Shown here: positions 1 to 52,729 of the stretch, piece by piece
Layout of the letters: each line of letters opens with the position of its first letter
How positions within the stretch are numbered: position 1 is the first letter of the stretch
Assembly (NCBI GenBank): GCA_947450365.1
Contig: CANFVE010000019.1
Location: forward strand, 1 to 52,729
Origin: Cytophagaceae bacterium
GTDB taxonomy: Bacteria > Bacteroidota > Bacteroidia > Cytophagales > Spirosomataceae
Direction of reading: 5' to 3'
Length of the DNA: 52,729 bases
Notes under the pieces: generated by a model
What the model saw: only the letters and a program-made list of their open reading frames with translations
What the model was told of the DNA's origin: nothing
Databases searched by the model: none
Made by a program: the position numbers and the translations under genes

Positions 1-82
1 AGACGACACGGTCGATAGGCTACAGATGTAAAGACAGTAATGTCAAAGTCGAGTAGTACTAATTACCCGAAAGCTTACCTTT
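1..82 (+). rRNA. 23S ribosomal RNA, 3' end (partial)
   Basis: The window opens inside the last helix region of a 23S rRNA. The conserved elements GTCGATAGGC, TACTAATTACCCGAAAGCTTACC match the usual 3' terminus of bacterial 23S genes. The gene is cut by the window edge. The 3' end is estimated by analogy with E. coli and may be off by several bases. Confidence 0.9.
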
Positions 83-145
83 TTTAAAACTTTTACTTTT
101 TAATTTATCTCACAATATGGAAAAAGGCTTATAACCTTGCAAGAT

Positions 146-258
146 TTATGGAGCCGATAGGACGGGTGTTCACCTCTTCCCATCTCGAACAGAGAAGTTA
201 AGCCCCGCACCGCTGATGATACTGGGATCAAACCCGGGAAAGTAAGTAAGCTCCAAAT
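146..258 (+). rRNA. rrf: 5S ribosomal RNA
   Basis: About 113 bases, the normal length, located 60 bases after the 23S end. The hallmark loop CACCTCTTCCCATCTCGAACAGAGAAGTTAAGC is present (split: CACCTCTTCCCATCTCG then AACAGAGAAGTTAAGC), as is the TACTGGGATC...CCCGGGAAAGTA arm. The ends pair as TGGAGC with GCTCCA to form the terminal helix. No tRNA lies between 23S and 5S. Exact ends are approximate. Confidence 0.92.
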
Positions 259-270
259 TATTAACAAATG

Positions 271-301
271 AACCGCTCCATCATACGAGCGGTTTTTTTT
301 T
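271..301 (+). terminator. Intrinsic terminator of the rRNA operon
   Basis: A perfect 8-bp stem (AACCGCTC with GAGCGGTT), an 8-base loop and a run of nine T. It lies just after 5S, so it most likely ends the rRNA transcript. Confidence 0.88.
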
Positions 302-309
302 GACCAAAA

Positions 310-675
310 ATAACATAGGCCGAAGTCCGAAGGCATAAGGCAGGAGTCATTAGGCCGAAGTCGATAGGCATTAGGCCAGAGAATAGTCCGGAGGCAAAAG
401 TACGGAGGCAATAGGCCTATTATCCCTCGGACTATTTTTTCTCAGAATACATTATGACTTTAGCCTCCGGACTTCGGCCTTATGACTTCGGCCTCCGGAC
501 TCCCCCCTCTTCGGCCTCAGGACCCACCCCGCCTCCGGCTAGCTAAAAAAAGATATAAATCGACGCATGCTGCGTCTCAAACTTTGGCAAACCTAAAGGA
601 TTGCCAAATGACCTGCCTTTGGCCTTATAACTCCGGACTTATGACTTCGGCCTCCGGACTAATACCTCCCGCCTC
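310..675. repeat. Intergenic cluster of short GC-rich inverted and direct repeats
   Basis: This roughly 400-base stretch between the 5S terminator and rmuC holds no credible gene. It consists of degenerate copies of the units GCCTCCGGACT and CTTCGGCCT and their reverse complements AGTCCGGAGGC and AGGCCGAAGTC. Copies left of about 410 are in one orientation and copies right of about 423 in the other, around the perfect palindrome AATAGGCCTATT at 410-421. One 21-base unit is repeated exactly at 481-501 and 640-660. Units are separated by short A/T-rich or CCC-rich spacers. The function is unknown. Possible roles are an RNA hairpin field or a spreading short palindromic element. Confidence 0.75.
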
Positions 676-697
676 CGAACTTTCCCACTCTTTTTAC

Positions 698-705
698 TAT
701 ATTTG
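698..705 (+). promoter_or_regulatory. Bacteroidota -7 promoter element of rmuC (TATATTTG)
   Basis: An exact match to TAnnTTTG, with only four bases (CCCC) between its last G and the ATG at 710. If it is used, the transcript would begin at or next to the start codon, giving a leaderless mRNA. No clear TTTG -33 element is seen at the usual spacing, so this is a sequence match only. Confidence 0.55.
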
Positions 706-709
706 CCCC

Positions 710-1978
710 ATGACAATTCTCTACATCATTCTTGCTATTATTGCCGGTGCTGGGGCAAGCTACCTCCTACTCCAAGGTAAAATAAACCTCCTTACGAGCC
801 AATTGGCACAATTAAGCAGTATTCAAGCCAAAGCTGATGCGCTTGATCTCGAGAATAAAACGATGTTTGGAAAACTATCCCAACTCGAAGGACAAAACGA
901 AACCCTCAAAGCCACCGTCGACAGCAAAAAAGGCGACGAAGAAAAAATGCGCAAAATGCTCATCGATATTAGCAACGAATCCGTCCTCAAACAAGGTAAA
1001 ATGCTGAGTGAACAACAACAAGTGAAACTCAACGACGTCCTTAATCCACTCAAAGAAAAAATCAAAGAGTTCGAAGACAAAGTAAACAACGGGCAAAAAT
1101 CCAACTTCGAACAAAATACCGCCCTCCTCGAACAAATCAAAAACCTAACCCAACTCAATCAAACCGTCACCCAAAAAACCGAAGACCTCACCAACGCCCT
1201 CAAAGGATCCAACAAATCCCAAGGAAACTGGGGAGAAATGATTCTTGAACGGGTTTTGGAAAGCTCAGGCCTCAAAAAAGGCATGGAATACGAAACCCAA
1301 TTCGTTACCCAAAACAACATCAACGAAACCATAAGACCCGACGCCGTCATCTTTTTACCCGACCAAAAAAACATCATCATCGACTCCAAAGTTTCTTTAG
1401 TCGCCTACGAACGTTATACCAGCGCCTCAGAAGGTAGCCAAGAAAAAGACCAAGCCCTAAAAGACCACATCGAATCACTCAAAAACCACATTAAATTACT
1501 TTCCGCCAAAGATTACCACACAGGATTAAACCTCAATAGCCCCGATTTTACCCTCCTATTCATCCCCATTGAATCAGGTTTTGTAGCCACCGTGAGTCAA
1601 GATACTAGCCTATTTAATTTCGCCTGGGATCGGAAAATTGTTTTAGTCTCTCCTTCTACCCTTTTGGCAACCCTACGAACCATCGCCTCCGTTTGGAAAA
1701 CCGAATATCAAACGCGAAATGCGATTGAAATCGCCCGGCAAGCCGGCGAAATGCTGGACAAATTCTCCGCATTTACCCATGATTTGGAAGATGTAGGAAA
1801 ACACATTAAACGCGCAGAAGATGCACATAATAACGCATTGAATAAACTCAGCACGGGAAAAGGAAATCTAGTTGGCCGCGCAGATAAACTAGCCAAACTT
1901 GGCGTCAAATCAAGCAAAAAAATCAACCCGAACCTCATTCAGGACCACGAACCCGAAGACGAATCAATAGACGAATAG
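710..1978 (+). CDS. rmuC: DNA recombination protein RmuC
   Basis: This 422-residue protein belongs to the RmuC family, which is linked to limiting recombination at inverted repeats and has a PD-(D/E)XK nuclease-like core. The start at 710 gives one N-terminal membrane segment (about residues 2-22, TILYIILAIIAGAGASYLLL). A long charged coiled coil covers about 30-165, and the conserved RmuC core follows from about 175 (SQGNWGEMILERVLE, then a PDAVIFLP stretch and IIIDSKVSL). The acidic tail is variable. The frame stays open upstream to 482, but that part only translates the intergenic repeats (MTSASGL occurs twice in it), so it is not taken as protein. An RmuC gene beside a field of inverted repeats is a curious coincidence. 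Confidence 0.9.
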   Translation: MTILYIILAIIAGAGASYLLLQGKINLLTSQLAQLSSIQAKADALDLENKTMFGKLSQLEGQNETLKATVDSKKGDEEKMRKMLIDISNESVLKQGKMLSEQQQVKLNDVLNPLKEKIKEFEDKVNNGQKSNFEQNTALLEQIKNLTQLNQTVTQKTEDLTNALKGSNKSQGNWGEMILERVLESSGLKKGMEYETQFVTQNNINETIRPDAVIFLPDQKNIIIDSKVSLVAYERYTSASEGSQEKDQALKDHIESLKNHIKLLSAKDYHTGLNLNSPDFTLLFIPIESGFVATVSQDTSLFNFAWDRKIVLVSPSTLLATLRTIASVWKTEYQTRNAIEIARQAGEMLDKFSAFTHDLEDVGKHIKRAEDAHNNALNKLSTGKGNLVGRADKLAKLGVKSSKKINPNLIQDHEPEDESIDE

Positions 1979-2002
1979 GCAACCCGCTTTGTCAATCCGC
2001 AC

Positions 2003-2033
2003 GCTTGGTCAATCCTTACAGGTTTGACCAAGC
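2003..2033 (+). terminator. Hairpin after rmuC, weak terminator candidate
   Basis: A 10-bp perfect stem (GCTTGGTCAA with TTGACCAAGC) with an 11-base loop, 25 bases after the rmuC stop. No T-run follows, so it may stabilise the RNA end rather than terminate transcription. Confidence 0.4.
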
Positions 2034-2050
2034 TATAAACCCAATAAAAC

Positions 2051-2097
2051 AATAAAAAAAACCTTTGTCAAACCCTACTAAGGTTTAACAAAGGTTT
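2051..2097 (-). terminator. Intrinsic terminator of the ygiQ-phnA unit
   Basis: Read on the minus strand, a 10-bp stem plus a 5-bp inner stem with one mismatch (AAACCTTTGT...ACAAAGGTTT) is followed by a T-rich tail. It lies 25 bases past the stop of the PhnA-domain gene. Confidence 0.75.
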
Positions 2098-2121
2098 CGA
2101 AATGCCACCTCCTGATTAAAA

Positions 2122-2349
2122 TTACGCCTTCTTCAAAAACTCCGTTCGCAACACCATCACCGACTTCTCCACTTTTCCTTCTACCTCATCCGCATCCTCC
2201 GTCAAACGAATATTCTTCACCATTGTACCTCGCTTAATGACGCTCGAGGATCCTCGAACTTTCAAATCCTTGATCACCGTCACCGAATCGCCATCCTTTA
2301 GCACAGCCCCATTACTGTCACGTACAATTAATTCTTCATTCTCATCCAT
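2122..2349 (-). CDS. PhnA/YjdM-type C-terminal domain protein
   Basis: A 75-residue protein that matches only the C-terminal half of E. coli YjdM (PhnA), a small SH3-like beta domain. Recognisable blocks are DSNGAVLKDGDSVTVIKDLKV, here residues 11-31 with DGDSVT in the middle, and IKRGTMVKNIRL at about 38-49. The N-terminal zinc-ribbon cysteines of full YjdM are absent. Such short versions are common in Bacteroidota, so it is probably complete rather than broken. The historical link to phosphonate use is weak and the function is not known. It lies 34 bases downstream of ygiQ on the same strand and may share its transcript. Confidence 0.82.
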   Translation of the reverse strand: MDENEELIVRDSNGAVLKDGDSVTVIKDLKVRGSSSVIKRGTMVKNIRLTEDADEVEGKVEKSVMVLRTEFLKKA

Positions 2350-2383
2350 TTGATCTAATATTTTTTGGTTAATAGGTACGGTA

Positions 2384-4243
2384 TTATTTATCCCAACCCC
2401 GTTTGTTATTTCTAAATCCTAATAATCGTTGCGCCAAATCCGGCCGCTTCAAATGCGTCAAACGATTCCGAATCCAATCCTTATACTCCGCTTTGTACCA
2501 GAAAAAATACTTATTCTGATTTTGCTTCTCCTCCTTCGTCTTCGCCGTTTTAATAGGCTGCAAGGTATAAGGATGAACCCCTGAATAATAAATCACCTCC
2601 GCCACCGTCATCGGCGTAGGCGTAAAATCTTGCACCTGCTCTAAATGGAAGCCCAAATCCTTTGTTTCCGCGGCTAAATTGGCCATATCCTCCTCCTCAC
2701 ATCCCGGATGCGACGATATAAAATAAGGTACCAAGGGTTGTTTTAAACCAAATTTGGCCGAAATCTCATCATACTTCTTCTTAAAGGCATGAAAATATTT
2801 AAACGATGGCTTGCGCATGACCTTCAAGGTAGCATCCGACGTATGCTCTGGCGCAACTTTTAAACGACCCGACACATGCCGCGTAATCAATTGTTCCATG
2901 TACTCATCATGGTTCCCATCTTGATTGTTCTTATTAAAATCATCCACCAATAAATCATATCGAACCCCTGATCCCACAAATGCCTTTTTAATCGCAGGCA
3001 AAGCATCCACCTTCCGATAAATATCCGTCAAAGGTTTATGCGAAGTATCCAAATTATTGCAAATCACCGGATGAATGCAACTCGGACTTACACAACGTGC
3101 ACAAATCGTTTCATCCTTCCCCTTCATCTTATACATATTTGCCGATGGGCCGCCCAAATCCGAAATATAGCCCTTAAAATCAGGCTGTTTCGTAATTTGT
3201 TCCACCTCCTTCATAATCGACTTCTCACTCCGAGACGCAATAAACTTACCTTGATGTGCCGAAATCGTACAAAAACTACAGCCCCCAAAACATCCTCGAT
3301 GCATATTCACCGAAAACTTAATCATTTCAAAAGCTGGAATCGGACCACGCTTCCGATATTTCGGATGCGGCAATCGCGTATAAGGCAAATCAAAGGATTT
3401 GTCCATTTCCACTTCCTCCATCGTCTTAAATGGCGGATTAATGACTAAAAGCTCCTCACCTACTTGTTGGGTAATCCGATTCGCTTGCCATTTATTTGAC
3501 TCCACCTCCACGATTTTAAAGTTGGACGCATATTTGATTTTATCTTGCAAACAAACCTCATGACTTGCCAATTCCACCGTTTCCCAGGATTCCATGGCAG
3601 GTAAGGATTCCGAAGCGGATTGCAAAAAGGCTACCTGAGGAATGTGAGTCAAATCTTTTAACGAACGACCTTCCTTCACCCCTCGCATAATCTCACGCAA
3701 GGGTTGTTCACCCATACCATAGACCAACATATCCGCCCTTGAATCCACCAAAACCGACGGAAACAAACGATCTGCCCAATAATCATAATGTGTCACCCGA
3801 CGCAAAGAAGCCTCAATCCCACCTATCAAAACCGGGACTTCCGGAAATAATTCTTTTAAAATCTTAGTATATACCGTCGTGGCATAATCGGGCCGAAAAC
3901 CTGCTTCCCCACCTGGCGTGTAAGAATCGTTCGAACGCAAACGCTTGTTGGCCGTATAATGATTCACCATAGAATCCATACAGCCCGCTGTTACTCCAAA
4001 AAAATATTTGGGTTTGCCTAATTTTTTAAAATCTCGTAAATCGTCTTTCCAATTTGGCTGCGCCACAATCCCCACCTTCAATCCTTCGCTTTCCATGATC
4101 CGACCAATCACAGCAGTCCCAAAAGCAGGATGATCCACATAGGCATCTCCTGAAATTAGAATCACATCTAGTTCATCCCAGCCACGCTTTTCTACTTCCT
4201 TTTTCGTTAAGGGCAACCAGTCTGTTATCGGTCTTTCTTCCAT
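2384..4243 (-). CDS. ygiQ: YgiQ family radical SAM protein
   Basis: A 619-residue radical S-adenosylmethionine protein of the YgiQ family, whose reaction is unknown. The N-terminal family block (PITDWLPLTKKEVEKRGWDELD) is followed by a region typical of the family up to about residue 290. The cluster-binding motif is C318-x3-C322-x2-C325 (CFGGCSFC). A second cysteine group, CARCVSPSCIHPVIC, sits near residue 383 and is also typical. It is shorter than the E. coli protein (about 740 residues), mainly at the C-terminus, as is usual outside enterobacteria. The start is supported by a promoter-like TAAATTTG four bases upstream. The S9 peptidase gene ends 32 bases upstream on the same strand. Confidence 0.93.
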   Translation of the reverse strand: MEERPITDWLPLTKKEVEKRGWDELDVILISGDAYVDHPAFGTAVIGRIMESEGLKVGIVAQPNWKDDLRDFKKLGKPKYFFGVTAGCMDSMVNHYTANKRLRSNDSYTPGGEAGFRPDYATTVYTKILKELFPEVPVLIGGIEASLRRVTHYDYWADRLFPSVLVDSRADMLVYGMGEQPLREIMRGVKEGRSLKDLTHIPQVAFLQSASESLPAMESWETVELASHEVCLQDKIKYASNFKIVEVESNKWQANRITQQVGEELLVINPPFKTMEEVEMDKSFDLPYTRLPHPKYRKRGPIPAFEMIKFSVNMHRGCFGGCSFCTISAHQGKFIASRSEKSIMKEVEQITKQPDFKGYISDLGGPSANMYKMKGKDETICARCVSPSCIHPVICNNLDTSHKPLTDIYRKVDALPAIKKAFVGSGVRYDLLVDDFNKNNQDGNHDEYMEQLITRHVSGRLKVAPEHTSDATLKVMRKPSFKYFHAFKKKYDEISAKFGLKQPLVPYFISSHPGCEEEDMANLAAETKDLGFHLEQVQDFTPTPMTVAEVIYYSGVHPYTLQPIKTAKTKEEKQNQNKYFFWYKAEYKDWIRNRLTHLKRPDLAQRLLGFRNNKRGWDK

Positions 4244-4247
4244 CCCG

Positions 4248-4255
4248 CAAATTTA
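4248..4255 (-). promoter_or_regulatory. Bacteroidota -7 element of ygiQ (TAAATTTG)
   Basis: An exact TAnnTTTG match on the minus strand ending four bases (CGGG) before the ygiQ ATG, the same geometry as at rmuC. It predicts a leaderless message. No confident -33 element was found. Confidence 0.5.
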
Positions 4256-4275
4256 ATCGAAAAACGGGGCTTTAC

Positions 4276-6402
4276 CTATTTCGCTAGTTTAGCTTTTAAA
4301 TAATTCGCAGTAGCATTAAAAACCTTTAAGTTATTCGAAAATTTCATCCAATGATGTGTGTCATCGACGATAACCATCGTTTCAATGGATACCTTTTTCT
4401 TTAATAAACGATTTACCATATCAATGCTTTGACTAAATGGCACATTTCGGTCATCATCCGCATGAATTAACAATGCAGGAGATGTCCATGTAGCAACTGA
4501 AGAAACCGGAGAAGCCCGATAAGATAAACTTGCCGCCCACTCTGCATCCGGTGCTTTGTGCAAATCATCCACTGGCTCCTCAGCCTTGATTTGATTCGCC
4601 CAATCATGAACCCCATGAATATCCACCCCTGCAGCAAATAACTTAGAATCACGCGCTAATCCCAAAGCGGTCAAATAACCTCCGTAAGATCCACCATATA
4701 AACCGATTTTCTTTGCATCAACAAATGATTGTTGGGCCAACCACTCCCCTGCCGCCTTAATATCCAAATACTCCGATGCGCCCAAAGGACCCGCTGCCTT
4801 CGGATGCTGAAACTCATAGCCATATCCGATGCCCAAGCGATAATTTATCGACAAAACAACAAATCCCAAATTCGCCAAATATTGATTCACCGCATAGGCA
4901 TTCGAATAATAATCCGAATAATGCCATCCTAATAACATCTGACGCGGCGGACCACCATGAATAAATATAATTGCAGGCTTCTTCTGCGTTCCATTCGAAT
5001 TATCAAATATCTGACCATGTAATGACAAACCATCCAAAGACTTAATAATCACTTGCTTAGGCTCCACCAATGAGGTGGATGGAAACTCTTTGGGTACCAA
5101 ATCTGCCGTCAAGGATTTCACAGCCCCATTTCCATCACGTAACATAATTTGAGGAGCCTTTTTTGCGCTTGAACCGATAAAAACCAAGCCCGCATAATTA
5201 TCGACCGAAATAGCTGTCCATTCATTCCCAGTCCCGGGACTTAGGACCTTCATATCCGCCTTATCAACAGAAACACGCGCAATATGCCGACGATCTTTAT
5301 CCAATGCATCCGGACCCGTATTTGCATCAAATAATAAATATTTTCCATCATGTCCTAAACTCACATGCTCCACCATAAAATCCCCAGGTGTCAATAAAAG
5401 CGCATTCCCACCCCCAGCAGGTACGGAATATAAATGTGGCCACCCATCCTGATAAGAAGTAAACGTTATCCGATCATTTTGAGCCCAAAATAAATTAGCA
5501 CCCCCATGCGTAGTAGGGATTGAACCCCTATAGGTTTTGGGGGCTGACCATATCAATTTAGATGGCTCACCTGCCAATCCTACCGTACGAATATTCCACT
5601 CAACTCGTTTCCGCAAGGTAAGCGAGTCTACCGCACCTCCTTTCGCAGGAGTTCGAATAAAGGCAATGCTTTTCCCATCTGGAGACCAACGAGGACTAGA
5701 ATCTTTTGAAAATGAAGGATCCAAAAAAGATACCTGCGTGGTTCCAATGGCATGCCACCCAATAAATGAATGATCACCCCGATCCGCCACAAAGGCTACT
5801 TTTGATCCATCTGGCGACCAATTTAATTGGCTTACTTTTCCACGAGTTTTTAACACAGCCACTGGAATTTCATAAAAACCATCCTCCGCATTTGTATCTA
5901 ATTTAGAAACCCAAGGCTGACCATCCTTAATAAACATCACCACATCACTTTTGGGCGAAAGTCTTGGCTCATCTCCCTCTGAAATTAAACGAACAGGCCC
6001 CCCAGTAAAGGCAATTTGCAATACTTGTACACCTGTTGGAATCGTTTTTCCAATTGGATTTACCGGTTTTAAATCATCAAAATTTGACCCATGATCTCCT
6101 CCTCGAGAAAACACAACCCATTTTCCATTATTAGTAATCGAAATGGATGTAATTTCTTGTCCATCATCCTCAGTAAAAGCAGTTAACATTCTAGGAGTAT
6201 ATGTTGGTCCTTCTGCCACATATATATTACGAATCCCTTTTTCATCCATCGCCCAAGCAATCTTATCACCTATGCGAGCGCTCACCAATTCCGTGGGGAA
6301 AGGTGCCGATTTAATCGATTCTAATGTAAAATTTTGACTAAATGAAAATGAGATAGAACACAATATCAGCAAAAGAGTGCTGAACGAACGATTATAGAAC
6401 AT
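4276..6402 (-). CDS. Secreted S9 family prolyl oligopeptidase-like peptidase
   Basis: A 708-residue serine peptidase of family S9 (dipeptidyl-/acylaminoacyl-peptidase type). A signal peptide covers about residues 1-22 (LLLILCSISFSFSQ), so it is exported. Residues about 30-430 form WD40/TolB-like propeller repeats (for example WSPDGSKVAFV and WSPDGKSIAFI). The alpha/beta hydrolase domain from about 460 carries the nucleophile motif GGSYGG with Ser572, the acid in HADDDRNVPF and the histidine in DDTHHW. Likely role: cleavage of peptides in the periplasm. It lies between divergent glycosyltransferase and co-directional ygiQ genes, with no obvious functional link to either. Confidence 0.92.
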   Translation of the reverse strand: MFYNRSFSTLLLILCSISFSFSQNFTLESIKSAPFPTELVSARIGDKIAWAMDEKGIRNIYVAEGPTYTPRMLTAFTEDDGQEITSISITNNGKWVVFSRGGDHGSNFDDLKPVNPIGKTIPTGVQVLQIAFTGGPVRLISEGDEPRLSPKSDVVMFIKDGQPWVSKLDTNAEDGFYEIPVAVLKTRGKVSQLNWSPDGSKVAFVADRGDHSFIGWHAIGTTQVSFLDPSFSKDSSPRWSPDGKSIAFIRTPAKGGAVDSLTLRKRVEWNIRTVGLAGEPSKLIWSAPKTYRGSIPTTHGGANLFWAQNDRITFTSYQDGWPHLYSVPAGGGNALLLTPGDFMVEHVSLGHDGKYLLFDANTGPDALDKDRRHIARVSVDKADMKVLSPGTGNEWTAISVDNYAGLVFIGSSAKKAPQIMLRDGNGAVKSLTADLVPKEFPSTSLVEPKQVIIKSLDGLSLHGQIFDNSNGTQKKPAIIFIHGGPPRQMLLGWHYSDYYSNAYAVNQYLANLGFVVLSINYRLGIGYGYEFQHPKAAGPLGASEYLDIKAAGEWLAQQSFVDAKKIGLYGGSYGGYLTALGLARDSKLFAAGVDIHGVHDWANQIKAEEPVDDLHKAPDAEWAASLSYRASPVSSVATWTSPALLIHADDDRNVPFSQSIDMVNRLLKKKVSIETMVIVDDTHHWMKFSNNLKVFNATANYLKAKLAK

Positions 6403-6495
6403 GTATTATTTTATTAAGTGGATATTAAAATTTGAACTAAATTTATAGAAAATTAGGGAATATTAAGCTTAATTTTAAATTCTGGTACATATTTA

Positions 6496-7497
6496 ATGGA
6501 TTTATCAATCATTTTTGTCAATTATAGGAGTGAAAACTACTTGTATTCTTGTATAAAGAGCATTTTTCAATATTGCCAAAAACGATCATTTGAAATAATT
6601 GTCGTCGACAATTACCCAATTCCCGGCGCAAATCAATCCATTTTAACTGAATTCCCTGAAACCCAATGGTTGATTCAATCCTCCAATTCCGGATTCTCCA
6701 TTGCCAACAATCGAGGCTTAGCCGCCGCAAAAGGCAAATATGTCCTTTTCTTAAATGCCGATACACGGGCTTTCGATCAATCCATCGAAAAAGCCATCGA
6801 TCATTTAGAAAATCAACCCCACATCGCCGCACTTGGCGCCTACCAAGTTCATGAGGATTTAAGCCGCCACCCTTTTTATTGGTCACAAAACCAATTACGT
6901 AAAGACCTCTACATTATTCCGAGTAAAGCTGTTTTTCAAAAAATTTTATTCTCACTTCTTCCGAAAGAGAATTTTCAAATGACTGAAGAAACCAATAATC
7001 TCGTTGGTTTTTTCATGCTCATGAAAAAAGAAACTGCCTTACGAGTAGGAGGCTGGGATGAAGACTTTTTCTTATATGCGGAGGATGTAGAATTTTCGAA
7101 CCGATTATCTAAAATCGGAAAATTGTGTTATTTCGAGGATATACAAATGATTCACCTAGTAGGAAATAATCCATTCCGCAGAACCAAAATATCGTTTGTC
7201 AATCGATTTTCTGTCCAAATTCAACTTTCAAATTTACTTTGGATCCGAAAAAGTTATGGCCCTATCGCCTATTTGATCATCATGCTAAACTATGCCATGG
7301 TGCTCCCGGGCTATTGGATGTGGAAAATCATCAACAATATCGCCAAAGGAAAAGCTATCCTCTTTAACACCGAAAATCAATTTCTTTTCACTCGAAAACT
7401 TATTGTACTTTTCTCATATCTTCCCAAAATACTGATTTTAAGGCCCTATTTATTTCAAATAAAACCTGAGGAAAATATCGATTTATTGGAAAAATAA
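6496..7497 (+). CDS. GT2 family glycosyltransferase
   Basis: A 333-residue family 2 glycosyltransferase of the rhamnosyltransferase-like group. The GT-A nucleotide-binding start is DLSIIFVNYRSENYL. A metal-binding NADT stretch lies near residue 92 (FLNADTRA), and the acceptor-side motif GGWDEDFFLYAEDVEFSNR lies near 184-202. The C-terminus has a hydrophobic segment (about 255-275) that may attach it to the inner membrane. Likely role: adding a sugar to a cell-surface glycan; donor and acceptor cannot be told. It is the gene before the ebo cluster on the same strand, 76 bases away. A weak hairpin in the gap argues against obligate co-transcription. Confidence 0.9.
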   Translation: MDLSIIFVNYRSENYLYSCIKSIFQYCQKRSFEIIVVDNYPIPGANQSILTEFPETQWLIQSSNSGFSIANNRGLAAAKGKYVLFLNADTRAFDQSIEKAIDHLENQPHIAALGAYQVHEDLSRHPFYWSQNQLRKDLYIIPSKAVFQKILFSLLPKENFQMTEETNNLVGFFMLMKKETALRVGGWDEDFFLYAEDVEFSNRLSKIGKLCYFEDIQMIHLVGNNPFRRTKISFVNRFSVQIQLSNLLWIRKSYGPIAYLIIMLNYAMVLPGYWMWKIINNIAKGKAILFNTENQFLFTRKLIVLFSYLPKILILRPYLFQIKPEENIDLLEK

Positions 7498-7504
7498 TGA
7501 GAAA

Positions 7505-7534
7505 AATCATGATAGTACTCCCATGATTATTTGC
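7505..7534 (+). terminator. Weak hairpin between the glycosyltransferase and eboA
   Basis: A 7-bp stem (AATCATG with CATGATT) with a 10-base loop, followed by an A/T-rich tail without a real T-run. It is a possible weak terminator. Confidence 0.3.
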
Positions 7535-7573
7535 TAAATTCGATCGATTTTACGCCATAGAACCTATTTTACC

Positions 7574-8404
7574 TTGCATACCAGCGAATTCATTTATCAG
7601 GTGATTAAAAACCAAGCCCTAGAAACTGAGCTTCGGTGGATTGATCAAAAATCCACATCGGATCTTAAAGGACTTTCCTTAGCCTTTGTGATGTGTCCTC
7701 GTTTTATCAGCAAGTCGGTTATATCTCACTCGGATTCTATTTTTCCGGGTTGGAGTTTTCAATCCTGGAGTCTCGACAGATTAGTGCGTGTCTATTTTTT
7801 ATCCTTGATGGCAGAAAAATCGGATGACGAACTGGCTTATATTCATCAAATGAATTTGTTGTTTGATACCGCGGAAATGAACGAGGCGGTTGCCCTTTAC
7901 AGCGCCATGCCCGTGTTAGCCTATGGCGAACAATGGGTATTGAGAGCTACGGATGCGGTTCGGTCTAACATCGGGCCAGTATTTGATGCCATCGCCTTTG
8001 GAAATCCATATCCGGCGATTCATTTTTCAGAATTGGCTTGGAATCAATTAGTCTTAAAATGTATTTTTAACGACAAACCCATTCACCTTATATTTGGATT
8101 AATGGAACGCAACAATGCGCCTTTGGTACAAACATTATCTGATTTTGCACATGAGCGCTGGGCAGCTGGCCGAAGGGTTCCCTCCCAAGTTTGGCGCCTT
8201 TCTTCCCCTTTCCTGACCGAAAGCCTGCTAACAGACATCGACTATTTATTAAGCCATGAAGATCCTAAAGACATCCTAGCAGGAACCTTAGTCTTACAAG
8301 AATCGGATTTTCCTGGCACCCAAGCATTAAAAGAAAAATATGGAATCAAAGCAAGCGCCCAAACCTCCTGGGCGCCGCTTGAAACCGCTGAACCCATTTA
8401 TTAA
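7574..8404 (+). CDS. eboA: EboA domain-containing protein
   Basis: This 276-residue protein is the first gene of the ebo cluster. It has no known catalytic motif and appears all-alpha, soluble and without a signal peptide, as in EboA proteins. Assignment rests on length, position and family-like segments such as a WDLxR-type region and CIFNDKPIHLIFGL near residue 157. The best start is TTG at 7574: the frame is closed by a stop at 7535 and contains no ATG before the conserved part. The start is preceded by AACCTATTTTACC, a 13-base leader also found before the SusC region. The function is unknown. In cyanobacteria the cluster is needed for normal localisation of a scytonemin precursor. Confidence 0.8.
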   Translation: MHTSEFIYQVIKNQALETELRWIDQKSTSDLKGLSLAFVMCPRFISKSVISHSDSIFPGWSFQSWSLDRLVRVYFLSLMAEKSDDELAYIHQMNLLFDTAEMNEAVALYSAMPVLAYGEQWVLRATDAVRSNIGPVFDAIAFGNPYPAIHFSELAWNQLVLKCIFNDKPIHLIFGLMERNNAPLVQTLSDFAHERWAAGRRVPSQVWRLSSPFLTESLLTDIDYLLSHEDPKDILAGTLVLQESDFPGTQALKEKYGIKASAQTSWAPLETAEPIY

Positions 8405-8415
8405 GCCTAAGCGAT

Positions 8416-9435
8416 ATGTGTCAGAACCCACACCAACAAAACCTAAATCCTTCGCATTTCGAAGGTTCTGAAGAAGAAAAAATCACCGCATCCGAGGTGG
8501 AACACGGTTTCTTACCCCACATTCAGGGAATGAAATTTTTTGACCCTCACATGCACATGTCCTCCCGTACGACGGATGACTACCAAGCCCTAGCCGATGC
8601 AGGCGTGGTAGCCTTGATTGAACCTGCGTTTTGGTTGGGCCAACCCCGCACAGGCTTGGCCTCTTTTCAGGATTATTTCGCCAGTTTGGTCGGTTGGGAA
8701 CGCTTCCGCAGTTCACAATTTGGCATCAAACATTATTGTACCATCGGATTAAATTCCCGGGAGGCGAATCATGAAGCATTGGCCGAACAAGTGATGGAAA
8801 TTTTACCTTTATTTTTACAAAAAGAGGGTGTCGTAGGAGTTGGCGAAATCGGTTTCGACGATCAAACCGCTGCCGAAGAAAAATATTATAGAGCCCAATT
8901 AGAGCTAGCCAAAGAGATGGGATTACCTGTCCAAGTTCACACGCCGCATCGCGATAAGAAAAAAGGAACCGAACGCAGCATGGCGATTGCATTAGAACAT
9001 GGCTTGGCACCGAACATGGTCATCATTGACCACAACAACGAAGAAACCTGCAAATCCGTCCTCGATCAAGGATTTTATGCCGCATTCACCATTTATCCAT
9101 TTACCAAAATGGGAAATGAGCGCATGGTGGAAATCGTCAAACAATATGGCCCTACTCGCATTATGGTGAATTCAGCCGCAGACTGGGGAATCTCAGATCC
9201 ATTGGCTCTTCCGAAAACGGCTGCCTTAATGAAAATCAAAGGTATCGATGAAGAAACGATTCGCCAGGTAACCTACCAAAACGCCTTAGATGCCTTCGCC
9301 CAAAGTGGTCAAATCCAAGAAAGTGATTTTATCCATGGCTTAGAAATAGACCAATCGCTGAAATTTAATGGCAATACCGTTTTACGTGGAGGTCAAGCAC
9401 CACGAATCAATAAAAATTCCTTGATCATCCGCTAA
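8416..9435 (+). CDS. eboB: EboB, TatD-like metal-dependent hydrolase
   Basis: An amidohydrolase-superfamily TIM barrel, 339 residues from the first ATG. The metal motif DPHMHM places H45 and H47. Later family motifs are GVGEIGFD (about 140), QVHTPHRD (about 174) and IIDHNNEE (about 203). The first 38 residues are charged and poorly conserved in character, so the internal ATG at 8530 (MKFFDPHMHM) is a serious alternative start, giving 301 residues. The substrate is unknown. It lies 11 bases after eboA and overlaps eboC by one base (TAATG), which indicates translational coupling. Confidence 0.88.
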   Translation: MCQNPHQQNLNPSHFEGSEEEKITASEVEHGFLPHIQGMKFFDPHMHMSSRTTDDYQALADAGVVALIEPAFWLGQPRTGLASFQDYFASLVGWERFRSSQFGIKHYCTIGLNSREANHEALAEQVMEILPLFLQKEGVVGVGEIGFDDQTAAEEKYYRAQLELAKEMGLPVQVHTPHRDKKKGTERSMAIALEHGLAPNMVIIDHNNEETCKSVLDQGFYAAFTIYPFTKMGNERMVEIVKQYGPTRIMVNSAADWGISDPLALPKTAALMKIKGIDEETIRQVTYQNALDAFAQSGQIQESDFIHGLEIDQSLKFNGNTVLRGGQAPRINKNSLIIR

Positions 9436-10319
9436 TGTCGAAAGTACGAGCCTTTCTTGAACTCATGCGGCCGGCCAATGTGGTCACTGCTTTTACCGAT
9501 GTGGCGGCAGGGATGGCGATTGTGGGTTATGTTTTTGGAAAGGAGTTAAACCAAGTAATCCCTCTCTTAACGCTTGGGTGCAGTTCCATGGCCTTGTATG
9601 CAGGCGGGGTGGTTTTTAACGATATTTTTGATCACGAATTAGATCGGGTGGAGCGGCCAGAAAGAGCCCTTCCCAGTGGTCGAATTAAACGCCAAGAAGC
9701 TATTTTCGGAGGAATTGCATTATTGGCTTTCGGGATTTTTCTTGCTTTTTGGCAAAGTCGATTGAGTGGTTATTTATCGATTCTAATTACGATTTTAGCC
9801 TTATTTTATGATGCAAAGGGGAAGCATATGCGGGTATTTGGGCCAATTAATATGGGTTTATGTCGGGCGGTCAACTTAGGTTTGGGCATGAGTATGTACG
9901 GCATAGGTTTCTTAGAACATGGCGCAATGATGCTCATTCCACTGATTTACATTGCTGCAATCACGTTGGTGTCACGCGGAGAAGTTCATGGTAGTCATTC
10001 AAGCCCCCTTTGGTTTGCCTCCATTTTATTTTTAATTGTCCATGCCTCACAGATTAGGGCAGCTAATGTATCGGGCCATTTAGCCATTGGATTACCCTTT
10101 ATTCTCGTACACGCCTATTTGGTATTAAGTAAATTAAGCATCGCCATTCGGGATCCTAAGGGCCCTAATATTGGAAAAACCGTTAAAATGGGGGTATTAA
10201 CCTTAATCCTAATGAACTCCGCTTGGGTAAGTCTTAGTGGACAATGGGAAATGGCCATTCTAGTTCTTTTTCTGCTTCCTATTTCGATTCAATTAGGTAA
10301 AAAGTTTGCCGTTACTTAA
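9435..10319 (+). CDS. eboC: EboC, UbiA-like prenyltransferase
   Basis: A 294-residue integral membrane protein with about eight hydrophobic segments and the first UbiA aspartate motif N62-D-I-F-D-H-E-L-D70. The second aspartate region (FYDAKGKHMRVFGP, about 117-130) keeps only part of the usual motif. UbiA enzymes attach prenyl chains to aromatic or other acceptors at the inner membrane, so EboC is the obvious candidate for making a lipid-linked intermediate. The acceptor is unknown. It is coupled to eboB by TAATG and followed after nine bases by eboD. Confidence 0.88.
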   Translation: MSKVRAFLELMRPANVVTAFTDVAAGMAIVGYVFGKELNQVIPLLTLGCSSMALYAGGVVFNDIFDHELDRVERPERALPSGRIKRQEAIFGGIALLAFGIFLAFWQSRLSGYLSILITILALFYDAKGKHMRVFGPINMGLCRAVNLGLGMSMYGIGFLEHGAMMLIPLIYIAAITLVSRGEVHGSHSSPLWFASILFLIVHASQIRAANVSGHLAIGLPFILVHAYLVLSKLSIAIRDPKGPNIGKTVKMGVLTLILMNSAWVSLSGQWEMAILVLFLLPISIQLGKKFAVT

Positions 10320-10324
10320 ATTTG
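10317..10324 (+). promoter_or_regulatory. Possible internal -7 promoter element before eboD (TAAATTTG)
   Basis: An exact TAnnTTTG match that begins in the eboC stop codon and ends four bases (ACGC) before the eboD ATG, as at rmuC and ygiQ. No good -33 element is seen at about 19 bases. It could be a chance match. Confidence 0.35.
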
Positions 10325-10328
10325 ACGC

Positions 10329-11474
10329 ATGCAACCGTTACAACAATATTTCCAAGTGCCTTTTAGGTACGAAGTTTTCTTCACTCAAAACCTATTTGAC
10401 CCCTCTAATGAGATGCTTGGGGACTTTATTCGGCATTTTGGAAATCCAGCATTTAAAAAAAGAATTTTATTTGTCATCGACAAAGGTGTTGCCGATGCAC
10501 ATCCTTCCTTGACCACCCATATCATCCAGTATTTTTCAGACGGAAAAATAGCTGATCTTTCTCCCGAAATTTTGGTTTTACCGGGGGGTGAAATTTGCAA
10601 AAACGACCCAAGATTTTACGAAGAAGTCGTTCGTGCGATTGACGAACATCGGATTGACCGTCATTCGTTTGTTGCCGCCATTGGAGGTGGCGCATTTTTA
10701 GATATGTCGGGCTATGCCGCCGCCATTTCCCACCGCGGCGTTAAATTCATCCGAATTCCTACAACAGTTTTATCCCAAAACGATTCAGGGGTAGGCGTCA
10801 AAAACGGCGTTAATTACCTCGGAAAAAAGAATTTCTTAGGCACCTTCGCTCCTGCCGTGGCCGTATTTAATGACATGCATTTTTTACGAACATTAGGGGA
10901 TCGTGATTGGCGATCAGGCATTGCCGAGGCCATTAAAGTGGCTCTAATTAAGGATTTGGCATTTTTTGAATGGCTTGAGCAACATGCGGATGATATGAAC
11001 GCACGCAATGAGCCCGTCATGATGGAGCAAATTTACCGCTGTGCTGAATTACACATGCAACATATTTCTTCGGGCGATCCTTTCGAATTAGGTTCGGCCC
11101 GGCCATTGGATTTCGGTCATTGGGCAGCACATAAATTGGAATACCTCAGTAACTTTGAAATTCGACATGGAGAAGCCGTGGCCATCGGAATCGCATTAGA
11201 CAGCGTATATTCCCATTTAAAAGGACAAATTTCAAAGGAAGATTTAGATCGAATTCTACAAGTAATTCGCCAGTTGGGATTTGATTTGTTCCATCCAGCC
11301 TTGGCCGAAAATGATAAAATTAATTTGCACAAAGGCTTACAAGAATTTCAAGAGCATTTAGGAGGTCATTTAACAATTACCTTGTTGGTAGCCCTCGGAA
11401 AAGGTCAAGAAGTGCATGAAATGGATTTTGACATGATCAAAAAATCGGTCGACTATTTAGCCGAATTAGCCTAA
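10329..11474 (+). CDS. eboD: EboD, 3-dehydroquinate synthase-like sugar phosphate cyclase
   Basis: A 381-residue member of the AroB/sugar phosphate cyclase superfamily. The NAD-binding segment GGGAFLDMSGY begins at about residue 118 and is followed by RIPTTVLSQNDSGVGVKNGVN. Metal ligands corresponding to those of AroB can be placed at E200 (GIAEAIK), H264 (DFGHWAAH) and H280 (RHGEAVA). Known superfamily members turn a seven-carbon sugar phosphate into a cyclic product (dehydroquinate, valiolone isomers, desmethyl-4-deoxygadusol). The ebo subgroup is distinct and its substrate is unknown. Context in the ebo cluster argues against it being the shikimate-pathway aroB. It is two bases from eboE. 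Confidence 0.9.
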   Translation: MQPLQQYFQVPFRYEVFFTQNLFDPSNEMLGDFIRHFGNPAFKKRILFVIDKGVADAHPSLTTHIIQYFSDGKIADLSPEILVLPGGEICKNDPRFYEEVVRAIDEHRIDRHSFVAAIGGGAFLDMSGYAAAISHRGVKFIRIPTTVLSQNDSGVGVKNGVNYLGKKNFLGTFAPAVAVFNDMHFLRTLGDRDWRSGIAEAIKVALIKDLAFFEWLEQHADDMNARNEPVMMEQIYRCAELHMQHISSGDPFELGSARPLDFGHWAAHKLEYLSNFEIRHGEAVAIGIALDSVYSHLKGQISKEDLDRILQVIRQLGFDLFHPALAENDKINLHKGLQEFQEHLGGHLTITLLVALGKGQEVHEMDFDMIKKSVDYLAELA

Positions 11475-11475
11475 T

Positions 11476-12672
11476 ATGAAAACAAACCTAGGCCATTTGA
11501 GCTATTGCAGCAATATCCACCCAGGAGAAATTTGGGCCCAACATTTTGCTGAATTACAAAAAAATGTCCCCATGGTTAAAGCCCAAGTTTCGCCCAATCA
11601 ATCCATGGGATTAGGTTTACGCATCGCAAACCAAGCGAGCATCGACCTACAAGATCCAAAGGAATTCAATTCCCTCAAAACCTGGTTGGCACAAGAAAAC
11701 CTATATGTTTTTACCTTAAACGGCTTCCCCTTCGGTGGATTTCATGACACCATTGTCAAAGACCAGGTACATGCGCCGGATTGGACCAGCCAAGAACGTT
11801 ACGACTACACCCTTCGTCTCGCCCATATTTTAGCCCATTTATTACCCGAAACTGAGCAGGAAGGTAGCATTTCCACCTCCCCTATTTCCTATAAATATTG
11901 GTGGGACAGCCCCGCGAAACTTGACGATGCGACAAAAAAAGGCACATTAGCGCTCTTAGCGTTGGTTTTAGCCTTGGCGGAGTTGGAAAAATCAACGGGC
12001 AAATGGATTCACATTGACATCGAACCCGAACCGGATGGAATTTTAGAAAACCACCGAGAATTTGTGGATTGGTATGAAAACGTATATGTACCCTTGGGAA
12101 CTGAGTTTTTGAAGGAACGAGGAATGGAAGGTCAAGAAGCTTTGTTGCGCCGACATGTCCAATTATGCTTCGATATTTGCCATTATGGCGTTAGTTTCGA
12201 CAAACCCGCAGCTTGCATTCAAGAATTAGTCGACAAACAGATACCCGTCGGAAAAATTCAAATCTCCTCAGCCCTTCGCGTCGATTTACGGGAAGATCCC
12301 ATCACTCACATCGAAGCACTTCGAAAATACCACGAACCCGTTTATTTGCACCAAGTGAAAGCCTTAGGCAAAGACGGAACATATATACAATACCGTGATT
12401 TGGATGAGGCCATTGCTGATTTCAAACCCGATCGGGATGATGAATGGCGGGTGCATTTTCATGTGCCTTTGTTTTTGGAAAATTATGGATTGTTGGGTTC
12501 GACCCAACAAGAAATTCGGGAAACCATCACCATCCAACTGGCGCAAGCATTTACCCGACATTTGGAAATCGAAACCTATACTTGGGGTGTTCTTCCGGCT
12601 GAATTTCAGGTGCCCATGGACCAGTCGATCAGTCGCGAAATACAATTCATCCAAGGACTTTTAAAAAATTAA
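11476..12672 (+). CDS. eboE: EboE, metabolite traffic protein (xylose isomerase-like TIM barrel)
   Basis: A 398-residue soluble protein of the EboE family, opening with the typical GHLSYCSNIHPGE. The fold is expected to be a xylose isomerase/AP endonuclease-like TIM barrel, with metal-site candidates in HIDIEPEPDG (about 177), CFDICHYGVSF (about 234) and VHFHVPLF (about 323). The reaction is unknown; isomerisation or epimerisation of a sugar-like compound would fit the fold. It overlaps the next gene by one base (TAATG). Confidence 0.87.
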   Translation: MKTNLGHLSYCSNIHPGEIWAQHFAELQKNVPMVKAQVSPNQSMGLGLRIANQASIDLQDPKEFNSLKTWLAQENLYVFTLNGFPFGGFHDTIVKDQVHAPDWTSQERYDYTLRLAHILAHLLPETEQEGSISTSPISYKYWWDSPAKLDDATKKGTLALLALVLALAELEKSTGKWIHIDIEPEPDGILENHREFVDWYENVYVPLGTEFLKERGMEGQEALLRRHVQLCFDICHYGVSFDKPAACIQELVDKQIPVGKIQISSALRVDLREDPITHIEALRKYHEPVYLHQVKALGKDGTYIQYRDLDEAIADFKPDRDDEWRVHFHVPLFLENYGLLGSTQQEIRETITIQLAQAFTRHLEIETYTWGVLPAEFQVPMDQSISREIQFIQGLLKN

Positions 12673-14039
12673 TGATGCAAAAAACAGTTGTCATCGATAT
12701 CGTAGGTCTCTCCGAAAGTGTCATTTCAGAATATACCCCCTTTTTAAAATCCTACATTGCCAAAAACTACATTAGCAAAATAAAACCCGTACTTCCGGCG
12801 GTTACAACTACCTCCCAAAGTGTCTATGTCACAGGAAAATATCCGAAGGACCATGGAATTGTAGGAAATGGATGGTATGATTCAACCGATGCTGAAGTTA
12901 AATTTTGGAAACAATCGAATCATTTAGTCGGCGCCGAAAAAGTATGGGATGAAGCCAAAAAAAGAAACCCAGCCTTCACATGTGCGAAGATGTTTTGGTG
13001 GTATAACATGTATTCTTCCGCGGATTATTCCGTCACGCCCCGCCCTCAATATCACCAAGATGGCGTCAAAGCGCCTGATTGTTATTCCTACCCAGCAGAA
13101 CTTAGAGACGAGTTGCAGGCCAAATTAGGCACCTTTCCCTTGTTTAGTTTTTGGGGCCCGAACGCCAATATCAAATCCTCGAAATGGATTGCAGATGCTT
13201 CCATGCATGTGGATGCGCTATATGACCCGACCTTGCAATTAATCTATCTTCCCCATCTAGATTATTGTTTGCAAAAATTCGGAGTTGATTTTTCAAAAAT
13301 CAAAAAAGAACTCGTGGAAATCGATGCGCTGATAGAAGAATTAGTTAGCTATTTCGAAGCAAAAGGAGCCAAAATTATTTTACTTTCCGAATACGGCATC
13401 AATAATGTAAATGAGCCTATTCATGTAAACAGGGTATTGCGGCGCCATGGTTATCTAGCTATTCGGGAAGAACGTGGATTGGAATTATTAGATGCTGGAG
13501 CCAGCGCGGCATTTGCTGTTTCGGATCATCAAATATCCCATATTTATGTAAAAAATAAGGCTCAAATTCCTGAAATAAAAGAACTCTTATCCGCGATTCC
13601 AGGCGTGGCCAAGGTGCTAGATGAAAAAGGAAAAAAGGCCAATCATATTGATCATCCGCGGGCAGGTGATTTAATTCTGATTGCGGATACGGATAAATGG
13701 TTTACGTATTATTATTGGTTAGACGATGCGAAGGCACCCGATTTCGCACGCTGTGTTGAAATCTTCAAAAAACCGGGCTACGATCCGGTGGAAATGTTCA
13801 TGGACCCGAGTAATCCGTTGATCAAACTAAAGGCCGGGTATAAGCTGGCCCGTAAACTCAGCGGTTTCAGGTATTTGATGAATGTGATACCTTTGGACGC
13901 GACATTAATTAAAGGATCCCACGGAAGTCCGGATTGTGCTAAGGAATTTTACCCGGTTTTCATCTCAAAAAACAAGGAAGTGGACGAGATTGCGCCCAAT
14001 GACGTGTACAATTTAATTTTGGATAGCATTTTCTCCTGA
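12672..14039 (+). CDS. eboF: EboF, alkaline phosphatase-superfamily phosphodiesterase
   Basis: A 455-residue protein of the type I phosphodiesterase/nucleotide pyrophosphatase family within the alkaline phosphatase superfamily. The metal-binding Asp9 (IDIVG) and the Thr nucleophile region VTTTSQS at residues 44-50 are present, then SEYGINN (about 239), IDHPRAGD (about 329) and KGSHGSP near 416. There is no signal peptide, so it seems cytoplasmic. A second ATG three bases downstream (12675) is equally possible as a start. It is the last gene of the ebo cluster. It might release a phosphorylated or nucleotide-linked product, but the substrate is unknown. Confidence 0.87.
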   Translation: MMQKTVVIDIVGLSESVISEYTPFLKSYIAKNYISKIKPVLPAVTTTSQSVYVTGKYPKDHGIVGNGWYDSTDAEVKFWKQSNHLVGAEKVWDEAKKRNPAFTCAKMFWWYNMYSSADYSVTPRPQYHQDGVKAPDCYSYPAELRDELQAKLGTFPLFSFWGPNANIKSSKWIADASMHVDALYDPTLQLIYLPHLDYCLQKFGVDFSKIKKELVEIDALIEELVSYFEAKGAKIILLSEYGINNVNEPIHVNRVLRRHGYLAIREERGLELLDAGASAAFAVSDHQISHIYVKNKAQIPEIKELLSAIPGVAKVLDEKGKKANHIDHPRAGDLILIADTDKWFTYYYWLDDAKAPDFARCVEIFKKPGYDPVEMFMDPSNPLIKLKAGYKLARKLSGFRYLMNVIPLDATLIKGSHGSPDCAKEFYPVFISKNKEVDEIAPNDVYNLILDSIFS

Positions 14040-14077
14040 TTTTTTTATAGATTTCCGACCTAAAAAAAATAATGCAC

Positions 14078-14440
14078 ATGAAAAAATTTATCGCAAGTTT
14101 AGCCGTAGTCGTAGCGATGTTAGGCTATTCCAATGAAGTATCCGCTCAGGACTTCAACCCACAAATGATGGTTCAACGTCAAATGGAACGTATGAGTACC
14201 GAATTAACATTAAGCAAGGACCAAGAGAAAAAAATGGAACCGCTTTTATTAGCTCGGATGGAAAAAATGATGGCTTTTCGGGAAGCAGGCATGGAGCGTG
14301 ACGCGATGCAAGCAGAAATGAAAAAAATCAATGACGCTCAATTAGAGCAGTTAAAGGCCATTTTAACGCCAGAACAATTAGAAAAATACAAAACAATGCA
14401 AAGCCAAATGCGTCAAGGCGGCGGCGGTCCAAGAAACTAA
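14078..14440 (+). CDS. Spy/CpxP-like small periplasmic protein
   Basis: A 120-residue protein with a signal peptide ending near VSAQ and a mature part that is almost entirely helical, rich in Met, Lys, Glu and Gln. The segment LTLSKDQEKKMEPLL followed by ILTPEQLEKYKTM resembles the paired helices of Spy/CpxP-type periplasmic chaperones. The tail is glycine-rich. The ATG at 14072 (adding Met-His) is an alternative start; 14078 gives the cleaner signal peptide. A TAGATTTC promoter-like box lies at 14049-14056. The gene is followed by a sugar isomerase-like gene after one base, so the two are probably co-translated. Function is inferred from form only. Confidence 0.75.
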   Translation: MKKFIASLAVVVAMLGYSNEVSAQDFNPQMMVQRQMERMSTELTLSKDQEKKMEPLLLARMEKMMAFREAGMERDAMQAEMKKINDAQLEQLKAILTPEQLEKYKTMQSQMRQGGGGPRN

Positions 14441-14441
14441 T

Positions 14442-15287
14442 ATGAACAAACGTACACTCCTCTTCATTTGCTTTTTGGCAAATTCCCTTTTCGCTCAGTC
14501 GGTTCCGAAAGTAAACGGTATTCCCTTGGGCATGGTATCTTATACCTACCGATTTAGCTTTCAAAAAGACATGCCTAAAACCTTGGATTCATTGAAATCC
14601 TTGCAAATTTTAGATATGGAATTTTCAAGTCTTTTCGGCAAAAAAGCGCAGGAAATTCGCCAATTATTAGATGAAAGAGGAATGTATTGTTCTTCTTTTG
14701 GAGTTAGTTATCAAGAAGCCCTTAGCAAACCCCAGGAAGTAGCGTCAAATGCAAAAGCCCTCGGAGCTAAATTTGTTCGGGTAGCCTGGATTCCACATGA
14801 TAAACCGATGGATCTTGCTTTAGCCGATAAAACCATCGCAGATTTCACAACCATCGGGAAAGTATTTAAAGATCAATATGGTTTAGAATTCTGCTACCAT
14901 AATCATGGATTTGAATTTACCCCTTACCAAGATGGTACTTATTTCGATTACATCGCAAAAAATACGGATCCCAACTATGTGAATTTCGAAATGGATATTT
15001 TATGGACCTTTTTCCCAGGCATGGATCCAGCCAAAATCTTATTGCAATATCCGAAACGATTTAAATTGATGCACGTCAAAGATTTACGTAAAGGGGTAGC
15101 AGGTAATTTTTCAGGGCAAACGTCCCCAGAAAATGATGTAGCCTTAGGAACGGGACAATTAAACCTGCCTGCCATCATCAAAGCCGCCAAAAAGGCCAAG
15201 ATACAACATTATTACATCGAGGATGAAAGTTCAAGCCATGCGGTACAGGTGCCTCAATCCATTCGATATTTGGAGCAATTTCGTTAA
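14442..15287 (+). CDS. Exported sugar phosphate isomerase/epimerase-like protein
   Basis: A 281-residue protein with a signal peptide (LLFICFLANSLFAQ) and a xylose isomerase-like TIM barrel. Metal-site candidates are visible in EFCYHNHGFEF (about residue 149), NFEMDILW (about 182), LMHVKDL (about 208) and YYIEDESS near 264. Such exported members are frequent in Bacteroidota sugar loci and their reactions are largely untested. It overlaps the ECF sigma gene by one base (TAATG), so enzyme and regulator are coupled. The mature protein should be periplasmic. Confidence 0.87.
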   Translation: MNKRTLLFICFLANSLFAQSVPKVNGIPLGMVSYTYRFSFQKDMPKTLDSLKSLQILDMEFSSLFGKKAQEIRQLLDERGMYCSSFGVSYQEALSKPQEVASNAKALGAKFVRVAWIPHDKPMDLALADKTIADFTTIGKVFKDQYGLEFCYHNHGFEFTPYQDGTYFDYIAKNTDPNYVNFEMDILWTFFPGMDPAKILLQYPKRFKLMHVKDLRKGVAGNFSGQTSPENDVALGTGQLNLPAIIKAAKKAKIQHYYIEDESSSHAVQVPQSIRYLEQFR

Positions 15288-15874
15288 TGCCAAATAGCCC
15301 ACAATCAGATGAACAGCTTTTTGCCGCCTTTAAAAAGGGGGACAAGCGGGCATTTGAAAAAATCTACCAAAGCTATTTTTCAGCCTTGGTTTTTTATGGC
15401 TTTAAGGTATGTCCAGATAAATTGCTCGTGGAAAATGCCATTCAAGACCTCTTTGTCGAACTATGGCGCCGAAGGGAATTCATTTCGGAAGTAGCTAATC
15501 TTAAATTTTATTTGATCAAATCCCTGCGAAATCAATTGATTCGCAACCAGCGACATAATCCATTCGATCGCTCTGAAGATATTGATGATTTTTTGGACTA
15601 TTTAGGCAGCTTGTCGGAGGAACAGTCGATTATGAATCGAGAAGCGGATTTGGCTCGCCAACAAAAAATCCAAACCGCCCTTGAAAAATTATCACCCCGT
15701 CAAAAAGAAGTCATTCATCTTCGTTTTTACCAGAATTTATCCTTAGATGAAATTGCTGAATTATTGCAATTACCCAAACAAGTGATCAAGAATCTACTAT
15801 CAAAATCCTATGCGGTCCTACGCATTTACCTAAAGTCCATCGGAAGCCTCGTCTTAGCTATCCTATTGGCCTAA
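15287..15874 (+). CDS. ECF RNA polymerase sigma factor
   Basis: A 195-residue sigma-70 family factor of the Bacteroidota FecI-like type. Region 2 covers about residues 11-75 (core AFEKIYQSYF and IQDLFVELWRRR). Region 4 covers about 130-180 (LSPRQKEVIHLRFYQNLS, then the helix-turn-helix LDEIAELLQLPKQVIKNLLS). A short hydrophobic tail (LVLAILLA) is unusual but seen in some homologues. It is followed after 104 bases by its likely anti-sigma FecR and then an STN-type SusC, the standard trio in which transporter occupancy is signalled to the sigma factor. It probably drives the susCD genes. Confidence 0.92.
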   Translation: MPNSPQSDEQLFAAFKKGDKRAFEKIYQSYFSALVFYGFKVCPDKLLVENAIQDLFVELWRRREFISEVANLKFYLIKSLRNQLIRNQRHNPFDRSEDIDDFLDYLGSLSEEQSIMNREADLARQQKIQTALEKLSPRQKEVIHLRFYQNLSLDEIAELLQLPKQVIKNLLSKSYAVLRIYLKSIGSLVLAILLA

Positions 15875-15978
15875 GGTTCTAAAATTTAAATAATTACATT
15901 TTTTTAAAATATATTTTCATTTCAATGGTTACTTTTTAACCAAAACCATCCCTTTTATTTAATTGGCATAAACCAAGC

Positions 15979-17052
15979 ATGGAAAAATTTACTGATTTAC
16001 AAGACTTTCTATCAAATGATTCCTTTATCCGCTGGGTATTGCATGAGGAGGCATCTGTATTTTGGGAGTCCTTTGTTGCGAATCATCCAGATAAAAAAGC
16101 GTTGTTTGAGGAGGCTCGACTCATCGCACATCGTTTACAGGAAGCTGAATCCAATCAGGATATACATGTAGATTCAAATAAAATCTGGAATCGAATCCAA
16201 TCTGAAATATCCGAAATCAAAAAAGAGTCTCATTGGATGTCTTGGACCATAAAAATTGCCGCGGTGTTGGCGGTAGTCGGGGCCTTGGGCGTATGGATTT
16301 ATCAATCAAAAACCGAGCAAAAAAAAATAACTTATTCAGAACTCGTTCAATCCTTTGAAACACCTAACCCACTTATTGAGGTTCAAAATAATTCAGTAGA
16401 ACCCAAATGGGTTTATTTAGAAGATGGTAGCAAGATTTCGTTAAAACAACATAGCAAAATCTCCTATCCCAAACATTTCGCCAAAGAGAAAAGAACTGTT
16501 TTCCTAAGTGGTGAGGCTTTTTTTGAGATTGCTAAAAATCCAAAGAAGCCATTTTTCGTCTATGCGAACGAAGTAATCACGAAAGTATTAGGAACAAGCT
16601 TTACGATTCGGGCATTTGATAAGGATGAAAACGTAACCGTTTCGGTAAAAACAGGACGCGTAAACGTATTTAATCAGCGCAGAATTAATGTAAGCGATCC
16701 GGAAACGAATGGAATAATCTTGGTGCCGAATCAGCAAGCTGTTTTTAATCGGGAATCCGCCTCTCTGATTAAGGCTTTAATAGCCATTCCGATGCCGATT
16801 ATCTCATTAGAATCAAAGGAAATCGTCCAGCGTTTCGACGAAGTTCCTGTCAGCCAAGTACTTAATTCCCTAGCCCGTAATTATGGAATTAAAATATTGT
16901 TTAATGAGGATATCTTATCCAAATGCATTATTACAACAAGCTTAAAAAATGAACCTATATATGATAAACTGGATTTGATATGCCAATTGATCGGCGGGAG
17001 CTATAAAGTTGTCGACGCGCAAATCATCATCGAATCCAATGGATGCCAATAA
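15979..17052 (+). CDS. FecR family anti-sigma factor
   Basis: A 357-residue inner-membrane protein. The N-terminal 85 residues are cytoplasmic and should bind the sigma factor. One membrane segment lies at I91-Y108. The periplasmic FecR domain follows (DGSKISLKQHSKISYP about 148-163, LSGEAFFEIAKNPKKPFFV about 176-194, VLGTSFTIRAF), and a C-terminal DUF4974/STN-like domain (FDEVPVSQVLNSLARNYGIKILF about 288-310) meets the SusC signalling domain. Together with the preceding ECF factor and following SusC it forms a trans-envelope switch. A TATATTTT box upstream (near 15910) may be its promoter, but this is weak. Confidence 0.92.
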   Translation: MEKFTDLQDFLSNDSFIRWVLHEEASVFWESFVANHPDKKALFEEARLIAHRLQEAESNQDIHVDSNKIWNRIQSEISEIKKESHWMSWTIKIAAVLAVVGALGVWIYQSKTEQKKITYSELVQSFETPNPLIEVQNNSVEPKWVYLEDGSKISLKQHSKISYPKHFAKEKRTVFLSGEAFFEIAKNPKKPFFVYANEVITKVLGTSFTIRAFDKDENVTVSVKTGRVNVFNQRRINVSDPETNGIILVPNQQAVFNRESASLIKALIAIPMPIISLESKEIVQRFDEVPVSQVLNSLARNYGIKILFNEDILSKCIITTSLKNEPIYDKLDLICQLIGGSYKVVDAQIIIESNGCQ

Positions 17053-17148
17053 AACCTCTAAACCTATTTTACCTATGAAAAATTAATACTCCCTAAAACA
17101 CATGTAAAGGCCTTTCGAGGCGACCTATTTAACCTTATAAAACAAAAT

Positions 17149-20100
17149 ATGATGTCAAAAACTTTATCAAAACAACAGATTTTCAAAATTATGAGAGTCA
17201 CCATTACACAGCTCCTAATGACCGTATTGGTCGTGAGCATGGCCTATGCGCATCCGACGAAGGCCCAAGACATGCTACAAGAACGGGTTAATCTCAACCT
17301 GAAAAACGGAAGTATGAAGGGGGTCATTCAAAGTATCGAGAAGCAAGTGGATGTCACTTTTTCGTATCAAAAAGGCGTAATTGCCCAAGATGAGAAAATC
17401 AACCTTAGCTTATCCAATGAAACCTTGGAAAATGTGATGAAAAAGGTCTTTTCACCCAGAAACATCAAATATCAGTTTCAGAAAAACAATCAAATTATCC
17501 TCGAAAAAGGAAAATTAGGTGAAACGGAAAGCGCAAATGCAGAGCTTGCTCCACCAACGTCGTCAGAAATTTTAGTTGCCGATCGTTCGATTTCCGGAAA
17601 AGTTGTCGATGAAAAAGGCGAACCGATTCCAGGTGTTAACGTGCGTTTAAAAAATACAACGAAAGGTGTCGCAACAAATGACAAAGGAGCATTTACAATT
17701 TCCTTGCCTGAAAAGGGTAATTCAACCTTGGTATTTTCTTTTGTCGGATTTAATTCTCAAGAAATCATAGTGGGTAATCAAACAAACCTAACGGTTAAAA
17801 TGGTACCAAGCGAAGAGACATTAAATGAGGTTGTTGTCATAGGTTACGGATCAGTGAAGAAAAAGGATTTGACAGGTGCTGTGGGAACAATCAGCGCGAA
17901 AGAAATTACGCGTGGTAATCCAACTAACGCAACGCAAGCGCTTCAAGGACAAGTTCCAGGGGTGGTTGTGACGAAAATGAGTAATAAACCAGGCCAATTA
18001 TGGTCCATTGCCATTCGTGGAGAAAATACAATTACCGCTAACCCAAATGCGGATGGAGCCGTTAACCAAACGCTCGTGAGTAGTACGCCTCAAAACATGA
18101 ATACGGAGCCATTGGTCGTGATTGACGGGGTAATCGGCGGGAAATTACAAGATATTAATCCGGCGGATATTCAAACAATTGATATCTTAAAAGACGCTTC
18201 TTCTACTGCCATTTATGGATCTAGAGGAGCGAATGGAGTTGTGATTATTACTTCTAAAAGAGGTACCACGGGTAAACCAAGAGTAACCTTTGATTCTTAT
18301 GTAGGGGTTAAATCGCCGGACCATTTACCTAAAATGCAAAATGCGCAGGAATATTATAAATCTTCTTTAACGGATGCGGCCTTAAATGGAGCTGTCGTGA
18401 GTGCGTCGATGTTTAATGTAAATGAAATGAACATCATTAATAGTGGAAAAACGACGGATATTGTAGGATTATTAACCAAACCAGGAATTAATACAGGTGC
18501 GAATTTGGCAGTTTCTGGGGGTGTAGGTGGAACGAATTATCGTTTTTCTGCCGGGTATATCCAAGAAGATGGTATGATGCCTTTGACGAACTTTAAAAAA
18601 TATAGTTTAAATGCGGCCGTTGATTCGAAAATAGCTAGTTTCTTGAAAGTAGGTGCAACGATCTATTCGAATTACACGACGAACCCAACGGGTTCTTTTG
18701 AGGTACCTAGAACTGCTTACCGTGAGCGGCCTACGAGTACAATTTACTATGCAGATTTAGTTGATCCCGTTGTGGGTGGAGATGCATCCATCGGAAATAT
18801 CGATGGGTATGCAGTGAGAATGGGACGTAATAGTGCGGTGAACCCTTTATTAGAGGCCTCAAGCTTAAGCAATTATACGTGGACTCGAAATGTTTCTAGC
18901 CAAATGGGAAATGTATATGCCGAATTTGAATTATACAAAGGCCTAACATTTAAAACATCGATTTCTGCTTCCTACCAAATGGCGAAACAAGATGAATATC
19001 GCGGTAAATATTCGAAGGCAGTTAACGTATCTGGAAATACGAGAGCATCGGTAGAAAACGACTTTTTCCTTTCCTACACGTTTGACAACCAATTGACCTA
19101 TAACCTAGAAAAAGGAAAAAGTAAGATCAATGTAACGGCCTTGCAAAGTGCATTCAAAACAACTACGGAGATGAATGCGATTGCTGCCACAGGATTACCG
19201 TATGTTTCGTATTGGTACAATTTAGCCTCTGGAACAGCTGCTCCGGTGATTTATAGTGCATTTAGCCAACGGACCTTAGAGTCTTATATGGGTCGAATGA
19301 ACTATACCTATGACGGAAAATACATCGTTACGTTGACCGCGCGTTCAGACGGTGCTTCTCAATTGGCCGAAGGTCATAAATGGGCATTTTTCCCATCAGG
19401 AGCATTTGCTTGGCGATTAGGAGAAGAAAGTTTCATTAAAAACTTAAACTTTTTTAATGATTTAAAACTTCGTGCCAGTTTTGGCCAGGTGGGTAACTCC
19501 ATCGTGTCACCTTATGCGACGGCAGCCACGTTATTAAATACGAATTATGGTTATGGCCAGAACCCAGGGATTGGATTTGCGCCAAATAATTTACCGAACC
19601 AAGATTTGAGTTGGGAACGAAGTGAAGAATTAAACCTTGGTTTAAATGCTGCATTTTTGAAGAATCGGATTTCCCTGACCGCGGAGTGGTACAATCGTTC
19701 CACGAAGGATTTGATCATGAAACAAGCGATTCCAACTTCGACGGGTTTTAATACAATCATCGCGAACGTAGGACGTGTATCGAATAAAGGTGTTGAGATT
19801 CAGTTAAATACAACAAATATTTCGACAAAGAATTTCATTTGGACATCTGCTTTAACCTTTGCTAAAAACATCAATCGTTTAGAAGAATTACCTAATGGCG
19901 CGATGTATGGATGGAGCGGAAGTACAAACCCTGAAAACATATTAGCCGTTGGATATCCACTAAAGAGCTTTTTATATTACAAAGCCAATGGAATCTTTCA
20001 GTTAGGTGATGCAGAAGAGGCGAAAAAATATTCGTCATATCCAGGCGCGGTTCGCATCGTTGATCAAAATAATGATGGTAAAATTTCTTCAGGTGTGGTT

Positions 20101-20595
20101 GGTCAAGACGACCGCGTTATCCTTGGAAGTCAATTACCAAACTTCACGATGGGTCTTACCAATCGCGTAAGTTACAAAAACTTTGATTTAGCAGTCATGA
20201 TGTATTACCGCGATGGCACCATGTATAAAAATGGTTTCTTGAGTAATTATGTGTCTGATCCAGGAGGTGGAGGCCGCTTATCATTAAACTATTGGACAAA
20301 AGAAAATCCATCCAATGACATGTGGGGAATGGGCGTTCCTAGTACAACAGGACGGGATGCCATTTATTTCCAAGATGCAAGTTTCTTACGTATTAGCGAT
20401 ATTACCTTAGGATATACCTTGCCAAGAAAAGTTCTTGACAAAATGGGAATCGATAACATGCGGATGTATTTACAATCCATCAACCCAGCTTATTTCACCA
20501 AATTCAGCGGAGGTGACCCAGAATACAATGGGGCTGCTTATCAAGATGATTTCCCATCATCTACGCTCACATTTGGTTTTAATGTAGGCTTCTAA
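17149..20595 (+). CDS. SusC/RagA family TonB-dependent transporter with STN domain
   Basis: A 1148-residue outer-membrane glycan transporter. After the signal region (to about residue 39) come the STN signalling domain (about 47-120), a carboxypeptidase-regulatory-like beta domain (about 147-220, GKVVDEKGEPIPGVNV), the plug (about 228-370, with the SusC motif VVVIGYGSVKKKDLTGAVG) and a 22-strand barrel. The STN domain implies that it signals through the upstream FecR. The ATG used (17149) sits late. The same frame is open further upstream without a start, and an ATG AAA AA start at 17075 would join it if one A were added (see findings). Natural N-termini of this type are about 25 residues longer, so a frameshift is suspected. 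It pairs with the SusD gene downstream. Confidence 0.93.
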   Translation: MMSKTLSKQQIFKIMRVTITQLLMTVLVVSMAYAHPTKAQDMLQERVNLNLKNGSMKGVIQSIEKQVDVTFSYQKGVIAQDEKINLSLSNETLENVMKKVFSPRNIKYQFQKNNQIILEKGKLGETESANAELAPPTSSEILVADRSISGKVVDEKGEPIPGVNVRLKNTTKGVATNDKGAFTISLPEKGNSTLVFSFVGFNSQEIIVGNQTNLTVKMVPSEETLNEVVVIGYGSVKKKDLTGAVGTISAKEITRGNPTNATQALQGQVPGVVVTKMSNKPGQLWSIAIRGENTITANPNADGAVNQTLVSSTPQNMNTEPLVVIDGVIGGKLQDINPADIQTIDILKDASSTAIYGSRGANGVVIITSKRGTTGKPRVTFDSYVGVKSPDHLPKMQNAQEYYKSSLTDAALNGAVVSASMFNVNEMNIINSGKTTDIVGLLTKPGINTGANLAVSGGVGGTNYRFSAGYIQEDGMMPLTNFKKYSLNAAVDSKIASFLKVGATIYSNYTTNPTGSFEVPRTAYRERPTSTIYYADLVDPVVGGDASIGNIDGYAVRMGRNSAVNPLLEASSLSNYTWTRNVSSQMGNVYAEFELYKGLTFKTSISASYQMAKQDEYRGKYSKAVNVSGNTRASVENDFFLSYTFDNQLTYNLEKGKSKINVTALQSAFKTTTEMNAIAATGLPYVSYWYNLASGTAAPVIYSAFSQRTLESYMGRMNYTYDGKYIVTLTARSDGASQLAEGHKWAFFPSGAFAWRLGEESFIKNLNFFNDLKLRASFGQVGNSIVSPYATAATLLNTNYGYGQNPGIGFAPNNLPNQDLSWERSEELNLGLNAAFLKNRISLTAEWYNRSTKDLIMKQAIPTSTGFNTIIANVGRVSNKGVEIQLNTTNISTKNFIWTSALTFAKNINRLEELPNGAMYGWSGSTNPENILAVGYPLKSFLYYKANGIFQLGDAEEAKKYSSYPGAVRIVDQNNDGKISSGVVGQDDRVILGSQLPNFTMGLTNRVSYKNFDLAVMMYYRDGTMYKNGFLSNYVSDPGGGGRLSLNYWTKENPSNDMWGMGVPSTTGRDAIYFQDASFLRISDITLGYTLPRKVLDKMGIDNMRMYLQSINPAYFTKFSGGDPEYNGAAYQDDFPSSTLTFGFNVGF

Positions 20596-20625
20596 TCTTT
20601 TGGCAATCAATAAATGTTATCAATC

Positions 20626-22545
20626 ATGAATACATATAAAAACTTAAAACGTGCGACGCTATTCTGCTTAGTCATTCTGAGCACAGTTACTTTCAGTTGC
20701 AACAAAGAATTCTTGGACGAATACAATCCGGCCAACCGTACGACGGATAATTACTACAACACCGCTATCGGTTTCGAGGGCTTGGTGAATTCCTGTTACC
20801 CGCTCCTACGCGATATGACGCAACGTCGTAAATTAACGCACAATGGTACCGACCTTTTTGTGGAAAATGGTTATGCAGGTCCTTTTTACAACTTAGCCAA
20901 TCAAATTGGTTCAGAAAGAGATGTGTATGACAATCGATTCAATTCGACAAACGCAGAACTTCAAACGTATTGGGATTTGATTTACAAGGAAATTAACCGT
21001 TGTAACGCTGCCATCACCCGCAAAGACAAGGTTGTAGGCATGGACGCAGCGAAATTAGCCGACATGGTCGCACAAGCTAAATTCCTTCGGGCTCTTTCTT
21101 ATTTTTGGGCGGTTCAACAATGGGGCGATATTCCAATGCCTTTAAATGAATCTTTAAGCGGAAGCTTAGAAGCTAAAAAAGCAAGCTCTAAAGACGTTTA
21201 TACCCAAATTATTTCGGATTTGAATGACTGTATCGCTGTTTTACCAGCCACGCAAGCAGATCAAGGTCGGGCAACCAAAGGTGCCGCACAATTTTTATTG
21301 GCAAAAGTTTATTTAACTCGCGGATGGAATTTCAACAATGCCTTAGGTGGTTCAGATGCTGATTTCACCAAAGCTTTAGCTTTATGTGATGAATTGATTG
21401 CTTCTAATTTATATCCTTTGGAAGCCAATTGGAATACACTTTGGCCTACGCACAATAAAAATGTAAACAATGAAACAGCGACCTTAGCAAGTTCTGTGTT
21501 AGCCGCTAATGCAAGCAAGGAGGTTATCTTCTCGATTCAATACGCCAATCCATTGTATTACAAAGGAGATGGAAACTTCGATGCCGCAACGGGTATCCAA
21601 GGAAATAACATGCATAGCCAATTTGGTGGAGGACCTTCAGGGTTAGCTCAAGTAGCTACGGGACCTATTTACGGAAGACAAGTAAATTCACATATCCCTA
21701 CCTGGGCTGCTTATCGCTTATTTGACCCTAAAATGGATGTGCGCTACGAAGGAACTTATAACAGTGTTTCCTATGCGACCACCGCAGGTTCTGTAAGTTT
21801 GGCAAAAAACACCTATGCACAAAATGTCACAGTGAATTTTGCCAAAGGCGATACCACTGGCTATATCCGGGCATGGAATGATCCTGTCCTTAAGGATAGC
21901 GATAAAGGGGTGAACGTAAAAGGCGGAACGAAGAAATACAATGTAACGAGCCATAATGAAATGGAAGGCTATGCTCCGATCAATGCTACGACCGGGGTAA
22001 CTGACAATATGTTTTGGGGTAAACCTATGTTCTGGAAATTCTTCCAACCGGCAGTTCCATACGCGGATGGTTGGTCTACGTTAAACGACCCTCTCTTCCG
22101 TTCAGCTGATTTATATCTTATGGCAGCCGAGGCAATCGTCAAGGGGGCGACAGGATCCAAATTAGGTACAGCGGATGTTTATTACAATGTGGTGTTAGAT
22201 CGTGCCTTAGGTTCCAACAAAGGAAAATCACCTTCTCGTGCAGCAAAGGCAAACGATCCAAATGATGATCCTAAAAATGTGGTTTCTTATCGCGCAACAC
22301 CGGCTAACATCACAATCGATATGATTTTAGATGAATCAGGTCGTGAATTTTTGGGTGAATCTTATCGTTGGAATGATTTAAAAAGAACGAAAACCCTCAT
22401 TTCTCGTAACCTTCTTTATAACCCTTGGACGAAGTACGGAATTGGTGGAAGTTCTCAAATCAAGGATTTTCATTATTTGAGACCAATTCCTCAAGGCATG
22501 TTGGACGTAACAACTCCAAAAATTGATCAAAATCCGGGATATTAA
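20626..22545 (+). CDS. SusD/RagB family outer-membrane nutrient-binding lipoprotein
   Basis: A 639-residue surface lipoprotein that caps the SusC barrel and binds glycan. The start at 20626 (MNTYKNLK) gives a clean lipoprotein signal with the lipidated cysteine at about residue 25 (TVTFSC). The ATG at 20614 would add four residues. SusD signatures are present: FLDEYNPANRTTDNYYNT, AKFLRALSYFWAVQQWGDIP (about 141-160), LMAAEAIVKG and, near the C-terminus, LDESGREFLGESYRWNDLKRT. It lies 30 bases after SusC and the two are certainly a pair. The substrate cannot be read from SusD itself. Confidence 0.95.
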   Translation: MNTYKNLKRATLFCLVILSTVTFSCNKEFLDEYNPANRTTDNYYNTAIGFEGLVNSCYPLLRDMTQRRKLTHNGTDLFVENGYAGPFYNLANQIGSERDVYDNRFNSTNAELQTYWDLIYKEINRCNAAITRKDKVVGMDAAKLADMVAQAKFLRALSYFWAVQQWGDIPMPLNESLSGSLEAKKASSKDVYTQIISDLNDCIAVLPATQADQGRATKGAAQFLLAKVYLTRGWNFNNALGGSDADFTKALALCDELIASNLYPLEANWNTLWPTHNKNVNNETATLASSVLAANASKEVIFSIQYANPLYYKGDGNFDAATGIQGNNMHSQFGGGPSGLAQVATGPIYGRQVNSHIPTWAAYRLFDPKMDVRYEGTYNSVSYATTAGSVSLAKNTYAQNVTVNFAKGDTTGYIRAWNDPVLKDSDKGVNVKGGTKKYNVTSHNEMEGYAPINATTGVTDNMFWGKPMFWKFFQPAVPYADGWSTLNDPLFRSADLYLMAAEAIVKGATGSKLGTADVYYNVVLDRALGSNKGKSPSRAAKANDPNDDPKNVVSYRATPANITIDMILDESGREFLGESYRWNDLKRTKTLISRNLLYNPWTKYGIGGSSQIKDFHYLRPIPQGMLDVTTPKIDQNPGY

Positions 22546-22558
22546 TCTCTGAATTCCC

Positions 22559-22594
22559 AAACGGGGGTGAACGTCCGTTCACCCCCGTTTTTTA
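22559..22594 (+). terminator. Strong intrinsic terminator after susCD
   Basis: A near-perfect hairpin of about 14-15 bp (AAACGGGGGTGAAC with GTTCACCCCCGTTT) ends in a T-run. It starts 14 bases after the susD stop. It lies before the next gene's TTG start and makes an upstream GTG start for that gene (22567) implausible. Confidence 0.92.
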
Positions 22595-22605
22595 CAAAAC
22601 CTATT

Positions 22606-23730
22606 TTGAAAAAAATCATTTTCCTACTCCTGCTATCCCCTAGCCTTTGGGGACAATCGTGGATCGATTCACTCGATTTGCATGGAAGGGAAATATATAT
22701 GCCTGCCAATAAATATAAATGGGATTGGGGACAAGGCACCTTTTTGAATTCCCTCATCCACCTATATCAACAAAAACCATCCGCCGAAAAAGAACGCTAC
22801 CTCACCTACATTCGCACCGCGATGGATGTAAGTTATGATGTTGCCAACGGCAAACACCCCAACGCACTCGCCTCCGGTCATGCCATGGCTTTTTTAGCCC
22901 GAGTTAGCGGAGAGAAAAAATACCGTCTCAAAGCAGACGAATTATACCAAGATTACCTGAAAACGCCAAGAACCTCCAATGGTGGTGTTTCCCATCGTGT
23001 AGAAACCGAGGAACTTTGGGACGATACGGTCTACATGCTCAGCATGTATATGCTCGAAATGTATCGCCTAACGAAAGAAGAAAAATACATCGACGAACTC
23101 GCCTTTCAAGTCAAAGCACATAGTGAAAAATTAGCCTATTGGCGTACCGGTCTCTGGGTACATGGTTGGGATTCGGATAGTTTAGATTATGACGATAAAT
23201 GCAGTATTATCGGTTGGGCCGATCCAGTCACCCGAAAAAGCAAAGAATACTGGGGTCGTGCCAACGGCTGGATTGCCATGGCCATGGTCGACATCATCGA
23301 AACCCTACCTCCTTCCCATCCACAACGCCAACTCTTCATCAACGAACTTAATAACCTTGTCCGACTCCTTCCTGTCCTTCAACATAAAGAAACCGGACAT
23401 TGGTTCCAGTTATTAGATGTGACGGATAACCCCGCAAACTTCCTCGAAAGCTCATGCACCGCTATGTTCGGATATGCCATGAGCAAAGGAATACGCTTAG
23501 GCATCTTACCTCGGGTACCGTTCCAAGCATCTGCCGACCTCGCCTACCAAGGCATCAAAAAATACAGTTTAGCAAAAGTCGACGGTGGAGCCTATTTAAC
23601 CCCAAAAAACGTAAGCGGGGGAACCTGCATCGGAAGTAGATCTTATTATTTTAATCGGCCACAGGTGACTGGAACTGGTTTTGGAATTGCCTCATTCATA
23701 CTGTTTGGGCTTGAATATGAAAAGAAATGA
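22606..23730 (+). CDS. GH88/GH105 family unsaturated uronyl hydrolase
   Basis: A 374-residue (alpha/alpha)6-barrel enzyme that removes 4,5-unsaturated uronic acids from oligosaccharides made by polysaccharide lyases. A signal peptide (KKIIFLLLLSPSLWGQ) indicates export. Family features are KWDWGQGTFLNSL (about 38-50), the acidic pair D139-D140 in ELWDDTVYML, one of which should be the catalytic residue, and YWGRANGWIAMAM. The start is TTG at 22606, immediately after the leader AAAACCTATT. The GTG at 22567 lies inside the terminator stem. It overlaps the next gene by ATGA. GH105 rather than GH88 is favoured by the WGRANGW motif. Confidence 0.88.
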   Translation: MKKIIFLLLLSPSLWGQSWIDSLDLHGREIYMPANKYKWDWGQGTFLNSLIHLYQQKPSAEKERYLTYIRTAMDVSYDVANGKHPNALASGHAMAFLARVSGEKKYRLKADELYQDYLKTPRTSNGGVSHRVETEELWDDTVYMLSMYMLEMYRLTKEEKYIDELAFQVKAHSEKLAYWRTGLWVHGWDSDSLDYDDKCSIIGWADPVTRKSKEYWGRANGWIAMAMVDIIETLPPSHPQRQLFINELNNLVRLLPVLQHKETGHWFQLLDVTDNPANFLESSCTAMFGYAMSKGIRLGILPRVPFQASADLAYQGIKKYSLAKVDGGAYLTPKNVSGGTCIGSRSYYFNRPQVTGTGFGIASFILFGLEYEKK

Positions 23731-25418
23731 ATCGACGTAATTTTACCAAAATAGGAACAACATTCATTGGTCTAAGTCCATTTAGCGGTTTTGCCTGGGC
23801 TGAAAAACCTCAAAAACCGAACTGGCTCATTAAGCTCATTCACTTGAATGACAGCTACATCAAGCCCAGCCTACAAAACCAAATTCAAGATAAAAACCAC
23901 CCATTTTATGGGGCTATTCTTAATGGAGAAGAAATTCCAGATGCCGTTGCCACGAGCGGCGTACTCGCCATGTGGGCCATCGGAATCGCTAGTCCGGAAT
24001 CCGACTATTACCAATCAACCAATTTACTGAATCAGTTCGAGAGTGGAGCTCAGTTTTTATTGAAAGCCCAACATAGGGATGGGACGATCGATTTATTGAG
24101 CTCCAACTTTCATTCACCCCCTGACACCGCCTTCAGCGTCGAAAAAATAGCCCGGGCGTATACCCTCTTAGCTACGGTTCCGAAGGCTGAAAAGGCCCTC
24201 ATTCCAACCAAAACGTATTTATTGCGCGCAGGCGAAGCCTTGGTCATCGGTGGAATTCACACGCCAAACCACCGCTGGGTCGTTACCGCCGCACTCCTTC
24301 AAATCCATGCCCTTTTCCCAGATAAACGCTATGTGGCGCGGGCAGAGGAATGGTTGCTGGAGCACATCGACATCGACCCCGACGGACAATATACCGAAAA
24401 AAGTGCCGGGGGTTATACTGCCATCGTCAACCGTGTCCTCATCGACGTTGCCCTTGGCCTCAATAAACCCGAAATCCTAGATGCCGTTCGGAAAAATCTG
24501 AACATGACCATGTATTACACGCATCCTAACGGAGAAGTGGTCACCGAAGCATCCAACCGGCAAGACAAAGGAACCATCAATTTCCTACAAGGATATTATT
24601 ATTCCTATCGGAAATTAGCCATTCGTGATGCAAATCCACAATTCGCCGCCATGTGCCGGCTCATTGAAGAAACGGCCAAAGACCGAATTTCGGATAATTT
24701 ATCCGCCTACCTCTTAGAACAAGATCTTTGGAAGGAATTGCCTACTTCGGGTAAACTACCCACGGAATATGTCAAAGCATTTCCCTATTCTGGCGTTGTT
24801 CGGATTCGAAAAGGGAATTGGGATGCAACTCTATTGTCAAATAACCCGGGATTTTTAACCTTTCAAAAAGGGAAAGCAGTCCTTCAAGGCATGCGGATCG
24901 CGGCCTCGTTTTTTGGGAAAGGCCAGTTTCAAAGTACCTCCATCACACAGCAAGGTAATTCATGGGTGTTGACAAATGCCCTCGAAGGACCTTATTACCA
25001 ACCCTACCCGAAAGATAAAATTGACCCGAATGGAAACTTGAGCAACATGCCCAGAACCCAACGGACCAAAAGCGAAATCCAATATTTGCGCTATACGACA
25101 AGCGTCACGCCCCAAGAAAATGGCATTCAAGTGGATTTTGTCATCGAAGGAACCGACGGCGTTCCTGTCAGCCTCGAATTAATTTTTAGACCCGGAGGAA
25201 TTCTATCAGGCATCATCCCGATGCCCGGACGAGATAAATCCTTTTTGTTCGATTCCAAAATAGCCCAATACACGATGGGTGAAGATAGTATCCACATAAG
25301 TCCTGGTTTGCAACAACATAAAGGCATTGTTCTTCGGGGCGCATTACTGCCAATGGATGCCCCCACCGTCTATTTGACCGGGTTTACCCCATTCAAACAT
25401 TCGATTAAAATTTATTAA
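23727..25418 (+). CDS. Tat-exported protein of unknown family, lyase-like architecture
   Basis: I do not firmly recognise this 563-residue protein. It starts with a Tat-like signal (NRRNFTKIG then a hydrophobic stretch ending SGFAWA). Residues about 40-340 are helical and look like an (alpha/alpha) toroid, with conserved-looking HSPPDTAFSVEKIARAY (about 130) and ASNRQDKGTINFLQGYYYSYRKLA (about 273, given here as two parts, ASNRQDKGTINF and LQGYYYSYRKLA). Residues about 350-563 are rich in beta strands. This order, toroid then beta sandwich, is that of polysaccharide lyases of the heparinase II/III and PL8-like folds. Its coupling (ATGA overlap) to an unsaturated uronyl hydrolase makes a lyase role attractive, but this is inference. 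Confidence 0.75.
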   Translation: MNRRNFTKIGTTFIGLSPFSGFAWAEKPQKPNWLIKLIHLNDSYIKPSLQNQIQDKNHPFYGAILNGEEIPDAVATSGVLAMWAIGIASPESDYYQSTNLLNQFESGAQFLLKAQHRDGTIDLLSSNFHSPPDTAFSVEKIARAYTLLATVPKAEKALIPTKTYLLRAGEALVIGGIHTPNHRWVVTAALLQIHALFPDKRYVARAEEWLLEHIDIDPDGQYTEKSAGGYTAIVNRVLIDVALGLNKPEILDAVRKNLNMTMYYTHPNGEVVTEASNRQDKGTINFLQGYYYSYRKLAIRDANPQFAAMCRLIEETAKDRISDNLSAYLLEQDLWKELPTSGKLPTEYVKAFPYSGVVRIRKGNWDATLLSNNPGFLTFQKGKAVLQGMRIAASFFGKGQFQSTSITQQGNSWVLTNALEGPYYQPYPKDKIDPNGNLSNMPRTQRTKSEIQYLRYTTSVTPQENGIQVDFVIEGTDGVPVSLELIFRPGGILSGIIPMPGRDKSFLFDSKIAQYTMGEDSIHISPGLQQHKGIVLRGALLPMDAPTVYLTGFTPFKHSIKIY

Positions 25419-25444
25419 TTTAGCCTACATTTAAACCTATTGAC

Positions 25445-26758
25445 ATGAAATCAAGACGCGATTTTATCAAAAACTCAGCGCTTAGCTTGAGCAGTTTAGC
25501 CTTATTAGAATCCATGCCGATCGAAAGTTTAGGCGCTTACCGAAAAACGGTAGCTCCAAGTGACCGATTGAACATTGGGCTTATCGGCGTTAAAAATCAA
25601 GGATATAATAATTTACGCGCATTTTTAAAGGTTAAAGACGTACATGTTTTGGGTTTATGTGATGTGGACGATGAGCAGTTGGACCGGCGCCAACAAGACG
25701 TCGTCAAATTAGGTGAATCCAAACCAACCCTCTACAAAGATTATCGCAAAATGCTCGAAAACAAGGACATTGACGCGATTTTGGTCGCTTCACCCGACCA
25801 TTGGCATTGTTTACAATTATGTGATTCTCTATCCGCTGGTAAACATGTCTATGTGGAAAAACCAGTTGCCAATTCCATCGGTGAAGCCAAAACCATGATC
25901 AAAGCCACCGAAGCCTCCGGAAAAATCGTGCAGGTGAACCAGTGGCAAAGATCCCAGCAGCATTTCAAAGATGCCATCGCCTTCGTCCATTCCGGAAAAT
26001 TAGGTACCATTATCAACACCAAAACCTGGATGTACCGAGGTACCGATCCCCTTCCCATCGTGGCCAATAGTCCCGTGCCAGCCGGCGTAGATTATGCCAT
26101 GTGGTTAGGTCCAGCCATGAAACGCGATTTCAATAAAAATCGATTTCATTATGAATTTAGATGGTTTTGGGATTATGCAGGGGGATTAATGTGCGACTGG
26201 GGCGTGCATTTAATGGACATTATGCTGTGGGGCATGGGTGCAAACGAACCTAAATCCGTCAGCGCTACAGGTGGGAAACGCATCTTCCCAGATGATGCGC
26301 GCGAAACACCGGATTATCTGAATGTCACCTATGATTTTGGGAATTTTTCCAATACCTGGGAACATTACATGGGCACTGGCGCGGGCCAATATGGCCGTGG
26401 ACACGGCATCGCGTTCATAGGCACGAAAGGAACCTTGGTCGTCAACCGCTCTGGCTGGGAAGTCATCGCCGAAAATGGCCGCATGGAATCTGTTCCGTTA
26501 GCCCTTAAAAGCGACGTAGGTCTAGATCTTCATGCACAAAACTTCGTAGACGTGATCAAAAGCGGGAAAAAAGAGGATTTAGCCTGCCCAATTTACGCGG
26601 GGGCTCGAGTGGCAATTAATGCACATATGGGCAATATGGCCCATCGGACCGGTGAAAAAATTCATTGGAACGCGGAAAAAGGAGTGTTTGCACAGAAAGC
26701 GGCGAACAAGCTCATTAAACCTACCTACCACAACGGCTTCGTATATCCCAAATTTTAA
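25445..26758 (+). CDS. Tat-exported Gfo/Idh/MocA family oxidoreductase
   Basis: A 437-residue NAD(P)-dependent oxidoreductase. The Tat signal is SRRDFIKNSALSLSSLALLE. The Rossmann nucleotide-binding part starts at about residue 42 (LNIGLIGVKNQG), the diagnostic EKP motif is at 138-140 (HVYVEKPVANS), and the C-terminal alpha/beta domain contains GLMCDWGVHLMDIMLWGMG. Exported members of this family act on sugars; some are glycosidases that use tightly bound NAD. Its place between the lyase-like gene and GH92 supports a role in breaking down the same glycan. The leader AAACCTAT lies five bases before the ATG. Confidence 0.9.
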   Translation: MKSRRDFIKNSALSLSSLALLESMPIESLGAYRKTVAPSDRLNIGLIGVKNQGYNNLRAFLKVKDVHVLGLCDVDDEQLDRRQQDVVKLGESKPTLYKDYRKMLENKDIDAILVASPDHWHCLQLCDSLSAGKHVYVEKPVANSIGEAKTMIKATEASGKIVQVNQWQRSQQHFKDAIAFVHSGKLGTIINTKTWMYRGTDPLPIVANSPVPAGVDYAMWLGPAMKRDFNKNRFHYEFRWFWDYAGGLMCDWGVHLMDIMLWGMGANEPKSVSATGGKRIFPDDARETPDYLNVTYDFGNFSNTWEHYMGTGAGQYGRGHGIAFIGTKGTLVVNRSGWEVIAENGRMESVPLALKSDVGLDLHAQNFVDVIKSGKKEDLACPIYAGARVAINAHMGNMAHRTGEKIHWNAEKGVFAQKAANKLIKPTYHNGFVYPKF

Positions 26759-26761
26759 TCC

Positions 26762-29038
26762 ATGCGTGCACATATCCTAATTATCCTTTTCACCTGTCTT
26801 TTTACACAGATGGGCCTGGCTCAGTCCATTGATAAACCTGAAGAATTAGTCAATGTACTCATGGGCACGGATTCCAATAAAGATTTTTCGAATGGGAATA
26901 CCTATCCGGCCATTGCCTTGCCTTGGGGCATGAATTTTTGGTCGCCTCAAACGGGATCAAATGCAAATGGTTGGCAATATCAATACAATTCTACCAAAAT
27001 CCGTGGCTTCAAGCAAACACACCAACCCTCCCCTTGGATTGGAGATTATGGACAATTTGCCTTATTCCCTTCTACCGGAAAACTGATTTTCAATGAAGAA
27101 AAACGGGCCTCCCAATTTTCTCACAAAGCCGAAATTGCGAAACCTTATTTTTACCAAGTCTATTTGTCGGACCACGACGTCCTTACCAAAATCACCCCCA
27201 CGGACCGCGCCGCGCTATTTTCCTTTCAATTCCCCAAGGCAGATAGTTCCTGGATTCTGATTGATGCATACGACCGGGGTTCCTATGTAAAAATCATTCC
27301 GGAACAACGAAAAATCATCGGCTACACCACCCGCAACCGAGGCGGCGTTCCTGCGAATTTCAAAAACTATTTTGTCGTTTATTTCGATAAAGACTTCAAA
27401 TTTTCAGCCATCAGCCAAGATTCCCTACGCAACAAAGGCCTCGAAATCAGCGGATTTCATGCACAAGCGGCTGTCGGTTTTAAAACAAAAAAAGGCGATA
27501 TCGTGCATGCGCGCGTGGCCTCTTCGTTCATTTCATTTGAACAGGCCGAACTAAATCTGAGTCGGGAAATCGGCAACCAAAGCTTTGACCAAATCCAAAC
27601 CAAGGCACAAGCTGTTTGGCATAAAGAATTAAGTAAAATCAAAGTAGAAGGAGGTAGTTTGGACCAAATGAAAACCTTTTATTCATGCTATTATCGCATG
27701 ATTTTGTTTCCAAGGAAGTTCTATGAATTTGATGCATCGAACCAAATGGTGCATTACAGCCCTTACAACGGCAATATCGAAAAGGGATATATGTTCACCG
27801 ATACGGGATTTTGGGATACCTTTCGTTCCTTATTCCCATTTCTTACGATCGTATATCCAGAACTGAATGGTCAAATCCTCAAAGGCCTCGAAAACACTTA
27901 CAAGGAAAGCGGTTGGCTTCCCGAATGGTCAAGTCCTGGCCATAAAAAAAGCATGATTGGGAGTAATTCGGCTTCGGTGATTGCGGATGGATTTTTAAAA
28001 GGGGCCAAAGGTTTTGATGCAAATGTGCTTTACGAAGGGATGTTGAAAAACTCAGACAACGAAAGTAAACTTGGCGCTACAGGCCGTGTGGGGGTCAAAG
28101 GCTATAATGAATTGGGCTATGTTCCGGGAAATGAATACGTGGGAAGTGCGGCAAGGACCTTAGAATATGCCTATGATGATTTTTGCGTGAGTGAAATGGC
28201 AAAGAAATTAGGTCGGCCCCAAGCGGAAATCGAACTTTTTCAAAAACGAGCTCAGAATTACAAAAACATCTTTGATCCGCATTTGAATTTAATGCGTCGG
28301 CGCAACCGTGATGGAAGTTTTCAGGCCAATTTCAATCCTTTTTCCTGGGGAAATGAATTTGTGGAGGGAAATAGCTGGCACTACTCCTGGTCCGTATTTC
28401 ATGACTTCCGTGGATTGGCCAAGCTCATGGGCGGAAAAAAATCCTTCGAAATTATGCTCGATTCGGTCTTTAAATTACCTCCGACCGTCGAGTTTTCAGG
28501 CTACAACGGCATCATTCACGAAATGACCGAAATGCAAGTGATGAACATGGGCCAATATGCCCATGGAAATCAACCCATTCAGCACATGCTTTACCTCTAT
28601 AATTATTGCGATGCACCATGGAAAACACAATATCATGTAAGAGAAGCCTTGGATAAATTGTACAAACCTACGCCCGATGGCTATTGCGGCGATGAAGATA
28701 ATGGACAAACTTCCGCCTGGTATGTTTTAAGCGCCATGGGATTCTATTCGGTAACGCCTGGGACGCAGGAATATGTGCTTGGTTCGCCCTTATTTAAAAA
28801 AGTAACGATTGAATTACCCAACCAAAAGAAATTCATTCTACAAGCGCCTAGCAATTCACCAGAGCATGTGTACATTCAAGATTTGAAATGGAATGGAAAA
28901 ACATGGAACAAAAATTATATTTTACACAAACAAATACAGGAAGGTGGTAGTTTTACGTTTACTATGTCAAACAAAGCCAATAAAAGTCGGGGAATCGGCG
29001 TGGCCGCAGAACCCTTTTCGATGACAAAAGCTCAATAA
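26762..29038 (+). CDS. GH92 family alpha-mannosidase
   Basis: A 758-residue GH92 enzyme, a calcium-dependent exo-acting alpha-mannosidase (mostly alpha-1,2; some 1,3, 1,4 or phosphate-linked). A signal peptide (ILIILFTCLFTQMGLAQ) precedes the N-terminal beta domain with VNVLMGTDSN and NTYPAIALPWGMNFWSPQTG. The catalytic barrel contains TDTGFWDTFRSLFPF (about 341-355), EGNSWHYSWSVFHD (about 534) and the acidic GYCGDEDNGQTSAWYVLSAMGFY block (GDEDNGQ near 646). It follows the oxidoreductase by three bases. Together with GH88/105 and the sulfatase it points to an alpha-mannose- and uronate-containing glycan. Confidence 0.94.
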   Translation: MRAHILIILFTCLFTQMGLAQSIDKPEELVNVLMGTDSNKDFSNGNTYPAIALPWGMNFWSPQTGSNANGWQYQYNSTKIRGFKQTHQPSPWIGDYGQFALFPSTGKLIFNEEKRASQFSHKAEIAKPYFYQVYLSDHDVLTKITPTDRAALFSFQFPKADSSWILIDAYDRGSYVKIIPEQRKIIGYTTRNRGGVPANFKNYFVVYFDKDFKFSAISQDSLRNKGLEISGFHAQAAVGFKTKKGDIVHARVASSFISFEQAELNLSREIGNQSFDQIQTKAQAVWHKELSKIKVEGGSLDQMKTFYSCYYRMILFPRKFYEFDASNQMVHYSPYNGNIEKGYMFTDTGFWDTFRSLFPFLTIVYPELNGQILKGLENTYKESGWLPEWSSPGHKKSMIGSNSASVIADGFLKGAKGFDANVLYEGMLKNSDNESKLGATGRVGVKGYNELGYVPGNEYVGSAARTLEYAYDDFCVSEMAKKLGRPQAEIELFQKRAQNYKNIFDPHLNLMRRRNRDGSFQANFNPFSWGNEFVEGNSWHYSWSVFHDFRGLAKLMGGKKSFEIMLDSVFKLPPTVEFSGYNGIIHEMTEMQVMNMGQYAHGNQPIQHMLYLYNYCDAPWKTQYHVREALDKLYKPTPDGYCGDEDNGQTSAWYVLSAMGFYSVTPGTQEYVLGSPLFKKVTIELPNQKKFILQAPSNSPEHVYIQDLKWNGKTWNKNYILHKQIQEGGSFTFTMSNKANKSRGIGVAAEPFSMTKAQ

Positions 29039-29041
29039 ACG

Positions 29042-30241
29042 ATGAAAAAAACAAGTTTATTTCTTTTTCTAATCAGTTCATTCGCGGGTATGGCCCAGGC
29101 TGATTTCGAGAAAAAATTACAGACCAAATTGATTTTAGCGGAAGATGGAAGTACAATCAACATCGAAGCTGGTACCTATTTCCTCACGAAGAGCCTTTCT
29201 CTAGAAGGCAAAAAAAACATCACCTTGCGAGGAAAGGGCATCGATAAAACCGTTTTAAGTTTTAAAAACCAAGTTCAAGGCGCCGAGGGAATCAAAATTG
29301 CGAATTGCGAAAACATTATCCTCGAAGACTTCACTTCGCAGGATTCTAAGGGCGATTTGATCAAAACCATGCAAGTGAAAGGCATGACCTTTCGACGCTT
29401 GAAGGCTGAATGGCTTGGTAAGCCTAAGGCGAGCAATGGTAGTTATGCTTTTTATCCAGTGCTTTGTGAACAAGTGATGATTGATAGTTGCATCGCCATC
29501 GGCGCATCCGATGCGGGCATTTACGTAGGTCAATCCAAGCACATCGTGGTGAAAAATTGTACCGCCTTTCAAAACGTAGCCGGCATTGAAATCGAAAACT
29601 CTTTGTATGCAGAAGTTTTCAATAACAGCGCGATAGGAAATACGGGAGGTATTTTGGTATTTGATTTACCTGGATTAATTCAGAAAAAAGGAGGCTTTGT
29701 TAAAGTGCATCATAATATCGTAAAAGATAATAATCTTTCGAATTTCGCGCCAAAAGGCAATATCGTAGGCAATGTACCCAAAGGAACGGGGATGATGGTG
29801 CTGGCGACAAGCCATGTGGACATTTACGAAAATCAGATTTTGAATCATGCGACCTTGGGCGTCGGGGTGATCAGTTATTTTATGACCGGATTGAAAAATA
29901 AGGATAAGGAATATGATCCATACCCGACTGACATTCAGATTCACAACAATACCTTCGAACGAAAAGATGCCCGAGTACCTATGGAAGGTCGTTTCGGTCA
30001 AATGTATCGCATCAAATTGAAATTTGGCACACAGGTCCCTCACATCATTTTTGACGGAATTTTAGATGAAACAAAAGTGGGGAAGGATGGAAAATACCTA
30101 CCTGAATTTGCAATCTGCGTCCGTGAAAATAATGGCCAAAGTAGCGCCATCATCGATGCGGAACATGATTTCAAAAACATCATTTCCGGCTCAGATGCAC
30201 TGAATTGCAATCCTGAATCCATTAAATCGATCCAATTTTAA
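29042..30241 (+). CDS. Exported parallel beta-helix protein (TIGR03805-like)
   Basis: A 399-residue protein with a signal peptide (LFLFLISSFAGMAQA) and a right-handed parallel beta-helix made of repeated strands such as NITLRGKGIDKTVLSF, IKIANCENIILEDF, HIVVKNCTAFQNVAGIEIEN and VDIYENQIL. From memory it fits TIGR03805, a family that occurs in two-gene pairs with the TIGR03806/SO_2930-type cytochrome, and that partner is the next gene here, overlapping by one base (TAATG). The function of the pair is unknown. The beta-helix may bind or cut a polysaccharide, as in pectate lyases and mannuronan epimerases, but no catalytic set was recognised. Confidence 0.85.
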   Translation: MKKTSLFLFLISSFAGMAQADFEKKLQTKLILAEDGSTINIEAGTYFLTKSLSLEGKKNITLRGKGIDKTVLSFKNQVQGAEGIKIANCENIILEDFTSQDSKGDLIKTMQVKGMTFRRLKAEWLGKPKASNGSYAFYPVLCEQVMIDSCIAIGASDAGIYVGQSKHIVVKNCTAFQNVAGIEIENSLYAEVFNNSAIGNTGGILVFDLPGLIQKKGGFVKVHHNIVKDNNLSNFAPKGNIVGNVPKGTGMMVLATSHVDIYENQILNHATLGVGVISYFMTGLKNKDKEYDPYPTDIQIHNNTFERKDARVPMEGRFGQMYRIKLKFGTQVPHIIFDGILDETKVGKDGKYLPEFAICVRENNGQSSAIIDAEHDFKNIISGSDALNCNPESIKSIQF

Positions 30242-31296
30242 TGCAACGGATTCATCTTATTTTCGGGCTTTGGTGGGTCACCGGGATATTAATGTCCCTC
30301 ACCGATTTTTCACATAAGGAACTCAATTATCCCGAAAAATTATCTGAATTCGGATTTTTTGAAGGACATATGAAGGATCAAATCCCGGCAGGTGATGTGG
30401 TTCCCTATGCCCTGAATTCTCCCTTATTTTCTGATTATGCATACAAATTACGATTCATTCGCCTGCCTAAAGGACTAAAAACGGCCTATAATCCAGATTC
30501 GGTTTTACAGTTCCCCGTGGGTACGGCCATCGTCAAAACCTTTTATTACAAAAATGACGAGCGGAATGAGAAAAAAGGTCGCCAACTCATGGAAACTCGC
30601 GTGCTGTTACACGAAGCGAAAGGATGGGTCGCCTTGCCTTATATTTGGAATAAAGAACAAACAGAGGCTACCTTGGAAGTAGCCGGTGGCACCCAAGTCG
30701 TCGCTTGGCGCGATCAGGAAGGAAATAAGAAATCCTTAGAATATTTTGTGCCAAACATGAACCAATGTAAAGGTTGCCACGAAAAATCAGGCAAAATGAC
30801 GCCGATTGGGCCTTCGGCACGCCAACTGAACGGAGATTTCGATTACCACAGCAACTCAAAAGAAAATCAATTAAGCCATTGGAAAAACCTCGGCCTGATT
30901 GAAAACCTACCCGAAAATACGAGTGAAATTCCTAAAATCCCTGCATTCAACGACCCAAAGGCTAGTTTAGACCTTCGGGCTCGCGGTTATTTGGATATCA
31001 ATTGTGCCCATTGCCACAACCCTTCCGGACCTGCTAGATCTTCCGGCTTATTTTTAACATGGGCCAACACCCACAAAAGCTCCTACGGATTTTTCAAAGC
31101 ACCCATCGCCGCAGGAAGAGGATCAGGGAATTTAGCCTTCGATATCGTCCCAGGAAAATCACATGAGAGCATTTTGGCCTATCGCATGAACTCCGCAGAT
31201 CTAGGCATCATGATGCCCGAATTAGGCCGAAAACTCATTCACAAAGAAGGCGTCGCCTTGATCAACGCATGGATTCAATCCATGGAAACCCATTAA
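30241..31296 (+). CDS. SO_2930-type diheme c-type cytochrome (TIGR03806-like)
   Basis: A 351-residue exported protein with two CxxCH haem-binding motifs, C176-KGC-H180 and C255-AHC-H259. The N-terminal hydrophobic stretch (IHLIFGLWWVTGILMSL) is a signal peptide or anchor without a clear lipobox. Family segments include LSEFGFFEG, LNSPLFSDYAYKLRFIRLPKG (LNSPLFSDYAYK at 58-69), VGTAIVKTFYY and, near the end, IMMPELGRKLIHKEGVALINAWI. It is the standard partner of the preceding beta-helix protein. Haem suggests electron transfer in the periplasm, perhaps an oxidation of a sugar. The reaction is not known. Confidence 0.9.
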   Translation: MQRIHLIFGLWWVTGILMSLTDFSHKELNYPEKLSEFGFFEGHMKDQIPAGDVVPYALNSPLFSDYAYKLRFIRLPKGLKTAYNPDSVLQFPVGTAIVKTFYYKNDERNEKKGRQLMETRVLLHEAKGWVALPYIWNKEQTEATLEVAGGTQVVAWRDQEGNKKSLEYFVPNMNQCKGCHEKSGKMTPIGPSARQLNGDFDYHSNSKENQLSHWKNLGLIENLPENTSEIPKIPAFNDPKASLDLRARGYLDINCAHCHNPSGPARSSGLFLTWANTHKSSYGFFKAPIAAGRGSGNLAFDIVPGKSHESILAYRMNSADLGIMMPELGRKLIHKEGVALINAWIQSMETH

Positions 31297-31298
31297 GC

Positions 31299-32780
31299 AT
31301 GAAAAAATTTGCCTATTTTTTATTTTTCTCCCTGCTCGCACTCAGTGGCTTTGCACAAAAAAATCTGCCTAATATCGTCTACATTTTAGCCGATGACCTC
31401 GGCTACGGGGACGTTTCCGCCTATAACCCCACAGGCCAAATCAAAACCCCATACATCGACAAACTTGCCAAACAAGGCATGCAATTTTTAGACGCCCATT
31501 CCGCCTCTGGCGTTTGTACGCCCACACGCTACGGAATTTTAACGGGTCGATATCCCTTTCGTAGCGCTTTGCCCGTGGGCGTTTTGCGCGGTTATTCGCG
31601 GGCATTGATTGAAAAAGACCAACAAACTGTTGCCTCCCTCCTCACCTCCGCAGGCTATGAAACAGGTGTCGTAGGTAAATGGCATTTGGGGCTCGACTGG
31701 ACCTTATTGCCTGGAAATGAAGGGAAACTCCAACAAACCGATATTCGAAACGAATTAGATCCGGCCATCATCGATTATAGCAAAAAAACGAGCGCAGGAC
31801 CGAACACGGTCGGATTTGGGTATTCCTACATTTTACCAGCTTCTTTAGACATGCCACCGTATGTGTATTTGGAAAACCAACAAGCGGAAGAATCACCCAC
31901 CGGATATACAAAAGGCAATAAAGAAGACAAGGGCTACGCAGGTCCCTTTTGGCGCGAAGGAAAAATGGCACCTAGTTTTGACTTCCATGAAGTATTGCCT
32001 CGATTTACACAAAAAGCCGAAGCTTTTATCAGCAAACAAAACGCAAAAAAGCCCTTTTTCTTATACCTACCCCTCGCCGCACCCCATACACCTTGGATGC
32101 CAAAACCAGAATATAAGGCAAGTTCAGGGGCTGGGGAATATGGAGATTTTGTTCAACAAGTGGACGCCTCTGTGGGTGCCATCCTGAAAAAATTAGACCA
32201 GATGGGTTTCAGCAAAAACACCTTAGTTATTTTCACAAGCGACAATGGACCCTATTGGCGAACTGATTACATCGAACGCTTTCATCATCAATCCGCTGGA
32301 GAATTTAGAGGGATGAAAGGTGATGCCTTCGAAGGAGGCCATCGGATTCCCTTTCTCGCGCGCTGGCCTGGTACGATTCAATCAGCGAGCCAAAGTTCTG
32401 CGACCATTAGCCTAACAAGTTTAATGGCCACAGTGGCTGAAATCACAGGTAAAAAATCGACCGCCGAAGATAGTTATAGTATTTTACCGGTTTTACAAGG
32501 AAAGGCAAAACAGGTGGCGGACCAACCCGCCGTGATTGTTTCTTCCTCCACCGGCTATTTCACGATTCGAAAAGGCGATTGGAAATTAATCGAGGGCCTA
32601 GGTTCCGGTGGATTTACCGAACCGAAAGAAATCAAACAAAGCCAAGAAGGAGTGAATGGACAATTGTTTAATTTAGCATTGGATCCGAAAGAAACCCAGG
32701 ATGTTTTCGCTACAAACCCGCAGAAAGTTGCCGAATTACGTGCCTTATTACAGGAAATTAAAAAGTACCCTAAAAAATAG
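31299..32780 (+). CDS. Exported arylsulfatase-type sulfatase
   Basis: A 493-residue family S1 sulfatase. The start at 31299 (MKKFAYF) gives a signal peptide ending SGFAQ; the earlier in-frame ATG at 31269 lies inside the cytochrome gene. Metal-binding Asp pair D32-D33 is in YILADDLGYGD. The active-site Cys73 in SGVCTPTR fits C-x-P-x-R and must be converted to formylglycine by a maturase not present in this window. Further sites are GVVGKWHLGL and FTSDNGPYW (about 312). It is two bases after the cytochrome. It implies that the glycan handled by this locus is sulfated. Confidence 0.93.
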   Translation: MKKFAYFLFFSLLALSGFAQKNLPNIVYILADDLGYGDVSAYNPTGQIKTPYIDKLAKQGMQFLDAHSASGVCTPTRYGILTGRYPFRSALPVGVLRGYSRALIEKDQQTVASLLTSAGYETGVVGKWHLGLDWTLLPGNEGKLQQTDIRNELDPAIIDYSKKTSAGPNTVGFGYSYILPASLDMPPYVYLENQQAEESPTGYTKGNKEDKGYAGPFWREGKMAPSFDFHEVLPRFTQKAEAFISKQNAKKPFFLYLPLAAPHTPWMPKPEYKASSGAGEYGDFVQQVDASVGAILKKLDQMGFSKNTLVIFTSDNGPYWRTDYIERFHHQSAGEFRGMKGDAFEGGHRIPFLARWPGTIQSASQSSATISLTSLMATVAEITGKKSTAEDSYSILPVLQGKAKQVADQPAVIVSSSTGYFTIRKGDWKLIEGLGSGGFTEPKEIKQSQEGVNGQLFNLALDPKETQDVFATNPQKVAELRALLQEIKKYPKK

Positions 32781-35085
32781 GGCATTATTCGGGGCAATAG
32801 GGTTATTTGTTATCCTCCCGTTTGTGGGATGGGGGCAAACATTTCAACAAAGCATTCGAGGACGCATCACCGACAAACAAACCCTTCAAACGCTATCCGG
32901 CGTAAGCGTACATCTCGAACCCGGAAATCGTGTCGTCTATACAGACTCCCTCGGTCGATTCAATTTCCCAAAAACTCCCATTGGTCGCTATAAAATCCAA
33001 TGTTCGTTGTTGGGTTATGCGCCTTTTGACATTCCCTTCCTGGAATTAACGAGCGGCAAGGAACTACTTCTTCCCATTGAAATGGAGGAAAAACCAAATT
33101 TCTTACAAGAGGTTCGGGTGATTTCCGAACGACCCAAAGACCAAGCGCGCAATGAATTAGCCCTTGTCAGCACGCGTCAATTTTCATTAACCGAGGCAAA
33201 TCGATATGCCGGAGGCTTTCAAGACCCCGCCCGGATGTCCCTAAATTTCGCAGGCGTAACAAACGCTGGATCGGACCAAAACAATGAAATCATCATTCGA
33301 GGAAATTCACCCAAAGGTCTATTGTGGCGGATGGAAGGCATTGAAATCCCGAATCCAAATCATTTTGGTGATGGGCAGGGTTCCACGAGTGGGATTATAT
33401 CGATGATTAATTCGACGAGTTTGGCAAACTCCGACTTCATGTCGGGCGCCTTCCCTGCCGAATATGGAAATGCTTCCTCGGGAGTATTTGACCTACGGTT
33501 TCGTCGGGGTAATAACGAAAAAAGAGAATATATGGCCCAATTATCCGTCGTGGGAATCGACTTAGCCGCTGAAGGACCCATGGGAAAACAAGGGGGCTCC
33601 TTTCGGGTGGGGGCGCGTTATTCGACACTCGAACTATTGTTGAAATCGGGTTTAGTGAACATTAACTCCGGAAGTTTCAAGCCCGCTTATCGGGATTTAA
33701 ATTATACCTTCGACATCCCACTTAAAAAAGGAGGAACGATAAGTCTTTGGGGCCTCATGGGTGCCAATGATACCGAAGACGAAAAAGCAACCAGCAAAGA
33801 TTATTCCAATGGCCTGATGGGCGCCTTCGGAATCAGCCATAAATTACCGATGAAAAAGGGGCATTTAAGCACAAACGTGGCTTTTACGCTGGAATCGACT
33901 CAAATCAGTAAAGATGAAATCATCGCCACGCTTTGGAAAAACACGCGTAATCAATCTTACCAATATCCCAATTGGCGCTTGAATTCTACCTATGTACATA
34001 AATTTTCAAGTAGCTTTTCGACGAAGATCGGAATGGTGCTAAGTCGGCTGGGATTCGACCTAACTGAAAACCGCTGGGACGGTAAAAAACTCGTCAATTA
34101 CCTCCAAGAATCAGATGCCGCTTGGTATTCACAGGCCTATACGCAAGTCATCAAGAAATGGTCGTCCTCGTTCCAATCAACTTTTGGGATTCACGCGTAT
34201 CAATTTAGTTTAAATGATGCGAGGGGATTCGAGCCGCGATTGGCCCTCTCCTATGAAAATGAACGGGGTGGCCGATTTGGATTCGGGATGGGTTGGCATT
34301 CCCGCCTCGAGCCTATTTCCACGTACATGTATAAAAAATACCTAGTGAATGGATTTTTTGTCCAACCCAATAAATCGATTTTACCTTCTCAGGCCTTGCA
34401 TCAGGTAATTTCGTATGACCAACGGATTGGCGAACATACACGTTTAAAAATAGAAGCGTATTGGCAAAATATCCAACGAGTCCCCGTTGACACCCTGAAA
34501 ACCGGTCTATTTTCCATGCTGAATTACAGTTCAGGCATTCCCACGCAGATCTTAGAAAATGCGGGCCAGGGAATAAATAAGGGAATCGAATTAACGTTGG
34601 AACGATTTTTTGCGGATAATTTTTACTATTTATTGACCGCCTCGATTTTTGATTCTAAATACCAAAACAAAGATTTGATTTGGCGAAATACCCAATTCAA
34701 TAATATGTTCGCAGGCAATGCGTTACTCGGAAAGGATTTTAAACTGAACAAACAAAAATCCCTATCCCTGAACATCCGATACTTAATGCGCGGAGGGAAT
34801 CGCTACACGCCAATTAATCTCACGGAGTCGATTAAAAAGAATACCACGGTGCTACAATCTGCCCACATCATGGAAGCGCAATACCCGAATTTTGACCGGA
34901 TTGATTTTTCGATCGCCTACCGGATTAATCGAGAAGGACACGCCTGGTCCATTCGGGCCGACATTCAAAATATACTGAATACGAATAACGTCATTGAGGA
35001 ACGTTATGATTCTTCGTTAAAAGGATTCTCCTATCGATATGCCTTACCGCTGATTCCTATTTTCAGTTCTCGACTCGATTTTTAA
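32740..35085 (+). CDS. TonB-dependent receptor with carboxypeptidase-like domain
   Basis: An outer-membrane receptor of about 781 residues. A signal peptide (GAIGLFVILPFVGWGQ) is followed by a carboxypeptidase-regulatory-like domain (about 38-115, IRGRITDKQTLQTLSGVSVH), a plug domain (about 160-250, with IIIRGNSPKGLLWRMEGIEIPNPNHFG) and a barrel ending in a terminal aromatic (LDF). It is not SusC-type and has no STN domain or SusD partner. The start is uncertain. The frame is open from ATG 32701, but GTG 32740 or TTG 32728 place the signal peptide better and shorten the overlap with the sulfatase to about 41 bases. Probably imports a product or cofactor of this locus. Confidence 0.88.
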   Translation: MPYYRKLKSTLKNRALFGAIGLFVILPFVGWGQTFQQSIRGRITDKQTLQTLSGVSVHLEPGNRVVYTDSLGRFNFPKTPIGRYKIQCSLLGYAPFDIPFLELTSGKELLLPIEMEEKPNFLQEVRVISERPKDQARNELALVSTRQFSLTEANRYAGGFQDPARMSLNFAGVTNAGSDQNNEIIIRGNSPKGLLWRMEGIEIPNPNHFGDGQGSTSGIISMINSTSLANSDFMSGAFPAEYGNASSGVFDLRFRRGNNEKREYMAQLSVVGIDLAAEGPMGKQGGSFRVGARYSTLELLLKSGLVNINSGSFKPAYRDLNYTFDIPLKKGGTISLWGLMGANDTEDEKATSKDYSNGLMGAFGISHKLPMKKGHLSTNVAFTLESTQISKDEIIATLWKNTRNQSYQYPNWRLNSTYVHKFSSSFSTKIGMVLSRLGFDLTENRWDGKKLVNYLQESDAAWYSQAYTQVIKKWSSSFQSTFGIHAYQFSLNDARGFEPRLALSYENERGGRFGFGMGWHSRLEPISTYMYKKYLVNGFFVQPNKSILPSQALHQVISYDQRIGEHTRLKIEAYWQNIQRVPVDTLKTGLFSMLNYSSGIPTQILENAGQGINKGIELTLERFFADNFYYLLTASIFDSKYQNKDLIWRNTQFNNMFAGNALLGKDFKLNKQKSLSLNIRYLMRGGNRYTPINLTESIKKNTTVLQSAHIMEAQYPNFDRIDFSIAYRINREGHAWSIRADIQNILNTNNVIEERYDSSLKGFSYRYALPLIPIFSSRLDF

Positions 35086-35089
35086 TCAG

Positions 35090-37906
35090 CTATTTGGCCA
35101 AGACAATATTAACAATGCGCTTCGGTACCACAATCACTTTCGCCGGTGCGACACCATCCAATATTTTTTGTACCTGTGCATCGGCCAAAACACCCGCTTC
35201 GATTTCCAAAGGACTCGCTGTGCTTGAAAATGGCAATGTCAAACGTACCTTGCCATTAAAGGAAATCGGGTATTTAAATTCATCCTCAACTAAAAGTGCT
35301 GGATTGAATACCGGGAAGCTTGCATAGGAAATCGTTCCTGGCTCCTCACTTAAGGCTACCCATAATTCTTCCGATATATGCGGTGCATAAGGAGATAACA
35401 TAATGACTAATTCACGCAGAATGGATTTTTTATGGCATTTTAATTGGCCTAATTCATTCACGCAAATCATCAAAGTAGACACCACCGTATTAAATGAATA
35501 GCGATCTAAATCCTCTTGAACTTTGCGAATCGCTGTGTGAAGGACGCGTAATTCATCCGCTGTGGCGGTTTGATCTACTAGGTGACATTTCTGGGTCGTT
35601 TCATCAAAAAACAAGCGCCAAACCTTCCGCAAGAAATTATGCGAACCCGAAATGGAATTCGTATTCCAAGGTTTAAATTGTTCCAAAGGCCCCAAAAACA
35701 TCTCATAGACACGAAGCGTATCGGCACCATATTTGGCGATTAAATCGTCGGGATTAACAACGTTAAATTTCGATTTCGACATTTTCTCCACTTCCCAACC
35801 ACAAACGTATTTCCCCTGCTCCAATATAAATTCTGCATCAGTCGGTACATCCTTCCGCGAGCGTTTAAATGCCTCGATATCCAAGACATCATTTTCGACA
35901 ATGTTCACATCCACATGCAGCGCCACCACGTCATATTGGTTTTTCAAGCCATGAGAAACAAACGTCACCTTTTCTGAATTTTTTAGGCGATAGACGAAAT
36001 TCGACCGACCTTGAATCATGCCTTGGTTAATCAACTTCTTCGCAAATTCCTCCTCCTTCACATAGCCTAAATCCTTTAAGAATTTATTCCAAAAACGACT
36101 ATACAATAAATGGCCCGTCGCGTGCTCGGAACCACCAATGTATAAATCCACGGCTTGCCAATAGTCAATGGCCTCCTTGGACGCAAATTCGGACTTATTT
36201 TGCGCATCCATGTAGCGGTACCAGTACCAAGAAGAACCTGCCCAACCTGGCATCGTCGACCATTCATAATCGTATAATCCTTGGTATTTCCAATCGGCGC
36301 TTGCCCGACCCAATGGCGGTTCACCCGTTTCTGTGGGTAAATATTTATCGATTTTCGGAAGTTCAAAAGGCAATTCACTTTCCTGGATTAAATAAGGCAA
36401 CAAGTCCCCCTTGGCATTCGGTTTGAAGTAGACGGGAACGGGTTCACCCCAATAGCGTTGACGCGAAAACACCGCATTCCGCATCCGGTACTGAATTTTA
36501 CCTTTGCCGATTCCATGGTTTTCCATCCAAACGATCAGCGTTTGAGTCGCTTCTTTATAGCCCATTCCGTCAATCATGCCGGAATTGATATATTTCCCTT
36601 CCTTGGTCGCATCGGCTTGTTTGTCCATGTCTTTTTGCGCATCCAAAATCGGGATAATCGGCAAATCAAAATGCTTCGCAAAGTTCCAGTCACGTTGATC
36701 CCCCGAAGGAACACCCATCACCGCACCCGTTCCGTAACCTGCCAAGACATAATCGGCCAAAAACAAAGGCACGCGGGCTTGATTCACCGGATTTAAGACA
36801 TAGGTTCCCGTGAAAACGCCGGACACTTGCTTTACTTCTGACATTCGGTCGAGCTCCGATCGAGACTTCGCCCACGTGACATACGCCTCAACGGCATCTT
36901 TTTGCTCGGGCGTGGTCAAGGAATCTACCCACTCATGTTCCGGGGCTAACACCATAAAGGAAACACCATAAATGGTATCCACCCGGGTGGTAAATACTTT
37001 TATTTTTTTATCTGTTATGTTTTCGATGTCGAATTCTACTTCAGCACCGACCGACTTACCGATCCAATTTCGTTGTTGTTCTTTCAACGAATCCGACCAA
37101 TCCACTTCTTCCAATCCTCGCAATAAACGATCCGCATAGGCGGTAATCCGCATGGACCATTGACGCATTTTTTTCTGCTCCACAGGAAATCCCCCCCGCT
37201 CAGATAAACCATCTTTCACCTCGTCATTGGCCAACACAGTTCCCAAACCCGGGCACCAATTCACCACCGAATCATCCAAATAAGCCAAACGGAAATTCAA
37301 TAAATAGGCATATTTCTCCTCTTCATTCATCGCATTCCAGCTTTCTGCCGAAATCCGCGCAACTTCCTCATCACAAACCGCCTTTAATCCGATTGAGCCT
37401 TTTTGGGCTAAAATACCTTCCAAGCTTTCGATGGATTCTGCACGATCAGTTTCTTGGTTGTACCAGGAATTAAACAATTGCATAAAAATCCACTGCGTCC
37501 ACTGGTAATAGGAAGCATCCGATGTGCGCACCTCACGTGACCAATCGAATGAAAAACCCATGTTTTTCAATTGTTGGATATACCGCGTAATATTCTCCTC
37601 CGTGGTAATCGCCGGATGCTGACCCGTTTGAATGGCATATTGCTCTGCGGGTAAGCCAAAGGAATCAAAGCCCATCGGGTGCAATACCTCATGACCTTGC
37701 AGACGCTTGTAGCGCGCCATAATATCAGATGCAATGTAACCTAGCGGATGGCCCACATGTAATCCCGCCCCAGATGGGTAAGGAAACATATCTAAGACAT
37801 AATATTTAGGTTTATTCGGATTTACCTGTGCCTGAAAGGTTTGATGCTCCGCCCAAAAGGCCTGCCATTGCTTTTCTATCTCGCTAAACTGATACTCTGA
37901 ACGCAT
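35090..37906 (-). CDS. leuS: Leucyl-tRNA synthetase
   Basis: A 938-residue class I synthetase that charges tRNA-Leu. The HIGH-type motif is H50-V-G-H53 (GAGLHVGHPLGY), the CP1 editing insertion lies at about 240-430, and KMSKSKFNVVNPDDL near residue 706 is the second signature. The anticodon-binding and C-terminal domains complete the usual length; the family runs 800-970 residues, with longer forms in Bacteroidota. It is transcribed towards the TonB-dependent receptor and the two stops are only four bases apart, with no terminator between them. The gene upstream (a TauE/SafE permease) is divergent. Confidence 0.96.
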   Translation of the reverse strand: MRSEYQFSEIEKQWQAFWAEHQTFQAQVNPNKPKYYVLDMFPYPSGAGLHVGHPLGYIASDIMARYKRLQGHEVLHPMGFDSFGLPAEQYAIQTGQHPAITTEENITRYIQQLKNMGFSFDWSREVRTSDASYYQWTQWIFMQLFNSWYNQETDRAESIESLEGILAQKGSIGLKAVCDEEVARISAESWNAMNEEEKYAYLLNFRLAYLDDSVVNWCPGLGTVLANDEVKDGLSERGGFPVEQKKMRQWSMRITAYADRLLRGLEEVDWSDSLKEQQRNWIGKSVGAEVEFDIENITDKKIKVFTTRVDTIYGVSFMVLAPEHEWVDSLTTPEQKDAVEAYVTWAKSRSELDRMSEVKQVSGVFTGTYVLNPVNQARVPLFLADYVLAGYGTGAVMGVPSGDQRDWNFAKHFDLPIIPILDAQKDMDKQADATKEGKYINSGMIDGMGYKEATQTLIVWMENHGIGKGKIQYRMRNAVFSRQRYWGEPVPVYFKPNAKGDLLPYLIQESELPFELPKIDKYLPTETGEPPLGRASADWKYQGLYDYEWSTMPGWAGSSWYWYRYMDAQNKSEFASKEAIDYWQAVDLYIGGSEHATGHLLYSRFWNKFLKDLGYVKEEEFAKKLINQGMIQGRSNFVYRLKNSEKVTFVSHGLKNQYDVVALHVDVNIVENDVLDIEAFKRSRKDVPTDAEFILEQGKYVCGWEVEKMSKSKFNVVNPDDLIAKYGADTLRVYEMFLGPLEQFKPWNTNSISGSHNFLRKVWRLFFDETTQKCHLVDQTATADELRVLHTAIRKVQEDLDRYSFNTVVSTLMICVNELGQLKCHKKSILRELVIMLSPYAPHISEELWVALSEEPGTISYASFPVFNPALLVEDEFKYPISFNGKVRLTLPFSSTASPLEIEAGVLADAQVQKILDGVAPAKVIVVPKRIVNIVLAK

Positions 37907-37973
37907 AATTTTTTATCTTTTTTCAAAAGGAAATGCAAATTAGGGCTTTTTTGTGAAAAAATATTTACTCTAC

Positions 37974-38008
37974 TTTGTTGGTAGATTAAGTGAAGTCTAT
38001 TAGTTTTG
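37974..38008 (+). promoter_or_regulatory. Promoter of the TauE/SafE gene (TTTG...TAGTTTTG)
   Basis: The -7 box TAGTTTTG (38001-38008) matches TAnnTTTG exactly. A TTTGTTG stretch at 37974-37980 can serve as the -33 element with about 20 bases of spacing. The ATG is 19 bases downstream of the box. Confidence 0.6.
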
Positions 38009-38027
38009 TAGGGAATTATAAAACCCT

Positions 38028-38981
38028 ATGTCCACGAATTCAGAATTTTCCGAACCCAAAAGCAAATTTCCAAGTCTTTCGAAGGCTGTTCAAACCATTT
38101 GGAAGCGAGATCGTAGTATCACGGAGGTGATTATTCACGTTAGCAATGCCTTGGCCTTAATGATTGTGGGGCATTTGCTATTCAGTTATTTGACGGCTGA
38201 AAATGTGATTGCGGTCTTTAATTCGGTGAATTCAGAAATATTGTATTATGTATTGGGAGGATTCATCGCGCAGATGATTGACGGGGCATTAGGGATGGCC
38301 TATGGGGTTACGGCGACGACCTTTTTATTGTCCGTGGGCATTACGCCTGCAGCGGCTTCGGCATCCGTACATGCCTCGGAGGTATTTACCTCAGGGGTTT
38401 CGGGCTATATGCATTTGAAATTCGGGAATGTGAATTCTAAATTATTCAAAACCTTGGTCATCCCGGGTGTGATTGGCGCGATTTTAGGTGCTTATTTATT
38501 ATCGAATTTAGAAGAATATGCAGGCTATATTAAACCTATCGTTTCTGTTTATACCTTATTTTTGGGAGCCATCATTATTCGTAAAGCCTTGCGGAAGCGT
38601 CAAGAAAAGAAAGCGTTGAAGCGAGTGGGCTGGTTAGCTTTATTTGGAGGTTATTTGGATTCCATTGGCGGGGGTGGTTGGGGGCCAATTGTTTCCTCAA
38701 CGCTCATAGCCTCAGGACGCCATCCCAAATACACGATCGGCAGTGTAAACCTGACTGAATTTTTCGTTTCCCTTGCCTCTTCGGTTACCTTTTTCATGGT
38801 CATCGGCTTAGGCTATTGGCAAGTGATCGCTGGGTTAATATTAGGTGGCGTGGTAGCCGCACCCATTGCCGCGAAATTGGCCAATAAGTTACCTATCAAA
38901 GCCATGATGATCCTGGTAGGAATCGTGATTATCATTGTCAGTCTCCGACAAATCATCCTTGGCGCCCCCAAATTCTTTTAA
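38028..38981 (+). CDS. Sulfite exporter TauE/SafE family permease
   Basis: A 317-residue inner-membrane protein with about eight hydrophobic segments and the duplicated TauE/SafE half-motifs: GGFIAQMIDGALGMAYGV (about 76-93) and GGYLDSIGGGGWGPIVSSTL (about 207-226). Family members export sulfite, sulfoacetate or other organosulfur anions; the substrate here is unknown. An N-terminal extension of about 30 residues is cytoplasmic and charged. Its stop overlaps the stop of the convergent FG-GAP gene by three bases. A sulfate link to the sulfatase locus is possible but unsupported. Confidence 0.9.
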   Translation: MSTNSEFSEPKSKFPSLSKAVQTIWKRDRSITEVIIHVSNALALMIVGHLLFSYLTAENVIAVFNSVNSEILYYVLGGFIAQMIDGALGMAYGVTATTFLLSVGITPAAASASVHASEVFTSGVSGYMHLKFGNVNSKLFKTLVIPGVIGAILGAYLLSNLEEYAGYIKPIVSVYTLFLGAIIIRKALRKRQEKKALKRVGWLALFGGYLDSIGGGGWGPIVSSTLIASGRHPKYTIGSVNLTEFFVSLASSVTFFMVIGLGYWQVIAGLILGGVVAAPIAAKLANKLPIKAMMILVGIVIIIVSLRQIILGAPKFF

Positions 38982-41104
38982 TCCACCACCCATTTCAGTT
39001 GAATCATTTTTCCTGAAATGCTTTGAAATTCAATAAAATAAAGCCCTTTGGCTATAGGACCCATTGGGATTTTTTGGATTACCGCGCGAGCTAAGGTACC
39101 AGATAAAAGACTTTGTCCAAATAAATTTCGGATCGTAAAGCTTCCTGCTTCATTGGCGAAAAGATTTACTTCCTGTTGGGCCGGATTCGGAAAAACTTGC
39201 AAGAGCTGGGAATCCAATTGGGTGATGACAGGCGACACGGTCCGATTTTCATACACATGCACCCCTCCCGTCGCTAATCCTAGCATGATATCAGGCCGAC
39301 CATCTTGATTATAATCCGAAATACTCACGTGGCCCTTTAGCCCTACCCGATTCATCGAATTCCCTATTTTATCATCCCATAAAATTGTTTGGCTGTTCGT
39401 TTGTAAAACACCCACATGTGTCATCCCATCCCGATCCAACGCCACCACCTCCCATTGGCCATCCGCATTTAAATCCCCAAAAGCGAAGGATTGAATCGAC
39501 CAAGTGGACAGGGCCGACAAACCCGCCCAATCAGATGTTTGCAACGTAAAATCGACAAAAGAATAGGCGCGCACCTTTCCGATTTTATCCAAAATTAATA
39601 CATCCAACACACCATTTTGATCCCAATCGACCAACAGGGGACTTTCGCCTGCCGCCAAGACGGGAAGATCTATTTTGGAAAAAGTGGATTCAGATGCATT
39701 TATGAACCAGAGGCCTGGGCCAACAAAACTTTGAAAATGCACGACCAGTGAGGCCTGATTTTTACCCGCTAATGTCGCCACGTGCAATTGTACCTGAGTA
39801 GCCTGAACCTGCGCAGAAAATTGTTTAAAATCTGCCGTACGAAATAGAAGGGCAGGCTGCGTAGCCGAACCCACATTTTCATAGAAATAAATACTAGCTC
39901 GAACGCCTTGATTCCCCCGAATGCCTTGATTGCCAATCAATAAATCAAGATCCCCATCCCCATCTGCATCCCACCAAACCGGCGAGGCCCCTTCCCCCAC
40001 ATCGATCATGTCGGCTTGTAAAAAGGCATCCGATTTACGTGTCCAGCTCCCATTTTGAAAGGTAAAAACGGAGGCAGCATGTTGGAAATCTTGCAAATAG
40101 CCCGCGTTGTCGTAGGTGTTTGTTGACACAATAATTTCTTTTTTCCCATCCCCATCTAAGTCCATCGGATAGGCCGCAGCAAACGAAGCCACCTGAACCG
40201 GGTCTTTGCTCGGAAAATCATAATTCGCTTGCCCAAATTTCGCTTGGGCCTTCGTTCCCGAATTAGGCAAATAAACCAAATTCGAACATCCCACATGACC
40301 AAATAATACATCCGGAATGCCGGCTTTTTCATAATCCAACAAAGCCACACTATTTCCCACGTGCATCGTTTGAGATGTCGCATCCACCGCATCCAGCGCA
40401 TCTACCGACAAACCCGGCGTTTTATTTTGGGTGAAAAGAATGTCCCGACAATCATTATGCAAAAAGCCACCCCAGTTTTGCTCAGATTTTTTAAAAAATA
40501 AACCCAAGGGCTTACCCATTTCCTTTGACATATTTTGATGCCACTCGATGTAATGGCCACCCGGTTCAAATGCCAAAATATCCACATCCCCATCGCCATC
40601 CACATCCCCGATGGCCGGAATATCCGAGGAGGCCACATATAAATTAATTTTCCCGGAAAATCCCTCACTAAATAATGGATTCGCAACCTCAGAAAACGCC
40701 AAAACACCCCCTTTGCTCATATTTTTAAACACCTTAATCCCCGAGGGTGCAGAACTAAATAAGTCTTTTTGGCCATCTCCGTCATAATCCGCACAAAGTG
40801 CCCAATTTTCAAGCAATGGGAAATTTTTGATGTATTCAGGCGCATAGACATAGGTCCCATTCGATTTTTGGAGAAAAACAGAAATCACCTGATTCGTCCG
40901 ATCAAAGGTGAACAAATCATCGCGTCCATCGCCGTTCACATCAATCGTAGAAAATTGAGCCGAATTAAATCCGCCCGCCCATGGATTCGCCATGTCGCCC
41001 TTAGAATCCTTCACCGGTATGCTATTATTCCTCGTGAATTGTAGGCTTTGCGCCAAAATATTGGTGCTAAAAAAGAACAATAAAAGGAATAATAAATTTT
41101 TCAT
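38978..41104 (-). CDS. FG-GAP/VCBS repeat protein with type IX secretion sorting domain
   Basis: A 708-residue exported protein. The start at 41104 (MKNLLFLLLFFF) gives a signal peptide ending NILAQ; the upstream in-frame extension to 41254 runs into the murF start and is rejected. At least seven calcium-binding-like FG-GAP loops are present (DVNGDGRDDL, DYDGDGQKDL, DVDGDGDVDI, DLDGDGKKEI, DADGDGDLDL, DLNADGQWEV, DYNQDGRPDI), suggesting a beta-propeller. The C-terminal 80 residues (VFPNPAQQEVNLFANEAG through GLYFIEFQS) form a type A sorting domain, so the protein should pass the outer membrane through the type IX system. The ligand is unknown; adhesion is a reasonable guess. Confidence 0.9.
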   Translation of the reverse strand: MKNLLFLLLFFFSTNILAQSLQFTRNNSIPVKDSKGDMANPWAGGFNSAQFSTIDVNGDGRDDLFTFDRTNQVISVFLQKSNGTYVYAPEYIKNFPLLENWALCADYDGDGQKDLFSSAPSGIKVFKNMSKGGVLAFSEVANPLFSEGFSGKINLYVASSDIPAIGDVDGDGDVDILAFEPGGHYIEWHQNMSKEMGKPLGLFFKKSEQNWGGFLHNDCRDILFTQNKTPGLSVDALDAVDATSQTMHVGNSVALLDYEKAGIPDVLFGHVGCSNLVYLPNSGTKAQAKFGQANYDFPSKDPVQVASFAAAYPMDLDGDGKKEIIVSTNTYDNAGYLQDFQHAASVFTFQNGSWTRKSDAFLQADMIDVGEGASPVWWDADGDGDLDLLIGNQGIRGNQGVRASIYFYENVGSATQPALLFRTADFKQFSAQVQATQVQLHVATLAGKNQASLVVHFQSFVGPGLWFINASESTFSKIDLPVLAAGESPLLVDWDQNGVLDVLILDKIGKVRAYSFVDFTLQTSDWAGLSALSTWSIQSFAFGDLNADGQWEVVALDRDGMTHVGVLQTNSQTILWDDKIGNSMNRVGLKGHVSISDYNQDGRPDIMLGLATGGVHVYENRTVSPVITQLDSQLLQVFPNPAQQEVNLFANEAGSFTIRNLFGQSLLSGTLARAVIQKIPMGPIAKGLYFIEFQSISGKMIQLKWVVD

Positions 41105-41156
41105 TCGATATTTGTGGACGCAATATGCACATAGGCTCATTAAAATTAAAACTAAG

Positions 41157-42443
41157 GTGACGAAATCAGTGCTTTTAGAAAAATTTTTAGCTTCGACTGG
41201 CGTATCTACGGATACGCGCAAAATAAGTTCCGGGGTCATTTTTTTCGCCCTCAAAGGTCCTAATTTTAATGCGAATGCGATGGCTCAACAAGCCATCGAA
41301 CTCGGCGCCTCGCTTGCCGTAATCGACGACCCCGCCTTTGAAATCGAAGGTAAAACACATCTTGTTAGCGATTCACTTATCGCCCTACAAGATTTAGCCA
41401 CCGAATATCGCAAAACCTTAAACATTCCAGTAATTGGTTTAACGGGTTCCAATGGAAAAACAACGACCAAGGAATTGATTTTTTCGGTTTTATCCCAACA
41501 ATTTCATTGCTTCGCCACCTCAGGTAATTTGAATAACCATATCGGCGTTCCCTTGTCCATTTTATCGATTCAACCCACACATGAAATCGCGGTAATCGAA
41601 ATGGGTGCAAATAAACAAGGAGATATCCGTGAATTGGTGAACATTGCCCAACCGAGCCATGGCCTTATCACAAACATCGGGAAAGCCCATTTAGAAGGTT
41701 TCGGAGGAATCGAAGGCGTCATCAAAGGCAAAGGAGAATTGTTTGATTTCATGAAAGCCATGGATAGGCCCATTTTCCTTCCCGCAGCTCAAAATATCGT
41801 TCATGAGATGGCCACCAAGCGTGGTATCACAGATGTTATCGTGGCGAATCAGGCTTTGCCCACGGAATTAATCGAAGCCAAACCCATCATTTCTTTTCGT
41901 TGTGCCAATGGCAGCGTCGTGAAATCACACCTCCCAGGAATATATAATTTTGAAAATATTCAGATGGCTTTGGCCATAGGTAAGTATTTTGGACTTAGCG
42001 ACGAAAAATGCTTGGAGGGAATTCGTTCCTATGTGCCCACGAATCATCGTTCACAATTCATCAAAATAGGATCTAACCAAGTTTTGATGGATGCCTACAA
42101 TGCAAATCCTTCTTCCATGTCCGCAGCCATTTCGCATTTTGCAGAAACGGAGAATTCGCCCAAAATTATTATCCTGGGCGACATGTTTGAATTAGGCAAT
42201 GTTTCTGCAGAAGAACATGCGGCACTCGGGCAATTAATTGCTTCTTATGCTTTTGAAAAGGTATTATTAGTGGGCCAGCACATGCAGCATGCCCTCGTAC
42301 ATTTGCCAAAAGCCTTATTTTTCCCAGATAAATTCGGCCTACATACTTGGTTGCAAGATCATCCCATTCAAAACAGCTTCTTACTGGTCAAGGGCTCGCG
42401 AGGAATTCAGTTGGAAAGCGTCTTGCCATTCTTGAACCAATAG
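41157..42443 (+). CDS. murF: UDP-N-acetylmuramoyl-tripeptide--D-alanyl-D-alanine ligase
   Basis: A 428-residue Mur ligase that adds D-Ala-D-Ala to the UDP-MurNAc tripeptide in the cytoplasm. The ATP-binding motif GLTGSNGKTTTKELI lies at about residues 94-108, the domain-specific STDTRKISSGVIFFALKGPNFNAN at about 16-39 (with the MurF-typical DTR), and the Mur motif LMDAYNANPSSM at about 310-321. The likely start is GTG at 41157 (VTKSVLLEKFLAS). The frame is open to 40992, but that part overlaps the divergent FG-GAP gene. No other cell-wall genes are nearby, so this murF lies outside a dcw cluster. Confidence 0.92.
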   Translation: MTKSVLLEKFLASTGVSTDTRKISSGVIFFALKGPNFNANAMAQQAIELGASLAVIDDPAFEIEGKTHLVSDSLIALQDLATEYRKTLNIPVIGLTGSNGKTTTKELIFSVLSQQFHCFATSGNLNNHIGVPLSILSIQPTHEIAVIEMGANKQGDIRELVNIAQPSHGLITNIGKAHLEGFGGIEGVIKGKGELFDFMKAMDRPIFLPAAQNIVHEMATKRGITDVIVANQALPTELIEAKPIISFRCANGSVVKSHLPGIYNFENIQMALAIGKYFGLSDEKCLEGIRSYVPTNHRSQFIKIGSNQVLMDAYNANPSSMSAAISHFAETENSPKIIILGDMFELGNVSAEEHAALGQLIASYAFEKVLLVGQHMQHALVHLPKALFFPDKFGLHTWLQDHPIQNSFLLVKGSRGIQLESVLPFLNQ

Positions 42444-42480
42444 GTCAATCCGGCTAATTTCGACCATTAAATAATCTAAT

Positions 42481-42511
42481 TTTGCACGTCTAAATTATTT
42501 GATTATTTTTG
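42481..42511 (+). promoter_or_regulatory. Promoter of ahcY (TTTG-N19-TATTTTTG)
   Basis: A full Bacteroidota-type promoter: TTTG at 42481-42484, a 19-base spacer, and TATTTTTG at 42504-42511, matching TAnnTTTG. The ATG of ahcY follows 37 bases later. A second -7-like TAATTTTG overlaps the -33 element. Confidence 0.75.
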
Positions 42512-42548
42512 TACTTTAGAAAGAAAATCAATTCAAAAACAATACACA

Positions 42549-43865
42549 ATGGCATCACAATCGGGTACCTATGTACCATTTAAAGTTAAAGACATTGCAT
42601 TGGCCGACTGGGGTCGTAAAGAAATTCAATTAGCTGAAGCGGAAATGCCAGGTTTGATGGCCTTGCGTGCTGAATTTGGCGCAGCGCAACCCTTAAAAGG
42701 TGCGCGCATCGCAGGATGTCTTCACATGACCATCCAAACAGCTGTATTAATCGAAACATTAACTGCCTTAGGAGCAGACGTTACTTGGTCTTCTTGTAAC
42801 ATTTTCTCGACTCAAGATCACGCAGCAGCGGCTATCGCAGCGGCAGGAATTCCGGTGTATGCTTGGAAAGGCATGAACGAAGAGGAGTTCAATTGGTGTA
42901 TCGAGCAAACCTTGTTTTTCGGAGAAGAAAAACAACCTTTAAATATGATTTTGGATGATGGGGGCGATTTGACCAACATGGTTTTTGATGAATATCCTGA
43001 ATTAATTTCAGGCATCAAAGGTTTGTCCGAAGAAACGACGACAGGTGTTCACCGTCTATATGAGCGCATGAAGAATGGCACATTATTCTTGCCAGCGATC
43101 AACGTAAATGACTCGGTAACGAAGTCTAAATTTGATAATAAATACGGTTGTAAAGAATCATTGGTTGACGCGATTCGTCGGGCAACTGACTTAATGTTAG
43201 CCGGTAAAGTAGCCGTCGTAGCCGGTTACGGTGACGTAGGAAAAGGAAGTGCGGAATCATTGCGGGGTGCTGGTTGCCGCGTGTTGGTGACCGAGATCGA
43301 TCCCATCTGTGCGCTTCAAGCAGCAATGGACGGTTTCGAGGTAGTTCCGATGGACGAAGCGGCCACGCGTGCGAACATCTTTGTAACAGCAACAGGAAAC
43401 GTAAAAATCATTCGTGATCGTCACTTCAAAGCAATGAAGGATAAAGCAATCGTTTGTAACATCGGTCACTTCGATAACGAAATCGATATGGAGTGGTTGA
43501 ACAGTAACTACGGTTCTACGAAAGACCAAATCAAACCACAAGTGGATATGTATACGATCGATGGCAAAAACGTAATCGTGTTGGCCGAAGGTCGTTTGGT
43601 GAATTTAGGTTGCGCGATGGGTCATCCATCCTTTGTGATGTCGAATTCATTCTGTAACCAAACTTTGGCTCAATTAGAGCTGTGGGCGAATTCAGCGAAT
43701 TACGAAAACAAGGTCTATATCCTGCCTAAGCATTTGGATGAGAAGGTTGCTTTCTTGCATTTAGCGCATATCGGGGCGAAATTAGAAACCTTAGAAAAAG
43801 AGCAAGCGGAATACATCGGGGTACCACAAAATGGACCATTCAAGCCGGAGCATTATCGTTATTAG
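42549..43865 (+). CDS. ahcY: S-adenosylhomocysteine hydrolase
   Basis: A 438-residue NAD-dependent enzyme that splits S-adenosylhomocysteine into adenosine and homocysteine, clearing the product inhibitor of methyltransferases. Signatures are [15 protein letters not shown] (about 57-71), [18 protein letters not shown] (about 80-97) and the NAD-binding [19 protein letters not shown] (about 223-241). The C-terminal KPEHYRY tail is complete and contains the Lys/Tyr that reach the neighbouring subunit's NAD. It is a single-gene transcript with its own promoter and terminator. Confidence 0.97.
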
Positions 43866-43884
43866 GATTTAATTGATCTATTCC

Positions 43885-43916
43885 AAAAGCTGCATTCCTC
43901 GAGTGCAGCTTTTTTT
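43885..43916 (+). terminator. Intrinsic terminator of ahcY
   Basis: A 10-bp perfect stem (AAAAGCTGCA with TGCAGCTTTT), a 9-base loop and a T-run, 20 bases after the ahcY stop. Confidence 0.88.
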
Positions 43917-43969
43917 ATCACAAGGAAACGAAAAGCGTTTCGAAGCCAAGAAAATTTAATAAAAAGCCG

Positions 43970-43977
43970 TATTTTTG
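43970..43977 (+). promoter_or_regulatory. -7 promoter element of purQ (TATTTTTG)
   Basis: An exact TAnnTTTG match 23 bases before the purQ ATG. The upstream element is less clear: GTTTCG lies near 43937. Confidence 0.55.
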
Positions 43978-44000
43978 GGCCAACATTTGAACGAACACGT

Positions 44001-44696
44001 ATGAAATTTGGGGTTGTAGTATTTCCAGGATCCAATTGCGACGATGATACCGTCGGCGTCATCCAAAGTTTAGGCCACGAGGCCGTGAAATTATGGCATA
44101 AAGATACCGATTTGCAGAATTGCGAATTCATTATCATCCCAGGAGGCTTTTCCTATGGGGATTATTTACGCAGTGGAGCCATCGCTCGTTTCTCTCCGAT
44201 TATGGATCATGTGATCGAACATGCTAAAAATGGCGGTTATTTGATGGGGATTTGCAATGGATTTCAAGTCCTCGTGGAAGCACATTTATTGCCTGGTGTT
44301 TTATTGCGCAACAATACACAGAAGTTTATTTCCAAAAATATCTTTTTGAAGGCGGCAACGAACAATTCCCTCTTGACCCATTCCTTAAATACCACTAAAG
44401 CCTACAAAGTCCCTATCGCACATGCAGAAGGACGTTATTTTACGGATGAAAAAACATTAGCTTCCTTGAAGGCTAATGATCAAATCCTATTCTATTATTG
44501 CGATGAAGATGGGCAAGTAACCGAAGAATCAAATCCGAACGGAAGTTTATTAAATATCGCAGGAATATGCAATGAAGGCAGAAATGTATTCGGCATGATG
44601 CCACACCCAGAGCGGGCAGCGGATCCAGATTTAGCTAATACAGATGGATTGGAGATTTTACGCCAATTGATCGAAAGTCCAAATTTGGTTTCTTAA
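44001..44696 (+). CDS. purQ: Phosphoribosylformylglycinamidine synthase, glutaminase subunit
   Basis: A 231-residue class I glutamine amidotransferase that supplies ammonia for the fourth step of purine synthesis. The oxyanion segment IIPGGFSYGDYLRSGAIA is at about 45-62, the nucleophile Cys85 is in GICNGFQ, and the His/Glu pair is in MMPHPERA near residue 204. A free PurQ implies a small PurL and PurS encoded elsewhere, rather than the single large fused enzyme found in many Bacteroidota. It stands alone between two terminators. Confidence 0.95.
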   Translation: MKFGVVVFPGSNCDDDTVGVIQSLGHEAVKLWHKDTDLQNCEFIIIPGGFSYGDYLRSGAIARFSPIMDHVIEHAKNGGYLMGICNGFQVLVEAHLLPGVLLRNNTQKFISKNIFLKAATNNSLLTHSLNTTKAYKVPIAHAEGRYFTDEKTLASLKANDQILFYYCDEDGQVTEESNPNGSLLNIAGICNEGRNVFGMMPHPERAADPDLANTDGLEILRQLIESPNLVS

Positions 44697-44717
44697 TACT
44701 GAGCGAAATCCATTCAT

Positions 44718-44748
44718 AAAAAAACCCAGGCCTAGGCTTGGGTTTTTT
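44718..44748. terminator. Bidirectional terminator between purQ and lolA
   Basis: The hairpin AAAACCCAGGCC-TA-GGCTTGGGTTTT is flanked by A-runs on the left and T-runs on the right. It can therefore end both the rightward purQ and the leftward ftsK-lolA transcripts. Confidence 0.88.
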
Positions 44749-44771
44749 CATTGGATGAATAGCGCTAGTTT

Positions 44772-45383
44772 CTATCGCAAGTCATTCACTTCCACCCCGG
44801 GAAATTGCTTCTTATCAAAGGTGAAATATTTGTCATCCAATCCCGCTTTCGGGCTTAATTGGGTAACCTTGAAATTTTGTTTTTTACCTGCCTTATTCAC
44901 AATCGTCCATTCTTTGATGGAAAAATCCTTAGCCCCTATTTTAAGGCTAATCTTTTGCATTTGAGCGGTTTTTCCGAGTGGAATCATCTCGACCGTCGAT
45001 ATACCTCCTGCATCTGATACCACGCTCGTCTTATAGGCTTTCTTATCAAACGAATAAATCTTAGCGGGATTCAAATCACCTTCAGTCGGGTCAAAAGCCG
45101 CCATATTCACTTCATTGATTTCCTTAATATAGGTCGCCACTTCCTTTCCATTATTAAAAATCTCCTGACCCGCAGTTTTCAAGCGAAACTTGGTACCACG
45201 CACCGTGATGGAGCCCGACATAGCGCCTCCACCATCCGTTTGGTACGAAAAATTAGCCGAGAAGGCACCCATACTTTTGTATTTTTTTTGCATGCCATCA
45301 ATTAAGGCCAAGGCTTTATTCGCCTGGGAAAAGGCCGACTGAACACCCAAAACACATAAAATAAGAAAGACTACTTTTTTCAT
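44772..45383 (-). CDS. lolA: Outer-membrane lipoprotein carrier protein LolA
   Basis: A 203-residue periplasmic carrier that moves lipoproteins from the inner to the outer membrane. The signal peptide VVFLILCVLGVQSAFSQ is followed by the LolA fold, with FSANFSYQTDGGGAMSGSITVRGTKFRL (ANFSYQT to KFRL, about 39-69) and the conserved-type FDPTEGDLNPAKI region near 108. It begins six bases after the ftsK stop, so the two form an operon, an arrangement common in this phylum. Confidence 0.92.
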   Translation of the reverse strand: MKKVVFLILCVLGVQSAFSQANKALALIDGMQKKYKSMGAFSANFSYQTDGGGAMSGSITVRGTKFRLKTAGQEIFNNGKEVATYIKEINEVNMAAFDPTEGDLNPAKIYSFDKKAYKTSVVSDAGGISTVEMIPLGKTAQMQKISLKIGAKDFSIKEWTIVNKAGKKQNFKVTQLSPKAGLDDKYFTFDKKQFPGVEVNDLR

Positions 45384-45389
45384 AATGGC

Positions 45390-47855
45390 TTATAGATTTT
45401 TTAAAATTTCTTCTAATTCGGTTTCAGATTTAACCAAGACCTCACGGGCTTTGGAACCCCCAAAAGACCCTACGATTCCCACGGCTTCCAATTGGTCGAT
45501 CAAGCGACCCGCACGATTATAGCCTAATTTCAATTTGCGTTGAATCAAGGACGTACTTCCCTGCTGATGCATCACGACCAAACGTGCCGCTTCATCGAAA
45601 TACGAATCCCGACTACTCGCATCGAAATCCCCACGTTCCTGGCCACCCATTTCTTCCGATTCAGCTTCTGGTAATAAATAGGCGGAAGCATAGCCTTGTT
45701 GGTTCCCAATAAACTCACAAATCTCCTCCACCTCTGGCGTATCCACAAATGCACATTGTAAACGAATCACCTCGGATCCCATGGATAATAACATATCACC
45801 CATGCCGACTAATTGATCCGCTCCCCCCGCATCCAAAATCGTTCGAGAATCGATTTTGGACATCACTTTAAAGGACAAACGTGCAGGGAAATTCGCTTTA
45901 ATTGTACCCGTAATAACGTTCACAGAAGGGCGTTGGGTCGCCACCACCAAGTGGATACCGATCGCACGAGCCAATTGGGCCAAACGGGCAATCGGATGTT
46001 CGACTTCCTTCCCGGCAGTCAGCATTAAATCCGCCAACTCATCAATCACCAACACAATGTAGGGCATGAAATCATGCTCATTCGGATTTAATCGACGATT
46101 AATAAACTTCTGGTTGTATTCCTTGATGTTGCGACAGCCCGCATCCTTCAACTTATCATAGCGCAAATCCATTTCCTTACACAAGGAATTCAAGGTCGCC
46201 ACCACTTTCTTCGTATCCGTGATAATTGCCTCCGCTGAATCGGGCAAGCAAGCTAAGAAATGACGCTCCAATTTATTGAACAGCGACAATTCCACCTTCT
46301 TCGGATCCACTAAGACAAATTTCAAGGTCGCTGGGTGTTTCTTATAAATCAAGGAGGTCAATAACATGTTTAAGCCTACCGACTTCCCTTGTCCCGTCGC
46401 ACCCGCCATCAATAAATGGGGCATTTTAGCTAAATCAGCCACAAAAATCTCATTTGAAATCGTTTTGCCTAAGGTGATTGGCAAATCGTAGGTTGATTTC
46501 TGGAATTTCTCCGAACCGATTACCGCACGCACCGGAACCATTTCCCGATTCTTATTGGCCACTTCGATCCCAATCGTTCCTTTACCAGGCATTTGGCCTA
46601 TAATCCGAACCCCCATCGCAGCCAAAGAAAGTGATAAATCATCCTCTAAGGACGTGATTTTACTCACACGAACACCGGCTTTTGGCACAATTTCATAGAG
46701 GGTTACCGTAGGTCCGATCGTGGCTTCAATCTTCTGAATTCCAATTCCGTAATTCAATAAGGTCTCCACAATCTTTTCCTTATTCTCTTTCAACTCATCC
46801 ATGGTCACCTGAGTTGTCTGATTTTTTTGATCGTATTCTTTTAACAGATCGATTGTTGGGTATTGGTATTTAGGTAAATCTGCCGTCGGGTCATACAAAC
46901 CAAACTGCTCCACCAAATCGTTTGCCTTTATTTCCTGGCCCGCAAGCGTCGTATCCTCTTCCTCCTCCGGAATATCCGCATCCACGGCAACCTTATACGT
47001 AAAATCCAAATCCTCTAATGCTGGCAAAACTTCCGCTTCCATAGCCTCCACGGGCATTTCTGCCATTACCGGCTCCTCCTCAATCTCCTCTTCTTCCCCC
47101 TTTAATGGCGGAACAATCGGTCTAAATACCTCCAAATCCTCATTATCCTCATGAATGGCCGGTCCTTCATCGACAAATTCATCCTCTTCCATCCCGAGTG
47201 GATTCACACCAGGCACCGAGCTATCAGCGGGCCCAGAGGCATGGACTTTCGGAGCCTTTGGATTTAATTGATAAAACAGAACTAAGAAAACAAAACCAAC
47301 GAATACAATCAAAAAGATGGATAAATAACCAATCAATTGATTCAATTTCTCATTCACAAAAAATCCTACACCACCGCCCAAGGAATGAGGCAAATCCATT
47401 TGATAGACCATAAAACCTGCCACCAAACTACCCCAAATCAAGAAAAACAAGACCTGCCATGACAAGCGATCCAGGGGATAAATCTCCCGTTTAAAACCTA
47501 ATTTGAGCGCCGATAAATAAAATAAGGGAATCAACAAAAACGAAGACCATCCAAAGGTCCGAAACAAGAAAAAATGCGCAATCTTAGCCCCTAATAAGCC
47601 TGCTAAATTCTTCACTGGGATATCAGAGCCCTGAATCACATCCAAGGTACTCTGCTCCACCTCGCTTTGATCCGCCACACCCATAAAGAAATTCGACACA
47701 AAGGCCACCAATAGCAGCGTACCCACCCCAAACAAAAAAGCTGACAAAATGATGCGCAAGCGATACGGTAGCGCTCCTTTCACCCGTGCTTTTTTCTCCC
47801 CTCGATCAAAATTAATTTGAAGTGTATTAGATGTATGAACAATCTTTTTAGCCAT
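45390..47855 (-). CDS. ftsK: DNA translocase FtsK/SpoIIIE
   Basis: An 821-residue septum-anchored DNA pump used for chromosome dimer resolution and terminus segregation. Four hydrophobic segments lie within residues 32-200. A strongly acidic linker (about 225-300, runs of Glu and Asp) is followed by the motor: the alpha domain begins near 340, Walker A GATGQGKSVGLN is near residue 480, and Walker B is in IVLVIDELADLML. The C-terminal gamma winged helix (about 755-821, SLIQRKLKLGYNRAGRLIDQLE) should read polar DNA guide sequences. The linker is short compared with E. coli. Confidence 0.96.
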   Translation of the reverse strand: MAKKIVHTSNTLQINFDRGEKKARVKGALPYRLRIILSAFLFGVGTLLLVAFVSNFFMGVADQSEVEQSTLDVIQGSDIPVKNLAGLLGAKIAHFFLFRTFGWSSFLLIPLFYLSALKLGFKREIYPLDRLSWQVLFFLIWGSLVAGFMVYQMDLPHSLGGGVGFFVNEKLNQLIGYLSIFLIVFVGFVFLVLFYQLNPKAPKVHASGPADSSVPGVNPLGMEEDEFVDEGPAIHEDNEDLEVFRPIVPPLKGEEEEIEEEPVMAEMPVEAMEAEVLPALEDLDFTYKVAVDADIPEEEEDTTLAGQEIKANDLVEQFGLYDPTADLPKYQYPTIDLLKEYDQKNQTTQVTMDELKENKEKIVETLLNYGIGIQKIEATIGPTVTLYEIVPKAGVRVSKITSLEDDLSLSLAAMGVRIIGQMPGKGTIGIEVANKNREMVPVRAVIGSEKFQKSTYDLPITLGKTISNEIFVADLAKMPHLLMAGATGQGKSVGLNMLLTSLIYKKHPATLKFVLVDPKKVELSLFNKLERHFLACLPDSAEAIITDTKKVVATLNSLCKEMDLRYDKLKDAGCRNIKEYNQKFINRRLNPNEHDFMPYIVLVIDELADLMLTAGKEVEHPIARLAQLARAIGIHLVVATQRPSVNVITGTIKANFPARLSFKVMSKIDSRTILDAGGADQLVGMGDMLLSMGSEVIRLQCAFVDTPEVEEICEFIGNQQGYASAYLLPEAESEEMGGQERGDFDASSRDSYFDEAARLVVMHQQGSTSLIQRKLKLGYNRAGRLIDQLEAVGIVGSFGGSKAREVLVKSETELEEILKNL

Positions 47856-47917
47856 GGATACTGCGTGTATTTACAACCTATAAATTTCGACTTTTTGATC
47901 CGATTTACAAAATGATT

Positions 47918-48952
47918 TTACAATCCATTTGCAACAACCGCTCGGTTAATGTCCTGAATCAAACCTGGCCCCTCATAGATGAAGCCTGTATAAATCTGAA
48001 CCAAACTCGCTCCTGCCTGTAATTTCTCCACCGCATCCTCCGCGGAATGAATCCCACCTACCCCAACAATGGGAAATTGCCCCTTTGATTTTTCATGTAA
48101 ATACCGAATCACCTCCGTCGATCTCGCCGTCAAAGGCTTCCCACTCAAACCACCCATCTCCGAACGAAGACTTTCAGGCGCCTGCAATCCTTCTCGCGAT
48201 AACGTGGTATTGGTCGCAATGACACCGGCCAACTGAGTTTCCAATACAATCTCAATCACATCATCCAATTGCTCATTCGTTAAATCCGGTGCAATTTTCA
48301 ACAAAATAGGCTTGGGCTTCGGCTTCGTCCCATTCAAAGCTTGCAAACGAACTAATAATTTTTTCAAGGGTTCTTTTTCCTGTAAAGCCCGCAAATTAGG
48401 GGTATTCGGCGAACTCACATTCACCACAAAATAATCTACCACCTCATACAAAGCCTCAAATCCCGCGCAATAATCTTCCTCCGCCTGCTCGTTCGGCGTC
48501 ACCTTATTTTTTCCTAGATTACCTCCCACAATGACCTTGGACTGGCGGGCCAACAACCTTTTTTTCATCGCCTCCAATCCCTCATTATTAAATCCCATCC
48601 GATTAATTAAGGCTGCATCCGCTGGCAAACGAAATAATCGAGGCGTTGGATTTCCCTCCTGACCCTTGGGCGTCACCGTACCCACCTCGATAAACCCAAA
48701 TCCCAAGGCAGCAAATTCATCGATTAATTTAGCATTCTTATCAAAACCAGCCGCCAGACCCACCGGATTCGGAAAATGAATACCAAAAACAGTTCGCGCC
48801 AAACGTGGATCCGAATAGCCATACATCCAGGAAATCACCGCCGACAACCCAGGAATTTTCATCACAAACCGCAAGCCTGATGCCACCACATCATGCGCCC
48901 GTTCTGGGGCCATTAAAAACAACAAAGGTTTGACGAAATACTGATAAAACAT
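47918..48952 (-). CDS. pyrD: Class 2 dihydroorotate dehydrogenase (quinone)
   Basis: A 344-residue FMN enzyme that oxidises dihydroorotate to orotate and passes electrons to quinone at the inner membrane. The start at 48952 ([21 protein letters not shown]) gives the usual N-terminal membrane-contact helices; the ORF opens 36 bases earlier. Motifs are [17 protein letters not shown] (about 62-78), [24 protein letters not shown] with its catalytic Ser (about 172-184), and [11 protein letters not shown] near 303. It is single and divergent from the alpha-E gene. Confidence 0.95.
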
Positions 48953-49067
48953 AAAAATAGAATTGGCTTTAAGGCCGTAAAAATACAAAATTTAGGTTGA
49001 CTTATGGGAATAATTCAAGGATAAAATGCAGATTTTTCAGAGCCGAATGAAATTCCTGAGACAAGCC

Positions 49068-49097
49068 TTTGTCGTCTAAAAAAATCGACTAATTTTA
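49068..49097 (+). promoter_or_regulatory. Likely promoter of the alpha-E/Anbu operon
   Basis: TTTG at 49068-49071, an 18-base spacer and TAATTTTA at 49090-49097, one mismatch from TAnnTTTG. It is 42 bases before the alpha-E start. Its presence here means the operon begins with the alpha-E gene. Confidence 0.5.
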
Positions 49098-49139
49098 AAC
49101 ATCCTTCGGGTAATCAAGCATTTAAAAATTATAAAGCCT

Positions 49140-50102
49140 ATGTTAAGTCGTGTCGCCAACTCCATTTATTGGATGAATCGTTACATCGAGCGAGCAGATA
49201 ATTATGCCCGCTTCATCTCGGTAAATTTCAATTTAGCTCTTGACCTTCCACCGAACGTACCGGAACAATGGGAACCCTTGATCGTAGCCACGGCCGACCA
49301 CTATAATTTTTTCGAACATTACCCGGTGGCTAATCGGGAAAATGTTCTCTATTACATGACCTTTGATGTCAACAATCCCAATTCCATTTTATCCTGCCTC
49401 TATTCCGCCCGGGAGAATGCCCGCACGATTCGAGAAAGTATTTCCAAAGAAATGTGGGAATACGTCAATCAAATCTATTGGAAAGTCAAAGACCGCGTCG
49501 AAGGAAGTAAGCAATGGGAAATTTCCCGCTACCAAGGTTTTTTGGAGGAAATTAAATCCGGGAGCCAATTATTTTATGGCATCGTCGATTCCACCATCAC
49601 ACGAGGCGAAGGCTGGCATTTCGGTCAAATGGGAAAATTGCTCGAACGTGCTGATAAAACCACACGTTTCCTAGATGTAAAATATTTTACCCTGCTTCCG
49701 GACATCGATGCGATCGGATCCCCATTGGATCTTTTGCTCTGGTCAGCTGTGTTAAAATCAGTTTCCGCCTACAACATGTTCCGCCAACAATACAAAGTCA
49801 TTAACCCCACCCACATCGTTGAATTCTTGATTCTCGACAAAAGCTTCCCGCGTTCGGTCGTGCATTGTTTGCAAGAAGCGGAATTGTCACTCTACGCGAT
49901 TTCGGGTACGTCCTTTGACCATGGCTATTCAAATGTGGCTGAAAAAAAATTATCCAAACTCCTTTCAGAAGTTCAGTTCACCGAAATCGACGATATTTTA
50001 TTAACAGGTTTGCATCAATTTTTAGATAATTTCCAAACGAGCAACAATGAAATCGGCCAGAAAATTTTCAATACCTATTTTGACCTAAAGCCAGTCACCT
50101 AA
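49140..50102 (+). CDS. Alpha-E domain-containing protein
   Basis: A 320-residue all-alpha protein of the alpha-E (DUF403) family, recognised from the N-terminal block MLSRVANSIYWMNRYIERADNYARF (SRVANSIYWMNRYIERADN at 3-21), the middle stretch SCLYSARENARTIRESISKEMWE (about 86-108) and GQMGKLLERADKTTRFLDVKYF (about 163-184). In many bacteria it is encoded with a circularly permuted ATP-grasp enzyme, a transglutaminase and Anbu. The set is thought to make or cut a peptide-like product. Here the ATP-grasp gene is not adjacent, since pyrD lies upstream and points away. No enzyme activity is known for alpha-E itself. Confidence 0.93.
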   Translation: MLSRVANSIYWMNRYIERADNYARFISVNFNLALDLPPNVPEQWEPLIVATADHYNFFEHYPVANRENVLYYMTFDVNNPNSILSCLYSARENARTIRESISKEMWEYVNQIYWKVKDRVEGSKQWEISRYQGFLEEIKSGSQLFYGIVDSTITRGEGWHFGQMGKLLERADKTTRFLDVKYFTLLPDIDAIGSPLDLLLWSAVLKSVSAYNMFRQQYKVINPTHIVEFLILDKSFPRSVVHCLQEAELSLYAISGTSFDHGYSNVAEKKLSKLLSEVQFTEIDDILLTGLHQFLDNFQTSNNEIGQKIFNTYFDLKPVT

Positions 50103-50154
50103 CCAAGGCTCTCAAGAATTTATATTAATATTGCGCACAATTTTTATTTGATTT

Positions 50155-50892
50155 ATGACTTTTTGCTTAGGTATCACCGTTAAAGAAGGACTTATTGCCA
50201 TCGCAGATACCCGCATCACCGCGGGGAATGAGATGTATTCCAATAAAAAAATCTCCATCCACGAAATCAATAAGCATAGCCTCTTCATCATGACCGCAGG
50301 ACTTCGTTCCGTCCGCGACAAAGCAGTGACCTATTTTAACCAGGCCGTTCTTGAGGAAGAAGAATCCTATGACTATATGTTTCAAGCCGCGACAGCCTTT
50401 GGGCAAATGCTTAAAAAAGTAGCGGCCGAAGACCGGGAAACGCTAGAAAAGGAAGGCTATCAATTTAATCTGCATGCCATCGTGGGCGGTCAAATGCCCA
50501 AAGATTCCGAACATAAATTGTTTTTAATTTTTCCAGAAGGCAATTGGATCGAAATCAATGACGGCCTAAAATATCAAATCATCGGGAATTCCAATTATGG
50601 AAAACCGCTTTTAAACCGAAATCTAAGTCACGAGACATCCTTGAAAGATGCCTTAAAAATGGGCTTTTTATCCTTTGATGCGACACAGGTCAGCACAAAC
50701 GATGTGGATTATCCCATCGACGTAGTCGTATATGAAAAAGGAAGTTTTAAGGCCAAAGAAATTCGGCTTTACAAAGAAGACATGCAAACCATTTCCGACG
50801 AATGGAACATCGCACTTCGCAAATCCCTCGCCAGCATCGATGAGGATTGGATGAAAAATTTAATTTCATTTCCGAGCCAACCCACCGCATGA
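50155..50892 (+). CDS. Anbu, proteasome-like peptidase
   Basis: A 245-residue member of the Ntn-hydrolase proteasome family, subgroup Anbu (also called bacterial proteasome homologue). After removal of Met1 the N-terminal nucleophile is Thr2 (M-T-F-C-L-G-I), with the expected Asp18 (AIADTR) and Lys31/Lys32 (SNKKISI) completing the active-site set, numbered with Met as 1. GQMP, preceded by HAIVGG near residue 105, and FDATQVSTNDVDYPIDVVVY near 185-204 fit the family. Known Anbu proteins form open helical rings rather than closed barrels, and their substrate is unknown. It is 52 bases after alpha-E and overlaps the transglutaminase by ATGA. Confidence 0.92.
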   Translation: MTFCLGITVKEGLIAIADTRITAGNEMYSNKKISIHEINKHSLFIMTAGLRSVRDKAVTYFNQAVLEEEESYDYMFQAATAFGQMLKKVAAEDRETLEKEGYQFNLHAIVGGQMPKDSEHKLFLIFPEGNWIEINDGLKYQIIGNSNYGKPLLNRNLSHETSLKDALKMGFLSFDATQVSTNDVDYPIDVVVYEKGSFKAKEIRLYKEDMQTISDEWNIALRKSLASIDEDWMKNLISFPSQPTA

Positions 50893-51743
50893 TCGCGAAA
50901 ATCAAACATCATTTAACGTACCAATATAGCGAACCCGTCTATTTGGAGCCGCATGTCTTGTATGTGCATCCCCGAAAAAGTTCCCTATTAACCGTTACCG
51001 AATTTTCCCTCCACATCCATCCCGAACCGGTTCAAATTTCAAAGAACTTAGATCCCGAAGGAAATATCCAAAACATCCTATTCTTTAAGGAACCCACGGA
51101 CCATTTGTCCATCCAAGTACATGCACTCGTGGAAACCACTGAATTTAATCCTTTTGATTTTGTCTATTTTCCTTTCGAAAGTAAAACGCTTCCGATGGCT
51201 TACACGAATGCATACCAAAAAACACTTAGTCCTTATTTAGGTCTTGACGGGGTGAGTACCACGGTGGAACAGGTGGCCCGACAAATCGCCTCGCAAGTTA
51301 AATGGAGCACATCCCAATTTCTAAGCGCCTTAAATGAATTTATTTTCAAGAATTTCGCCTATGAAATCCGAGAAGAAGGCGCCCCAAATTCGCCCGAATT
51401 TACGCTGAGCAGCCGAAAAGGTACCTGTCGGGATTATGCCGTCTTATTCTCCGCGATGTGCCGGGCCATGGGCCTGGCGACCCGCTTTGTGAGCGGCTAT
51501 TACACGGGCATCGCACCGGTGGATGTTCCGAATCAAACACATCATTTACATGCGTGGGTGGAGGTTTATTTGCCGGGGGGCGGTTGGCGTGGCTACGATC
51601 CTACCCAGCACGAAGTGGTAGCAGGAAATCATATTCCGCTAGCGGCATCCTGCCTGCCAGAAGAAATCACGCCCGTATTTGGCACCTATCGCGGGAGCGC
51701 AACGTCTCAATTAATCACAGATGTTCGGATTGATCGCGTATAA
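50889..51743 (+). CDS. Transglutaminase family protein
   Basis: A 284-residue cytoplasmic protein with the N-terminal beta domain typical of bacterial transglutaminase-like peptidases (IKHHLTYQYSEPVYLEPHVLYVHPR) and a papain-like core. The catalytic triad is visible: Cys180 (RKGTCRDYA), His221 (HHLHAWVEVY) and Asp237 (GYDPTQ). The start at 50889 overlaps the Anbu stop (ATGA), indicating translational coupling; the ORF opens 42 bases earlier inside anbu. Family members in this operon are thought to hydrolyse or form amide bonds in peptides. It ends directly against the convergent mlaE stop with no spacer. Confidence 0.92.
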   Translation: MIAKIKHHLTYQYSEPVYLEPHVLYVHPRKSSLLTVTEFSLHIHPEPVQISKNLDPEGNIQNILFFKEPTDHLSIQVHALVETTEFNPFDFVYFPFESKTLPMAYTNAYQKTLSPYLGLDGVSTTVEQVARQIASQVKWSTSQFLSALNEFIFKNFAYEIREEGAPNSPEFTLSSRKGTCRDYAVLFSAMCRAMGLATRFVSGYYTGIAPVDVPNQTHHLHAWVEVYLPGGGWRGYDPTQHEVVAGNHIPLAASCLPEEITPVFGTYRGSATSQLITDVRIDRV

Positions 51744-52475
51744 TTAACCTACAAGCAATTGGGCTAATAGATAATCAGCCACCAAAATCGCAATACAAGA
51801 ATTCGTTACCGCCGCCGTGCTCGATTTGCCGACTTCGTAGGCACCACCGCTCGTGTAAAAACCTTGAAAGGACGAAATCGTTACTACGATAAAGGCGAAA
51901 ACAACTGATTTGATTAAGGCGAAAACCATGTAATCACCCTTGAAATTAAATTGCAATCCGTGAATGTATTCGTTTGGGGAAATCGCACCGGTCAACCAAC
52001 CCGCCAAATAGCCCCCATAAATCGCTAAAAAACAAGCCAATGTCACGAGCATCGGAAAAGTAATCACCGCCGCCACAATTTTTGGTAATACTAAATACGA
52101 ACGCGAATTAATCCCCATCACCTCGAGGGCATCGATTTGTTCGGTGATGCGCATGGTGCCTAATTGACTCGCGATATTGGAACCGATTTTTCCTGCTAAC
52201 ACCACACAAGTAATGGTGGGGCCCATCTCTAAAATGGTCGAATCACGCACAATCAAACTAATAATGTACGCCGGCACAAAGGGATTATCCATATTAGCCG
52301 CCGTTTGCACGCAAGTTACCGCTCCTAAAAATGTGCTCACAATCGAGACAATCAGGACTGAATTAATCCCTATGTCCACACATTCCTGCATGATTAAGGC
52401 CAAGTACACCCGAAATTTCTCCGGATTTGTAAAAAGCTTGCCTAGGAAGATTAAATATTTACCTAATATTGACAT
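51744..52475 (-). CDS. mlaE: MlaE family lipid ABC transporter permease
   Basis: A 243-residue inner-membrane permease of the Mla/MCE lipid transport type, with about five hydrophobic segments. Family blocks include GAVTCVQTAANMDNPFVPAYI, here GAVTCVQTAAN near 51, RDSTILEMGPTITCVVLAGKIGSNIASQLGTM (DSTILEMGPTITCVVLAGK to IASQLGTM, about 77-107) and EQIDALEVMGINSRSYLVLPK. The ATG at 52475 (MSILGKYLI) is preferred over the ORF opening at 52508, because the promoter box TATCTTTG overlaps that earlier start. No ATPase or MCE gene follows on this strand, which is unusual. Confidence 0.88.
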   Translation of the reverse strand: MSILGKYLIFLGKLFTNPEKFRVYLALIMQECVDIGINSVLIVSIVSTFLGAVTCVQTAANMDNPFVPAYIISLIVRDSTILEMGPTITCVVLAGKIGSNIASQLGTMRITEQIDALEVMGINSRSYLVLPKIVAAVITFPMLVTLACFLAIYGGYLAGWLTGAISPNEYIHGLQFNFKGDYMVFALIKSVVFAFIVVTISSFQGFYTSGGAYEVGKSSTAAVTNSCIAILVADYLLAQLLVG

Positions 52476-52505
52476 TTGGATTGTAAATTTACACCCTGTA
52501 AGCAT

Positions 52506-52513
52506 CAAAGATA
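52506..52513 (-). promoter_or_regulatory. -7 promoter element of mlaE (TATCTTTG)
   Basis: An exact TAnnTTTG match on the minus strand, 30 bases before the preferred mlaE ATG. It abuts the start codon of the divergent SDR gene. Confidence 0.5.
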
Positions 52514-52729
52514 ATGAACAAATCGGTCATAATTAGTGGAGGAAGCCAAGGAATTGGAAAAGCGCTCGTGAAAAAATTCCTTCATGAAGGTTTCAACGTA
52601 TATACGTGCGGCAGATATGCGGATAAATTAACTGCCTTAGAACTCGAATTTTCGAACCCTGCATTGAAAACCTTTGTGGCTGATGTAAGTCAAAAAAATC
52701 AGGTATTGGATTTTGCCAACTGGATTTTA
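52514..52729 (+). CDS. Short-chain dehydrogenase/reductase (partial)
   Basis: The first 72 residues of an SDR-family oxidoreductase, cut by the window end. The Rossmann motif SGGSQGIGKALVKKF (glycines at about 9-15) binds NAD(P), and FVADVSQKNQV near 57 carries the Asp that usually contacts the adenine ring. The active-site Tyr-Lys part lies outside the window, so the substrate cannot be judged. It is divergent from mlaE, with 38 bases between the start codons. Confidence 0.88.
   Translation, partial: MNKSVIISGGSQGIGKALVKKFLHEGFNVYTCGRYADKLTALELEFSNPALKTFVADVSQKNQVLDFANWIL

Follow-up and report, generated by a model that had tools for sequence, protein, structure and literature searches.

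A complete ebo operon in a Cytophagaceae bacterium, and MIPS in place of EboD in most actinobacterial ebo loci examined

The window analysed here, a stretch of 52,729 nucleotides from a Cytophagaceae bacterium, carries at 7574-14039 six open reading frames on the plus strand. As claimed in an earlier note on this DNA and now confirmed by the reading frames together with NCBIfam and Pfam matches, they form a complete ebo operon in the canonical order ABCDEF:

eboA, 7574-8404, plus strand: 276 aa with a TTG start codon; by prediction helical throughout and repeat-like
eboB, 8416-9435, plus strand: TatD-like metallohydrolase, metal-ligand positions intact
eboC, 9435-10319, plus strand: UbiA-type intramembrane prenyltransferase, closest solved relative a DGGGP synthase
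eboD, 10329-11474, plus strand: sugar phosphate cyclase, not DHQS (3-dehydroquinate synthase)
eboE, 11476-12672, plus strand: xylose-isomerase/ketose-3-epimerase-like TIM barrel, putative metal ligands retained
eboF, 12672-14039, plus strand: alkaline-phosphatase-fold (PF01663) protein, metal site altered

The one-base overlaps that had been described were found (eboB/eboC and eboE/eboF), but the gaps measure 11, 9 and 1 bases and not 2-11. The gene identities assigned from EboA to EboF hold; the label "phosphodiesterase" for EboF is doubtful.

Yurchenko 2016 (PMC5133447) described the ebo operon from Bacteroidota, from cyanobacteria and from the plastids of eustigmatophytes. The cluster in the window has the same six genes, order and families; it shows no difference of kind and is an ordinary representative. 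The genes A, B, C, E and F are shared with Nostoc punctiforme, where each is required for periplasmic scytonemin monomer and deletion of any of the five leaves the monomer in the cytoplasm (Klicki 2018, PMC6282210). The eboD gene lies within the operon in the window, whereas in Nostoc it is found nearby in the opposite direction (PMC6282210). Unlike in the Nostoc setting, no scytonemin genes were recognised in the window. That no pigment genes adjoin ebo, as had been stated earlier, holds: a Pfam scan of 37 of the 40 window ORFs of at least 120 aa (the three omitted being short ORFs opposite a longer one) recognised no pigment family, no quinoline-forming family and no cargo gene.

Within the host's family, Spirosomataceae, with relatives such as Aquirufa, Emticicia and Flectobacillus, EboC is near-core, being present in 135 of 150 genomes (134 above the cut-off), a point of difference from the operon of PMC5133447; in the host's phylum it is patchy (31 of 395 genomes). 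The surroundings of EboC were compared in 40 loci of this family, over 20 kb at most; 37 contain all six genes, the exceptions being two loci with A to C only (L046, L054) and a 4.2-kb contig with A to D (L049). Given both frequencies, the ebo set is more than a product of chance. No partner transporter or cargo gene was found to be conserved beside ebo across the 40 family loci. Within the genus (14 loci) the flanks hold an LTXXQ-like gene (14), a TIM gene (10) and a glycosyltransferase (9); outside the genus (26 family loci), L037 alone has flanking genes in common, namely those for an LTXXQ-like protein, a peptidase S9 and a radical SAM protein. Neighbour families were counted by comparison with references, an all-against-all BLAST having been spoiled by antisense ORFs in GC-rich loci. 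EboD is absent from the stretch examined in 6 of 62 Bacteroidota loci, one of which (L162) has the other five genes.

EboA matches the domain model NF035938 with 160.4 bits (cut-off 50) and reaches 186.3 bits with the 'EboA family' model NF035937, the cut-off of which is 320. Neither EboA nor EboE was matched in the Pfam scan; relatives of EboA are listed with PF28008. No function for EboA emerged from its fold (best Foldseek E 0.31, HEAT/ARM-like rows of middling Z). EboA is likely a helical scaffold or lid. EboB matches Pfam TatD_DNase (PF01026, 68.5 bits, cut-off 27). Its six metal-ligand positions, which we take to be the TatD set, are invariant in 148 of 148 copies, and its closest solved chain is AF_1765 (2e-23), presumably an archaeal protein. 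EboE scores 478.6 bits with NF035939 (cut-off 250); a PDB sequence search gave nothing significant for it and the fold search was informative. EboC scores 340.7 bits with NF035940 (cut-off 250) and 57.8 with Pfam UbiA (cut-off 34.2), and the Asp-rich motif of the UbiA superfamily is present in 131 of 133 rows. Its closest solved relative (1.4e-12) is the DGGGP synthase 6m31, an ether-lipid prenyltransferase of presumably archaeal origin.

The reading frame at 10329-11474 is not AroB, in agreement with the earlier note. EboD scores 557.8 bits with PRK06203 (cut-off 333) and 215.9 bits with the NCBIfam aroB model TIGR01357, below its cut-off of 305, which a true aroB elsewhere in the genome passes with 335.1 bits. 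EboD has the fold family and the catalytic frame in common with DHQS, but it has GVKN for GGKT and differs at K250, N268 and the DKK motif, which we take to be substrate residues of DHQS (A. nidulans numbering). All 61 aligned copies have His at K250 and Asp at N268, and DKK is replaced by F-(R/Q)-E, with F at the first position in 60 and E at the third in 59 of 61; the genome's own AroB has N at the N268 position and DKK. The score below cut-off, the separate aroB and the missing residues together rule out EboD as a second shikimate enzyme, and the database name "3-dehydroquinate synthase" is likely to be wrong for it. The Asp at N268 is common to EboD and ValA; at the second His, which EboD retains, ValA carries Pro.

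EboF matches Pfam Phosphodiest (PF01663) with 202.2 bits (cut-off 23), yet it does not carry the six-ligand set of type I phosphodiesterases/NPP. Among D54, D210, H214, D257, H258 and H363, presumably the metal ligands in XaNPP numbering, D54 is replaced by V in 137 of 139 copies and H214 by Q, D257 by E and H258 by Y in all 139, whereas D210, H363 and also T90 are retained. The residues were placed by HMMER alignment to 2gsn, which we take to be a Xanthomonas protein; the first two stretches have E values of 7.7e-6 and 0.004 and the stretch with H363 is below significance. Because four of the six positions are changed in nearly every copy, the phosphodiesterase assignment is doubtful, and as judged from the alignment the database name is likely to be wrong.

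Most of the actinobacterial ebo loci examined lack EboD and have instead myo-inositol-phosphate synthase (MIPS), a cyclitol-forming enzyme of another family. An even sample of Actinomycetota contained EboE in 13 of 296 genomes, the centre genome included. In all other 12 a MIPS gene (PF01658) shares contig and strand with an EboE gene, at a distance of 3,628-5,401 bases, and the EboD model gave matches below cut-off only (0 of 12 over); one of these genomes (G693) has another EboE as well, separated from the MIPS gene by 190 kb. In the 80 loci ranking highest in similarity to an EboE from Streptomyces, MIPS occurs 62 times and EboD never, and 14 of the 18 loci without MIPS are contigs ending too early. 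Plasmid records with EboE (n = 48) divide into 15 with EboD, 29 with MIPS, none with both and four with neither. For the pooled 151 loci the numbers are 62, 65, 0 and 24 (Fisher test p 1e-22, which is not evidence as the loci are related). MIPS and EboE share a strand in 64 of 65 cases, and in 42 of 60 MIPS is located 0-118 bases before EboC, counted between match edges. Four full-length actinobacterial loci (L099, L101, L102, L104) are without an adjoining cyclase: none was found in five upstream ORFs (one each, two for L101), which gave lectin, lectin/BNR, GH31 and twice nothing.

The MIPS of the clusters appears intact. Two cluster copies (L069, L071) have both Pfam domains, PF07994 and PF01658. 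The closest solved chain is 1u1i (228 bits), which we assume to be archaeal Ino1, and four Lys, presumably the catalytic set of that enzyme, are present in 63 of 63 cluster copies. With the model for mycothiol Ino1 the cluster MIPS scores no more than 37.2 bits (cut-off 638), a long way off, and of 25 genomes tested 23 have at least two MIPS genes. MIPS is accompanied in 64 of 65 loci by an additional TIM-barrel gene, TIMa, which occurs in no EboD locus. Outside Actinomycetota, a Gemmatimonadota plasmid has MIPS and lacks EboD; in the trees its EboF groups with that of Proteobacteria of the EboD type (100/98), and its EboE does not fall within the clade of Actinomycetota. Gemmatimonadota and actinobacterial EboC group with 92/77 only and on a long branch, and the EboC of Bacteroidota and Proteobacteria are far apart although both accompany EboD. 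The EboC subfamily does not strictly follow the cyclase type. Nor is the rest of the ebo set constant, since in Gemmatirosa EboA was not found and EboB groups with Deinococcus. As the exchange between EboD and MIPS is clustered on the tree, independent exchanges are few.

For Streptomyces coelicolor the transferase SCO3242 and the myo-inositol phosphate synthase SCO3243 are listed with the CDA cluster (PMC3610822); this locus is known here from that listing. Actinobacterial clusters of the SCO3242 type resemble the window in having homologues of EboA, EboB, EboE and EboF and a UbiA-type prenyltransferase in most of 82 loci, and differ from it in having MIPS and the extra TIM barrel in place of EboD. 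The prenyltransferase of the Streptomyces copy tested matches the SCO3242 model. We regard the MIPS form of ebo as a new variant: no description was found in the open-licence literature, and the word 'inositol' occurs zero times in PMC5133447, PMC6282210, PMC6092422 and PMC9235831.

A cyclitol-plus-prenyl reading of ebo was put forward as a hypothesis by Yurchenko 2016 (PMC5133447), an export reading by Klicki 2018 (PMC6282210). The possibly prenylated, export-aiding cyclitol which the earlier note offered as its own inference is therefore not new. Its cyclitol part is strengthened by the MIPS genes that Actinomycetota have where eboD is missing, an independent line of evidence for a cyclitol as the starting point of the pathway. 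From sequence we consider it rather probable that the ebo operon makes a prenylated cyclitol lipid. What the analysis shows are the identities and order of the genes, MIPS in place of EboD and the kept or altered active-site residues; substrates, product, order of steps and function in this bacterium are inferred. EboD would cyclise a sugar phosphate to a cyclitol, which EboC would prenylate, and EboE and EboB would tailor the head group or the product. EboF, with the alkaline-phosphatase fold and the nucleophile Thr kept and the usual two-metal site gone, would probably not perform ordinary phosphodiester hydrolysis. By analogy with Nostoc, the lipid might help aromatic or other metabolites to leave the cytoplasm.

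The prenyl step is supported by the relation of EboC to an ether-lipid prenyltransferase together with the in vitro farnesylation of 8-hydroxyquinoline-2-carboxylic acid by membranes with any of three EboC homologues (PMC9235831). For the cyclitol pathway count also the window's own genome, in which no MIPS was found and a true aroB lies elsewhere, and the EboD residues unlike those of DHQS. The same EboC assays count against a prenyl-cyclitol: the acceptor panel consisted of 14 aromatics, quinolines were best, nothing was obtained from phenols or catechols, and a cyclitol result is not given (PMC9235831). Against a simple exchange of cyclases speak TIMa in the MIPS loci, the loci without a cyclase and the second EboE of G693. 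Furthermore, EboD-type cyclases normally release an unphosphorylated ring and MIPS a phosphorylated one, so that the head groups need not be the same. Clusters with EboD might form a C7 ring (valiolone-like, from sedoheptulose 7-phosphate, as has been published), whereas a C6 inositol would arise in those with MIPS, and the two would have no more than the downstream use in common; we hold this to be possible but less probable. The Asp shared by EboD and the C7 cyclase ValA, the extra TIM barrel, the match of the tested actinobacterial prenyltransferase to another model (SCO3242) and the placing of EboD in a part of the tree with sedoheptulose-7-phosphate enzymes (PMC5133447) point in this direction; however, the tested residues of EboB, EboE and EboF are kept in both forms, which is easier with the same or a very similar substrate.

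It is rather unlikely that the Ebo proteins constitute a membrane transport complex, with EboA as scaffold, EboC as membrane anchor and the enzyme folds as relics. The single phenotype of five Nostoc deletions (PMC6282210), the helical repeat-like model of EboA and the change of most EboF metal ligands would fit such a complex, but EboB, EboE, EboD and MIPS show little or no variation at the active-site positions tested, and that a whole enzyme is exchanged for a member of a different family is more in keeping with catalysis than with a structural role. Unlikely, too, is a farnesylated aromatic (quinoline-type) product with EboD supplying a shikimate-like ring, to which the in vitro farnesylation would point. 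MIPS, where it takes the place of EboD, would provide no aromatic ring, all 61 EboD copies lack the DHQS residues, the Pfam scan of the window recognised no family that forms quinolines, and the published acceptor panel was itself aromatic (PMC9235831).

Returning to the prenylated cyclitol, a wider picture may be drawn tentatively. Ebo could be a widespread, dedicated pathway for an inositol-type prenyl-lipid and an export helper for aromatic dimer alkaloids, with EboD and an archaeal-type MIPS as interchangeable entry enzymes, EboF as an alkaline-phosphatase fold re-purposed through a new active site, and genes for the cargo, such as the cyanobacterial scytonemin genes or a split VioB-like pair in several phyla, plugging in beside it. 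The ebo cluster occurs in several phyla and in the plastids of algae, and the exchange of EboD and MIPS opens its product, sought since 2016, to a direct test, namely by swapping the two enzymes. The product of MIPS is known; if MIPS stands in for EboD, the head group would be an inositol-type cyclitol, and the lipid could be sought by its mass and with labelled inositol. Should this lipid be real, its general role would be to help move small molecules across the inner membrane.

The window is contig C19 of a 2.66 Mb genome (G000, 93.6% complete), and it holds the ebo genes in the following arrangement:

7574-14039, + strand: eboA-B-C-D-E-F; two junctions overlap by one base, the other three have gaps of 11, 9 and 1 bases

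The canonical order of six genes, as described in the earlier note, is confirmed by the open reading frames on this strand and by matches to curated models and Pfam. EboC and EboE score above the cut-offs of their curated models, EboA lies above the domain-model and below the family-model cut-off (among its named relatives are Aquirufa, Emticicia and Flectobacillus), EboB matches TatD_DNase and EboF matches Phosphodiest. The EboA relatives indicate that the host is an environmental bacterium related to these genera (family Spirosomataceae). The closest solved structure to EboB (8416-9435) is AF_1765 (3guw, 2e-23), with a TatD-related DNase behind it (5.5e-6). EboD was assigned to PRK06203 and scores well below the AroB cut-off; the true aroB is a separate gene of the same genome (335.1 bits versus a cut-off of 305), so the alternative that eboD is an ordinary aroB does not hold. 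The window's cluster itself is a further member of the known ebo type.

In Streptomyces, ebo clusters on annotated plasmids lack EboD and contain an 'inositol-3-phosphate synthase', that is, a myo-inositol-phosphate synthase (MIPS), in the order MIPS-C-TIMa-A-B-E-F, where TIMa is an additional TIM-barrel gene. Among the best 80 loci ranked by similarity to one Streptomyces EboE, 62 have MIPS and none has EboD. For 14 of the 18 loci without MIPS the contig ends short of its expected position; in the remaining four (L099, L101, L102, L104) the upstream region is present and no cyclase was found in it. An even sample of 296 actinomycetotal genomes, selected independently of the cyclase, yielded EboE in 13, centre genome included. 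When the 12 non-centre genomes were searched for EboE, MIPS and EboD, all 12 had a PF01658 gene that shares contig and strand with an EboE and lies 3,628–5,401 bases away from it, and in none did the EboD model score above its cut-off, weaker matches being located elsewhere. One of these genomes (G693) has a second EboE distant from MIPS. All 48 plasmid records with EboE, many of the Streptomyces ones being near-copies, divide into 15 with EboD, 29 with MIPS, none with both and four with neither. Pooling 151 loci gives 62, 65, 0 and 24, respectively. TIMa accompanies 64 of the 65 MIPS loci and no EboD locus, MIPS and EboE point the same way in 64 of 65, and the distance between MIPS and EboC is 0–118 bases in 42 out of 60.

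Judged by its sequence, the MIPS of these clusters appears to be functional, since both MIPS Pfam domains were found in the two copies scanned, its closest solved relative is the archaeal myo-inositol-1-phosphate synthase 1u1i (228 bits), and the four catalytic lysines are kept in 63 of 63. Against the mycothiol-type Ino1 model it scores 37.2 bits, far short of the cut-off of 638. At least two MIPS genes occur in 23 of 25 genomes tested, the other copy probably being of the mycothiol type. No MIPS was found in the window genome, and EboD would therefore be the candidate for the cyclitol step there.

A Gemmatimonadota plasmid (L071) also carries MIPS and TIMa without EboD, with MIPS on the strand opposite to EboE. 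In the trees, EboF of this plasmid is placed among EboD-type Proteobacteria (100/98) and EboB beside Deinococcus (100/100); EboE falls outside the actinobacterial clade (100/100), and EboC joins actinobacterial prenyltransferases on a long branch with moderate support (92/77). The exchange therefore likely arose more than once or travelled as a module.

EboD and MIPS belong to different families, have a common product type, a cyclitol, and are mutually exclusive, while most of the remaining gene set is conserved. Most simply read, this exclusion means that the ebo gene set requires a cyclitol. The two may supply the same ring, but the phosphate and the additional TIM barrel call for caution. 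EboC is an intramembrane prenyltransferase, kin to an ether-lipid enzyme, and together with a cyclitol supply it would make a prenyl-cyclitol lipid a likely ebo product. The earlier note's prenylated cyclitol is supported in part by this and is not new: Yurchenko et al. proposed such a lipid from EboD and EboC (PMC5133447). Klicki et al. showed for five Nostoc ebo genes that, when any one of them is deleted, the scytonemin monomer stays in the cytoplasm, and they proposed a lipid carrier (PMC6282210). The chief result against a cyclitol as acceptor is the farnesylation of quinolines in vitro by EboC homologues (PMC9235831).

Several neighbours of ebo in other genomes may be mentioned. A gene for a ~600-aa protein, paired with a PF12902 ferritin-like gene, adjoins ebo genes in Bacteroidota, Burkholderiaceae and one cyanobacterium (L070:2055-5115, L066:3879-6961, L179:9852-13133, also L158). 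For both halves, some members show weak similarity to parts of VioB (E 2e-7 to 5e-4), far below the 1250-bit cut-off. Eight plasmid records have the ~600-aa half; in five of them it lies no more than a few kb from ebo genes, and three are Azospirillum. The pair is possibly a cargo pathway of aryl-pyruvate dimers; PF12902 is absent from the window genome. In Streptomyces sp. NBC_01244 eboE (L177:7968-9146) lies within an apparent aromatic polyketide cluster, and no other ebo genes were found in that 17-kb stretch. Two actinobacterial loci have a 'ScyD/ScyE family' (NHL-repeat) gene immediately upstream of MIPS-type ebo (L069:3174-4373, L074:4228-5409). Within ~10 kb of 58 full-length actinobacterial ebo loci, a Gfo/Idh/MocA oxidoreductase with a further xylose-isomerase-like gene occurs at 14 (L077, L079 and others) and a sugar-type ABC permease at 13; these raw counts perhaps reflect a sugar or cyclitol uptake operon.

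The surroundings in the window are:

14072-15287, strand of eboF: directly downstream, a DUF4890/LTXXQ-like protein (Pfam scores below cut-offs; 14 of 14 loci of the genus), followed by an IolE-like TIM barrel whose start resembles a signal peptide (10 of 14 loci)
17149-32780: polysaccharide-use locus with TonB receptor, SusD, GH88, Gfo/Idh/MocA, GH92 and sulfatase

Two loci elsewhere (L172 and L175, genomes G473 and G485) have EboC-model matches above the cut-off, with the other ebo genes absent from the 20 kb around.

Within the host's family, 135 of 150 genomes have EboC; across the phylum, a search at a stricter E-value found it in 31 of 395. All six genes are present in 37 of 40 stretches around EboC from the family. 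The flanks are partly kept within the genus (of 14 loci, all 14 have the LTXXQ-like gene, 10 the TIM barrel and 9 the glycosyltransferase), and elsewhere in the family one locus, L037, shares some of them. Therefore, ebo is a near-core trait of the host's family that behaves as a unit of its own. This near-core status, together with the MIPS exchange and the EboF site, is what the present analysis adds.
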